Shown: piece by piece, positions 1-64,000 of the stretch
Layout of the letters: every line of letters starts with the position of its first letter
How positions within the stretch are numbered: position 1 is the stretch's first letter
Origin: Spinacia oleracea
Lineage: Eukaryota; Streptophyta; Magnoliopsida; Caryophyllales; Amaranthaceae
Direction: 5' to 3'
DNA length: 64,000 nucleotides
NCBI RefSeq assembly: GCF_020520425.1
Contig: NC_079492.1
Span: 107,667,157-107,731,156 of the forward strand
Notes under the pieces: model-generated
Databases searched by the model: none
Told to the model about the DNA's origin: nothing
What the model saw: only the letters and a program-made list of their open reading frames with translations
Translations under genes and position numbers: made by a program

Positions 1-700
1 ATTTTCAGGTGGTTTTCTTCCGTGGATTCTTTGAGTAGTTTCAGACGCAAGTTTGTTAAGTACGTAATGTGATAATATATAAATCATGGAACAATTAATT
101 ATAAGGTGATGATATTATTTGTCTTACGCTAATAAAAGTGAAGTTTGCTGCTTCTAAATTTGTAGACATTTCTTTCATAATTAAGCTACTTAATTTAACG
201 AAAGTGTCACCAGTCATGACTCATGAGTCATGTTCTTATATAAAATATAATATAACAAAATTTAGTTGATTTTAATGATATACGGAGTAGCTCATTTAAT
301 TGATACACCTACTTTATCCACGTAACTAGCAAAATACCAAAACCTAAAGATTAGTTGATTTTAATTAGCAAATTGAATTGTGGTCGACATGAGAGTTTTG
401 GTGTTTTCCTAATTTTATACTAGATTTTGGTCTTTTGGTAGTTTCAGTTTGGTACGTTTTCATCATTACATCATAATAAAATACACCATTTGGGTTAAAG
501 ATCAAATATTGATTTTAAGTACGGAGTAATTACGTACATGCTAAAATATTTATAATTTGTAAGTTGTAACAATAGTACAATAGACATGACTGTCGATACT
601 TGTATTATGCTCCATACGATGAATTGATTTCGTTTTGAAATAAAGCAATTAAAATAAACTTATTCTGATATTGTGATTGACGAACATATCAATTATTTTT
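1..700. other. AT-rich intergenic DNA, no gene seen
   Basis: No reading frame or exon-like segment could be recognised. Bases about 643-700 are a diverged direct copy of about 1194-1250 (both contain a shared stretch around ATATTGTGATTGACGAA), so this end of the window contains a local duplication. Confidence 0.5.
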
Positions 701-742
701 GGATGTGTATAGCTCAGTTGGTAGAGCATTGGGCTTTTAACC
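701..742 (+). pseudogene. 5' half of a mitochondrial-type tRNA-Lys(UUU) gene
   Basis: The stretch carries the D-arm AGCTCAGTTGGTAGAGC followed by an anticodon arm with TTT in GGGCTTTTAACC. This closely matches the plant mitochondrial trnK as I know it. Similarity stops after the anticodon arm: there is no variable loop, T-arm or 3' acceptor strand, and the following bases are AT-rich and unrelated. It is therefore an organelle-derived fragment or truncated tRNA copy, not a working gene. It interrupts one copy of the local duplication described for the preceding segment. Confidence 0.6.
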
Positions 743-2615
743 AAAATTGATCATATCTTTGAATCATTTAATTCTCTTGAAATCTCTTCAATTCTTTTTT
801 CTAGACAATCAATTCATCTCTCTAGATTTTGTGCATTGTAAAACCTAGCACCGGCAGCAGCCAAAGAAACTGTTGAAATCTGCGGATCGAGACACTTTCC
901 AAGTATCTTTCGAATAGGCCAATTTTTGTTGTCGCGTCGTGGACGAAGTATAAACCTAAGCAAGAAAGTACAAGTCCTATTTATAACTACCCAAAATTAA
1001 GATCAAATCCCACAATTGATTATACCTTATTTGGCCAACACCCGCGCACAAAAAAGTCTAACACTTAGCATGAAAGTTATAATGATGAATTATTATATGA
1101 TAAATACTGTGCTTAATGACAACTTTTTAAATTAATCAAATATTTAGAATATATAGGGAAATTATACAAAATATGAAAGCTTAAATTTAGTAAAGCAATT
1201 AGAATAAACTTATCCCGATATTGTGATTGACGAATATAACAATTTTTGCATCGTGGACGAACCACAAACCTACCCCCATGCCTGCACATCACATTCCCCA
1301 AATACCAAGTTCGACCCGACCTACCCGGCCAACGCGCATGTATCCACCATGGCCGGCCCCTCTTCCCACTTTCTAAACAAGTAATACTCTCAAGAGTCTC
1401 AACCCTCACTATATAAACAAGGAGAAAAATTACTAATTATCATTGGGATTCAAGTGTTAGTTTATCATATTTATCATTCTATGAATGATGCCTTATGAAA
1501 TCACAAGTTCGATAGAATAGACATACTTGTACAAATTAAAATTGATAATACAAACATAGTTCATAATGCAATGACTCAGGAAATCAATAATAGAGATAGA
1601 AGTTGGTTTGAGTCTTTATATTGAGATAGTTTTTTTTTTTTTTTCCTATTATTCTTTTTTTGTTCTTGCGAGTATCTCTGGCCTATTTTAGAAGTTATTA
1701 AAACACGATTTTGTATTTAGGTTCTATAAAATTGGGTTGGTTATGACTTATGAATTGAATATAAAACTTTACTCACCAATTTTTTTCCATCAGGAGATTG
1801 ATTTGCACTCAAATCTACATTAAGTACTATTTTAAGGATTGGGCCATCATACCAATTCTAACTATCTCTCTATCCATAAGACCATATCCAAACATAAATT
1901 ATGCCCCAACATATTAATCAACATAAGAAATTAAGAGTCATCAAATTGTTATCAAGCTTACCCGAAATCCAACAAGTCAGCCCAACAAATTAGCCCATAA
2001 TAGAGCTCGGCCGCCACAAAATCTATACCTATTATTTAAAAAAGAAAACAATAGATGATTAGTGATATGTGTCATCTCCATTTTTCATCCGTAATTTAAA
2101 TATTTTTTATAAAATTTTTCTTTGTTGTTTGTTATATGGAGCATTTTATAGTTTCAACACCTCTTCCACTTCATCTTCCTCATTCAACATCAATTCACCA
2201 TTTTAATCATATTCATTCAATCTCTTCCACTTCATCTCCCTCTCTAACACTCAATATTATTTCAACATTTTTATTCATATTTTCCAACTTTTAAATTTCA
2301 CCTCTACATAAATCATATATTCCCATTAAAATTACAAGCCTTTAATAAAATTAGCACTTTAAATGACGGGTTAATAACCACTATATAATTGTTCATTCAT
2401 GAAAAAGCTAGTTTGCATCGACAAGGCAAGAGCGGCACATCGATGACCTATGAGCCTTACACGAACATCATTTTAAAAATTTAACACGAGTACGATGGGC
2501 CTACGCGCACAGTCACACATAAACATGCTTATTTTGAACCTATTAATGCAAAAATGTTAAAATTAGTAAGTGAGATCGCAAGTGTAGCACGACCAGATGA
2601 ACACAACAACACTTG
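743..2615. other. Intergenic DNA, no gene supported
   Basis: Short open frames exist on the minus strand near 1113-1409 but show no recognisable domain. At 2022 the sequence reads A|TCTATACC..., resembling the 5' terminus of the short Helitrons found at 53806 and 60781, but no matching CTRR end with hairpin was located. Otherwise nothing is seen. Confidence 0.4.
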
Positions 2616-2623
2616 GGTCAGAC

Positions 2624-3466
2624 TAGAGCTGTCAACAACTGACCCGACCCGAAAAATCGACCTAAACCGACCTGTATTTTTAAGGACCCGTACCCGACCT
2701 GAGACCCGAAATTTTGTTAAAATAGGAAACCCGTAACCCGACCGTAGCCAACCCGTTAAAACCGAAGACCGATTTCGACCCGTTAATGCATGACCCGGAC
2801 CCGAACCTGATACCCGACCGAAATTTAACCGATAACAAAACTGAGTCAGCTTACCCGACCGAAAAATGACCCGAACCCGATTCAACACCCGACCCCATGT
2901 CAACCCGAAATCGATTATAACCCGATGAAGTTATTGATTCAATTCGTGATAACCCGTTACCTAAATTTACGCGACCTGTTGATAACCCGATTTGTCATTG
3001 ACCTAACTAAATAATAACTTAAATCAAGTTAATATATTTTTTTATAATTACTTAATCTAGAACAAGTGAAAAGCGTTAAACCAAATTTAACCAAATTTAT
3101 AAAAGTTAAATTATAAGGTTAAAAAACTTGACTAATCCTGATAGCTACCGTATCCGGTCTTAACCCGTGTCCGATAGTGAAACCGACCTGAATTTTAACC
3201 GACCCGGTAATTATCCGATCTGAACTTGACCCGACTCATTAAGACCCGAACCCATAATTGTACCCGGCTAGAAAAAGACCCGACCTGAACCCGAACCGAA
3301 CCCGACCTAAACCGAAATGGAAAAATAACCCGACAATTTTTCAACCTGATCAAACCCGACCTGCACCCGGCAATAAAATGACTCGACACGACCCGACCAC
3401 TTCATGACCCGAGACCCGAGATGACCAGACCCGAACCCGACTCGAATAACCGTTTTGACAACTCTA
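2624..3466. mobile_element. Non-autonomous hAT element (MITE) with CCCGAC-rich arrays
   Basis: The ends are imperfect inverted repeats, TAGAGCTGTCAA on the left and the complement of TAGAGTTGTCAA on the right. The element is flanked by an exact 8-bp duplication GGTCAGAC at 2616-2623 and 3467-3474. An 8-bp TSD with TAG-type ends is the hAT signature. The subterminal regions are packed with degenerate repeats of ACCCGA type, and the centre is AT-rich. There is no transposase, so it would have to be moved in trans. The element at 11256-11802 has the same architecture and near-identical termini. The open frames across it are by-products of the repeats. Confidence 0.85.
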
Positions 3467-3625
3467 GGTCAGACCATATATAAACCACCTCATATAGGCA
3501 CGAGCCCGGTACAACAAGATTTTGTCATTGGCTTATTTCTAACATGGCATGGAAATAGACAAACGTATTTAACATGTGAGCCCCACACGGCTACACAGCC
3601 AGACACATGCTCATCTCCAGCCTCT

Positions 3626-3693
3626 AGCCCATAAACCCTAAACCCCGCCCCCGTCATTTCCATCTTCTTCCTCCACCCCTTCCCAAACCCTAA
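3626..3693 (+). promoter_or_regulatory. Site II element and two telo-boxes upstream of CBF5
   Basis: AGCCCA at 3626-3631 (TGGGCT on the other strand, a site II motif) lies two bases before a telo-box AAACCCTAA at 3633-3641. A second AAACCCTAA lies at 3685-3693, 46 bp before the ATG. This pairing is known from plant promoters of ribosomal-protein and ribosome-biogenesis genes, which fits the downstream gene. Functional relevance is inferred from position and family. Confidence 0.6.
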
Positions 3694-3738
3694 CAAAACC
3701 ATAGTTTTCTCTCTCCTCCGAACCCCCAACCCTCATCA

Positions 3739-5502
3739 ATGGCGGACGTCGAAATCTCTCGCTCAGACAAGAAGAAGAAAAAGAGCAAGAGCACCGCCGA
3801 GAAAAATGACACCCCTAAAACGACCGATTCACACCCAGAAAACGACACCAACAATACCGATTTCCTAATCAAACCACAGAGTTTCACCCCAACAATCGAC
3901 ACTTCTGAGTGGCCAATTCTCCTTAAAAACTACGACCGTCTGAATGTGAGAACTGGGCATTACACTCCACTTCCATCTGGGTTTTCTCCCCTGAAACGAC
4001 CCCTTGCTGAATACATCAGGTATGGTATTCTTAATCTAGATAAGCCTGCTAATCCTTCTTCCCATGAAGTTGTTGCTTGGATTAAGCGCATTTTGCGGGT
4101 AGAGAAAACTGGTCATTCTGGTACTTTAGATCCTAAGGTTACTGGGAATTTAATTGTTTGTATTGAAAGAGCTACTCGTTTAGTTAAATCTCAACAAGGG
4201 GCTGGAAAAGAGTATGTTTGTGTTGCTAGATTACACTCTGCTGTTCCTGACGTTGCTAAAGTGGCTAGAGCTCTGGAAACTTTAACCGGGGCCGTGTTTC
4301 AGAGGCCACCTTTGATTTCCGCTGTTAAACGGCAGCTTAGAATTAGGACTATTTATGAAAGTAAGCTGCTTGAGTATGATGCCGATAGGCATTTGGTTGT
4401 TTTCTGGATTAGTTGTGAGGCAGGTACCTATGTTAGGACACTGTGTGTCCATTTGGGATTGTTGTTGGGTGTGGGAGGACATATGCAGGAGCTTAGGAGG
4501 GTGCGGTCCGGGATTTTGGGGGAGAAGAGTAATATGGTGACAATGCACGATGTTATGGACGCGCAATGGATGTATGATAATTACAGGGATGAGAGTTATT
4601 TAAGGCGGGTTATTATGCCTTTGGAGGTTGTTTTGACTAGCTACAAGAGGCTGGTTGTGAAGGATTCGGCTGTCAATGCTATTTGTTACGGAGCGAAATT
4701 GATGATTCCTGGATTGCTTAGGTTTGAAAATGACATTGAGGTTGGGGAAGAGATTGTTTTGATGACTACTAAGGGTGAAGCTATTGCTTTGGGGATTGCT
4801 GAGATGACGACTGCTGTTATGGCTACTTGTGATCATGGGATAGTTGCCAAGATTAAGAGGGTGATCATGGATCGGGATACTTATCCCAGGAAATGGGGGC
4901 TTGGGCCAAGGGCTTCGATGAAGAAGAAGCTGATTGCAGATGGGAAACTGGATAAACATGGTAAACCAAATGAGCAGACTCCTGTTGAGTGGGCAAGGAA
5001 TGTGGTGCTTCCTACTGGTGGAGATTCGATGATTGCTAGCATTGCTGCTTCAGCTGAACCTGTAAAGGCAGATGATGTTGTAGTAGAGGAAAAGAAAGAG
5101 AAGAAGCACAAAAGGAAATTGGAGGAGGTTGATGCCAGTCCTGCTGCTGATGGTGTCAAGAAGATTAAAGTTGAGGAAGAGGAAATTGTGGAAGTGAAAG
5201 AGAAAGTGAAGAAGGTGAAGGATCAGGAGGTTGAAGTTGAGAAGAAAGAGAAGAAAAAGAAGAAGAAGAAGGAGGTAGAAGAAGTTATTACTCCTGATGT
5301 AGAGAAGTCTAAGTCTAAAAAGGATAAGAAAAAAAAGGATAAAGAGGAAAAGGCTGATTCGTCAGATGAGGAGAAATCCGAGAAGAAGAAAAAAAAGAAG
5401 AGCAAGGATGTTGAAAATGGTGACGCTGCTGCTGATACCGAGAATGAAAGTCGAAGTGAGAAAAAGAAGAAAAAGAAGGATAAAGATGCTGATCAAGAAT
5501 AA
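3739..5502 (+). CDS. CBF5: H/ACA snoRNP pseudouridine synthase, dyskerin/NAP57/CBF5
   Basis: This single exon encodes 587 aa. It is the catalytic subunit of H/ACA ribonucleoproteins, which convert uridine to pseudouridine in rRNA and snRNA in the nucleolus and Cajal bodies. The order is a dyskerin-like N-terminal segment (about 45-100), a TruB-type catalytic domain with motif [13 protein letters not shown] and catalytic Asp131, and a PUA RNA-binding domain (about 300-380). A long tail of Lys/Glu runs (from about 440) ends in [12 protein letters not shown] and acts as nucleolar targeting sequence in the family. Plant CBF5 genes are generally intronless, as here, and the length is close to the expected 550-590 aa. 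The ATG is the first in frame after the telo-boxes. No lesion is seen; the protein looks functional. Confidence 0.97.
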
Positions 5503-6585
5503 GAGAAGATCGTTATGAAAGAGTATAGCTATAAGAATTGTATGTTTACTTTTCTTCTCTAGTTATCTTAAGCTGAGAACTGCCAAATACACCCTCAAAA
5601 GCGCCAATTTCTGCAACTACAAACATTGCCACTGACGAATCGGAGTGCAAGACAGAAAAACTTATTTAAGCAAGCCATTGGATGGTTTTCTTTGAGTAGG
5701 ATTATTTGATTGCCTTTTGGTCATGCCTTGTTTCATTCTCTGCTTTCCTTGTTCCTTCCAACTTTGCTGCATTAGAAATTAGAACCACATGTTGAGATGA
5801 CATTGAGCTTTTCGTTATTATGGGGAACATCTTGCATTCCTAATATGCCATATTCTGTTGCTTTAGAATATGGAAAATTGGAAATGTTCTATCTTGTTTG
5901 CCTTTTACTTTTCAAACATTAATACGAAGAGGACAAGGTAAAAATTGGCATTCTGATGGATGGCTTCTTTTTCAGTATTTTGAGGTTTATCATCCTCTGT
6001 TTTAGCCAGCACACTTGTTTATTTGCCAAGATCCATGTCCGATCCACTTCTCTCCGGACTCGTCTGGATTTATACTTTATGTACTGCTTTAGGATTTCAA
6101 TCTCATTTTTTTTGTTAAGATTGAGTTGGACTTGATCAAAACCCTGATTTCCAGATTAGGATTTTTATAAAAACATATCGATTTGATTTGTAGTAATGCA
6201 AACTCAGGTAGGTTTATTTGACTTATTGTAATTTAATTTAAGTCAATAAATTAGATTGGAATCAGATCAAAATTCTTTCTTCAGATTGAGTTAGACTCGA
6301 AAACAACCTGTTTGTGTGTTGATACTCTGAATTGAGAGCCAAATGATGGATTGCAGTGTTGCTTCGAGCAGATTGACATAGATCTTGTACTTGTACTTGA
6401 ACTTGAACTTGTTAATTTGTTAACTTGTAGAAGCCATACTGTCCCTGAAGGCGGTGTCCCTTTTTTTAATAAAATATTTTGTTAGTAAAAGTTTAGAAGG
6501 CAGTGGAAAGTTAAGGGAAAAAAGGATGTCAATTAAATTAATTGCATCATTGAGTTGAACATTTGAGAATTGAGATGAATCCTGG
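5503..6585. other. CBF5 3' region and intergenic DNA
   Basis: No second gene was recognised. An AATAAA occurs near 6467, but whether it belongs to CBF5 is unclear because of the distance. A run of CTTGTACTTGAACTTGAACTT type occurs around 6385-6415. Confidence 0.4.
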
Positions 6586-6704
6586 AGAAGCTGCCAGAAT
6601 GCCTAGAGATGTTGCCTTTTTGGAAAAACAAGACAGGTCTAGAGCTCTCTCTTACTATTTCAATCCTTAGGATTGATCATGTTGTTGCTCATTGTCTATA
6701 AATA
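6586..6704 (+). promoter_or_regulatory. Heat-shock element-like array and TATA box
   Basis: Bases 6586-6605 read AGAAG CTGCC AGAAT GCCTA, four alternating pentamers of the nGAAn/nTTCn type with one or two mismatches in the TTC units. A TATA box TATAAATA lies at 6697-6704. Together they form a typical small heat-shock promoter about 110-230 bp upstream of the ATG at 6816, so this promoter may still respond to heat although the gene is broken. Confidence 0.55.
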
Positions 6705-6815
6705 GAGTGATGTAGAGAGCCCTAGCACCTCAGCAAACAACAGAGTTAAGCATTTACGTAGTTGTTCATCACACTCACAATTCACAGCATTCCTTTCAAA
6801 CACTTGAACCCCAGA

Positions 6816-7248
6816 ATGTCTCTTATTCCTAGCTTCTTTGGCCGTAGAACCAACGTTTTCGATCCCCTTTCCCTTGATATTTTTTATCCCTTTTCCCTTG
6901 ATGGTTTCTTCTCACCTGTTTGTAATATGCCATCTGCTTTTGTGAACGTGAGGATTGATTGGAAAGAGACTCCTGAGGCTCACGTCGGAACAAGTGAAGG
7001 TGGAAGTAGAGGAAGGGAGAGTCCTCCAGATTAGTGGAGAGAGAAACACAGAGAATGATGAGAAGAATGATAAGTGGCACCGCGTGGAGAGGAGCAGCGG
7101 AAAGTTCTTTCGTCGGTTTAGGTTGCCAGAGAATGCTAAGATGGATCAGGTGAAAGCTAGCATGGAGAATGGTGTGCTCATGGTGACTGTACCAAAGGGG
7201 GAAGAGAAGAAGCCTGAGGTTAAGGCCATTAAGGTATCGGGTCAATGA
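6816..7248 (+). pseudogene. Class I small heat shock protein (HSP20), frame-broken by a deletion
   Basis: The N-terminus [11 protein letters not shown]...FDPLSLD is that of cytosolic class I HSP20 chaperones. It continues to [12 protein letters not shown] near 6994, where the expected segment (the FKADLPG region starting the alpha-crystallin domain) is missing. From about 6995 the homology resumes in a different frame, at [19 protein letters not shown]. It runs through [20 protein letters not shown] and [10 protein letters not shown] to the C-terminal [12 protein letters not shown] and stop at 7248. About 30 bp are deleted and the deletion is not a multiple of three, so the upstream frame ends at 7034. 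A full product cannot be made unless the assembly is wrong here. A poly(A) signal follows at 7300. Confidence 0.85.
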
Positions 7249-7299
7249 AGCTCTTATGTTTACTGAATCAGAATGAATTCTCTTGTTATGGCATGGGTG

Positions 7300-7305
7300 A
7301 ATAAA
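7300..7305 (+). terminator. Poly(A) signal AATAAA of the HSP20 gene
   Basis: AATAAA lies 52 bp after the HSP20 stop codon, in the normal position for a plant polyadenylation signal. Confidence 0.6.
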
Positions 7306-8348
7306 GTTGTTTCTGAGATTCCTGCACTGAGTTTGTGTCTGTAAAACTGAATTATAAGTCTGTGTTGTTCAAACAATTATGAGTGATATTTCATAGTATT
7401 TGAATTTAACTTCTTATTACACTTTGTTTTCCCCTCAAAATTATCTAGCCAGGTCGTTCAATACTACTATCTTCATTTATATTGCATCAACTGTTAGCCA
7501 CATTACCAGTTTTGTTTCTTTTTGTTACGCGTATTTTTTTTGGGTTCAAATGGGCCACAAGGGCATATATAAATTACAAATTGAGAGGGAGGATTCGATG
7601 CTGTGACCAAAAGTGCACAGATACTTAGTCTTTAACACTAGGTCAAAAGTACCTTTCTTATGTGCTACTTATAATCCGTTTTTGCTCTCCAATTTGCCCA
7701 AAAAAGTCGTAAAAATGAGACTGCGTGCTGCCTGCATAGTGAACACAGCATATGTAAGGTACTCCTTCGACGTCCTCTGCTAGTTTCCACATGCCACAGC
7801 TTCTTGTTCTCAGTATCACATTTTCTCTGTTTTTATGTACACATTACAGAAGGATAGGAATGGTTTTTAGCTGCTAGAATTAGCTCAAGTTTGTGGGTTG
7901 ACCTGGGTAATCACAAAACGGAAGATATAGGTGCAAGAGTGAATGTATTCTTTGAACCACAACATCCTTTTGGATTTGCATAGCTGGTGTCTATTGATTC
8001 TGGTTCCTAATTATGTAATTTTCTGTACAGCAGAATTACAAAGTACTACGTAGGTGTACTGTTAGTATTTTCTTTGGTGCAATTTGAAGCAGTTAACTTT
8101 ACATGAGTAAATTCTGAAATGAGAATGTGTTCATACGCTTTATCATGAGATCCAGTCTGAATCATAAACATTCTTGTACAGAGATGTTCCGAAATCAAGG
8201 AACATTACTTCCTTAAACATTTATTTTGTTATTGGAAAGGAAATAAGATTCTACTGTACTTATATTTGGCTAGCATGCATGAAAGCTTAGGTGTGTAGTT
8301 GCAGAGACGAATTAAGAATTGTTTGCATGTCTTGGAAGCCAAAGAACA
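7306..8348. other. Intergenic DNA between HSP20 and the TKPR2-like gene
   Basis: No gene was recognised on either strand. The small frame at 7400-7606 has no recognisable features. The right part should contain the 3' UTR of the minus-strand reductase gene. Confidence 0.4.
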
Positions 8349-9758
8349 TCAAAGAAAGCCCTTTTCTTGGAAGCTTTTGATACAATCATCAAACATTTGA
8401 GGAATTGGTTTAAAGGCAGGAAATCCCAGTTGTTGGATCTTGGTAGTATCCATGCTATGAGGTTTGTCATCTACTTTCTGAGACCCACACCTGCAACAAC
8501 AGCAGAAGCTGTAGAGTTCATCATTCCGAGTATGTAAACCAGTTAGTATAATGGTGCTTTTTTTTATGTACTCACTTGTTTTCATATGGATAGCTTTGAT
8601 ATTTTGCTTTCAGCATGTCTACGATTTGTGTCCAGTGAGCCACTGCGCTTGAGCAAATCAGTCTCCCGGATGCCTTGCTTTCTTCCATGGCCAGAATGTG
8701 TGCTGCTACCACATCATCAATGTGCACAAACCCTATTTCCTGGTTCGGATATTCACCAATTGCACCTACAAAATAACATGTTTGTTTTCACCCAGAGAAA
8801 AGAGTGCAATACCCTTACTTTTCGTATGTTTAGCAGGTAAAAATGATACCTTTAATGATCCCTAGAAGTAGCAGCAGTGTGCTAGTAGGCTGTGGTCCGA
8901 GCAAGGGACCAATCACAAATGATGGGTTCACTACCACCAAATCAAGACCACTTTCCTTGGCAATCTGCCATGCTGACTGCTCAGCTAATGTCTTCGCATA
9001 CGCATACCAAAGCTTATGAAGAAACAACAGAGTTTAAAATGCTAGTCATAATTAAGTAAATAAAAAACAGGAGGAATATGCTTCTTACATTATGTTTCTT
9101 GCAGTAGTCAGCATCGCTCCAGTGAGACTCATTAAGAGGAGAAACTTGCTCGATGTCTTCACGGTATCTTATTGCTGAACAGGATGAGGTAAAGACAACC
9201 CTTTTAACAGTAGTTGCCTTTATGCATGATTTTAATACGTTCAAGGTTCCATTTATACTGGGTTCAATCAGATTTTCCTGCAGGGGATTGTTATTATTAT
9301 AAATCACAAACAACTTTTGTACAATATGTTTTCTCTGTTCCCCCTTTTGATGTTTTAGGAAAGTAATTAAAGACAGAGATAGATGAATACTTGGACGTTT
9401 TCATCATATCGGACGAGCACAGGAGCAGCAGCATGAAAGACACCATCAACACCTTGGATAGCTTCATCAAAGCTTCCTTCCTCCATCAAATCAGCTTTGA
9501 TGATTCTGAGTTTCTCTTTAGCTCCCTTCATTTCCCATAAAAATCCCACCTTGTCAACATTTTCTGTAATTTTGTTAAATAAGTAGAGTGCATCTAGAAT
9601 AAGTAAAGCATATATATCATACAAAACATAGATGTATTAGGGAGTTATGAACCTGGGTTTCGGACAGTGACAACTACAGTATGTCCCATTTGGAGCAGTG
9701 ATTTGACCAGGTTTGCTGCTATGAGCCCTGTGCCTCCGGTCACGCAATATACCGGCAT
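8349..9758 (-). CDS. TKPR2: Tetraketide alpha-pyrone reductase 2-like (CCR-like short-chain reductase)
   Basis: Six exons on the minus strand: 9653-9758, 9391-9563, 9089-9277, 8850-9012, 8576-8765 and 8349-8490. They sum to 963 nt and 320 aa, with GT-AG at every junction. The family comprises NADPH-dependent extended SDR enzymes related to cinnamoyl-CoA reductase. TKPR2 reduces tetraketide alpha-pyrones made by the anther polyketide synthases (LAP5/LAP6), a step in sporopollenin synthesis in the tapetum. Visible are the Rossmann motif TGGTGLIAA (7-15), the Ser in VFTSSCS (about 125) and the YxxxK pair Tyr159/Lys163 in [11 protein letters not shown]. Other family blocks are [17 protein letters not shown] and [18 protein letters not shown], and the C-terminus is [26 protein letters not shown] and the C-terminal half favour TKPR2 over TKPR1 or true CCR. 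No lesion is seen. Confidence 0.93.
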
Positions 9759-10358
9759 CTTGATCTATCTGTTGCTGATGCCATCCTAATTCCTATAAAG
9801 CTATTTATGTTGATCAAATATGATATGGTTAGGACTTAGGAATACATGTCATTATCTTGGCGTTCTAACATCATTTTATTTTATTTTTATTTTTTAAAGG
9901 TTTAATCTAATTATATTTATATGTAAAGTTTACATGAGTAGGTTGATCATTCAAACGATGCACAAAGGAAAGTATACCAGTGTATGCACTACCTTCCTTA
10001 GGTTTATATATATGGTAATCAATTAAGAGGATGGGAATGTTTTGAACTAATTGGCTTAGGTAGGATGTGTAAAGACACTCCACTTCTGAATTCCGAAATA
10101 CATGTCAGAAAAGACGGGAGGAAGGAAATTAAGGCTGGACTCAACCGCTGAAGGATGAAGGCCGAAGGTATGGTTGTTGGATCAAGCGACAAAAGGGAAG
10201 CAAGTCATTGCATAGGGAGGGCGACTAATTAAGGATGGAGGTGAATCCCCTAAAAAATGCCCTATTAAGAAGAGAATTAGCATGTCATTGGAGAACATAG
10301 TGTAAGAAAAATAACGGTTGAAACCAATAATTTATGATTAAAAGAAGATAAGTTGCTA
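9759..10358. other. 5' flank of the TKPR2-like gene, no gene seen
   Basis: This should hold the promoter of the minus-strand reductase. No clear TATA box or other gene was identified by eye. Confidence 0.35.
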
Positions 10359-10999
10359 CTCCCTCCGTCCCTTAATACTCGCACCGCTTTTCTTTTCGAG
10401 CCGTCCCTTAATACTTGCACCGTTTCTATAAATGGAAATTCTTACCAATATTATATTATTTCTCACACTTACCTACTAACCCACCTACACCCCTACTCCC
10501 TACAAAAAATCATTTAAAATTTCACATCCCACCCCTTACACATTTCCACTAACTACTCCCCCCGTCCCGGAATACTTGACCTGTTTTCTTTATCGGGCCG
10601 TCCCTTAATACTTGACCTGTTTCTAAAAATGGAAATATTCTAACAATATTATATTATTTCTCACTCCACCCCTATTAACCCACCTACCCCCTACTCCATA
10701 CAAAAAATAATTAAAAATTCAACCCCTACTCACTCCTACCCCACCCCTTTACACATTTCCCACTAATAACTACATTAAAATAATACCCCACTATCAACTA
10801 CTACCTATTAAATTAAATAACTCAATTCAAGTCTCTTAAACTCTATGCCGGTCAAACCGGATCGAGTATTCCAGGACGGAGGGAGTATATTAAAAAAATA
10901 CCACACTATCAACTAACACCTAATAAATTAATAAGTCAATTTAATTGTTTTAAACTCCGCACCGGTCAAACCGGTGCGAGTATTAAGGGACGGAGGGAG
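10359..10999. mobile_element. Stowaway-type MITE interrupted by a second Stowaway
   Basis: The left end reads CTCCCTCCGTCCCTTAATAC and the right end is its inverted complement. Both are flanked by TA (10357-10358 and 11000-11001), the Tc1/mariner Stowaway target duplication. The subterminal CGCACCG/CGGTGCG also pairs. The element at 10556-10885 sits inside it. Confidence 0.85.
10556..10885. mobile_element. Stowaway-type MITE nested in another Stowaway
   Basis: The left end reads CTCCCCCCGTCCCGGAATAC and the right end is its near complement (GTATTCCAGGACGGAGGGAG). It is flanked by TA on both sides. At 330 bp it is AT-rich and without coding capacity. Confidence 0.85.
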
Positions 11000-11255
11000 T
11001 ACAAGGGTAATTGAATCTCACAGAAAAACAGTTACGTTGTGGTATAGACTATGAAGGTCACTTGTTTACTCCAATTCGTATTCGTATATGTATCCGTATC
11101 CTACACGAGTATGCGAACTCGATCAACGGAGTACATGATTATGAATATGGTGAAACAAGGCAAAGGTCTTTCTCTTGCCTTTCTAAATTTGTATATACTT
11201 GTTCGTACCTCTATCTTTTATGTCCTTAATTATTGGTTCAAGGAATAGTTGTGAC

Positions 11256-11802
11256 TAGACCTGTCAAACGGGTCAGTCGGGTCGGGTTGTAAAAAATTAT
11301 TTTCGGGTTCGGGATAGATCGGGTCGGTCACTTTCGGGTTCGGGTTTACAAATGCTTGTTCAAGACCCAGAACTTTCGGGTTCGGGTCGACCCAACGGGT
11401 TGAGAGATTTTAAAACGCGCATTATATTTTCATTAATTTAGGTGATGAATATACAAAATATGGGCACAAATTAACAAATTTTCCTACACAAGTTTATATT
11501 TAGTCAAATTCAACCATAAAATGGCGTATAATTCAAATTAAAATCATATTACACACAATAATAGTAAAAACAGCGTGTTTATTATGCTTAAATTTTCTCA
11601 TAATCGTATTTATTACTATAAATACAACGATTTTCAATCGGTCGGGTCCAAAACGGGTTCGGTCGGGTTTTGACCCATTACTTTTCGGGTTGCTCGGGTT
11701 CGGATAAAATCGGGTTACGGGTCACAAAATCTTGTTCAGGACCCAGTATTTTCGGGTCGGGTTCGGGTCGGTTTTCGGGTCGGGTCGATTTTGACAGATC
11801 TA
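11256..11802. mobile_element. Non-autonomous hAT element with GGGTCGGGTTC arrays
   Basis: The termini are TAGACCTGTCAAA on the left and the complement of TAGATCTGTCAAAA on the right. The flanks are an exact 8-bp duplication GTTGTGAC at 11248-11255 and 11803-11810. Both subterminal zones consist of degenerate TCGGGT repeats, with about 230 bp of AT-rich DNA between them. It belongs to the same family as 2624-3466, in the opposite repeat orientation. No transposase is encoded. Confidence 0.88.
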
Positions 11803-12070
11803 GTTGTGACTGATAATGCACGTAACGTTTTACTGGGTGATTAATTATGAGTATTTGTTAGGCTTTAGAGCTGGTCAGAGCTGCAAGTATTTCAGTCTAG
11901 TAAAGAGTACATTTAAACAATCCATAAGAAATAAAAAAAGTTCGATCTTTTACAACAATTTGTGAATAACATGAATATGAATCAAATGAATGGAGAATGA
12001 ATTATCATCCTCCAAATGAATAACTTATTGAAAAAAAAATAAAAAAAATTGGCATAATAATACAAAGTTA

Positions 12071-12934
12071 TTAACTGAGCCTACGCCGACCACCTGTTGG
12101 ACCAACCAAACACTCAGGCAACGGTGTGCTATACCTGTTGTTATCACTGCAATAGGAGTATGTCAGATATCGTCTCCTAAACTCCTCATAGTCTCGTAAT
12201 CCTTCAAGTGTTAATTCACCGCAACCTGATGGAATTTGTATTGGGTCGAATGCACACCCATGGGTCACAACGCCAGAAAATTCAGCCACAAATGGGTCAT
12301 ATTCGTGGTTGATTTTATATCGGCCTCCATCGGTAGCCCAATCGGATCCATCCCATATAGTAGCAATCAACGACATGGGCTTAGACGGGTAATCCCCACC
12401 TATATCATTCACATTATGATTCACTCTAATAGGGACATCATCCACGTAAAGAATGATACGGTTTTCACCCCAAAAAATGCTATACTTGTGGGGTTTTTCA
12501 CTCGGGTCAAACCATAATTTATACCTCTCTTCCCTTCCCCTGCTTGTACTCCCATTACCATAAAAATTAGTCTGCAACAGCCAATCTTGACCGTTAGCAT
12601 GACCCAAAAACTCGAAATCAATCTCGTCATGTTGGCCTTCATACTTGTCATTGTTGGATAAGTAGAATGCCACAACACCACCAGCAGTGTAGTTTTGTGA
12701 GGGTAACTTGATCATCGCACTAAACAACCCGTTTTTATAAACATCTTCGGAAATAAACCCGGATCCTCCGGTTTCGTTAACAAGGGATAACTGGACGGAA
12801 TTTCCATCATCTACAAGGACAATGTTGTTTTCTCCAAACAACGCCTTTAATCCTTGCTCGAAATTCATGCTTGTAAAGTTTTCAGCCAAACCATAGCAAA
12901 AGAAGATAAGGTTGCAAATTAAGAGGAGTTTCAT
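12071..12934 (-). CDS. Xyloglucan endotransglucosylase/hydrolase-like protein (GH16), intronless
   Basis: The protein is 287 aa from the chosen Met. XTH enzymes cut and religate xyloglucan in the cell wall. A signal peptide begins MKLLLICNLIFFCYGLA. The GH16 active site HDEIDFEFLG lies at residues 102-111, with the two catalytic Glu of the HDEIDFEFL motif present. Downstream come the conserved KPHKYSIFW and VDDVPIR segments and a Cys-rich XET_C end (CSDNNRYSTPLPEC). The frame opens earlier, at 12985, but a TATA box at 12986-12991 abuts that codon. Transcription should therefore start near 12955, making 12934 (or 12949) the start. XTH genes normally have three or more introns; this one has none, so it may be a retrocopy. 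No poly(A) tract or flanking repeat confirms that. The sequence appears closest to group III XTHs. Confidence 0.9.
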   Translation of the reverse strand: MKLLLICNLIFFCYGLAENFTSMNFEQGLKALFGENNIVLVDDGNSVQLSLVNETGGSGFISEDVYKNGLFSAMIKLPSQNYTAGGVVAFYLSNNDKYEGQHDEIDFEFLGHANGQDWLLQTNFYGNGSTSRGREERYKLWFDPSEKPHKYSIFWGENRIILYVDDVPIRVNHNVNDIGGDYPSKPMSLIATIWDGSDWATDGGRYKINHEYDPFVAEFSGVVTHGCAFDPIQIPSGCGELTLEGLRDYEEFRRRYLTYSYCSDNNRYSTPLPECLVGPTGGRRRLS

Positions 12935-12985
12935 TTGGACTTGTAACATTTTTGCACCTGTTAATGTAGAAAAAAAACCCATCAA

Positions 12986-12991
12986 TTTATA
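12986..12991 (-). promoter_or_regulatory. TATA box of the XTH-like gene
   Basis: TATAAA on the minus strand lies directly before the first in-frame ATG at 12985. This argues that translation begins at a later Met. Confidence 0.5.
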
Positions 12992-13263
12992 TGCTCAAGT
13001 TATCAAAATTTATGTTACTTCAATTCTTCTTTAATATCATAATCTTAAATCTTGAATAAAAGTTACATGAAATTACAGTTGTACAATTTGCACGACTGGA
13101 GTTAATGTCTAATTTCAAGCTTAATTTTATAAACGTGTTTCAATTAATTAGTAGAGATATAGATAGATATTTTAGAACCATGAATGCTCAAAATTCCTGG
13201 ATGCCCTTCCTAATCGAGCTCGGCGATGCGGCATGCTGTGATGTGTGAGCAAACACATCACAA

Positions 13264-13435
13264 CACCATTTCGATAAAAACATGTACCATTTCTTTTAAA
13301 AAGAGTACCATTTCATTATAAAAAAAGAGTTCCATTTTGATAAAAACATGTACCATTTCGTTAAAAAGAGTACCACTTCATTAAAAATAGACTACTATTT
13401 CGATTAAAACATGTACCATTTCATTGAATTTTGTT
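13264..13435. repeat. Degenerate tandem repeat (ACCATTTCGATAAAAACATGT type)
   Basis: Alternating units of the type TACCATTTCRWTAAAAA and AACATGTACCATTTC recur about seven times with a combined period near 55-60 bp. There is no coding content. Confidence 0.6.
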
Positions 13436-13711
13436 GTTGTTATGTTTTCACAAAAACATATCAGACTGCGATTTTTTCTTCCTCTTCCTAATCTAAGTCC
13501 ACCAATTCTTAAGTGGAATTTAGTGTGGACCATGTCTTAAAAAAAGGTCAAAATTTTATTTCTAATTTATTTTGGCTCGTTTATTAGGATTATTATGAAA
13601 AAAATATCAAATTGGTTTCCTTGATACATGTAATGCTTGAATAATGTGATTTTAAGTCATAATTCATTTTACAAACATAGGGTTACTATGATTCAAAAAA
13701 TGGTTACTATG

Positions 13712-13813
13712 GGAGTGGGAGATAGCTCAGTTGGTTAGAGCTTCTCTCCCAGTTTTAGGTGATCCTGGGATCGATTCTCATCCCCGCCATTGTGGCTCAT
13801 TTGCACCAAAAAC
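13712..13813 (+). mobile_element. Short tRNA-derived SINE-like retrosequence
   Basis: The 102-bp insert is bounded by an exact 15-bp direct repeat AAAATGGTTACTATG at 13697-13711 and 13814-13828. It contains an A-box-like TAGCTCAGTTGGTTAGAGC and a B-box-like GGATCGATTC at tRNA spacing, and ends in an A-rich tail (ACCAAAAAC). A tRNA cloverleaf cannot be closed. A long TSD, internal pol III promoter and A-tail are SINE hallmarks. Confidence 0.75.
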
Positions 13814-13877
13814 AAAATGGTTACTATGTCTAAGAATTTCGGTGTTTAATTTATTACAAAAGGTCTTGCGCGCACAA

Positions 13878-14161
13878 GGTGTACAATAAATTTATTGTAC
13901 ACCAAGATAACTTTTATGCAGTTTTTTGTAACTTTAACCTATTTTTCTGTAACTTTTATATTATAAAATTAAAAAGTTGATAGATAAACATTTTAAAGGG
14001 TTAAATGATTAATTTATACATTATTAGTGATTTTAAAGAAATAATTTTTATTCAAATGAAAAAAATTATCATTAAAAAATAGATAACTTTTACATATATA
14101 AATGTAACTTTAAGCATTTTGAGTCAACTTTTACTCCGGTGTACAATATTTATTGTACACC
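13878..14161. repeat. Element bounded by two near-perfect palindromes
   Basis: A perfect 26-bp palindrome beginning GGTGTACAATAAA lies at 13878-13903. A 24-bp palindrome with the same arms (GGTGTACAATA) lies at 14138-14161. The AT-rich 234 bp between them has runs of AACTTTTA type. Both ends are self-complementary as well as complementary to each other, so this is probably a small foldback or MITE element. No target duplication was settled. Confidence 0.5.
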
Positions 14162-14461
14162 CATTATAAATAAGAATTTGTGAATTCATTATAGTCACTA
14201 TATGAGCATTAAAGGTCTCTATGTGTGTAAAAAATGTGCTAGAGAAAACTTTTGGGTTTGGATCCACACTAATATTATTGTGGACCAGATCCACACAAGA
14301 ATAATCCATCAAAGTCTAGGGCCCGGGTACAACCGCGGTACATTTTTGGCATGGACCGGTGAATGAAGTGGATAATTCGTTTTTGGGTGGAATCAAAAAA
14401 TTAAATTTGGCCCGAAACAAATCAACCATATAGTTATACTTGGAAATTTTGACAAAACACT

Positions 14462-14525
14462 AGGTTTGCCACATACATTTATGCATGATTTTGCATAATC
14501 ATGCATAAATGTATGTGACAAACCT
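14462..14525. repeat. Long perfect-type hairpin, 29-bp stem with 6-nt loop
   Basis: Bases 14462-14490 are the reverse complement of 14497-14525 with a single mismatch (C against A near the base of the stem). They are separated by TTGCAT. The arms begin AGGTTTG and end ATGCATGATT. Confidence 0.9.
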
Positions 14526-14684
14526 AATGTTGGTTCAGTGGTGATTGATGCTGAACTTGATAGGGAGAACCCGTGTTCAATTCCCCGCAACAACAATTGG
14601 GAGGGGACTGAAACCTATCCACCCATAACTCGCCCCGAATCCGAATTAACCCTAAGAGTGAATCGGGTGCTAACACCAAAAAAA
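14493..14684 (+). mobile_element. tRNA-derived SINE with an inverted copy of its target at the 5' end
   Basis: An 18-bp direct repeat beginning ACATTTATGCATG flanks the insert at 14475-14492 and 14685-14702. The insert has an A-box TGGTTCAGTGGTG near 14530, a B-box GTTCAATTCC near 14575 and an A-tail CCAAAAAAAA. Between the left duplication and the SINE head (about 14526) lie some 33 bp that are the inverted copy of the target flank, forming the hairpin listed separately. Confidence 0.7.
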
Positions 14685-14702
14685 ACATTTATGCATGATT
14701 TT

Positions 14703-15734
14703 AAAATCCATAGATAATTTAAAGGTGAGAAAAACTCAAACATTGTGTGCACAAGTGCATATAACCCGTTCACACAGACAAGTTTATATACACGCGTAAA
14801 CATTATTGCACGAGTGCTTATAATTGTTCACACAGATATTCTCATATACACGCGTTTTGTAGTACTCCGTACTACATATCACTGTATGAGAATGTAATTA
14901 CTGTACATAATAATAATAATAGATCACACTTAAATTTTAAACCAATCACAGTCAAGGGTAACATACCCAGGGGGTATATGTAGCATTTTCGCACTTACCT
15001 AGAGTCGAATCGGTAATATGACTTGTGAATTACGTGCACTGCTCCGGCAATGACAAAGTTGTAGGAAATGAATTGAGAAAGAAAGGAAATAATTTACTTA
15101 TATTTTTAAAATGCGATTAAGTGAAGAATGACATAGGATTATATATTTATGTAGTGCGATTATAATATTATATATGGGTAAAAAAGAGATTAAAATGGTA
15201 AGCCGAGTCATCAAAAAGTAAGGATTTTAGAACTTAGTTGTCAATGATTTGTTTCTTATTTAGATTAAGGTAAACTTGGTTCTAACAACTAATTACTACG
15301 TAAAATTGATACTAACTTATTATCCTAAAATATAATACTCCTACGTGCCACAAAGAATCTTTATTTTACATTTAACACTCTTATTTGCTACCAAAAATTA
15401 GATACTTCATTTTGCAAATAAATCCTAGCTTTGATCAAAAATTAGTATGGAGTATTAATAATAAGTATTGGCACTATTGCTACTTTCAACTTTTCATGGA
15501 AGGTTGATCACAATATCGAATTTGATTCGTGTTATGAAGTAAATTTTATACCAACGAGAAAATGTGATAACTAACTTTATTTAGGAAGTAAGATGGACAA
15601 GTATGCACGTATAAAAAAACAAAGAGCTTTTAAAACGTACTTCCCATAATAGCAAAATAAAATAAAATTACGGCATACAAACAAGTATATGATGATAAAT
15701 ATTCGTGTCTAATATTCATATTCTATTTATGATA
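14703..15734. other. AT-rich intergenic DNA
   Basis: No gene or repeat with definable ends was recognised. Confidence 0.4.
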
Positions 15735-16066
15735 CTCCCTCCGTCCCGGAATACTGAAAATAATTTGCCTAGAACAAAGTTTAATGCATTCTAATTGACT
15801 TATTATTTAATTAGATGGTAGTTGGTAGTGGGGTATTTTTTTAATATAAGTAGTGGGATGTGTGTCATACTTTTAAAGGGGTGGGGGGTGGGGGTGGAGG
15901 TAGTGGAACTTTTTAATGTTTTTTTAGGGAGTAAGGATGAAGGTGGGTCATTGGGTAATTGAAAAATTGATATAATATTAATAAAGCTTCTATTTTTAGA
16001 AACGTTACAAGTAATCTGGGACGACAATATAAGGAAAGCGTTTCGAATATTCCGGAACGTAGGGAG
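15735..16066. mobile_element. Stowaway-type MITE
   Basis: The left end CTCCCTCCGTCCCGGAATAC pairs with the right-end complement (ATTCCGGAACGTAGGGAG). TA flanks both sides at 15733-15734 and 16067-16068. The element is 332 bp long and non-coding. Confidence 0.85.
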
Positions 16067-16692
16067 TATACTTATACGTAACTTCTACGGGTTTCCCTAA
16101 AAGCTTAATAGACGGTGTTGAGAAACTTTTGTAAACAATCACGTCATTCGCAAAGTGGATGGTATATCCAGGTGCGCATTCAAAATAACTTAATTTTGTT
16201 AATTTTAATTCTACGTGGATTTTTTTCTTTTTGAAGGAAAGTGGATTTTACTTTTTATTAAATAACACAATTTGAAGTTCCTCAAGGTTGCGTTTGGAAA
16301 CATGGAATTATTTCAAATACTGGATTTCAGTTTATGGAATTAAAATATTGAAATTCAATTCTAAATTTTGTGTTTGGGAGATATGAGAATTTCAAATACA
16401 GAATTTCGACATTTAATACGGAGTAGGTTATTTGGGAAAAAAGAGAATTTCAATTGACCACAATAATTATAATTGTATAGCAAATTTCGCACTGCTTAAA
16501 CTAATTATTTCATTTAAAAAAAAAACCAAGAAACTATATAGAATATCAAACTGATTTTGAAGAACAAATTATAACCATACACCAAACCATATTACATACA
16601 AATTTAAATCAGATTAACAATCAAGGTAAATAATGGTGTTCATAGAATCCCCAAAATCGAATACAAATGTCTTGATTGAACAACAATTAAAC
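16067..16692. other. Intergenic DNA with repeat-like segment
   Basis: The stretch from about 16283 (GGTTGCGTTTGGAAACATGG...) resembles the end of a PIF/Harbinger- or hAT-type element. A partner end was not found, possibly because the LTR at 17410 truncated it. Confidence 0.35.
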
Positions 16693-16960
16693 CACTACAA
16701 GAATTTGTATCTTTAACGACAACCTAATTACGACGGGTCGCAAATCCCGTCGCAAAAGCCCTTTTGCGACGGGCTAACAACCAAACAAAGACGGGAACAA
16801 CCGTCGCAAATGTCTTTTACGACGGATTAACGACGGGATTTTTCATTAACGACGACCTCCTTTTATGACGGGTTCGTGACAGGAAATCCCGTCATTAATC
16901 AACGATTATTGCCTTTAGCGACGGTATTTCCCGTCGTTAACGGTACAATTTTTTGTAGTG
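16693..16960. mobile_element. CACTA (En/Spm) MITE
   Basis: The left terminus CACTACAAGAATTTGTA and the right-end complement CACTACAAAAAATTGTA form the inverted repeat. The flanks are an exact 3-bp duplication AAC (16690-16692, 16961-16963). The interior holds subterminal GACGGG/CCCGTC repeats typical of CACTA elements. At 268 bp it has no coding capacity. Confidence 0.9.
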
Positions 16961-17409
16961 AACAAGCTTATTCGTAGAACTATCCAATTAATCCACAATT
17001 GTCTACAGAAAATCAAAATTAACCTGTTAACAAGTTCGAATTTGGGGGAAAACGAAAACCCTAACTTCTGGAGTTTCGTAGTTTTCACATCAATCTTCTT
17101 GTCTTGGTGTGGAGAACGGGAGGGCCACAGAATGTCCAGAAAATCGTCGGCGTTGAAAAGAAGGTAGCAAGGTGGTTTTCCGGCCAATTTTCTTCCCTGC
17201 TTTCCTCTCCCCTCCTCGCTCGAGTTGCGGCTACTACCGGTGTCGCCTTCCTGCGTGCTTCTATGGTCTAGCTTCGCCCAGGTTCACGACCTTCTCTCTC
17301 GTGCAGAAGCCCGACCATCAACCCCCAGCTCCCCTGCTTCCCTCTTGGTCTCGCGACAATAACGACGCTGGGAAGAAATTGTGAGAACAATTAGGGTGAT
17401 AGTGTAAAG
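16961..17409. other. Unassigned segment between the CACTA MITE and an LTR
   Basis: A C/T-rich stretch (17180-17360) has small open frames but no recognisable domain. It could be the 5' end of a truncated element or gene that the LTR insertion at 17410 cut off. Confidence 0.3.
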
Positions 17410-18815
17410 TGAAGGAAATAATGCCCTTGGTCCAAGTATTCATTTAATGTTAAGTCTAATAAATGCGGTTCAGTATTAATTAAAAGTTAATAATTCAGTG
17501 AGATCAAGTGAGCTGAATGCCTAGCTAGAGGTCGCTTCAGTTCAAGTGGAATTAATGATATTAATCATCCACAGCTTACTCTTGACTGAACCCGTAGGGT
17601 CACACAAATAGTGCGTAAACGAATCAAGTATTTAATGGCATTAAATACTCCATCTATGGATATTCGGAATCGACGGATCTTGGTTTCAGTGGGAGCTGAG
17701 ATCGTCAAAGGCAAGTAAATGAATACTCTGGAAACGATGATATTGCCGGAAACGGAAATATGGATCGTATCGGAAATATAAATATTATCCAAGTCGTAGA
17801 TGTTGCCGGAAACGGAAACATGGTACGTATCGGAAAATATTATCGGAAATGGAAATATTGCCGGAATCGGAAATATTGTCGGAATCGGAAATATTGCCGG
17901 AAACGGAAATATTGTCAGAATCGGAAATATTATCGGATTCGGAAAATAATTCCGGAAACGGAAATATTAAATATTTGTTCGAAATGGAAATTAATTCCGG
18001 AATCGGAAATGTTAAATATTGTTCGTATCGGAAATGAATTCCGGAACCGGGAATTTAATCGGAAGCGCATCGTACGAATTAGCATCGGACGAGACTTGCT
18101 AGACGAAGGCCCAACACGAAGCCAGGCCCGCGCCAGCAAGCCAAGCGCCCAACACACACGCTGCCAAAGCCTCGCCAGGCCCAGCGCAAAGCCAGGCCCA
18201 ACAAGGAATGGCGCGCGCGCATCGTGGGCTGCGAGCAATGCTCATGGGCTGCGAGCTGTGCAGCTCGCGTGGGCCGAAAGGCTTGCGCGAGCTGTGCGGT
18301 GCTCGTGCTCGTGTGCGGTTGTGTGCGATACGAATCCTAAAGCTATTGGAATTCGTTCTATGATTAAATCCTAATCCTAGTAGATAGAATTTATTTAATA
18401 GAGTTCTAAAGGGATTCTAATTAAACTAATTGGTATTCTAATAGGATTCTAAATCCTTTTCCATGACTCTATAAATATGTGCCTAGGTTCACAAATTTAG
18501 ACACGAGTTTTCAAGTATTCAAAGCTAGGATTTTTAAGCAGAAAAATCAGCCAAAACACTTGCCCTATTTAGCCGAAAATAAGTAGTACCTTAAGGGCGA
18601 TTCTAGTTGGTCAATCTTAAGGCGGATCCGGACGTGCTGTAGACTTTCTACGGAGGGACGACACTTGGAGTCCTAAAGACTTGTTCTTGTTTGGTTCGGG
18701 CGCAGCTAGGGAGGGCACACTACAAAGTGTATGCATCCTAGACTAATTATATGATTATGTGCAATTAATATGATTCCTGGAATTAAGGTTTTTTCGCATG
18801 ATTTATGTTGTTCAT
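17410..18815 (+). repeat. Third copy of the Copia LTR, opposite orientation, 3' end trimmed
   Basis: It starts TGAAGGAAAT like the LTRs of the 20773-31558 element and can be followed through the 18-bp minisatellite (about 17740-18060) and a GC-rich block. It continues through CTCTATAAATATGTG (promoter area) and the segment around 18590-18740 that matches the right part of the other LTRs. The terminal CCTAACA is absent: after CGCATGATTTATG the sequence passes directly into LINE ORF2 near 18805-18818. No target duplication was found. It is either a truncated solo LTR or a rearrangement product. Confidence 0.8.
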
Positions 18816-20772
18816 ATGTAGGGTATGCACCCACTTGACCCACAGGTTATCTTGTTTCTGACTGATTGCCCAAGCCAGTTTCCCTACAGCTGCTTGATTC
18901 CAAAAGAAATGTTCCTAAAACTCAGCCCACCTTGATCTTTGTGACTGCAGAGTTGATCCCATCCAACACTACCTGGTCTACTGTCATCATAAGCACCAAA
19001 CCATAAGTAAGATCTGCAGATAGCCACAATTTTTTGAGTGACTTTCTTAGGGAGAAGGAAAATATGCCCCCAGTAAACACAGATACTCATGAGAACATAA
19101 TTAACTAATTGCATCCTTCCTACAAATGAGAGGTGTCTGGTACTCCAGACCTTGATTTTAGCCACCATTTTCTCAACTAGCAACTCACAATCACCATCCA
19201 TCAGTTTCTTAGAACTAATAGGTACCCCCAAGTATCTAAAGAGTAAAGATTCAAGTTTAAAGCCAGAACACTCCTGAATGGTGTCTTTACTTGTTGAACT
19301 CATGCCACAACAGTAAACATAAGATTTAGCAGGGTTAACTTGCAGACCTGTGGCTTTAGAGAACACTTGGAAACCTTCCAACATCAGCCTCACAGAAGCT
19401 AGATCACCCCTGCAAAACATGAGCATGTCACCTGCAAAGCACAAGTGGTTCATTGCCATTGACTTACACCTAGAATGATAGTGAAAATCAGGGTGTTGAC
19501 CCACCAGTTTCATTGATCTTGAAAAGATATTCCATGCATATGGTGAACTAGAGGGGGGAAAGTGGATCCCCCTGTCTCAAACCTCTTTTAGGGTGAATGA
19601 GAGGAGAGGGAACACCATTTATCATGAGAGAGTATTGTGTAGTGGATAGACAGGTCATGATCAAAGTAATAAAGTGAGTAGGGAAGCCCAACTCAGTCAT
19701 TGCTTCTTCAATAAATGCCCATTCTACTATGTCATAGGCCTTCCTTAGGTCCAGTTTCATCATACAACATGGTTGAGTGTTCCCCCTGCCATAGTGTTTG
19801 ATAATATCTTGACAGCTCAAGACATTGTGTAAGATTGACCTCCCAGATACAAAAGCTCCTTGATTATGAGTGATGATATCAGGAAGTAATGCACTTAGTT
19901 TGTTGCAAAGCAGTTTGGAGATACACTTGTACAAGACAGAGCAGCATGCAATTGGTCTAAAATCACCCACTGGTGCAGGAACTGTAACTTTTGGGACCAG
20001 GGTGATGGAAGTTACATTAACTTCTTTAAGAATTTTGCCAGTTCTGAAGAAACCTGTGATGGCTGCACAAATGTCATTGCCCACAATGGACCAGGTAGCT
20101 TTAAACAATTAACTACTAAACCCATCTAACCCTGGTGCCTTGTTATTTGGAATAGAGTTCAGAACTTTCTTGATGTCAGCTTTAGTGAAAGAACAAAGGA
20201 ATAGTTGTCTGTGAGTTTCAGTCAGCTTGTCTCCTTGATCAAAGATGATGGGTTTCACCTTGCTCCTGTTGGTCATAGCAACCCCAAAGAGAGAATTATA
20301 GAATTGAGTGAAAGCATTTTGAACCTCATCAGGTGTTTTAACCCAAACCCCCTCACTGGTCTGAATTGAGTGTATTTGATTGGTTTTCCTTCTTTGCTTG
20401 ATACTCTAGTGGAACAATTTGCTGTTCTCATCTCCCAATTCCAACCACTGAACCTTTGTTGTCTGGTGAAGAAAGGATAAATAGCATTCATGAGCAACTT
20501 GGTAAGCTTGGTTTGCCACCTTTTCAGCAGTGGCAAGAGAAGTATCACCAGGGCACCTGTGCATTTCTTGCTGAATGTGAAGTAATTTAGCATGCAGCCT
20601 CAAGCTTTCAGCTTCAATAGAGTTGAAACCAGACTTGTTTAGCTGCTTAAGATCTTGTTTGATTCTTTTCAACTTCTGAACTACTCGGAACATGTGACAC
20701 CCTGAAATGTCATTCTTCCAATTACTCTCAATAAGAGGCATGAATTGGGCAGACTTCAACCACATATTATAG
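18815..20772 (-). pseudogene. LINE ORF2, reverse transcriptase and 3' part (first LINE)
   Basis: This is the 3' half of a plant L1-type ORF2, continuing the frame broken by the Copia insertion at 20773. Readable blocks are WLELGDENSKLFH, FRPIACCSVLYKCISKLL, NQGAFVSGRSILHNVL, MKLDLRKAYD and RGLRQGDPLSPL. They are followed by the thumb/connection block (FRYLGVPISSKKL) and VKWVHTLH at the edge. In-frame stops occur near 20406 and at 19548 (after DPLSPL), with at least one frameshift between 19513 and 19548. The catalytic FADD motif reads FAGD near 19430. It cannot encode an active enzyme. Confidence 0.88.
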
Positions 20773-22173
20773 TGTTAGGTTATGATTCATATGACAAAAC
20801 ATAAATCATGCGGAAAAACCATAAAGCCAGGAAAGCATATTATTTACAAATAATCATTTAGCATAGTTTAGATGCATACACTTTGTTGCGTGCCCTCCCT
20901 AGCTGCGCCCGAACCGAACAAGAACAAGTCTTTAGGACTCCAAGTGTCGTCCCTCCGTAGATAGTCCACAGCACGTCCGGATCCGCCTTAAGCTTGACCA
21001 ACTAGAATCGCCCTTAAGGTAGCTTAGGAATTTCGGCTATTAGGTGCAAGTGTATGGCTGATTTTTCTTCAAAATCTTACCTTTAGAATACTTCAATTTT
21101 GTGTCTATAAATTATGACCCTAGGCTCCTATTTATAGAGGTATGGAAAAGGAATTATAATCCTACTAGGATTTGGATTTATTAATTAGAATCCAACTTGA
21201 ACTCTAAATAATAAACTTAATCTATTAGGATTAGGATTTAATCATATATATATCGAATCCTGATAGCTTTAGGATTCGTATAGCACGCACACGAGCATCG
21301 CACGAGCACCGCACACTCGCGCAGGCCTTGCGGCCCATGCTGAGCGCACAACGCTCGTCCCATGCTCGCTGCCTGTGTCCGCGCGCGCGCCCAAGGCCTT
21401 GGCTGGGCCTGGCCTTGCGCTGGGCCTGGTCGAGGCTTGGCGTGTGATGGTGATGCGTGTGGCTTGCTGGGCGATGCCCTGGCTTCGTGCTGGGCCTTCG
21501 TCTAGCGAGCCTCGTCTGATGCTAATTCGTACGACACGCTTCCGATTAAATTTCCGATTCCGGAATTCATTTCCGATACGAACAATATTTAATATTTCTG
21601 ATTCCGGAATTAATTTCCGTTTCGAACAAATATTTAATATTTCCGTTTCTGGAATTATTTTCCGATTCCGATAACATTTCCGATTCTGACAATATTTCCG
21701 TTTCCGGCAATATTTCCGATTCCGGTAATATTTCCATTTCCGATAATATTTTCCGACACGTACCATGTTTCTGTTTCCGGCAACATCTACGACTTGGATA
21801 ATATTTATATTTCCGATACGATCCATATTTCCGTTTCCGGCAATATCATCGTTTCCGGAGTATTCATTTCTTGCTTGTGACGATCTTAGCTCCCACTGAA
21901 ACCAAGATCCGTCGATTCCGAATATCCATAGATGGAGTATTTAATGCCATTAAATACTTGATCCGTTTACGTACTATTTGTGTGACCCTACGGGTTCAGT
22001 CAAGAGTAAGCTGTGGATTAATATCATTAATTCCACTTGAACTGAAGCGGCCTTTAGCTAGGCATTCAGCTCACTTGATCTCACTGAATTATTAACTTTT
22101 TAATTAATACTGATCCGCATTTATTAGACTTAATATTATATGCATACTTGGACCAAGGGCACTATTTCCTTCA
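20773..22173 (-). repeat. 3' LTR of the Copia element
   Basis: It begins (minus strand) TGAAGGAAATAGTG at 22173 and ends CCTAACA at 20773. It contains an 18-bp minisatellite (about 21540-21860), a GC-rich block (about 21270-21510) and a TATAAATA at 21129-21136. It is longer than the 5' LTR because it retains one more minisatellite unit and a short stretch near 21410. Confidence 0.95.
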
Positions 22174-22190
22174 GTCTCCCACTTGTCCTT
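22174..22190 (-). other. Polypurine tract
   Basis: On the minus strand the bases just before the 3' LTR read GGACAAGTGGGAGAC, the usual purine-rich primer site for plus-strand DNA synthesis. Confidence 0.75.
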
Positions 22191-23038
22191 AGGGACAAGT
22201 GTGCATTACCTAATTCCTTTGTCGCTCGATGCTTGCTCTTGAACATAAGGTAAGAGTTGTCATCCTTATTATGTCCAGAGGTGTTTCTCGGTTTCAGAGT
22301 TCAACTGATCAAATAAACAGATAATCATAGCCTATGATTCATCCGAGCACAACCATGCATTTTACAGTTTCTAGCTCTCCGAGTGGCCTTGTACAACTTT
22401 TAAGCATCTCATCCCGATTTATGGGAGGACAATCCTAATCTTGCGATCTTGAGATTAGACTTCGTTTGATAGGTGATTACCTGAGCGTTTTCTTTATAGC
22501 CTCCTTTTACGGTGCGACGGTTTGGTCCACGTCAAAGCAACCAGTTCTCAAACAAGTAATCTCAAATCACTCAGGTATTGAGGATTTAGTGTCTAATAAT
22601 TTTAATGAAATTTACTTATGACAGATTTTCATCTCTTACAGTAAAGTTTCATAGGTCTGTCCGATACTAGTCTTCCCAAAGTAAGTATCTATGCAAATGA
22701 TTATGACATTGCCATGCCCACATAGTTCAAGAAACAGAACTACTAGTCATCTTGCATTCTAGTCGTCTAACGTTTTCTATGCGTCCAATTTTATAGAAAA
22801 CTCCGACCAGGGACCATTTTCAACTTTTGACATTCAAGTTCACTTGATAGACATTTCTTAGTCACAGGACTGGTCCTGACAGTCTATCTTGAATATTTCG
22901 TCAAATTGAAGGGACTCATCATTTAATAAACCACAAATTAAATGGAAAAATGAATTCTATTCATTTATTGTGAATGATTAACCAATAATGTTTTACAAAG
23001 AATTAAACTCTAAAACTTTAAAACATTAAATAAGGACA

Positions 23039-26000
23039 TCAAAGCCATTCTCCAATATGCTTGATTCCCATAGCTGCAGTGTGCGAGTTGTGCTTCGCCT
23101 GCGGCAGAGGTTTAGTCAATGGATCTGATATGTTGTCATCAGTTCCAATCTTGCTTATCTCGACTTCTTTTCTTTCAACGAACTCTCGTAGAAGGTGAAA
23201 TCTACGAAGTACATGCTTGACCCTTTGGTGGTGTCTAGGCTCCTTTTCCTGTGCAATAGCTCCGTTATTATCACAATACAGGGCTATTGGTCCTTTAATG
23301 GAGGGGACTACACCAAGTTCACCTATGAACTTCCTTAGCCATATAGCTTCCTTTGCTGCTTCATGTGCAGCAATGTACTCCGCTTCAGTTGTAGAATCCG
23401 CAATGGTGCTTTGCTTAGCACTTTTCCAGCTTACTACACCTCCGTTGAGGTAGAAGACAAACCCAGACTGTGATCTGAAATCATCTTTGTTGGTTTGGAA
23501 ACTTGCGTCCGTATAGCAATTAATTCATCATCTCCACCATAGACCAGGAAGTCATCTTTATGCCTTTTCAGGTACTTCAGAATATTCTTGGCAGCAGTCC
23601 AATGTGCCTCTCCTGGGTATGACTGGTATCTGCTCGTAGCACTGAGTGCGTACGCAACATCCGGGCGTGTACATATCATAGCATACATTATTGAACCAAT
23701 CAATGATGCATACGGAATCCCATTCATTCGTCTACGCTCATCAAGTGTTTTTGGGCACTGAGTCTTGCTTAGAGTCATTCCATGAGACATGGGTAGGTAG
23801 CCTCGCTTGGAGTCTGCCATCTTGAACCTATCAAGCACCTTATTGATATAAGTGCTTTCACTAAGTCCAATCATCTTTTTAGATCTATCTCTGCAAATCT
23901 TGATGCCCAATATGTACTGTGCTTCTCCTAGATCCTTCATCGAAAAACATTTCCCAAGCCAAATCTTGACAGAGTTCAACATATGAATGTCATTTCCGAT
24001 AAGTAATATGTCATCGACATATAATACTAGGAAAGCAATTTTTCTCCCACTGACCTTCTTGTATACACAAGATTCGTCTGCGTTCTTGATGAAACCAAAG
24101 TCACTGACTGCTTCATCAAAACGTATATTCCAGCTCCTGGATGCCTGCTTCAATCCGTAGATTGATTTCTTTAGCTTGCATACCTTTTTAGCATTCTTTG
24201 GATCCTCAAAACCTTCAGGCTGTGTCATAAACACAGTTTCTGTTAAAACGCCGTTTAAGAAAGCGGTTTTGACATCCATCTGCCATATTTTGTAATCGTA
24301 ATATGCAGCAATTGCTAACATTATCCGAATAGATTTTAGCATTGCAACTGGTGAAAAGGTTTCATCGTAATCCACACCGTGGACTTGCCTGTAACCTTTT
24401 GCAACCAATCTAGCTTTAAAAACTTCAAGTTTCCCATCCTTGTACTTTTTCAGTTTGAAAACCCATTTTCTTCCAATGGCTTGGTAGCCATCTGGCAAAT
24501 CGACCAAATCCCATACTTGGTTTTCAGACATGGAGTCTAATTCAGATTGCATGGCTTCATGCCATTGCTTGGAGCTAGGGCTCGTCATAGCTTGTTTGTA
24601 AGTCGCAGGTTCATCACTTTCAAGTAATAGAACATCATAGCTCTCGTTCGTCAAAATACCTAAGTACCTTTCCGGTTGAGATCTATATCTCTGCGATCTA
24701 CGCGGGGTTACATCTCTAGATTGACCATGATTCTCACCAGATACTTCTAAAGATCTCTGAGTTTCATCTTGAATGTCATCTTGAGCATTCTCTAGAGTTT
24801 GTTGTTCGACTCGAATTTCTTCGAGGTCTACTTTTCTCCCACTTGTCATTTTGGAAATGTGATCCTTTTCCAAAAAGATACCATCTCGAGCAACAAACAC
24901 CTTGTTCTCAGATGTATTGTAGAAGTAATACCCCTTTGTTTCCTTTGTATATCCCACAAGGATACATTTGTCAGATTTTGGATGAAGTTTGTCTGAAATT
25001 AATCGTTTGACGTATACTTCACATCCCCAAATCTTTAGAAAAGACACTTTTGGAGGCTTTCCAAACCATAACTCATATGGAGTCTTTTCAACAGCTTTAG
25101 ACGGAGCTCTATTTATAGTGAGTGCAGCTGTATTTAGTGCATGTCCCCAAAATTCTATTGGAAGTTCGGCCTGACCCATCATTGACCTAACCATGTCTAG
25201 CAAGGTTCTGTTCCTCCGTTCCGACATACCGTTCCATTGTGGTGTTCCAGGAGGAGTCAAATCTGATAGAATTCCACATTCTTTCAGATGGTCATCAAAT
25301 TCATAGCTCAGATATTCACCGCCTCTATCAGACCGCAGTGCCTTAATCTTCTTGCCTAATTGATTCTCTACTTCACTCTGAAATTCCTTGAATTTGTCAA
25401 AGAATTCAGACTTATGCTTCATTAGGTAGACATAACCATATCTACTGAAGTCATCAGTGAAAGTGATAAAGTAGCTGAAACAAACTCTAGCATTTGTACA
25501 CATTGGTCCACATACATCTGTATGGACTAAACCCAATAGTTCAGTTGCTCTTTCTCCAACTTTAGAGAAAGGTTGCTTTGTCATTTTGCCAAGTAAACAT
25601 GATTCGCACTTGCCATAATCCTCTAAGTCAAATGGTTCTAGAATTCCTTCCTTTTGAAGTCTTTCCATGCGTTTCAAGTTAATATGGCCTAATCGACAAT
25701 GCCACAGATATGTGAGATCTGAATCATCCTTTTTGGCCTTTTTGGTATTTATGTTATAAACTTGTTTGTCGTGATCTAATAAATAAAGTCCATTGACTAA
25801 TCTAGCAGATCCATAAAACATCTCTTTAAAATAAAACGAACAACTATTGTCTTTTATTAAAAAGGAAAATCCCTTAGCATCTAAGCAAGAAACTGAAATG
25901 ATGTTTTTAGTAAGACTTGGAACATGGAAACACTCTTCCAGTTCCAAAACTAGCCCAGAGGGCAACGACAAATAATAAGTTCCTACAACTAATGCAGCAA

Positions 26001-26997
26001 TCCGTGCTCCATTTCCCACTCGTAGGTCGACTTCACCCTTGCTTAACTTTCTACTTCTTCTTAGTCCCTGTGAATTGGAACATAAGTGTGAGCCACAACC
26101 TAAATCTAATACCCAAGAGGTTGAATTAACAAGTGTACAGTCTATAACGAAAATACCTGAAGATGGAATGACTGTTCCGTTCTTCTGATCTTCCTTTAGC
26201 TTCAAGCAATCTCTCTTCCAATGCCCCTTCTTCTTGCAGTAGAAGCATTCGGATTCAGAAGTGGGTTGACTAACCTTCCTCTTTTCAGACTTGGCGCCAG
26301 TTTGCGTAGTTGGGCTGGCCTTGTTGCCACCTTTCTTAGCATTCCTCTTCTTTCCAGATTTCTTGAACTTACCCCCACGCACCATAAGCACATCTTGCTT
26401 ATCACTTTTGAGCGTCTTTTTAGCGGTCTTCAGAATACCGTGAAGCTCAGTGAGCGTTTTGTCCAGACTATTCATACTATAGTTCAGCTTGAACTGATCA
26501 TACCCGCTATGAAGAGAATGGAGGATGGTGTCTACAGCCATTTCCTGAGAGAATTGCTGATCCAGCCGACTCATATTCTCAATGAGTCCAGTCATTTTGA
26601 GAACATGTGGACTTACGGGCTCGCCTTTCTTAAGCTTGGTCTCAAGAATTTGCCTATGAGTCTCGAATCTTTCGACTCGAGCCAGATCTTGGAACATGTT
26701 CTTTAACTCACTGATGATCGTGAAAGCATCTGAGTTGATGAACGTTTTCTGCAGATCTGCACTCATGGTGGAGAGCATTAGACATTTCACATCCTTGTTG
26801 GCATCAATCCAACGATTGAGGGCTGCCTGAGTGACCCCTTCGCCTGCGGCTTCGGGCATCGCCTCTTCCAGGACATACTCCTTTTCTTCCTGCATAAGAA
26901 CTATTTGCAAGTTCCTTTGCCAGTCAAGGAAGTTTTTCCCGCTCAACTTCTCCTTTTCGAGAATTGATCGAATGTTGAATGAATTGTTGTTTGCCAT
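23039..26997 (-). pseudogene. Copia gag-pol polyprotein with a frameshift in RNase H
   Basis: An open frame of 1187 codons starts at 26997. Gag comes first, with zinc knuckle CFYCKKKGHWKRDC near residue 250. Protease follows with D298 in the motif LDLGCGSH, where the residue after Asp is Leu instead of the usual Thr or Ser. Integrase then shows HCRLGH...CESC and a D,D,E core (HTDVCGP, FTDDFSRYGYV, RSDRGGEYLS). Reverse transcriptase has LYVDDILL. Near 23515-23525, after GGDDELI, a small indel shifts the frame; RNase H homology (TTEAEYIAAHEA, YCDNNGAIAQ, HIGEWL) continues in another frame to 23041. The polyprotein would lack RNase H and probably has a damaged protease. Confidence 0.95.
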
Positions 26998-27008
26998 AAT
27001 TAAAACTA

Positions 27009-27551
27009 GGATTTTTTGGTATTTACTACCTTAAAAATACACCACTTTTGTATTTACTACCTTATGAAAAATTTATTTTAAATTACTACCTTAAAGTTCC
27101 ATTTTTTTTGTATTCACTACCATTTTACAGTTTTTTCATTTTAAAATTGAGATATCTCTTTCGTTTCTTAATCATTTTAAGTGATTCAAAGCTTATTCTT
27201 CTCATTTATGTGTAAGGATTCCATAGGGATCCTACTTTTTAACATTTCGTAAAAGTTTAAACAAATTAAATATTATTTGTAAAACTTTAAAATATTTATG
27301 AATTATCAAATGAATTTTTTTGAAATGACGTTATCAATGAAATCCCTATAGAGAAAGGAAAATAATGAACTTTAAATCACTTTAAACGATTAAGAAACGA
27401 AAGAGATATCTTAATTTAAAATGAGAAAACCGTAAAGTGGTAGTAAATAAAAAAAAGTTGGAAGTTTAAGGTAGTAATTTAAAATAAAAATTTCATAAGG
27501 TAGTAAATACAAAAGTGGTGTATTTTAAAGGTAGTAAATACCAAAATTTCC
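27009..27551. mobile_element. Mutator-type MITE with long inverted repeats
   Basis: The two arms are near-perfect inverted repeats of roughly 185 bp, starting GGATTTTTTGGTATTTACTACC-like on the left and GGAAATTTTGGTATTTAC on the right. The flanks are an exact 9-bp duplication TTAAAACTA at 27000-27008 and 27552-27560. Long terminal inverted repeats with a 9-bp duplication are the MULE signature. The unique centre is about 120-170 bp and encodes nothing. It lies in the Copia leader; the gag ATG begins at 26997. Confidence 0.92.
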
Positions 27552-27560
27552 TTAAAACTA

Positions 27561-30178
27561 CAATTGAAAAAGAATAAACAAATAAATAACCATTCACAGT
27601 TTCTCTTAATAAACTTAAATTCTAGCATACATGCATAGTTCAATATTCATTAAGCATTTTATTCAAGTTATGTGTTCCGGCAGGTGTGAATAAAATGATT
27701 CCAAAATCCTAAAAACCATTGAAGAATTAAGCACTTTATGTATTTAGACTTAATTCTAAAATCTTTTAGGTAAGCAAAAGCCTTTTGCTAATAGTCTAAA
27801 AACTACTCTTGGTTGATAGGTACGTCTAAGAACTTATTAGGTAAACCTATCGATTTTGCCACGACATAAAAGGACTCCTTACTTATATCGTTGAGTTTCA
27901 CCAAAACTAACATGTACTCACAATTATTTGTGTACCTTACCCCTTTAGTATCGATAAGTAACACCTCGCTATGGCGGAAAACTATTACTAAGATCGATGG
28001 AAAAAGGATATCCAAGTAAGTGTTATTTTGGCATGGCACCTTTTAACTCAATTTTTAAGTTTGGAACTTAAGGCTCTTACTATGTTGGTTAGATTTTAAG
28101 TGAACTAAAATCCTTAATCATGCAACATAATCAAGCTTGATCTCATGCATATTTAAGACATATTTAAAAGCAATAAATAACTTAAAACATGCATAAGATA
28201 AATGTGATCTAGTATGGCCCGACTTCATCTTGAAGCTTCAACTTCAAAGTCCGTCTTGAAAATCTCCGTGGATGGCGCCATTTTCTTCAAATAGGATAAG
28301 CTATAATTAAACTAATTACAACTATTTGATGGTACGCAGACCATATTTGAATTGAAAAACAATTTTGGTACTTTAGACCAATTACATTCAAATTAATGGT
28401 ACGCAGACCATATTTTCTATCCTATTTGGGCCATACTAGTCACTTCATAACCTGCAAAACAGTACATATACAATATATACCATTCACCCATTCATTATCA
28501 TGAATGGCCCACATAGCTGGTTAGTAAAACACGTTATGCATCACATAAATATTTGCAGCAATAAATTAAGGGCACCAATAATCTACCAATTATTCAGTCC
28601 TTATTAATTCTAATCAAGTTGTTTAACCTTAAAGGATTTGTAGACATAATCAAGAGTTTATGACTAAAATGCTCCCACTTAAACCAATAAATTCATATGC
28701 TTTACTTATTTTAAACATAAAAATGTATTTCTAGTCTAACCGGAAACATACAAATTTAATTAAAATTTAAAGCTCATATAAATTTATAATTGAATCCACT
28801 TATTTAATTTATTTTCAGTCGAATTTAAATTAATTCAAGGTTTTTAATTTTAGTAAAATAATTAGAATAAATTAAAATTTATAATAATTATAAGATTCAA
28901 AATTAAAATCCAAGAAAACAATTTAAAATATTAATTTTAAAATTAATTAAAATTACATTAACTGAAAATCTCAAATTAAAATTTAAAACTCGACAATCGT
29001 AACATGACGAGCACTTGGGCTTGCGCCCAAGCCCCGTCGTGTGCACGACCTATCGCTGGCCCATGGCTCATCGCAGCAGCAGCCACGCGCAAACGCAGCA
29101 AGCCAAGCCACGCTTGCGCGCAGCCTGCTTGCCCGCATGCATCGCAGCAGCTACGATGGGAGCGCTCGCTCGCTCGCGCGCAAGCAAGCCCTCGAGGCCA
29201 CGCGTGTTGGTGCGCGGAGCAGCGATCGTTGGGCAACCAGCTCTCGCCCTCGCGCGCGCGCCCCTCTGCTCGTGCCACGCCTTCGCCCTTCGCCCATCGC
29301 CACAGCACACACGCACACACGCATAGGCTCCCTTGCCTCGTGCGCGCGCCATGCGCTAGGTTGCTCGCTGCATTCGTACCGCACGGGCGACGAGCTCCCT
29401 TGCTCGTCGTCGCGTGCCCGCACTATACAACACCCCTTAAGGGTAACACGTAGCTTCCATTGCTTTGTGCGTGCAACATTAATGAGCGTTTTCATAAAAT
29501 TTAATTTTTTTTTAATTCAAAATTAATGACAAATTAATAAAACATATTAATTTCATAATTTTAGGGCGAAAAATAATTTATTAATCACTTAATTTCCGAT
29601 TAACATGGATTCAAATCTAGGTCATAAAAATTAAAAATTTAACGTAAATTAACAATTTTTATGGTGGATTTTAATCATGGATACCTAATTAAATTATTAA
29701 TTAATCATGAAAATCAAATCAATTCTAAATTATTCGAATTTCAACAAATTAATCATAATTACAAATTAGGTTGTATAATTAAAAAGTCTAGGCATTCATA
29801 ATTGTTAAACATATACAGTAGGTCAATCAAAAACTCAAGATTTATCAACAAGAATCGCAAATACTTCATTTAACATCTTAAATTTACAAAATTTTGCGTT
29901 CGAAAAACTAAAACCTCCGAAAAGTCATAGTTAGGCTTCGAATTTGGGAATTCTGGGTTAGGCCGAAAATTTTAGAATGCCTTTTACATGCGGAATTGAC
30001 ACAAAAATTACTCGATTTGGATGAGTAACGAAGAAACTGCCGAAAAACTGCGTACATATAATTAAATAAACGCAATTTGCAATTAATTAACAATTACGAA
30101 AATTAATCACCCCTTTTAATTCTTTGCAAATTTGTAACATTTAACAATGTTTATGCAATTTAGATTGTGAAAATAATA
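27561..30178 (-). other. Long untranslated leader of the Copia element
   Basis: About 2.6 kb lie between primer site and gag (3.2 kb with the MITE). The segment is AT-rich except for a GC-rich block at about 29000-29480 rich in GCGCGC and CGCAGCAGC-like runs. Six overlapping frames of 90-160 codons arise there on both strands. These lack domains and reflect base composition. No host gene fragment was recognised, though the abrupt composition change is notable. Confidence 0.5.
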
Positions 30179-30196
30179 AGAGGCTCGTGATACCAC
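30179..30196 (-). other. Primer binding site for tRNA-Met
   Basis: Adjacent to the 5' LTR the minus strand reads GTGGTATCACGAGCC. This matches the initiator tRNA-Met complement TGGTATCAGAGC except for an inserted C, as in many plant Copia elements. Confidence 0.8.
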
Positions 30197-31558
30197 TGTT
30201 AGGTTATGATTCATATGACAAAACATAAATCATGCGGAAAAACCATAAAGCCAGGAAATCATATTACTTACAAATAATCATTTAGCATAGTTTAGATGCA
30301 TACACTTTGTTGCATGCCCTCCCTAGCTGCGCCCGAACCGAACAAGAACAAGTCTTTAGGACTCCAAGTGTCGTCCCTCCGTAGATAGTCCACAGCACGT
30401 CCGAATCCGCCTTAAGCTTGACCAACTAGAATCGCCCTTAAGGTAGCTTAGGAATTTCTGCTATTAGGTGCAAGTGTATGGCTGATTTTTCTTCAAAATC
30501 TTACCTTTAGAATACTTCAATTTTGTGTCTATAAATTATGACCCTAGGCTCCTATTTATAGAGGTATGGAAAAGGAATTATAATCCTACTAGGATTTGGA
30601 TTTATTAATTAGAATCCAACTTGAACTCTAAATAATAAACTTAATCTATTAGGATTAGGATTTAATCATATATCGAATCCTGATAGCTTTAGGATTCGTA
30701 TAGCACGCACACGAGCATCGCACGAACACCGCACACTCGTGCAGGCCTTGCGGCCCACGTTGAGCACACAGCGCTCGGCCCATGCTCGCTGCCTGTGTCC
30801 GCGCGCGCGCCCAAGGCCTTGGCTGGGCCTGGTTGAGGCTTGGCGTGTGATGGTGATGCGTGTGGCTTGCTGGGCGATGGCCTGGCTTCGTGCTGGGCCT
30901 TCGTCTAGCGAGCCTCGTCCGATGCTAATTCGTACGATACGCTTCCGATTGAATTCCCGATTCCAAAATTCATTTCCGATACGAACAATATTTAATATTT
31001 CCAATTCCGGAATTAATTTCCGTTTCGAACAAATATTTAATATTTCCGTTTCCGGAATTATTTTCCGATTCCGATAACATTTCCGATTCTGACAATATTT
31101 CCGATTCCGGTAATATTTCCATTTCGGATAATATTTTCCGACACGTACCATGTTTTCGTTTCCGGCAACATCTACGACTTGGATAGTATTTATATTTCTG
31201 ATACGATCCATATTTCCGTATCCGGCTATATCATCGTTTCCGGAGTATTCATTTCTTGCTTGTGACGATCTTAGCTCCCACTGAAACCAAGATCCGTCGA
31301 TTCTGAATATCCATAGATGGAGTATTTAATGCCATTAAATACTTGATCCGTTTACGTACTATTTGTGTGACCCTACGGGTTCAGTCAAGAGTAAGATGTG
31401 GATTAATATCATTAATTCCACTTGAACTGAAGCGGCCTCTAGCTAGGCATTCAGCTCACTTGATCTCACTGAATTATTAACTTGTTAATTAATACTGAAC
31501 CGCATTTATTAGACTTAATATTATATGCATACTTGGACCAAGGGCAATATTTCCTTCA
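30197..31558 (-). repeat. 5' LTR of the Copia element
   Basis: It begins TGAAGGAAATATTG at 31558 (minus strand) and ends CCTAACA at 30197. It carries the 18-bp minisatellite (about 30950-31245, fewer units than the 3' LTR) and the GC-rich block (about 30700-30930). Confidence 0.95.
30553..30560 (-). promoter_or_regulatory. TATA box in the 5' LTR
   Basis: TATAAATA in the context CTCTATAAATAGGAGCC is a strong plant core promoter match. The same motif is conserved in the 3' LTR at 21129-21136. Confidence 0.65.
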
Positions 31559-31563
31559 TATAG

Positions 31564-32300
31564 AACCTAAAGGGCCTTTTTTAAGCTAGTTGGTGGTAAC
31601 ACTGCAGTATCATTGGGCAATGGTCAAAGCTACCTTCTGGCAAAAAAGTGGCTTCAGCAGTGGGGAATAAGGCATCCCATGCAGTATTAACAAGCACCCT
31701 ATCAATCCTGGAGAATACTTTAGCATCCCCCTCCTGTTTGTTGGTCCAAGTAAAGTGCCTCCCCACAGTTTTACTCTCACTCAAACCACAGTATGTCATA
31801 TAGTTCCTCATGTCCTGAATATCAGACAATCTAACAGGTGCACCCACCCTATCCTCAATTGCCATGAGTGCATTGAAATCCCCCATGGCTACCCAAGGTA
31901 GAACCATTTTATCAGCAATCTCCCTTAACTGAGTCCATAACCCAACTCTTTCCCTTTTCTCATTGAACCCATAGATAAATGAAGCATAGAAAGACACACC
32001 TGAATCTTTATGAGTAACACTGCAGTGGATTAACTAGCTGCTAACAACCAGAATATCCATATCAAAACAATCAGGATCCCAAGCTACCACAATTCTACCA
32101 TTTCTGTGGGAGCTAAGATTAGTAGTAAAACACCAGTTTGGACACACAGTCAGGTATAAGGCTCCCATGTTAGCAGCCTTCACCCTTGTTTCTAGCAGGC
32201 TAAACAGTTTAATCTGGTGAGTGACAATCATTCTTCTCACCTCTGCTTGCTTAACTTGTCTGTTTAGACCCCTAACATTCCAACACAAGACACTATCCAC
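31564..32300 (-). pseudogene. LINE ORF2, endonuclease part (first LINE)
   Basis: This is the N-terminal apurinic-type endonuclease of an L1-like ORF2. It opens with DSVLCWNVRGLNRQ at 32300, where the expected ATG has become GTG. It shows GDFNA and an SDHCP-like motif changed to FDHCP. An in-frame TAG lies near 32034 and another stop near 31581 (HQLA*). The reading frame then runs PFRFY into the Copia insertion and continues as NMWLKSAQF on the other side at 20765. It overlaps ORF1 by 8 nt. Confidence 0.88.
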
Positions 32301-33624
32301 TGGAAGTAGGAGAGTTCCCTCCCCTGTCCAATGGTTGCACCTCTACCACAATTGAGTCAGTGTCACTCAACTCACTCTCTACATCATCCTCATTAGGAAG
32401 GGCATGAAACTGATTCCTAATAACAATGGGTTGTAATTGCTTGCATCTATGTTTACTGAATCCCAGGGATTGAGTAAATCCATCAGTGTTATCCACTTCT
32501 TCCACAGGTGCAGTGACCTCCTTCTCCTTAGGAATTGTGGGAGAAATTACAATTTTCTGAAGCCACACCCTCTTTGTTTTGGTTTGTTTCTTATTGTGAC
32601 AGCTAGCATGAGTATGGTCATACCCTTTACAGATGGAGCAAGTGAGAGGAATCCACTCATACTCCACCTGTTGTTTCATGAGATTTCCTTTTTCATTCAT
32701 AAACTGAATGGAAGATGGGAACTGCTGGTCAATGTCTACCTCAACCTTATCAAACATGAGCTTATCCCTATGCAAGGTGGCCTGATCCACCTTCAATGCC
32801 TTCCCCACCAGTCCAGCAATCTTGAATAAACTCTTCTCACCCCAATATTTGATATCAAGCCTAGGCAGCTTAATCCGAATTGGCAATTTCTTGACTGGTT
32901 CTTTAGCAATATTAACATCAGGAGTCCATGGTCTAATGATTACAGGTTTAGAATCAAATAATTGGGTATCACCCTTTAGCACATTGGAGCAATTTTCCAT
33001 GGTTTTGAATCGAACCATGTAAATCCCTTTCCCCACCATGGCTACCTTATCAACTCCATGTTTCCCCCAGATTCTCCTCACAAATCCCTCCCAAACATTT
33101 TGTGGTGGATTAGCACCAAGTACATAGCATATTATAGCAGAGTTCCAATAAGAAATTTCATCCTCAATATCCTCAATATCAATTTGAACAAAACCAGCAT
33201 CAATATTGGGGGAATTCAAATTAACAGCATGATTATCATCTAATGCACAAGGAATATGGTCATGATTGTTGGATTGAACAGGATGAGAGTGAACTAACCC
33301 ATTCCCGCCAATACTCTAGTTTGATTGAAAATGGGTACGCGCATCTTTCCCCTGTGCCAGTCCATTAATCCACGCATTAAAGGTTGTTTGCACTTGAGAT
33401 TGTTGTTGTAAATCTCTCAATGACGATTTCGGGGTCAAAATCTGTTCCTCAATCGCAAAATTTTCAACAGGGTCAGTCGGTGTTTCCAGCGTGGCAATGG
33501 CTGCCACCGCCTCTTTTTCCGGTGAGACAGTGTTCTTTGAAGCAGCCCGTGTAACCGCCTTACACGTCTGCTTCTTATTGGATTGTCCTTTGCCTTGATT
33601 CTGCTGCTTTCGAGGTCTGGCCAT
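32293..33624 (-). pseudogene. LINE ORF1, DUF4283/CCHC nucleic acid-binding protein (first LINE)
   Basis: The start MARPRKQQNQGK at 33624 matches the MANIRKQ start of the second LINE. A DUF4283-type RNA-binding region follows (SYWNSAIICYVLGANPP, VDKVAMVGKGIYMVRF), then a zinc knuckle CSICKGYDHTHASC. One nonsense codon TAG at 33316-33318 (after HFQSN) interrupts it; the second LINE has Leu there. The ORF ends SSG* at 32293, overlapping ORF2 by 8 nt. ORF1 proteins bind LINE RNA during retrotransposition. Confidence 0.85.
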
Positions 33625-33720
33625 GGCGTCGAAGAAGGAGAAGTCAGTCACCTCTTCGAAACCTCTCGAGAGCAAAATCTTAGATCTCAACGATTGTTTT
33701 TGTTTCACTATTTTATTTTT

Positions 33721-34308
33721 AAATTTTAAAAAGAATATGAAATAGTGTGTATTAAAAGTATAATTTTATAATAGTCATATTTTAATTTCACCAATATTAT
33801 TATTTAAATATTCTAGTGGTATAGTACATTTTAGTATGTCTTATATATTCAAGTGAAAAATAGCATTAGGAATTGTGAGTTCTTTTATTGAAAATGCATG
33901 GTTCTTGTTTAATCGTGATGATGGTTAAACAAAATATTTACGCAATAAAATTATCTTATCTTATATATTTACTATAGTAGTCCCAACCCAAATAGTATAT
34001 TATAATTTTCAATAACAAATTGCAATATTATTTTATGATGCACATGATTAAAATTTTATTCCTTACCAAATTGAAATATTTTAATTAATTTTTTTAATTA
34101 AAAGAGAGGTGAATCATAGAGTGTCATTTGTCATCACCACATTGATTTCCTCTCTTTTAGAATAATATATAGATAGATGAGGTGGAAGAAGAATAAGTTA
34201 GGATGAGAGAAAATTTATTTTGCACTTGACCAAATGTTAAGGATGCACAAATTTTTGGCAAAAATGAAAATGATCGAATCCAAAAAAAATGATCGATTAA
34301 TTAAATAC
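33721..34308. other. AT-rich DNA 5' of the first LINE
   Basis: No gene was found. Near 34170 the minus strand reads A|TCTATATATTATTCTAAAAG, a possible Helitron 5' end, but no matching 3' hairpin was located. Confidence 0.35.
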
Positions 34309-34540
34309 TTCATCCGTTCTTATTTGTATGACACAATTGGGTTTTCAACACTATTTACACAAGCTCCTTAGACCTCCTTTTGTGATTTATACATCTTATT
34401 AGATTCGTCTCAATAAATATTTTTTAAATATCAACTTTTTATAATTTTTTCTTATTCATCATTGAAGATATTAATGTCTAAAATCGTGCATTGGAAAACG
34501 TGCCTAAATAATTGTGTCATATTTAAAAGAACAGAGGAAG
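34309..34540. mobile_element. Stowaway-like MITE
   Basis: The left end CTTCATCCGTTCTTATTTG pairs with the right-end complement CTTCCTCTGTTCTTTTAAA. The subterminal TATGACACAATT is present in both arms, and TA flanks each side (34307-34308, 34541-34542). The element is 232 bp long. Confidence 0.75.
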
Positions 34541-35622
34541 TAAGAAATAGGGGTTAGCAATAAGTTTTGTTGGTACCAGCAAAAAAAAGGACTTCAATTC
34601 AATTGTTTACTTTTTGGAATTGAATTATTCTGTTTCTTTCAATTTGAAATTGCAATCCACCTATTTTCAAAATATCAAGCGGATGACAAAAATCCCGAGA
34701 AGTTATTTTAGTTTAAATGGTATGCTCTTTTACGTGTTATTTGGGTTCGAACTATGTTCTTCTAATTTACGGAGTATCTTCTTTGGAAATGAATTATACG
34801 TTCTTTTAATATGGAACAGAGATTCCATCTTTAGGTTTGAACTATACAAAAGTATATTATTTGGGTTTGAGTTGTATATTCTTCAGTTTGTTTTACAAAT
34901 TCTTTGTTTTTATTCATGGCTTCTCAAATTGCTTTTTCTATTATTTTGAGTTTGCATTTGTCCTTCCCCTTTCTATAGATATTTGTACTCCTAATCAAGA
35001 TAAATGAGGAGTAGATGATAAATTTGAGTGTTTTGATAACAATTTTGTGAAAATTGAGGTTTAATTTGTGGTAGAAATTTTAATCGGTGATTTTCAAAAA
35101 GTAGGCCAAGTTATCTGTAAAATTATTAAACTTTATATCCATGTTCTTTCTTTTATGTTTTTTCTTTTGTCTAAGTTATTTGTAATTTGCCCTTATGATT
35201 TTTTATTAAAGGTGTGTTCTATTTACCTGATTTTTACTAATGGTTTTTTTATTTATTTTATCTGAACTAATTTGAACTTATTTTAGTTATAAATTGTACT
35301 TGATCAGCTATTACTTTTCCTAAATTTATCTTAACTGAACTTATTTTTTCTAAAATAAGTGGAAATAAGGTGAATCGAACAGAGCCAAACATCAGAGTCC
35401 AAAGTGCTCATAAACCACAAATAATTGCATTTCATGTGTTACCTTTGCTTTTAATAGGACAAAATTACATCACCTTAACTTACTGTGAGACGTTAAAAGT
35501 TCCCTTAAACAAATAAGAATTGACTTCATCCTTAAATGTTGGTAAAACGGTCTAAATGTCTTGTACGAGATTCTAGACAAATAAGCGAATAAAATCATTT
35601 AAGTTTTAATGATCTATATTCA
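34541..35622. other. AT-rich intergenic DNA
   Basis: Frames at 34614-34949 and 35068-35265 are Phe/Leu-rich translations of AT-rich sequence without features. No gene is supported. Confidence 0.4.
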
Positions 35623-35936
35623 TGCTTCGTTTAGTAAGGCGTAAAACATTTTTCAAGGAAAAACACAATTCACAATTCTAAACTAGTTTTTCTTTGTTTG
35701 GTACCTTAAAGGAAAATGAGAGAAGATGGTGAAGATTGAGGGGAAGAAATGAGAGGTAGGTAAGGAGGAAAGAAGGAAAAGTGGTTTCGCTCCCTTTCAA
35801 ATAGAAAAAGGTTTTCCACCTTTAAGGGAGTAGTGGAAAATTGTTTTTGTCCCTTACCCAACCAAACAACGTAAAATGATTGAAAAGAGAAAAATCGTTT
35901 ACCATGAAAACGTTTTACATCCTACCAAACGGAGCC
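35623..35936. mobile_element. PIF/Harbinger-like MITE
   Basis: The termini TGCTTCGTTTAGTAAGG and the complement GGCTCCGTTTGGTAGG are inverted repeats. The subterminal GTAAAACATTTT/AAAACGTTTTAC also pairs. An exact 3-bp duplication TCA flanks the element (35620-35622, 35937-35939). It is 314 bp and non-coding. Confidence 0.7.
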
Positions 35937-36322
35937 TCAGATTAAGCGTTCTCGTGTTAGTCCTATATAATAAATTTTAACAATTGTGGCGACAAAAGTT
36001 GGTGTACATGTACGCTATACCTTACCTACTTGTACATTTTGGTTTTGAAGGATACCTACTCGTATATTTAGTGCAACACTTAAAGCCTACACTCGAGAGC
36101 ATGATGCATATTTAAATCTCGTAAGAACACGAGTGATATTAAAAAGGACATCTTTAAGAAAAAGTTCCCAGAAAGTCGGAGATATGTCATCGTAATCCTA
36201 TAAATATGCAATGCACTTGTAATTCTACCAACAACAAATAGATGCATTCTAAAACACACAGAAAATTCAAATCTAAATCTTAAAATCAATAACCAGCACA
36301 CAGCTTAAACCATCCTTTGAAA

Positions 36323-36598
36323 ATGTGGGTTATCCCAAGCTTCTTGGGTAGCCGAAAAAGCAATGTCTTTGATCCATTTTCCATAGACACTTGGGATCCA
36401 TCTGATGGCATTCTCACTTCAGGACTTGCCAATGTAACCTCGAAGGCAGGCATCCTGCAGTTAAGTGGAGAAAGAAACAAGGAGCAGGAGAAGAACGACA
36501 ACGACAGGTGGCATCGTATCGAGAGGAGCAGTGGGAAGTTCCTTCGCCGCTTCAGGCTACCTGAAAACACAAAGACTGATGAGTTCAAGGCTAAAATG
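36323..36598 (+). pseudogene. Class I small heat shock protein (HSP20) fragment
   Basis: The sequence opens [20 protein letters not shown], a class I HSP20 N-terminus with substitutions in the first residues. It jumps from VTSKAG to ILQLSGER, omitting about 30 residues that include the start of the alpha-crystallin domain. It continues with [21 protein letters not shown] and breaks off after FKAKM near 36598. The C-terminal strand and tail (NGVLTVTVPK region) are missing, and the frame reads on into unrelated sequence to 36790. A TATAAATA at 36199-36206 precedes it. Homology is to a chaperone that holds unfolded proteins; the product would not be a normal HSP20. Confidence 0.8.
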
Positions 36599-37440
36599 AC
36601 GATTATGAGCAATAAAATTTGTGTTTATAAGCTTGCAGTAACATATCTCCGTTTGATCTGCAATTTAAACTGCTATTACTTGGATGCATATTGTAAGAAT
36701 AATATCCGAATACTAAGCACAATTCCTAATCTTGATGCAAAACTTACATTGGTAAACAAAGAAGAAAACAGAGCAGGAAAAGAAAAGTAGTCCTTATGTA
36801 ATCTAAGGGAACTGCAAAGGTTAACCTACAAGTTCATGTTAGATACTAGTGAAAGAAAAGAAATTGACAGAAATTAGTGGGTTAACGTCACAGTTTAATA
36901 GCTGTATTAATTATCTAAGTGAATTCTTAAGGATTGCCATTATTTCTAACTGTTCACTGACCAATACACGTGATACACTTAGCATACTGGATTTGTAAAT
37001 CATTCTAAATGAGCAGATTAAAAAAGTATCCTGGAATCACATATCTAGTAATACGAGAACTGACCAAAAGGGCCACAAAAGGTAGTATACTCAACCGGGT
37101 TATAGCCGTTTAGGAAACTGCAATATTCAGAAATACCAGGAGATACAAACCTAACAAAAAGTTTATCCAAAAAGATCGAATACTATAACAAAACGCACAA
37201 CACTGTCATATAGATATGAGCAGGTACAAATGTTGACTAGATAGTGATAAAAATATACTTTCTTCTGGAATTTACAAGAGTTAAAGCCTTAGTAACATAT
37301 TTAAGAAACTGCAACAGAGTTGAAGTCAAGACTTAAGGTCTGAATACTTTGATATTATGCACAACCAAAAATATTGTCAGGGCAGTACAGGACTACAGGA
37401 TGCAACTTACCAAAAGTCTGTGAGTAATGAACCATTTGTT
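36599..37440. other. Intergenic DNA and 3' region of the DHHC gene
   Basis: No further exon was recognised. The segment next to 37441 should include the 3' UTR of the minus-strand acyltransferase. Confidence 0.4.
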
Positions 37441-40323
37441 TCATCTTAACAAGAAATTCTTCAAGTTGCAGAAGATTCCCTCATTATATGGATTTCTAAA
37501 CCTTGTATCTGGCAAGGATTGATCTAATCATGGAATGATAATGAAGTTAGGCAGAAATATATATATGTACAAGGACTAAAATTAAACAATTAAGTGGATA
37601 CAGGAGGCATAACAGAACAAGAAGCCTATACTACGTGAAATTACCTGGTGAAGGCTGAAGAATGACATGGAACTCTGGGTATCTTCTCCAATTTATCTAC
37701 AAACACATTGACACGCAAATCTAAATTATCTATACAGAAACAAGGTGAGAGTAGTGAGACAATGTTAGCAAATTGCAAAAATTGTTTGCTAGTCCAACAA
37801 CCCAATCTCATGCATGTTTAGTAGGGTCAGCTTTCTGCTAAATTCGTAGCAACTAGCAAGTCTTTTCTTTTTCTTAATTTTTTAGCATCAACTCAAAAAA
37901 AATAAAAATATGATTCATAAGTTCCAATGCCTATGGTAATTCAAACTTCATACATGCTAGTCCTCAGGGGAAAAATATGCCTTCTCCAGATGATATGCCA
38001 AAACTAACAGGATCCATGGAACGAGCCAGCATTTGGTTTCTTAACACTTAACTCTTATTAGCAGAAAAACTTACCCATTCTTCGGTTCTTATATTGAAGC
38101 ACACACAATGTACATGCCATGCAAAAAAAATCACCTGTTTAGTCATCAGAGAATCATCAGTATAGTCAATAAACATGCAGGCCAACTCATTTCTCGTCAA
38201 TGAATCCAGTATGGTACAAAACTGCACAAACCTGCCAAAGCACTTGAAGTAAAGAAAAGATCATTGTACTCATGACCAAGTTGTATTGAATCTACAACAG
38301 ATTAAATAGCACAAACAAGCTACATTAGTTGCACAGATCAATAATAGGTCAGGGAAAAGATGACAGATGCCATGTGTTTCCAGCGATGCATTAATGGTAT
38401 AGGATTCTCTATAAAGTGGAGCAGTGGACAAGGAGAGATTTACCTTGGAGCTATTCTCTTTCAAAATCAGATGTCTGTTGATCCCTGAAACCCAGGCAAT
38501 AGAGGGAAAACATGAGAAATAACAACTGTGCTGGGATCAAAAGCCAAACAGAATCAGCTCTAAGTAGCATCAGAGTTCAGAACATTCCAACAATAGGGGT
38601 CCTAATTTATTTAGGTGGATCAACAAAGCTAGCATATATGACAAGGATTTTTATAGAAACGTACCAAAAGGGTCAATGTTAAATCAATAGAGAGAGATTT
38701 TGCAACAGATCAGGAGAATCATTCAAAAGAAAACACAGAGCTTACACTGATAAGAAAGCACCGAATATGCAGTCTCGGTCACTATGAATAGAACCAAAAG
38801 TGACAGGAAAAGGCCATAATTCTTCTGGCCTACAGATAATTAGACGATCAGGTGTTATGGAGTTGAAACATGAATGAAAATAATGAAAACGTAATACACA
38901 CCATATTCTAAATATTCAAGTTCAAAGTTATATAGCAGCCTATTAACTTCTAGCTTCAAACTCATGGACTGTTGTTACCTATGCAGTTCCCAAAAGCAGG
39001 GCAATGGTGATCAAATCCCATAACATAGGCTTTGCAAATCCTACAGTAGCGCATCCTTCTTGAAGATAACGAAGTCTAAAAGGGGAAAAGGCATAATGAA
39101 CCATCTTCTTACATATGACAACTGTAGTTAAAGCTCATTTGTAGTTGCAAACTGAAATTATGGGAAGATGCAAACAGAATCTTATTTTACACTCTTAATG
39201 AACACCTTTGCAAATGAACAGTTATTTTAAAAACAGCAGAATGTAATTACATGGGCCATAATAGCCTTCCGAAAGAAAATGGGAAAAGTAAATTCACCAT
39301 TTCATTTGAGTTGTGAGAGCTTATGCCTCCTGCCGTAGATGATGTTTCCTGTAAACATTTGGCATGAAACGTGTTAGGCATGTTATTTCCTGATCAACAA
39401 GGGTCATTTCCACTTTACAACCTCCAGATGATGCCCATCTTCTGAAATAGAACCCTCCACTAAACCAGGAGAGTCATGGCGAATAAAACCAGGATCACTT
39501 GATAAGATCCTGAAGCCAAGCAAGTATTTCTAGTGTGAGGAAAACATCAATGATAGAAGTCAACTAACAGCAAGAGTGATAACTGATAAGTAACTCCACC
39601 TTAAAAACCCAATAAGAAGAACTGCTAGCTCCGCGTTGAATACAATATTTAGCAGCAATGAAACAACTGCAAACAAGTAAATAAAATTCAAGCAATGATC
39701 AAAAGAAGAGGAACCTTAAGGGACTTTAACCAATTCACTTTTGCAACAAGTATTTGTTTCAACTGAACATCCAAATGGCTATTTCTGAAAAATATAATCA
39801 TGCAAGCATCAAACAAGTTTCAAAGGTATGCAACACTATATTATCTAGAATCACGTACCAAACCAGATATTTGAGATGTCACAACATAAATACATACAGT
39901 AATCATTTACTCTCTCCATTTCAAATTCTTTCTGACCAACAAAACAAAATTTTCTTATTCCATACTCCCTCCGTATTTATTTAAGAGATACACTTGGTCG
40001 GGCACGAGTATTAAGAAGAAGAATTGAATGAAATAAAGTAATAAAACAGGTGGGGTTGGAGTAGATATTTTAATAAGTAAAACAAGTGGGGACCATGTCA
40101 TATTAGAGGAGTGGGGGTGTGAAATTATTTGTTTAATAGGGTGGTGGGACATAGATATATTAGATAGATTATTTAATTAGATGGTGGGGTTGATAAGCTA
40201 GGTAGCACAGATACGGATACGGAAACGGATACGGGGACGGAAAACGAAAAAACCAAAATTTCTAAAAACGGGTACGGCTTGGATTCGGCAAAAAAAATAA
40301 AAAAAAAATTATATATATATATA

Positions 40324-40360
<37 letters not shown>

Positions 40361-43300
40361 CAGAGAAGTATATAACTATTACCTAACTTTGTTTAAAAGG
40401 AGTACGAAGTAATAAATACGGGGTAGGAAACAAAATAGTTGGTTTTTTGTAAAAACAATCAGTGGCCACGTGGTACCACTTTCCACCTTTTCTTTTTCTG
40501 ATTTATTATAAGTGGTGAGTGGTACTCCCTCCGTATTTTTTTAAGAGATACACTTGGCCGGGCACGGGTATTAAGAAGAATAATTGAATGAAATAAAATA
40601 ATAAAGCAAGTGGGGTTGGATAGATATTTTAATAATTAAATATGTGGGGACCATGTCATTTTGGTGGGTGGAGGGTGGGTGGGTTTATGAAAATATTTGT
40701 TTAATAGGATGGTGGGTGATAGGGTATATTAGATGTATTATTTAATTAGATGGTGGGGTTGATAAGTTACTAAAAATGGCAAGTGTATTTCTTAAATAAA
40801 TACGGCCGGAAAAGGCAAGTGTATCCCTTAAAAAAATACGGAGGGAGTACTTTTTTTTATTTAAAACAAAAGGTAAAAAGAAGAGATCAAGAAACGGCGA
40901 GGAGTTCTGAGTCTTCTGACTTGCTGGTTCCTTCAATCGGCGAGGGGCGAGGTGATTCTGTCAGCGGCGGCTTCTGCAAACAACGAGTCGACCGGAGTTC
41001 GCTGGCTAGTTGAGTTGCTGGCCTCGTTGCAGCGCTGCTGCTCACTGCTCAAGTGTTCAGTTGCTACGAACGGCCGGACAGGTGGTGGCGAGGAAGAAGA
41101 ACGGCGGCGAGGGCACAACCGGCGGGCCGCGAAACGACGGGTGAGTAAGGCTTCGAAGAGAGGTGAGAGAGAAAGTGGGGTAATTGGAAAATAAAACCAT
41201 AAAATTTGAATTTGGGTCTTAAAACTTCAGTAATAGTTGCTGGGTACGTGGTTTATTTCCAAAAACGTTTCCAAACCGTACCCACCCGCGTACCCAGCCG
41301 TACGGCCCGTACACAAATTCAACCCGCATACCCACATTTCGAGTTCGGCCTGGGGACGTTTCCTGGACATACCCGTCCCGTACCCGTACCGTACCCATAA
41401 ACCCAACCAGTCCAGAATCATAGCCTTGCATTCATTCCCATCAGGGCTGGCTATTAGGGGGTCTAGGTGGACATACAGAACAGGCCCCGAAATTTTTGGG
41501 GCCCATAATCAAAATGCTGGTTGATTTAAAAAGAAAAACCTTTTAAAAAATAAAGCCCAGCTTCCTTCTTCCCCAATTCTCGTGAAACAAGGAAGTAAAC
41601 TCTTCACATTTTTTCTCCAACTTCTATGATTCGGTTTCCGATGAAGGAGTAATTAATTATCTCTATTATAACTCTCATAGAAATCATCCATCCATAAATA
41701 AATGAATTGTTTCTCTAATTTTTTTTTTTTTCCAATAACTCAACAATGAACAAATGTTCCATTTTTTTTTACTGTATCATTCTTGTTATGGAAATTATAA
41801 AGTAATTTCTTTTGGACTACGAATGCTAAGCATTCAATGCTTGTTGGGGAAAAGAAATCAAATTTGTAGGAAACAAAATCTCAATTCAAATCTGAAAGAA
41901 CTCAAATCCGACTTTGCCGTGAACAAATTGTTCTACCTAATCTTATGCTTAATTATAATACATTTGCTAGTTGAATTTTCATATTACTTTGTACTTCGTA
42001 CTATATTGCAATTGTCGTTATATTGAGTTTTCATGTATGCCTTCTGAAATTAGGAAATTAGATTAAAGTAAAACTGAAGAGTTAATATTATGGATCATTC
42101 CTAAAAGAATGTCAACTATTTGTTCCTAATTTATTTTGGCAAATCTTTGAATATTATTATGAAAGAATATCAAATTTGTGTTATTGGTACATGTTATGCT
42201 TGAATAATGTGACTTTAAGTCACAAATGTAAAAAGAGTGTTAGATAAAATAATTGATTTTGGGTCCATACTAATATTATTGTGGACCAGGTCCACACAAG
42301 TATAACCCTATTATGTTTATAATTTTAATGTCGTTACTAAGTGTCTGTTAAAATTTACACAAGGGCCTAATTTTATACTCAGCACAGGGCCTCCGAATTG
42401 TCGGAGACGGCCCTGATTCCCATAATCACAGTCAAAGAATAAATGAATGCTGAGTAGTTTCTTCGGAACAGCTACAGATTGCACATAAGTTATCATTCCC
42501 TATTAACATCTTGTGTAGCCTAGCTTTTGTTTTGAGCCTATCTTGCATTGCCAGCCAAACAGGTTGGGCACAAAAAATCTATTCCAGACTAGGTGACTCC
42601 ATCTGACTCTAGTGTTGTTGCCTGACATGGTCTCATACATCTTTTTGATGGAGTAGAAGAAAGTAACATCCATTGAGAGGACTGAAGAGAATTGGTGAAG
42701 TTCTCTTTCACTGAACAAACATATTTCACAACCCAACTGGCTTTTGGGTTGACAAAGTTTATCCCAAGCTACAAAACCTGGTTTACGGTCTTCATATGTA
42801 CCAAACCAAAGGAATGACCTACACTGCAAAACAACCTTGGGGAAAATGAAAATTTGAGACCAGTGTACACTGATGCTCATTATGACAAAATTGATCAATT
42901 GGGACCTTCCAGCAAAGGAGATATATGCCTAGAGCTCCAAATCTTTATTCTAGCAACCATTTTATCCACTAGAGCCTCACAATCACTAGCTTTTAGTTTT
43001 CAAGGGCTGACAGGTACACCTAAATATTTGAAAGGTAATTTACCAACCTGGAAGCCGGAGATGTCAATGATGTTTTGACACAGTTATCCGTCATCCCACA
43101 ACAGTAAGAGAAGATTTATCTGAGTCGACTTGCAACCTTGTGGTGTCAGAAAACAACTGAAAACCACTTAGCATGAGCTGAATAACCTGAGCATCCCCTT
43201 TGCAAAACATGAGCAAATGGTTCAGTTGCATACCCCTGCATCTGGAATGAAACTTGAAAAGTGGATGCTCCCCCACTGTAGATATGGCTCTGGAGAAGTA

Positions 43301-46300
43301 TTCCATGCACAAAGTAAAGAGGAGGGGGGAAAGGGGGTCACCTTGCGTCAAACCCCTCTTAGGGTGGATGATTTCAGTAGGTACACCATTAATAAGGATA
43401 GAGTATTGGGTGGTAGTGAGACAGGTCATAATGAGATGAGTGAAATGGGAAGGGAAACCAAGCTCCTGCATGACTTCAGCAATGATATCCCATTCAACAG
43501 TATCATATGCCTTCCTAAGGTCTAGCTTCATAAAACAGTTTTCTGTACATTTTTATAATATCTTGACAAACAAGAACATTTTGCAGAATAGATCTTCCAG
43601 CCACAAAAACACCTTGATTTTGAGATATTACGTCAGGGAGAACTGAGTTCAATTTAGCACAAAGGAGCTTTGAAATGCATTTATACACCACAGAGCAGCA
43701 TGCAAAAGGCCTAAAATTCCCAACAGAAGATGGAACACTCACCTTTGGCACCAAGGTGATGGAGGTGACATTGATCTCCTTGAGCATTTTGCCAGTCCCG
43801 AAGAAATCACAAATAGCTGTGTAAATGTCAATTTTCACAATATCCCAAGAAGCCTTGAAGAACATGCTATCGAAGCCATCAAGGCCAGGACCTTTATTGA
43901 TTGGGATAGAGTCCATAACTTCCTTAATATCCTCCAAAGAGAAGTTGCAATCCAGTTTGGAGATATGGTGTCCCTGTCAATAATTGCAGTCTTAACGGGT
44001 GTTCTGTGTGACATAGAGGACCTGAATAGTGACCCATAGAAGTCCATAAAAGATTTTTGGACATCCTCAGCAGAACTGATCCATTCACCTCCGACTGACT
44101 GAAGAGAATGAATTTTATTGTGTTTTCTCCTATGCAACTTGGCTCTTTGTTGCATGAAAGAGGAGTAATTACTCAGTGTTGTTCTATATTACTTCTCAGC
44201 AGAAGCCAACTCAGTATTGGTGGGATCATAATGAAGCTGTGCCTGAGAAGATAGAAAGATGTGGTGGACCTTGATGCAGTCAGCTTCAACATTACTATAA
44301 CCAGTTTGATTCAGTTGCCTCATATCATCTTTGATCCATTTAAGCTTCTAAACTACTCTGAACATAGGGCATCCATACACAAATTTACCCCAATGTTCCT
44401 TAACTATGTCAAGGAACTTGGAAAAGGAGGTCCACATGTTAAAGAATCTGAAGGGTCTTGAATCATTGGACAATGATCAAACTCTTCCTCAGGAAGATAG
44501 GTAGCCTAGCCTCAGCATGTTCAAAACAATCATCCCATAAGGCATTTGCTAGGACCAATCCTGGTAAACACCCTATCAACCCCATCCTGTTTTATTCCAA
44601 GTGAAATGTCTTCCCATAGTTTTTAGAGTAGTGAGTTAACCGTGTAGCATTGTCTCATGTGTTGAATATCACTCAACCTTACTGCAGAACCAACTCTATC
44701 CTCCATCTCCATTATTGCATCAAAACCCCCCATTATAATCCAGGGAGAGTTACAGCATACGGTGGCCATACCAATGTATAAAAAGGCTCAAGGCGCAACA
44801 AGGCGATTTGGAGTTCCCAGCGCCTTAGGCGCGCCTCGGTGCGCCTCATTGAAGTGAGGCGCCCTAATAAAAAGTGAAAAAAAAAGTGAAAAAATGGTAT
44901 GTCTCTTGGTAGGTGCGCCTTTTTGCGCCTCAAAGTGCGCCTTTGTGCGCCTTTTTGCGCCTTGATGCGCCTTTTTGCGCCTTAGGTGCGCCTCATTGAA
45001 GTCGCCTCGCCTAGACAATAAAAGGCGCTGGCTCCAATCGCCTTGCGCCTCAGAGCCTAGGCGCGCCTTAGGCGCGCCTTTTTATACACTGGGCCATACT
45101 AGTGAGAGTAGCCCACAATTCCTTCCTCTCTGTGGTAGTGTTCATACCATAGACAAAGGAGCAAAAGAAGCTACTCTGAGTAGTTCTAAGGGTAATAGAA
45201 CAATGCACAAGTGACTGGTCATATGTATGACGTCCACATTAAAAGTATCTACACCCCAAGCAAGTATGATTCTACCATTATTATGACAACTACTAATTGA
45301 GGAGAAGCACCAATTTGGGCAAAGATTGAGATAAAGATTACCCATCTTAGAAACTTTCACTCTAGACTGAACAGTTTGATTTGGTGAGAAGAGATATCTC
45401 CCTCACTTTGATCTGTTTGGCTTTCCTGTTCAGACCCCTAACATTCCAGCAAAGTAATTTATCCATTAGGCTTAGGAACCTTGCAGCTTGTACAAAACCC
45501 ATCGGAGTGTGGTTATCATCTATGTGAGTGATGATGTTGTCACATTGGAGACCACAACAGGTGGGATAGGATGGGTAGGTTGAACAATCTTAGGTACCCA
45601 CACTCTCTTAGTAGCCTTGGTTGTTTGCCTTGTGCAAGAGGTGTAATTGTGGTCATATCCCTTACAAATTGAGCATGAAATAGGGAGCCAATCATAGTTG
45701 ATTTTCTGGTCAACTGTATCCCTTTTCTCATTTACAAAGTGTATAATAGCATCATAGCAGGAACTCCTGACTGATATCCACTTCAACTAGGACTTCTGCA
45801 AACATCAACTTGCCCCTATTGTGTGTTGCTTGTGTTGCTTGATCAACTTTGACCATGGAACCAATCTTACTCACAATCTTGGAGAGACTCTTGTCCCCCT
45901 AATATTTAACATCAAGGTTGGGTAATTGTATCCATATTGGTAATTTCCTGAAGGTGTCCTTGGTAATATTCATGTCAGCAGACCAAGGTTTCAAAATGAC
46001 AAGTTTCCCATCAAAGAAATTGAATCCACCATTGATGACCTTCTGACAGTTTTCCATGGTGGTGAAACGAACCAGAAACATACCCCTCCCAATCAGAGAG
46101 ACTTTGTCCACCCCATACTTGCCCCATATTCGTCTAACAAATCCCTCCATAACATTCCAAGGTGGGTTAGCCCCAAGAACATAGCATAAAACAACAGATT
46201 TCCAAAATGAAATCTCATCCTGTATGTCCTCAAGATCAATTTGTATGATTTTAGGTTGTTTATCATTATTCATTGTAATACATTCCGAGCAAACATCATT

Positions 46301-47565
46301 ATTTAGGATATTAACACTATCATTATCGGTTTGAATTACTTGATCAACAATTCTACTCCCGCCAATATTCAAATTCGATTGAAAATGGGAGTGAATATCA
46401 TTACCCGATTGTAATCCGTTAATCCAAGCATTGAAGTCATTTCGGACGTTTGATCGATGTTGCAGCCGCTGGAGAGACGACTTGGGAGTAAGGATTTAAT
46501 CCTCTGAAATCGCTTCAAAATCTGGGTTTGATCGCAAATCAGAGTGGTCTGAAATCGAATCATTGTCTACCATGTCTGTGTTTGAAGGTCGTTTATGGGT
46601 ACTAGATCGCTTCTTGTTGACCGCCGTTGTTCTGGCTTTCGTATTTCCACCATTATTGTTGCGTTTTACCTGCTTGCGAATGTTGGCCATGGCGTTGAGG
46701 AAGGGAACCCTCTTCGAACCCTCTCAAGCGAAAAACCACTATTTGATCACATTGAATAACTATTTAATTGAAAAGTGCAACTATATGTTCAAGAAGTTGG
46801 TCTTATACATAAAACTATCTAATAGAAGTTTTATATTACCTCATTATAATGGGGGGAACTATTATCAAGGAAAAACAAAAGATACTAAACCATTCAGTCT
46901 TGTGGCCTACAAGGATACAAGTCTTGTTTGATGTAACACCTAACTTCCAAGAAAACATGTCAACTTCCCATCATAAATATGAGCACAATTACGACCCAAG
47001 AACGAACTACAATAAAACAAAATAATTGAGCAAAAATTCACTCATTCAAATTATGCAAATTATATAGAAACCTAATATTAATCACCAGCAATACTCTTCT
47101 CGATTATTAATCGAATTGAGTTAATCAAATGTAAATCGAGGATAAAAGGGAGATTAATCAATATTACCTTGTCTAATCACACTAAGATAAACAACCCAAA
47201 TGAAGATTATATGAAAGAAAACGAAAGCCGGAGCTGAAGCATGAACTCGTAACAGACGCTTGATAAACTGGCATGATATAATAGCAATTGCAAGCACTGC
47301 ACCTGCAATTCATGAAAAGCGAAATTTAAATAAATAAATAGGTAATTGATAAATCCCCAAAAGTAAGTGAGCTTCTAATTAACAGTGTTAGGGCAAGAAA
47401 ACCTGAGAGGATGAATTGGAATAGGAGAGAGAATAGTGGGAATAAATGAGGTATGAGAAGTAGGGAAATTTGAGTGATGATGCCGGAAATTAATGATATC
47501 ATACACCGGATTATTAACTCCGGCGACTTTCGCCGGCTGCCGTATTCCTCGATTGACCCCGCCAT
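37441..47565 (-). CDS. DHHC-type protein S-acyltransferase, twelve exons
   Basis: Exons on the minus strand: 47403-47565, 47168-47302, 39600-39666, 39422-39509, 39298-39348, 38979-39075, 38746-38829, 38444-38484, 38232-38291, 38075-38134, 37645-37696 and 37441-37508. They total 966 nt and 321 aa, open throughout, all GT-AG. DHHC enzymes transfer palmitate to Cys of membrane proteins. Hydrophobic segments lie in exons 1-3 and in exons 7 and 9-10. The catalytic DHHC is at residues 190-193 within RYCRICKAYVMGFDHHCPAF. Typical flanking blocks are ILSSDPGF, RTEEWINWRRYPEF and RNPYNEGIF. The Cys-rich domain is a reduced plant-type version. Intron 2 (39667-47167, 7.5 kb) is full of transposons. The small exons were missed by simple frame scanning. 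Confidence 0.93.
39965..40203. mobile_element. Stowaway-type MITE, right end missing
   Basis: It starts CTCCCTCCGTATTTATTTAAG after TA at 39963-39964 and matches the element at 40525 through the GATGGTGGGGTTGATAAG block. It then stops and runs into another repeat (TAGCACAGATACGG...). It lies in intron 2 of the DHHC gene. Confidence 0.7.
40204..40524. repeat. ATACGG-repeat segment and (TA)n microsatellite
   Basis: From 40204, TAGCACAGATACGGATACGG looks like the end of a hAT-type MITE with GATACGG subterminal repeats. Bases about 40308-40359 are a (TA)n run. A matching right end was not fixed; GTACCC-rich sequence at 41230-41395 is a candidate partner. Confidence 0.45.
40525..40847. mobile_element. 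Stowaway-type MITE with doubled right end
   Basis: It starts CTCCCTCCGTATTTTTTT and ends AAATACGGAGGGAG with TA at both flanks (40523-40524, 40848-40849). Just before the true right end lies a second, diverged copy of that end (GGCAAGTGTATTTCTTAAA), so the terminus is present twice. Confidence 0.8.
40850..41399. other. Unassigned GC-rich and GTACCC-repeat segment
   Basis: Bases 40890-41190 are GC-rich with small frames but no domain. They resemble a transposon 5' region. Bases 41230-41395 contain degenerate CCGTACCC repeats that interrupt the 3' part of the second LINE. Confidence 0.35.
41442..42415. mobile_element. Non-autonomous hAT element inside the second LINE
   Basis: The termini CAGGGCTGGC and the complement CAGGGCCGTC form a short inverted repeat. 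The flanks are an exact 8-bp duplication ATTCCCAT (41434-41441, 42416-42423). The 974-bp interior has no transposase. Its right part (about 42110-42310) is shared with the region 13555-13680 plus 14215-14300. Confidence 0.88.
42424..45466 (-). pseudogene. LINE ORF2, endonuclease and reverse transcriptase (second LINE)
   Basis: It opens MDKLLCWNVRGLNRK at 45466, 8 nt inside the end of ORF1. Endonuclease blocks flank the MITE at 44772-45091. Reverse transcriptase blocks are SITLVPKVSVPSSVGNFRP, NQGVFVAGRSILQNVL, MKLDLRKAYDTVEW and RGLTQGDPLSPLLF. Where the catalytic FADD is expected, the sequence goes straight from LNHL to LMFCKGD: about five codons including both Asp are gone. Several frameshifts and stops (e.g. 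near 43515, 43835) add to this. Confidence 0.85.
44772..45091. mobile_element. GCGCC-rich hAT MITE nested in LINE ORF2
   Basis: The inverted ends are CAATGTATAAAAAGGC and the complement CAGTGTATAAAAAGGC. The flanks are an exact 8-bp duplication GGCCATAC (44764-44771, 45092-45099). The 320-bp interior consists largely of degenerate GGCGCAA/TTGCGCC units (TTTTGCGCCT repeated) with an A-rich island. It is non-coding. Confidence 0.9.
45459..46690 (-). pseudogene. LINE ORF1, DUF4283/CCHC protein (second LINE)
   Basis: It starts MANIRKQVKRN at 46690. A DUF4283-like part (SFWKSVVLCYVLGANPP, VDKVSLIGRGMFLVRF) is followed by zinc knuckle CSICKGYDHNYTSC. Stops occur at about 46496 (TAA where the first LINE has Gln) and about 45899 (TAG where Trp is expected), plus frame changes. 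The terminal TAA overlaps the ORF2 start as ATGGATAA. Confidence 0.85.
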
Positions 47566-48169
47566 TTTTCGTCCTCAATTCAATGATATTCTTTGAATTA
47601 GTGGTTAATGGTTACGGACTTACCGGAGTATTCGACCTCATACCTTCATGCTGGACAGAAGAAAATTTATGGCCCAAAAGATATGGACTAGAGTCACTAG
47701 ACTTTGAGCCATTTGAATATTCGATGGGTCCATGATACAAATTCGGAGTGTTGCTCTTTTCATTAGGGGTGAAAGTTCGGTTTATGGTTTGGATTAAATT
47801 CCAAACCGAAACCAAATCGAATTAATTTGGTTTTTAATTTTTGAAACCAAATTCGAACCAAATAAGCTTTCAATCCAAACCAAACCAAATCGAATTTTTA
47901 ATTTCCAATCCAAACCAAACCGTTAAACAGAAATTTCCATGGACCTGTTTTTGGGGCCGGTCTTTGGGCTGAATTATACCTGTTTTAAGCCCATTTTGGG
48001 CCCTTGTTATACTTTACTACCTGTTCTTTAGCCAATTTTCGAAGACTTTTCTAATTATACTTGCTTAACTGCTTTAAATAAATATTTAGCCACAAGTCCA
48101 CAACACACACAAATCAAATAGTTGCTGCAATCACATATCTAAAAGTCTGAAATTAAAGTACCAATCACC

Positions 48170-48400
48170 AAAGTCTGAAATTAAATGCCTGAATGACTCA
48201 CTGAATTACATCAAAATACCAATAGAAAAGTCTGAAATCTGAAATTAAAAGTCTGAATGACTGAATTACAACAAAATACCAAACGAAAAGTCTAAAAGAC
48301 TGAAACTAAAAGCCTGAATTACATCAAAATACCAAAGGAAAAGACTGAATGACTGAAATACATCAAAACACCAAATTAAAAATCTGAAATTCAATAAAAT
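48170..48400. repeat. Tandem repeat in the hAT 3' region
   Basis: Units of the type CTGAATGACTGAATTACATC plus AAAATACCAAAGGAAAAG recur four or more times with a period of about 50-60 bp and variation. Confidence 0.6.
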
Positions 48401-48644
48401 TTCAATTCATAACAGTAAGAGATTGCAGCAGCATCACATCAAACACCAAGCAGCAGGTCAGCAACACAGGTTACCAGCAGCAGGTCAATAACACCAAACA
48501 ACCTCCTACTCGTCGATCTCAATCGTTTCATGATCGACAACATCATTTATGGACATTTTATTTAAGTCTTGCAATAAAAAAATAAAAATTCAGATATGAT
48601 AAGGGAATGAAACAAACTTAAAAGGAGAAAAACAGTAAGAAAAA

Positions 48645-50693
48645 TTAACAAAAAAAATATAAGTTACCTTCAAGAAGCTCCACTTCCTCCAAACACTCTT
48701 CAACACCTTGGAATGGACCAGCCCGTAACCAATTTTGATTACAAACAAGACCTTGAACGACCACCGGACTTAAAGAGCTTCTAAAATTGTCAAGAACTCT
48801 TCCCTCGGTGCTAAATGCACTCTCGGAGGCCACGGTTGATATTGGCCGGGACAGCAAGCACATCACGAGCCATTCTTCCCATAGTAGGAATCCTTGCACT
48901 ATTGAACTTCCACCACCCCAAAATATCAAAGTCATCATCTTCCTCCTCTGTATCCTCCTCCAAATACTTATCTAACTCAATTTTTGCCTCTCCACTAAGC
49001 TCACATTTATGCTTCTTATACTTACTTTTCGAAACCTCGACCTTCTTATGTGAGGTAGTTGACTGTGTATCATCCTTAGTGGATGATACTTCCTCCCTAA
49101 CAACATCAGTTGGAGGCAAAATACGATATTCCTCAAATAAAGCACTCAATATATCTTTCACATTTCTTGCCAACAGAGATGCAGCAATAACATCATAAAT
49201 TTCAGTCAACATCCACTCGACATAATCAAATTTATAACGAGGATCAAGGACAACAGCAACAAAAATGAGCAAGTTAATTTTTTCAGGATCACCCCAATAT
49301 TTCTCATGCTTTTCCTTCATTTTACAAGCCATAAGACACATATCTTGATCATCACTCGATGTTAGCTCTTTCAAAAGTACCGCGACATTAACCAACTCAT
49401 GAAAAAATAAATTGGAAGTCACATACAAAGACCCAGATACGCGATTAGTAATATCATAGAAGGTTTGCAAAAATTCAGAAAACTTTTTCACACTATTCCA
49501 ATCCTATGATTCAGGGATACATTTCCCCTCCCTTTCACACAAATCAACCGTATAATGAGGGTCCTCCTTAGCATACCTCTCAAAATCACTCTCAAGAGAA
49601 ATTGCAGCACTCAACATCAAGTATGTAGAATTCCACCTAGTTGGCACATCAAGGCATAACAACTTTTTGGAAACTATTTTTTCATATGACACACACTTTT
49701 TAAACCTTAGCAACCTTGATGGAGATTGTTTAATGAATCTCACAGCATGCCTAACACGAGTAATTGACTCATTAACCGTTTTCATGCCATCAGAAACAAC
49801 CAAATTTACTATATGTGCTACACAACGCATATGAAGGAAACGACCCTTAAGAACCCCACTTTTCCAACCATTAATTTTCCTTCTCATATATCCAATGGCA
49901 GTATCACTCGAGCTAGCATTATCTACTGTTATGCAGAATTTTTTTTCAAGTTCACATTCAAGCAAACACTTCTCAATTTGTTTACCAATTTCCTCACCCT
50001 TATGACTAGCAATAGGACAAAAATTCAGGATTCGTTTTTGTAATTTCCATTCATTATCTATGAAATGAGCAGTTAAGCACATATAGTTAATTTGTTGTAC
50101 TGAAGTCCATGTATCAGTGGTTAAAGAAACTCTAGACTTGCATTGCCTCAACTCATGTTTAAGTTTCCTTTTCTCAATCAAGTAAGATGCAAAATAATCT
50201 TTTGCTACTGTTTTCGTAGAAGGCACATGAAATCTAGGCTTCATCCTGCTACAAAAGTACCTAAAACCAATTCCCTCGACAAATTTAAAAGGCAACTCAT
50301 CTACAACAATCATGAACGCAAGAGCTTCCTAAGACTTGCAGCATCAAACTTATGATATGTTGTTAAACCACTAGTTTCTCCAGCTTTAACATTACCATGA
50401 AAAGATAACAAAGTTTCCTTAGAATCCTTAGGTGTGTTGTAAGGATACTTATGACACTTATTGATGTGATCCCAAAAGAAACTCGCACCATTCTTCTTAG
50501 GATCGCATTTGTATTCCATCTTGCAGTACTTACAGGTTGCTTTCATCCCATCAGAGGTGTCTGTCTTCAGAAAGTGCTCCCACACTTCTGAACGGTCTTT
50601 CATTCTCTTCCTTTTGACTTTCTTAAGCTTCCTTGAAGAAGCTGAAACTGCCTCTGGGACATCAGGGACTCCCTCTTCCACTTGGTTAGACAT
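48645..50693 (-). pseudogene. hAT transposase (BED finger, dimerization domain), three lesions
   Basis: It starts MSNQVEEGVPD at 50693. A BED zinc finger (CKYCKMEYKCDP...HINKCH) is followed by the RNase H-like catalytic region (LTTDTWTS, RCVAHIVNLVV, VPTRWNSTYLML) and the C-terminal hAT dimerization region ([29 protein letters not shown]). Three breaks are seen: a one-base deletion near 50325, where the frame ends LRKLLRS* before MIVVDELPFKF; a TAG at 49504-49506 (ES*DWNSV); and a 4-base insertion near 48855 between LAVP and ISTVA. The enzyme that cut and moved the element is therefore no longer made intact. Confidence 0.9.
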
Positions 50694-50779
50694 TATGACT
50701 GAAATTTAAAGCAACAAAATATTGCATAAGTAAATGAATAATAGTAACAATTTTGAACAATCTAAATCACTCAAATTTG

Positions 50780-51190
50780 AACAAAAATCACCAATAACTT
50801 CAAGCAAAAATCACCAATTCATTCAAGAAAAAATCATCAATTAATTCCAGCAAAAATCACCAATTAATTCAAGCAGAAATCATCAATTAATTCAAGCAGA
50901 AATCATCCACTAATTCAAGCATAAATAAATCAATTAATTCGAGCATAAAACAATCAATTATTCGAGCATAAATCAATCAATTATTCGAGCATAAATCAAT
51001 CAATTATTCGAGCAAAAATCATCAATTAATTCGAGCAAAAATATCAATTAATTCGAGCAGAAATCAATCATTTATTCGAGCATAAATCATCAATTAATTT
51101 GAGCAGAAATCACTAATTAATTCGAGCAAATATCACCATTTAGTTCGAGAAAATATCACCAATCAATTCAACAAATATCACCAAATTGAG
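50780..51190. repeat. Tandem repeat upstream of the hAT transposase
   Basis: About 18 degenerate copies of a unit like AATCATCAATTAATTCGAGC (20-23 bp) lie between the transposase start and the element's right end. Confidence 0.7.
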
Positions 51191-51917
51191 TATACTAATT
51201 CGATAAAAAATAAAACAAATAAATCGAACCATAAATCGAACAAATACTTGAATAAACAGAAAATATACTACCGAATTTTCGAATAATAAATCCACGAACA
51301 ATTAAGAGTATCAGATTCGTTATTTCGTACCTTTGAATCTTTAAGCCGGAAAAATAACCGGAGAAGGAGCCGTGATTCCGTGAAGAATGAGATGAGAAGC
51401 AAAAGCAAACGGAGCAGTGACGAGTTGACGACTGACGAGGAGTCACTGACTCACTGTGCCGAGAAGAGTAGTAGACTAGCAGAGACTCGGAGAGGATGAG
51501 AGATTGAGAGGACTCGAGCAGATCAGAAGACTGAGAGGAGAGCCAGAGGTGCCGCTCCTCAACAGTTAGTTTTAGGGTTTTTGTGAAATTACTCAATGAG
51601 GGAATGAGGGTAGGGGGTGAAATTACCGGCTAAAAAAGGCAATGACTCGCTGAGGTTTATTTGGGCTAAAAAAGGAATGAGGCCTATTATTTGAGTACGC
51701 CAGTAGGGTTCGAAAATTATGAAGTTCGGTTTGTTCGGTTTTATTCGGTTTATTCGGTTTTAGGTTTTTCAACCCAATCCAAACCATAAAACCATTTTTT
51801 TTAAAATCTTAGTCCAAACAAAATTGAATAGAAAAAAAATCGAACCGAATTTCTTATTCGGTTCGGTTCGGTTCGGTTTTCGGTTTTTTCTACCAAACTT
51901 TCACCCCTACTTTTCAT

Positions 51918-53805
51918 GGTTGTCAATCACCGCATGGTTTTTTAAGGCAGTGATTTTTTTGTTGAAATGTATAAATTATAATTATTGTAATACCCTGATA
52001 GTTTCGTAGGTCTGTTAGTTCGGAGGTTCGAAAATCCGGTGGATTTGGAATCGTAGGCTTAGCAAATCGGAGCCGGACTCAGATATTGGGCCCGTTTATT
52101 AATCGGGTCGGATGCGAATCTTGTTAGGCCCGACCCATTGCAGTCCCTGGTGGCAAGGGAGTGTCTAAAACAGAGGGCTAAATTGTAACAGTAAGGAAAT
52201 TCAGATAATAAGAGAATTTTGATTTTTTTTCCAAAGAAAGATTTTAGGGGGTAAGACTGTCAATTCCCTATTTCAAGACCCGCTACTTTATTACAGTCTA
52301 ACTCAAAAAGTAAATTTTGTGTAAGACCGTAAGTTTGTAATGAATAAAATTCTATAACAAGAAATTTGATTTGTGATGTATTGCATACAGGAAAAAGAAA
52401 GAAAAAAAACTTGATTCAATTCAAATTCAAATAACTTTTAAGTTATTGGGTATTGGGTCTATATCAATCCTCCTCTGTTTACCAAGCCCATCTAAATATC
52501 GTGACAATTATGAACAATTTGGTAGGCGCTAAGTATAGTGATTAGTGAGAACAATTAAAATCTTAGCTTGTATCATTTGTATACTTGAGCCAGGCAAAAA
52601 TTAATTAGGTGGCAAGTGACAAGAAAAAAAAGCGGCTAGACATATTTGGCAAGGAAAGAAACAAATTTGGCAAGGAAATGGGGTTAAAGTGTAATTGAAG
52701 TATGTAAGGGTAATTCATTAAAAACACTATTCTTAAGAGAAAATTAGATTTTACAAAGAAGCATTTGTGGTTAGGACGTAATTCCACTATTTCAAAATGG
52801 GAGTCCTTTCTTTTAAAAGGGTTAAGGATTCAATCATTGGACATAGGGCTGTAAATGAGCCGATACTTTCGCGAACAAGCTCGGTCAAAGTCTCATCAAA
52901 TCTCGTTTGTTAAGTAATGAACGAGTTTGAACAAAAATCGTAGACTCGATAGATAAATGAGCCAAGCTCGAACAACATCACGTTCTGCTTGTTAATGTTT
53001 ACGAGCACTCGTTTATCCACATCAAAAAAAATTAAGTTATTGCTTTATCCAATCGAGATGCGTTGTGGAATATCCTTAATTATACAAGTACTTAAAAGAA
53101 TGTGATGTTAGTGAGATTACATGAAGTAGTAAGTGGAAACATAATTGAGTAACCTTTAACCGCAAACCTAATTTATAGATAATTGTACAATACCAAATTA
53201 CCAACTAATCCAGATTGCGCACTTGAAGAACATTTGCTGTCTACAGTCTGCATCCCTTCAAGTTATTAGAGTAGCATAATATATTTATTTATGTTACATA
53301 TTCTATGATGAGATATGATACGATGCATGAAGCAATTGTAACGCGTAGATGATCAGTAATTCACTGTATTCTGGTAATTAAGCGTGTATACATGCATGGC
53401 TATCGTCTATCGACTATCATAGTAGCAATCAAGAGTTGAATTTTAATAAAAGAAACTTAAAAAGAGGGAGATATAGAAGAGGAAAGAAGTTTATAACCCA
53501 AAAATATAAGAGGCTGTAAGGTTGACTAATTTATTCATTTGTGACGCACTATGTTTCGTTATCTGTCTCTGCTTTACAAAAGTAGAATCATACTCGTTTA
53601 CCTAAAATTAAATTAAAATTTTTAAAAGAAGAAGAATATAATCTTGTTAAGGTAATAATTGTTGGCTTTTTAAATTTGGCACCGACCTGGATCATGTTGT
53701 TATTCTATTCACAATATAATAATCATAGTGAACCAGATTATTAATCCTTCAACTATTTATTGCTATGGCTCGGTCCATTAAAAAAAATTTAATTTTATTG
53801 ATATA
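51918..53805. other. Intergenic DNA
   Basis: No gene was recognised. Around 52855-53030 (CTGTAAATGAGCCGA..., CTCGAACAA, CGAGCACTCG) the sequence resembles a decayed hAT-type MITE with GAGCTCG-like repeats, but no paired ends were fixed. Confidence 0.4.
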
Positions 53806-54070
53806 TCTATACCATATATTAAAAGGAGGCTCTAAAAAAGTTTACGTAACACATGGCGATATATTTATGAGTCGTTCGCTCCATGTAATCTTCATATATA
53901 TAAAAACAATTGTCAAGCATGATTTATATAAGATTTGAACATATAATCTTGAGGTTAAAGAACAAAGCCTTCACCACTAAGTTATTACATGTTTTATGTT
54001 ATCATTAAAAAAAATGTGAACGTTATTAACATAATAATATCCTTGGATATCGCCCAACCCCAAAAACTAA
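53806..54070 (+). mobile_element. Short non-autonomous Helitron
   Basis: The 5' end is TCTATACCATATATTAAAAGG preceded by A. The 3' end is CCCAAAAACTAA followed by T, matching Helitron TC...CTRR ends inserted between A and T. The interior (CACTAAGTTATTACATGTTT) is shared, in reverse orientation, with 60507-60781. The 3' hairpin is degraded here. Confidence 0.72.
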
Positions 54071-54749
54071 TTTTACTCTAAAAAGTGATTCATTTTAATG
54101 TTTGATTTGTAATTCTGAAATGTACGGAGTAATATATTAAAGACTGGGTTAATATAATTTGCATAAAAATTATGTAACTTAGATGGTAACTCTTTCACAA
54201 TATTATTACGGAGTATATATCTTCCATGGTAGGTGGGGTCGGATTTAGATTGTGTCATGACTTTTTATTTCATTTCATTAAACTATTAAAGTGATGCAAT
54301 TACTTGTAAATAGAGGAAATATATTAGTATAAATAAAATATAATAAATTTGAATAATGTGTTAAATTTGGAATGCTCGGGTTCGGTTCAGATCCATTGAA
54401 GTGGTGCCCTTACCAAAGGCAAAACCTCAACTAACCAACTCCGCAACCAAAAACTATACGAGAAATTGTAATGCGGTAACCTTCCTTAACCATAGTTAAA
54501 TCCGCGCCAGCAGTCCAAAGAAATAATTTGAGCGCGTATTTCACAATCTCCTTCTTTCTTCATCTTCTTCTCCTTCTCTTTCATGGAGCCTACCTTCTCT
54601 ACTTCCTCTTCCTTTCTTCTTCCAATCACCCTCATCTTATTTTAATTTTCACTTTCTCTCTCATCCTTTTACAATCCAACTCTTCCGCAAAAAGTCTGCG
54701 CTCAAATTTCTTGCATTTTTTAATCTCCACATCTTATTTTCTAGTTTCA
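54071..54749. other. 5' flank of the PUB13-like gene
   Basis: It includes a CT-rich leader (54540-54670, TTCTTC/CTCTTC runs) that is probably the 5' UTR. The frame from 54528 extends upstream of the chosen ATG, but its translation is a C/T-rich artefact. Confidence 0.45.
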
Positions 54750-57700
54750 ATGGAGGATGAAAACGAAACGCAGTTGTTGAACAAATTAATCGAAAGAATC
54801 AATCAAATTTCTTCAATTTCAGATTATCGTCCTCCTGTTAAGAAGCAGTACTGTAATTTAGCTCGGAGATTGAAGCTGTTAACCCCAATGTTCGAGGAAT
54901 TGAAGGAGACTCTTGTTCCGCTAGCTAACGACGTTTTTTATAATCTCGGCGCTTTTCATGATTCTCTTATTCTAGCTCTCGATTTGCTCCGATTTGGTTC
55001 TATTGGAAGCAAAATTTATCTGGTTTGGATCTGCCCCAGTTTTAGCCTTTCATTGTTCATTATTGACAGGATTTTATGTTAACTTAGTTTCTTTTATCTG
55101 GAATTTTAGTTAACTATGTGATTATGTGTAATTTTCTCCAATTTGATTGATTTGAGATTGGTCGTTGAAATTGTAGGGTTTGTGAGAACATTTTGTCAGG
55201 TAATTGATTTGTTTGTATGAATTGACTGTATAACGGTAGTTTTCAGATTTTGGAATAGGATTTAGGAAATTAGTTAAGATTCCAGGGAATTGTTGATGCT
55301 TTTGAGGAATTAGTGAAAGGTTAAAGGTTGATTGAATGGGTCGGATTATGACGATTTTATGCTCAATTCCCCATCTTTTATTGTGTGTGGCTCTAAATAT
55401 TTGATATTAGGATTTAGGTGATCTTGAGCTCTATTAAGTGATACTTATCGTTGTAAGTTTCTTATCATGTATAAGGATTAGCATGGATTAGTGTTGTTTG
55501 TCACCAAGTTTCTAAAGCAATATTAGAATCGGAATAAGCGGGTGTACGGCTAGAGGAAGTCAGTTAGTGGCGGGGATCATGAAAATTGAACTATAGTTGA
55601 GGTTATGACTAGAAGGATAAGCACATTAGAGATGGTTCAAGATTTTAGTTGTTGGCTGCCGATGGCTACATCATAGCCACTTTACAGATGCCAAATGAAA
55701 TAGAAGAAACACCTAATTGTTTGACGTTTGATGCACTATGTCAATCTTGACCTTTTTACAGAATTCCACGCCCATATGTTTTAGCAGTGATTTCATATTA
55801 GGATATGATGCTTGCACTGGAGGAGCAGGGCCTAGGATTTAAATTGCAAATTTACAATCCTGTCCTAACTGCAATAATGGTTGATCATCATGGAAGTGTA
55901 CTTTAAAATGGTGTCGTGTAGACGGTTGTGGTTGATATGATTTGCTATAAATATGGTTGCGTTGATTGTATAAGCGTTATAGCCCGTATTGACTCATATG
56001 AGTCGTATCAACTGGAAGACTGACAATAACGGCCCTTTATAACTTGGGGGCATATTCGGTTCAACATATTGCATACTAATGTGAAATTTAAAATTCAAAT
56101 CTTGAGGAACTTCAAAATTGTTACTTTTAGCATTATATTTGGACGTTCTTTTTGTATGATGTTGCAGTATTTTTTATGCATGTCAGTTGACGGAGAATGT
56201 GAGATGATTTAGCCCTTCCTTTGACAAAGAATATTATGCAACCATTTTGTTTATAGTAATCCCTTGTTATTTTTCCATGGTTCACCCTTTTCATGGTAAT
56301 GTCAGGCCCTTGAGAGAGAGCAGATTATGGCGAAGTTTTATGAAGTGACCTCTAATTTGGAGGAAGCTCTGGATGGAATAGCCTTCGAGAAACTTGACAT
56401 TTCTGACGAAGTTAAGGAACAGGTAGAATGAACTTACCTTGAAGACTTGTTCTGTTGCATGCCCATGATGCTCGTATGACTATCTGTGTGAGTTTTTATA
56501 ATGATGCAACTCACTGGAGAGATTCTAGACTTTGTAAATATTGCACTATCTCCCTCCCCACCCCACCCCACCTCCCCTCTCCCCTGCCCCCCAGGTGAAA
56601 CCGTGAAATGAGCTAATCAGAATAAGAATGGCCCCTCAAGGTTAAGGGAGTGATGCAAAAATATATCCTTTCAGGTTGAGCTCGTTGCTTCTCAGTTTAG
56701 AAGAGCCAAGGAAAGAGTTGATCCACCTGATGCAGAGCTCTATGACGACCTCTTATCTGTATACAGCACCAGCACCGATACAGCTGCGGATACTGCCATA
56801 CTGAAAAGAGTCTCTGAAAAGCTGCAGCTGATGAAAATTGATGATCTAACACAAGAGTCTGTGACTCTCACTGAAATGGTTTCTGCACCTGATGGAGATC
56901 CTGACGAGAGAATAGAGAAGATGTGCAATCTACTAAAGAAAATCAAGGATTTTGTTCAGACAGAAAACCCTGACTTGGGATCTGCTGCGGGAGAGAAGAA
57001 TCTCTCATCAAGTTGTAGTGGACAAACATCTGCTGATGGGAGTCCTAAGTCTATTGTTATACCAGATGATTTTCGTTGCCCAATTTCATTGGAGCTGATG
57101 AAAGATCCGGTTATTGTTTCTACTGGGCAGGTAATGGCAGTTAATTTTACTCTAACTAAATACTATGTTTACCGCATAAACCATTTTGTCGTAACCTGTT
57201 TCTCGATTCCCAGATCCATCCAGCTTCCATTATTATGTTAACTTCTTACTCATGTTCTGGACGATTCTAGTATCTAAAGGCTTCCCCTTGTTGTTGTCAG
57301 AAAAAAGATATCCTAAGAGTGGAGTTATATGGCTTTAACTGAAGTGTAGATTTCATGTGTAGATATGTGATGGGAAAAAAAACAAGTTGCATATGGAGTT
57401 TGTTGCAACTTTTCTCATGGCTGTTTCTATTTCTTTATTTTTTGGGTGTGTGCTCGGGAGTTACGTGTGTGTGCAGGAAGGGGGGGGGGGGGGGGGGGGG
57501 TGACGGTGGAGGCCCACTTGTACTTGTTGGAATGTTCGTAAAAAATCCCACAGCACATTGGCTAGTTCCGAATGAAATCATATACATGTTCCTTGCACCG
57601 GGGTTTATCAGAGTCCTAGTTGCAGGGTATTTCTTATGCTTGGTGTCTTTTATCTTTTGCGTTGAGTCTTCTTATACTCGAGCTCTGTTCGTCTCTTCTC

Positions 57701-58954
57701 GTCTGGTCTGGTCTTATCTGAATGTTTTAGCCTGAGTCTCTTTTCTCTCTCTCTCTCTCTCTCTTTTTAATAATCATAAATAATCGTCTTCCACTTTTTA
57801 ACAGCCCCAGTTCCCCTCTCTTGCAGACCTATGAACGTGCGTGCATTGAGAAATGGATAGGGGCAGGTCATAACACATGTCCAAAAACGCAGCAATCGCT
57901 CCAAAACTCTTCTCTCACCCCCAACTATGTGTTGCGAAGCCTTATAGCCCAGTGGTGTGAAGCAAACGGGGTTGAACTTCCCAAGAGGCCAGGCACTGCT
58001 AACCCCACCAAAACTGCATCTGCTTGCTCAGCTGCAGAACGTTCTAAGATTGATGAACTCCTCCGCAAGCTCCACTCAGGCAACCCTGATGATCAGCGTT
58101 CTGCAGCTGGTGAAATTCGGCTTCTCGCAAAGCGAAATGCTGATAATCGTGTAGCTATTGCTGAAGCGGGGGCAATCCCACTTCTTGTGGACCTGCTATC
58201 AACACTGGATTCACGCACTCAAGAGCATGCTGTGACTGCTCTTCTTAACCTCTCAATCTGCGATGATAACAAAGGGAGCATCATAAACTCAGGGGCTGTG
58301 CCTGGCATAGTTCACGTACTGAAGAAAGGTAGCATGGAAGGAAGGGAAAATGCAGCTGCTACCCTTTTTAGTCTCTCAGTTGTGGATGAAAATAAGGTTA
58401 CAATTGGTGCTTCAGGTGCTATACCTCCTCTTGTCATGTTGCTGAGTGAGGGTACTCAAAGAGGGAAGAAAGACGCTGCCACTGCACTTTTCAACCTATG
58501 CATATACCAAGGAAACAAAGGCAAGGCAGTTAGAGCTGGAATTGTGCCGACATTAATGAGGCTATTGACAGAGCCTGGAACTGGCATGTTGGATGAGGCA
58601 CTGGCTATTCTGGCTATACTATCTAGCCATCCCGAAGGTAAAGCAACCATTGGATCAGCAGATGCATTACCGGTTTTGGTAGACGTGATTACGAATGGAT
58701 CACCGAGGAACAAAGAAAATGCTGCCGCAGTTTTAGTACATCTTTGTTCAGGGGATCAAAATTATCTAGTAGCAGCACAGGAGCTTGGAATAATGAGTCC
58801 GCTCCTCGAGATGACACAGAGTGGCACCGAGAGAGGGAAGAGAAAAGCACAGCAATTACTGGACAGAATGAGTCGGTTACTTGAGCAGCAAAAACAGGCC
58901 CAGGCGCAAGCTGAGGCTCAAGGAGTTGCACCTCCAAATGCTGCTGAGGACTAA
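54750..58954 (+). CDS. PUB13: U-box/ARM-repeat E3 ubiquitin ligase, PUB13/SPL11 type
   Basis: Exons 54750-55022, 56306-56422, 56675-57130 and 57827-58954 total 1974 nt and 657 aa, with GT-AG junctions. The N-terminal UND region (about 1-240) begins [20 protein letters not shown]. It is followed by a U-box (about 260-333: [30 protein letters not shown]) and at least six ARM repeats (about 380-630: [42 protein letters not shown]). U-box ligases pass ubiquitin from E2 to substrates. Arabidopsis PUB13 and rice SPL11 restrain immunity and cell death, act on receptors such as FLS2, and influence flowering. Length and exon order match that pair closely. The tail is Gln/Ala-rich. No lesion is seen. 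Intron 3 carries a 21-G run. Confidence 0.95.
57480..57500 (+). repeat. Homopolymer of 21 G in PUB13 intron 3
   Basis: An uninterrupted G run on the coding strand, followed by TGACGGTGG. A (CT)n run follows at about 57741-57766 in the same intron. Length may be assembly- or allele-dependent. Confidence 0.85.
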
Positions 58955-59870
58955 CAGGTCTTTTATTTCTTGATTTTGTAATCCTTTTTAAAATATATAT
59001 ATCATTTATTTTTTATTCTAATCAAAGGGAAGGAGGGTGAGAAAACTGGGAGGGCCTTTTATTGAGCTACAGGAAATTCATTGTTATTGGCATTCGGGTG
59101 TAATTTTTTTCATTTTGGGATGGGGCTGAGGAGAGGTTCTTTGATATCTTCATAGGAAGCACAAAAGACATACATGATACATGAAAAGAAAGAATCGACA
59201 TGCCATTCGATGTGTCTGTTGAATTGTAGCAATTGTAAAATCTGTATCAACACTAATTATCCTCAATTTTTATGGAAGGGTACATTCTTTTGCGCTTTGC
59301 TTCTAGATTCAAGGTGTTTTGATTCTTGGTAATAGTTTCCTGCATTAAGAAAGGGTAGCCATATGAAAACTTAAAACCATGACATTCTTTTTCTACAAGT
59401 TAGAGACTCTTTCAATCATGTGAGAGAAGGGTAGTCAGAGACTCTTTCAATCATGTGAGAGAACTTGTTCTTCTCCTGTCTGAACTTTTTACAATCATTA
59501 TGACAAGTATTGGCAAATACTCCTACTATAGAAGTAGCCTGCTCAATATCATCTTTCCTACCAATGTTCCTGTTATATGTTTATCTTTAAACTCGCGCCT
59601 TTACAAATCTGTTAATTTATTTTGTTTCTAACCCCTTTGGTAGCCAAAAGTCTGAATGTCCGATTAGGGTGAGATTGCATACAACTACACAATAACACAA
59701 GGGATAAAAGATGCATACTATTTTGGTGGGTGGGCTTGATCATTGTTTAAAATGTGTTGGTCTTGATGGAGGTTGTATTGAAGATTTGACGGGTGCTTTG
59801 GTTACATTAGGCCCTGTTTTTTTTAGCTTAATTTCAGTTTCAGAACTTATTTTTCACCACCTCAGCTCAG
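58955..59870. other. PUB13 3' region and intergenic DNA
   Basis: No gene was recognised. A 27-bp sequence beginning AGAGACTCTTTCAATC occurs twice, at 59402-59428 and 59437-59463 (35-bp period). Confidence 0.45.
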
Positions 59871-59940
59871 TTCAATTTAGTTCAGTTCAGTTCAGTTCAG
59901 GTTAATTCAATTAAATTTAACTTAATAATAAAAATAATAA

Positions 59941-60006
<66 letters not shown>

Positions 60007-60089
60007 TACTTACGTAGTATTATTTATATTTATATTATTATTATATATAATTAATTATTTATTATTAATTACAATAATAACTGATTACA

Positions 60090-60120
<31 letters not shown>

Positions 60121-60200
60121 TAGTTATTAATTATTCTTTAGTTATTAATTATTTAGTTATTAATTAACATTTATTATTATTATTTTGTAATTAACTAGAT
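59871..60200. repeat. Microsatellites (AGTTC)n and (ATT)n
   Basis: A short AGTTC run at about 59876-59900 is followed by (ATT)n at about 59938-60003 and again at about 60090-60120, with AT-rich spacers. Confidence 0.85.
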
Positions 60201-60242
60201 ATTACTAATTATTAATTATTAATCATTTATTACTCCCTCCGT

Positions 60243-60355
60243 ATGGTATATCTCAATATCGAAGATGATACCAAAGATTTGTATTTGTTTATAAATTCTC
60301 CTGGCGGATGGGTAATACAAGGAGTAGCTATTTATGATACCATGCAATTTGTGCG
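60243..60355 (+). pseudogene. clpP: Plastid clpP fragment (nuclear plastid DNA)
   Basis: The translation reads [17 protein letters not shown] and [12 protein letters not shown], the conserved core of the plastid-encoded ClpP protease subunit. It starts abruptly after CTCCCTCCGT and ends within QFVR, then runs into unrelated sequence with a stop soon after. About 113 bp were copied from plastid DNA; there is no start codon context, active-site Ser or His region, so it is not functional. Confidence 0.88.
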
Positions 60356-60506
60356 ATTTAGGATTTAACAATTAGCAACGCATAAACTTCTTTTTTCCTG
60401 TTCAAATCAATAAGTTCATGAAACATTCCGATTTTTTTATCTTGTTCTTAAATATTAGTTCTGTTTTGACTTTTCAACTCGTTTCAACTCAATATTTAAA
60501 CGTAAA

Positions 60507-60781
60507 TTAGTTTTTGGGCCCGGGCAATGCCCCGGGTTACTACATTAATAACATTCACTTTTAGTTATATGTGTTTTTTTTCAATAATAACATGAAACAT
60601 GTAATAGCTTAGTGGTAAAAAGCTTTATTGTTTAAACTTTGCTCAAGGGTTCAAACCTTAGCAAACTATATTTGATTTTTTTTTAATATATATGAAGATT
60701 ACATGTAGCGAGCTACCCATAAGCAGAGCGCCACGTGTCACGTATACTTTCTAATAGACGCCTTTTAATATATAGTATAGA
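60507..60781 (-). mobile_element. Short non-autonomous Helitron
   Basis: On the minus strand the 5' end is TCTATACTATATATTAAAAG at 60781, preceded by A. The 3' end is a hairpin (CCCGGGGCATTGCCCGGG) followed by CCCAAAAACTAA at 60507, with T next. This is the canonical Helitron structure. It belongs to the same family as 53806-54070. It encodes nothing. Confidence 0.85.
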
Positions 60782-61468
60782 TATCTCCAAATACGTAAGT
60801 TAGAAAAATATAAAAATTTGATATTGTTAAACTACACATTAAGACGAACAAAATAAGATATCAAATGAATATGTTTTGAAGTACGTATTGAAAAGAAATT
60901 AGAAGATTCTCTTCAATTATGAATAGTGTCAAGATTGCAAAAATAATATAGTTTCAATCTCCGTTACATACAATAGGGAAGAAATAATATAGTTTCAATC
61001 TCCGTTACATACAATCTTCAACAAAATTGCAAAAAACAAAAATAAATGACCTTTTGGTGTCCCCCTATAAAATACTCCATAGACCATACTACCCTCGATA
61101 ACTTCACCATTTAATTGAAATGCAAATCATAATTCATAAGTCATGCAATGTTTAATGTCCACAACTAAGCAAAAATTTCAAAAATTCTCTATCTAATGCC
61201 AACTACAAATCACTAGTATAACTCAAAATACTACGTGTATGGAAATGAGGCATCCAAAAATAACATTAATTAGACAAATTCCTCCATTTCAAATTTCCCA
61301 TTAAAAGCCAAAAATTGACAAAAAAAACCAAAAATTATATTCTAAAATTTAGTACAATTGCCAAATCTAAAAGAATTAAACAAAAAATTAATCAATTAAA
61401 TTGGCCATTTAATTTACTGAATTTGCCGTGATTTATATGTAATTTCCACAAATATAATAAACGGAATA
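60782..61468. other. AT-rich intergenic DNA with a 34-bp duplication
   Basis: An identical 34-bp sequence beginning AAATAATATAGTTTCAATC lies at 60941-60974 and 60982-61015. No gene is seen. Confidence 0.6.
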
Positions 61469-61830
61469 CTACCTCCATCCCATTGTACTTTTATGTTCGG
61501 TATCATACACGCAATTTAACAAATAATTAATGTGAAAAAGATTCTTTTTTGTTTACTTAAAATATGCAAATTATATTTGTTAATACTAATATTTTCACTT
61601 TATCTAAAATTTGACATTAAAAAAATTAGAAAGATTTAATGTTTCAATAGGAAAGTATGACAGATTTAATGGCCTAATGAATTTGATTGGTTTAAATAAT
61701 TATTTGGCACGATTTTTGACAGAATATTAGGAACTTTTATGTTATAGTATAAAATGAATTATTCCAAGTGTAAAGATTAAAATATGACACTAGAAACAGA
61801 AAACTTAAAGAATAAAAGGGACGGAGGGAG
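61469..61830. mobile_element. Stowaway-like MITE
   Basis: The left end is CTACCTCCATCCCATTGTAC and the right end AAAAGGGACGGAGGGAG. TA flanks both sides (61467-61468, 61831-61832). The element is 362 bp and AT-rich. Confidence 0.75.
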
Positions 61831-62118
61831 TATTAGTCTAAACAATTTTAATTTCGAGGAGTAAATAAAATAAACAGAATATCACGTTCATCCCCAAAAA
61901 TGCCATCACCGTTTCTCCTAAAGGTTGAAGGCGTGGCTATATATTGTAAGTAGCAGATTCTTCTCCTAAATTAATGCACACATGAACAAAATAAAAAACA
62001 TATATACTTTTGAGTCTAATAAAACGAATCAGTAATGGGAAAAAGGTTGTGGAGTGCTAATAATTAATATATAGATAGCTATGCACCCATCTAAGCGTGC
62101 ATATGCAATTAAACGACC

Positions 62119-62434
62119 GTGTTTCTGGGAAAAAAAATTACATGCCTATTCTATATAAAATACCCATTTTCTCTCTCCTCTAACCTCTCACCATTTTCTG
62201 AATCATCAAAAACCTCTCACTCTCTCTCTTCCATTGATGTCACTCCTCTCTCCTCCCAAACAATCCAGCCTCCTCCACTCCAATTTTCGTCGCCGCCGTC
62301 GATTTTCTCTAGATACGACCAAACAACCGCGCCACCTCCCAAGCGAGCCACCGCCTTCTCCGCCACCGGCTAACGCCTTCTCCGAACACCGACAAACGCT
62401 TCTCCGAACGTCGTCGCTAACGCCGAAGAAATCT
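62119..62434 (+). other. Possible first exon or leader of an unidentified transcript
   Basis: A TATA-like TCTATATAAAAT near 62141 is followed by a CT-rich leader and a GC-richer stretch whose frame from 62234 is Ser/Pro/Arg-rich (FRRRRRF, EPPPSPPPA). The sequence drops to AT-rich with a GT at about 62435 (CTG|GTATTATT). No domain is recognised. It could be the 5' end of a gene that continues beyond the window, or part of the repeat-rich element that follows. Confidence 0.35.
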
Positions 62435-62939
62435 GGTATTATTTCTTTTCATTTTCATTTTTGTTTGTGTTTTTCTTTAGTTTAATTGCGTTTAAGTGTT
62501 AATATACAAAATATATTAGTTCGAAATTAGTTATTTCGTCCATTTTTATTTAGATCTGAATGTTTTTTTTATTCCTTTAGATGGAGTAGTTCAATTAGTT
62601 GCGGTAAAGTGGTATAATTTTTAATGTTTCGATTCTACTTTTTAACTTATTTTCTTTGATTGATTAAATTTCAGTTTTAGCAAAAATTCTAATAGGAATT
62701 TCTGATTTCTGTAGATTATTTGTATTATTTGGATTTTGTTAGTTTCATTCTTCAATTCCAGTGAATTTTAGTATTTCAGCCTTTCAGATCTATCACCTTG
62801 CATGTTTAATTTATAAAGTTCGATGTTCATAATTGTAGAATGAACTACACATGGTAACTTGATAATGTTGTTGTTGTTAGTATATTGTGGTTAGGATTGT
62901 CGTTCTTGGTGGTTGTGTTAGTTATTTCTGAATATTAAT

Positions 62940-64000
62940 TCTGAATTTGTTATGTTCAGTTTATAATTTATCATGTTCAACTTATAAAAGACGATGTTCA
63001 CAAATAATAACACTTTTGTGTGATGTTCAGTTTCTCAACTCTCGTGTTCAACTTATAAAGAATCATGTTCAATTTACACAAAATCATGTCCAACTAAATT
63101 TAACACTTTTGTGTGATGTTAATTATTTTTATTTTTTGAACGATGTTTGTTTGTGATTGAGAGAGATATGCTTCTGTTGTAGTTTTTGTTAATTGAAATC
63201 AGTTTACTAGAACAATATATGATGTGATTATCTATCAATTATGTTTTGCACCAAAAACATCTATCTAATTAATTCTTAATTTGTTATATTCATTTTATAA
63301 CTTATCATGTTCAACTCATATGAGAGGATGTTCACAAATAATAATACTTTTGTTTGACGTTCTTTGTTTTTCAACTCTCGTGTTCAATTTATAAAGGATC
63401 ATGTCCAATTTACACAAAATCATGTTCAATGACATTTAACTTATAAAACTAATATATCTTCAATACTTTTGTGTGATGTTCATTTTCTCAAGTCTCATGT
63501 TCAACTTATAAAAAATCATGTCCAACTAAATTTAACTTATATAACTTATAAAGAATTATGTACAAAATCATGTCCAACTAAATTTAACATATAAAACTAA
63601 CACTACGTATATGTTAAATACGATTAGTTTACTAATATTAGTTCACTTTTTTGAATACGATTAGCTTACTTACTTTCCTCTTGAAATGCAGACCTAAAAA
63701 TAGTTAGCCGACAGTTAAAGGCCTTGGAAATGATGAACTCTATGAAAGTAATCTAGCTTCTGTGTGTAAGTTGTAAAGGTATATATGTCAAATGTTCCTG
63801 CTGTGTCTTTGAAATTTAATCATGTTCAGATTTTATAAGTAGATGTTCATTATTTTTAATGATCTGAAGTGGTGTTGTATAAAATTTGTCATGTTCAAAT
63901 TAATATTGTTGATGAAATTAATAATAACAAGATATTCAGTTTCTCAAGTCTCATGTTCAACTTATAAAGAATTTTATTCTACTAAATTCAACTTATTAAA
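62940..64000. repeat. Degenerate tandem repeats of ATGTTCAACTTATAAA type
   Basis: Short motifs CATGTTCAACTTATAAA, TGTGATGTTCAGTTTCTCAA and CATGTCCAACTAAATTTAAC recur many times. Larger blocks starting near 62940 and 63285 are parallel copies with a spacing of about 345 bp. The array runs off the window end. An exon-like island (about 63690-63755) lies in it, but no protein is recognised. Confidence 0.6.

Follow-up and report, generated by a model that had tools for sequence, protein, structure and literature searches.

An uninterrupted DHHC gene of spinach with a transposon-filled second intron and a hAT element close to its start codon

Structure of the gene

The window analyzed here is a stretch of 64,000 nucleotides of the spinach genome (contig C6, 107667157-107731156), and searches of the plant's own genome were run against an assembly whose 242 contigs total 894,210,420 bases. 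On the minus strand of the window lies a gene for a DHHC protein, for which twelve exons joined from the sequence (47565..37441, Table 1) give a coding sequence of 966 nt and a product of 321 aa. All 11 introns have GT-AG borders, the exon-exon phases run 1,1,2,0,0,1,1,0,0,0,1, and the spliced coding sequence shows neither a stop nor a frameshift across its 966 bases, with 24 and 11 stops in the other two frames. An in-frame stop is located directly upstream of the ATG of exon 1. Intron 2 measures 7,501 bp and the remaining ten introns 73-378 bp; the available text of PMC3796536 gives 3-12 introns for Arabidopsis PAT genes, which includes the eleven counted here.

These results reproduce exactly the twelve exons and the uninterrupted 321-aa protein proposed in an earlier note on this DNA, and the phases listed there all match. 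The junction 47168/39666, which that note had singled out for confirmation, is consistent in sequence as to splice sites and phase, and its statement that the frame was kept through repeated insertions agrees with 321 open codons and canonical splice sites. An alternative model of 11 exons and 330 aa, in which exon 9 corresponds to 38221-38075, was rejected because it scores 14.3 bits lower for Pfam DHHC (58.4 vs 72.7 bits). For exons 1-2 the model is based only on the open frame, the splice sites and hydrophobicity, with the homologue alignment starting at aa 109, and the junction between exons 2 and 3 is a predicted one.

Table 1. Features of the DHHC gene and of the repeats within and upstream of it (window coordinates).
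Feature	Coordinates	Strand	Remarks
exon 1	47403..47565	-	start ATG at 47565; aa 1-55
exon 2	47168..47302	-	reaches aa 100
intron 2	39667..47167	-	7501 bp, about 90% transposon per map made here
exon 3	39600..39666	-	
exon 4	39422..39509	-	DPG motif at aa 127
exon 5	39298..39348	-	
exon 6	38979..39075	-	DHHC cysteine-rich domain; DHHC at aa 190-193
exon 7	38746..38829	-	
exon 8	38444..38484	-	
exon 9	38232..38291	-	model with this exon beats 38221-38075 alternative on Pfam DHHC score
exon 10	38075..38134	-	TEEW, TTxE-like, aa 279
exon 11	37645..37696	-	
exon 12	37441..37508	-	NPYN at aa 305; stop codon ends at 37441
Stowaway MITE S1	39963..40200	.	right side truncated
repeat X, unclassified	40198..41392	.	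edges approximate, roughly 1.2 kb
Stowaway MITE S2	40525..40847	.	complete, TA both sides, nested in repeat X
LINE	41393..46735	-	gene orientation, frames broken, 3' end missing, upper boundary approximate
hAT-B	41442..42415	.	974 bp, TSD ATTCCCAT, in 3' part of LINE (by eye)
hAT-C	44772..45091	.	320 bp, TSD GGCCATAC, in LINE
leader, ATG to hAT-A	47566..47763	-	198 bp; TGGGCC at 47676, CATAAA at 47671
hAT-A	47764..51909	-	4146 bp, complete, TSD CTTTTCAT both sides, broken transposase on the gene's strand
other repeat DNA beyond hAT-A	51932..52797	.	genome matches

Several further features were observed in the window. Just downstream of the DHHC gene, a plus-strand frame at 36317-36787 matches Hsp20/alpha-crystallin (Pfam 6.2e-08, profile positions 25-76 of 102) and looks like the remnant of a shortened small heat-shock protein. 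On the minus strand, 23434-26997 holds a frame of 1187 aa of the Copia retrotransposon type, in which gag, integrase and RVT_2 domains were recognized, and an uninterrupted frame of 587 aa for a dyskerin/CBF5-type pseudouridine synthase occupies 3739-5502 on the plus strand. Short tandem repeats resembling TTCCGATTCCGGAAATA form blocks at 17803-18058, 21546-21818 and 30953-31165, in ORFs of related sequence, and the three blocks likely belong to one repeat family.

Copy number and properties of the DHHC protein

A search of the spinach genome with the protein, in which 20 of 20 candidates were scored, returned 16 matches, 11 of them at the locus itself and five elsewhere. The latter are 29-41% identical; four do not extend beyond the DHHC core, and the fifth, at 29%, covers aa 43-214. 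The gene is the only copy found in this 894 Mb genome, which is good but not absolute evidence of a single copy, as the search runs exon by exon and retains the best candidates. Among these matches there is no intact twin of which the gene could be a decaying duplicate. With the C-terminal 148 aa as the query, no relatives were detected in the viral contigs searched, and the two bacterial or archaeal loci obtained from five stretches (29% and 38% identity, short, E 2e-4 among the candidates) were set aside as chance matches. Among the papers listed in a literature search none deals with this spinach gene, which does not disprove that one exists.

The Pfam DHHC match extends over aa 173-285 with 72.7 bits against a cut-off of 28.7, beginning at position 16 of the 133 of the profile, and includes the catalytic DHHC tetrapeptide. 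The motifs DPG (127), DHHC (190-193), TEEW (279) and NPYN (305) follow each other in the expected order; the TTxE site reads RTEE, its first T being replaced, and we take NPYN to be the PaCCT motif. DPG, TTxE and PaCCT are named as motifs of DHHC S-acyltransferases in the available part of PMC8059564. Residues 109-313, encoded in exons 3-12, align collinearly with yeast ERF2 (8hfc). In our own reading of overlapping hydropathy windows the protein has six hydrophobic clusters, three of them in exons 1-2, in agreement with the 4-6 transmembrane segments expected; its computed pI is 8.87 and its GRAVY 0.46.

The cysteine-rich domain (aa 169-201) retains C179, C182, the DHHC tetrapeptide and the Cys at aa 199, but lacks the first CxxC, and Tyr replaces both the His of HC and the third Cys, so that the complete consensus domain with two CCHC zinc sites is not present. 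C179 and C182 are the only Cys or His among the 25 residues before DHHC, and no exon carrying the absent CxxC was seen by eye in a three-frame translation of the sequence between exons 5 and 6. Judging from the ZDHHC20 structure, the four missing residues would presumably coordinate one zinc ion and the retained residues the second; the existence of two CCHC zinc sites in this domain is described in the portion of PMC7586229 at hand. Eight other DHHC loci were fetched, and seven could be read by pattern (L007 did not match it): the set of zinc ligands is complete in five of the seven, and the other two start after the CxxC, at what appears to be an exon edge, and keep the remaining ligands. 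The full two-zinc domain is typical of the family and was not taken as strictly defining. With four residues of one zinc site absent the protein is mildly unusual, and its sequence points to a divergent DHHC protein, whose acyltransferase activity is treated as a prediction because of this departure from the consensus domain.

Transposons within and upstream of the gene

At least six insertions are visible in intron 2, namely two Stowaways, an unclassified repeat, a LINE and two hATs, which are arranged from low to high coordinates as S1, repeat X with S2 inside, and the LINE with hAT-B and hAT-C inside. The estimate that transposons make up about 90% of the intron comes from our own map, in which the upper boundary of the LINE (46735) is approximate. 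None of the hAT and Stowaway boundaries found touches an exon. The LINE was recognized by matches to RVT_1 and DUF4283, and it also matches LINE remnants elsewhere in the window. LINE-like matches were computed on both sides of hAT-C, whereas the position of hAT-B within the LINE was read by us from the coding sequence that flanks it and is not a computed match. Parts of hAT-B (42091-42308) match 13526-13662 and 14226-14307 at 80-83%, where a second copy or a relative probably lies.

Stowaway MITEs are defined by CTCCCTCC-type inverted ends, a TA duplication and high copy number, and S2 presents all three. When a 1,241-bp query covering repeat X and S2 was searched in the genome, 40 of 3,120 candidates were scored, among which the copies of S2 are mostly 96-99% identical, with one at 92%, suggesting that S2 is probably a young insertion. 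A single relative of repeat X was found among these scored candidates (L036, C5:3805971-3806901), in which S2 is lacking and the TA site is uninterrupted; more relatives may have been missed because S2 copies fill the scored list. Around repeat X no target duplications were detected, either in the window or in L036. S1 and the LINE, the latter at its 3' end, both break off at the borders of repeat X, which points to a probable additional deletion or rearrangement.

Upstream of the gene, hAT-A is flanked by perfect 8-bp target duplications (CTTTTCAT), its ends are alike at 17 of 20 positions, and domain matches to hAT-like_RNase-H (1.1e-26), Dimer_Tnp_hAT and zf-BED identify it as a hAT element. 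Its transposase is split into three ORFs, the first being out of frame with the second, and the second and third sharing a frame with a stop between them; the match to the dimerization domain ends at position 46 of 84. A genome search, in which 40 of 232 candidates were scored, gave at least 84 matches, and by our own count 29 of the 83 others start at base 1 and 26 of the 83 end at base 4146. Long copies are 93% (about 3.0 and 2.6 kb), 88% (3.0 kb) and 85-86% (about 3.6 kb) identical, and one piece of 1.4 kb is 96% identical; from the long-copy identities of 85-93% the family is read as not very recent. The repeat DNA that follows from about 51932 has at least 50 matches including the query locus (40 of 59 candidates scored), which leaves 198 bp plus about 22 bp of unique upstream sequence. 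Within the 198-bp leader neither TATAAA nor TATATA was found, and we regard the TGGGCC and CATAAA present there as possible promoter elements.

The earlier note had listed Stowaway MITEs, a LINE and two hATs in intron 2, all of which are there, but had missed repeat X, the roughly 1.2-kb element at about 40198-41392. Its nesting of one hAT in the LINE holds for hAT-C, to which hAT-B is added by eye, and its minimum of five insertion events is exceeded, with six counted in the intron and seven when hAT-A is included. What it described as a 4.1-kb hAT relic does have a broken transposase but is a full-length element of 4,146 bp with perfect target duplications. The spacing of 198 bp that it gave between this element and the start codon checks out, and the start of the gene does border transposon DNA.

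Interpretation of the locus

With a probability of roughly 0.83, we interpret the locus as an intact nuclear gene, of which no further copy was found and which encodes a divergent DHHC membrane protein, most likely a protein S-acyltransferase, and whose second intron was built by transposons. As intronic insertions leave the reading frame untouched, any gene under selection would be expected to keep it. RNA polymerase would read through the whole of intron 2 and the spliceosome would remove it as one unit, the transposon block being probably heterochromatic and tolerated via machinery of the IBM2 type, as known in Arabidopsis and rice. The most likely place for transcription to start is the 198-bp leader that separates the ATG from hAT-A, possibly in the vicinity of TGGGCC/CATAAA (47676-47671). 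In catalysis, the enzyme would first acylate itself at the cysteine of the DHHC tetrapeptide (aa 193), and the acyl group would then be transferred to cysteines of target proteins.

As to where the transcript begins, it is also conceivable, albeit unlikely, that hAT-A supplies the promoter or a first non-coding exon, an arrangement compatible with an intact gene. The transposase lies on the same strand as the gene, the element ends 198 bp upstream of it, and the leader lacks TATAAA and TATATA; nevertheless, the TGGGCC beside CATAAA could serve a compact plant promoter within the 198 bp themselves.

A recent silencing of the gene, in which expression has been shut off by hAT-A at the promoter and by the transposon-filled intron before the frame was lost, so that the gene is becoming a pseudogene, would be in line with the short distance to hAT-A and the further repeat DNA beyond it, with the transposon content of intron 2, and with the departures from the consensus cysteine-rich domain. 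We consider this quite improbable, given that the identities of the long hAT-A copies (85-93%, with 96% for the 1.4-kb piece) do not suggest a very fresh insertion, that the 966 coding bases are free of frameshifts and stops with all splice sites canonical, and that a second copy was not found.

The integrity of the transcript across intron 2 can be judged from the coding sequence and from the intron itself. The methionines of the protein are located at aa 1, 22, 168 and later, so that exons 3-12 provide none before aa 168, a position beyond both DPG and the membrane segment in front of it, and reading on from exon 2 into intron 2 leads to a stop after 103 aa. Such a dead end means that a failure to splice intron 2 would destroy function and, together with the absence of an early methionine in exons 3-12, it favors one transcript. 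Nine AATAAA and nine ATTAAA hexamers are present on the sense strand of intron 2, numbers reached in 46 and 49 of 300 Markov-1 resamplings and thus no clear excess; as a sequence proxy only, these counts give no support for premature polyadenylation in the intron, which the earlier note had put forward as a possibility along with alternative splicing. Two separate transcription units, with exons 1-2 ending in intron 2 and exons 3-12 transcribed on their own, are highly improbable, as the hexamer counts are matched by the resamplings, a start at aa 168 would come after DPG and the preceding membrane segment, and the phases of the exons join exactly.

Read as an intact gene with a transposon-built intron, the locus is a clean worked example, in which at least seven insertions in a partly readable order accompany a gene that is intact and was found in one copy only. 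The Monoe-Viroflay spinach assembly consists of 69.9% repeats according to the available text of PMC8668906, and the locus offers a fair natural test of whether read-through of the IBM2 type is needed in a crop genome of which repeats make up about 70%. Because TE-bearing introns are common in plants, the architecture of the gene is ordinary for larger plant genomes, and the protein is the more unusual point.

Comparison with known systems

Like ERF2, ZDHHC9 and ZDHHC20, the spinach protein has the DPG, DHHC, TTxE-like and NP-type C-terminal motifs in order. It differs from the canonical zDHHC proteins in having six hydrophobic clusters instead of four transmembrane segments, and in lacking the first CxxC, the His of HC and the third Cys. 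In the woodland strawberry survey all 21 members carry the signature, yet conservation of Cys 14, 17 and 34 is limited to part of them, and H27 is well conserved, as far as the available text of PMC11722789 goes. Cys 14, 17 and 34 are three of the four positions absent in the spinach protein, the fourth being H27; as H27 is well conserved in strawberry, the survey does not show the exact spinach variant to be already known. The spinach protein resembles FvPAT8 (FvH4_3g35813) of the same survey, a protein of 307 aa with six predicted TM segments, a pI of 8.88 and a GRAVY of 0.41, which is listed there as having no Arabidopsis homologue (PMC11722789): the spinach values are 321 aa, six clusters, 8.87 and 0.46. 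This comparison by listed properties, not by sequence, is a lead to orthology only. A more far-reaching proposal, that these proteins represent an uncharacterized FvPAT8-like lineage of plant DHHC proteins absent from Arabidopsis, with six membrane segments and a one-zinc catalytic domain, and that in spinach the output of the gene is governed by the transposons around its start and in intron 2, is tentative, and we would lean against it for the present. A DHHC lineage with a reduced zinc domain would, if it has no counterpart in Arabidopsis, have been overlooked by work centered on that species.

Regarding the intron, Arabidopsis RPP7 reportedly contains an intronic retrotransposon. In rice, 5,809 heterochromatic introns with a 5' bias were described in 4,227 of 37,866 gene models (about 11%), many of them transcribed, and loss of OsIBM2 leads to premature polyadenylation in such introns, according to the accessible portion of PMC7145194. 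The same source reports that 980 of 1,967 TE-containing rice introns do not overlap heterochromatic ones, and as this is about half of them, heterochromatic marking of intron 2 is not to be taken for granted. The spinach gene resembles the rice set (PMC7145194, as available) and RPP7 in having a long, promoter-proximal, transposon-filled intron in an otherwise intact gene, and differs from them in carrying several nested TE classes instead of a single insertion. Intron 2 is most likely spliced normally in a working gene.
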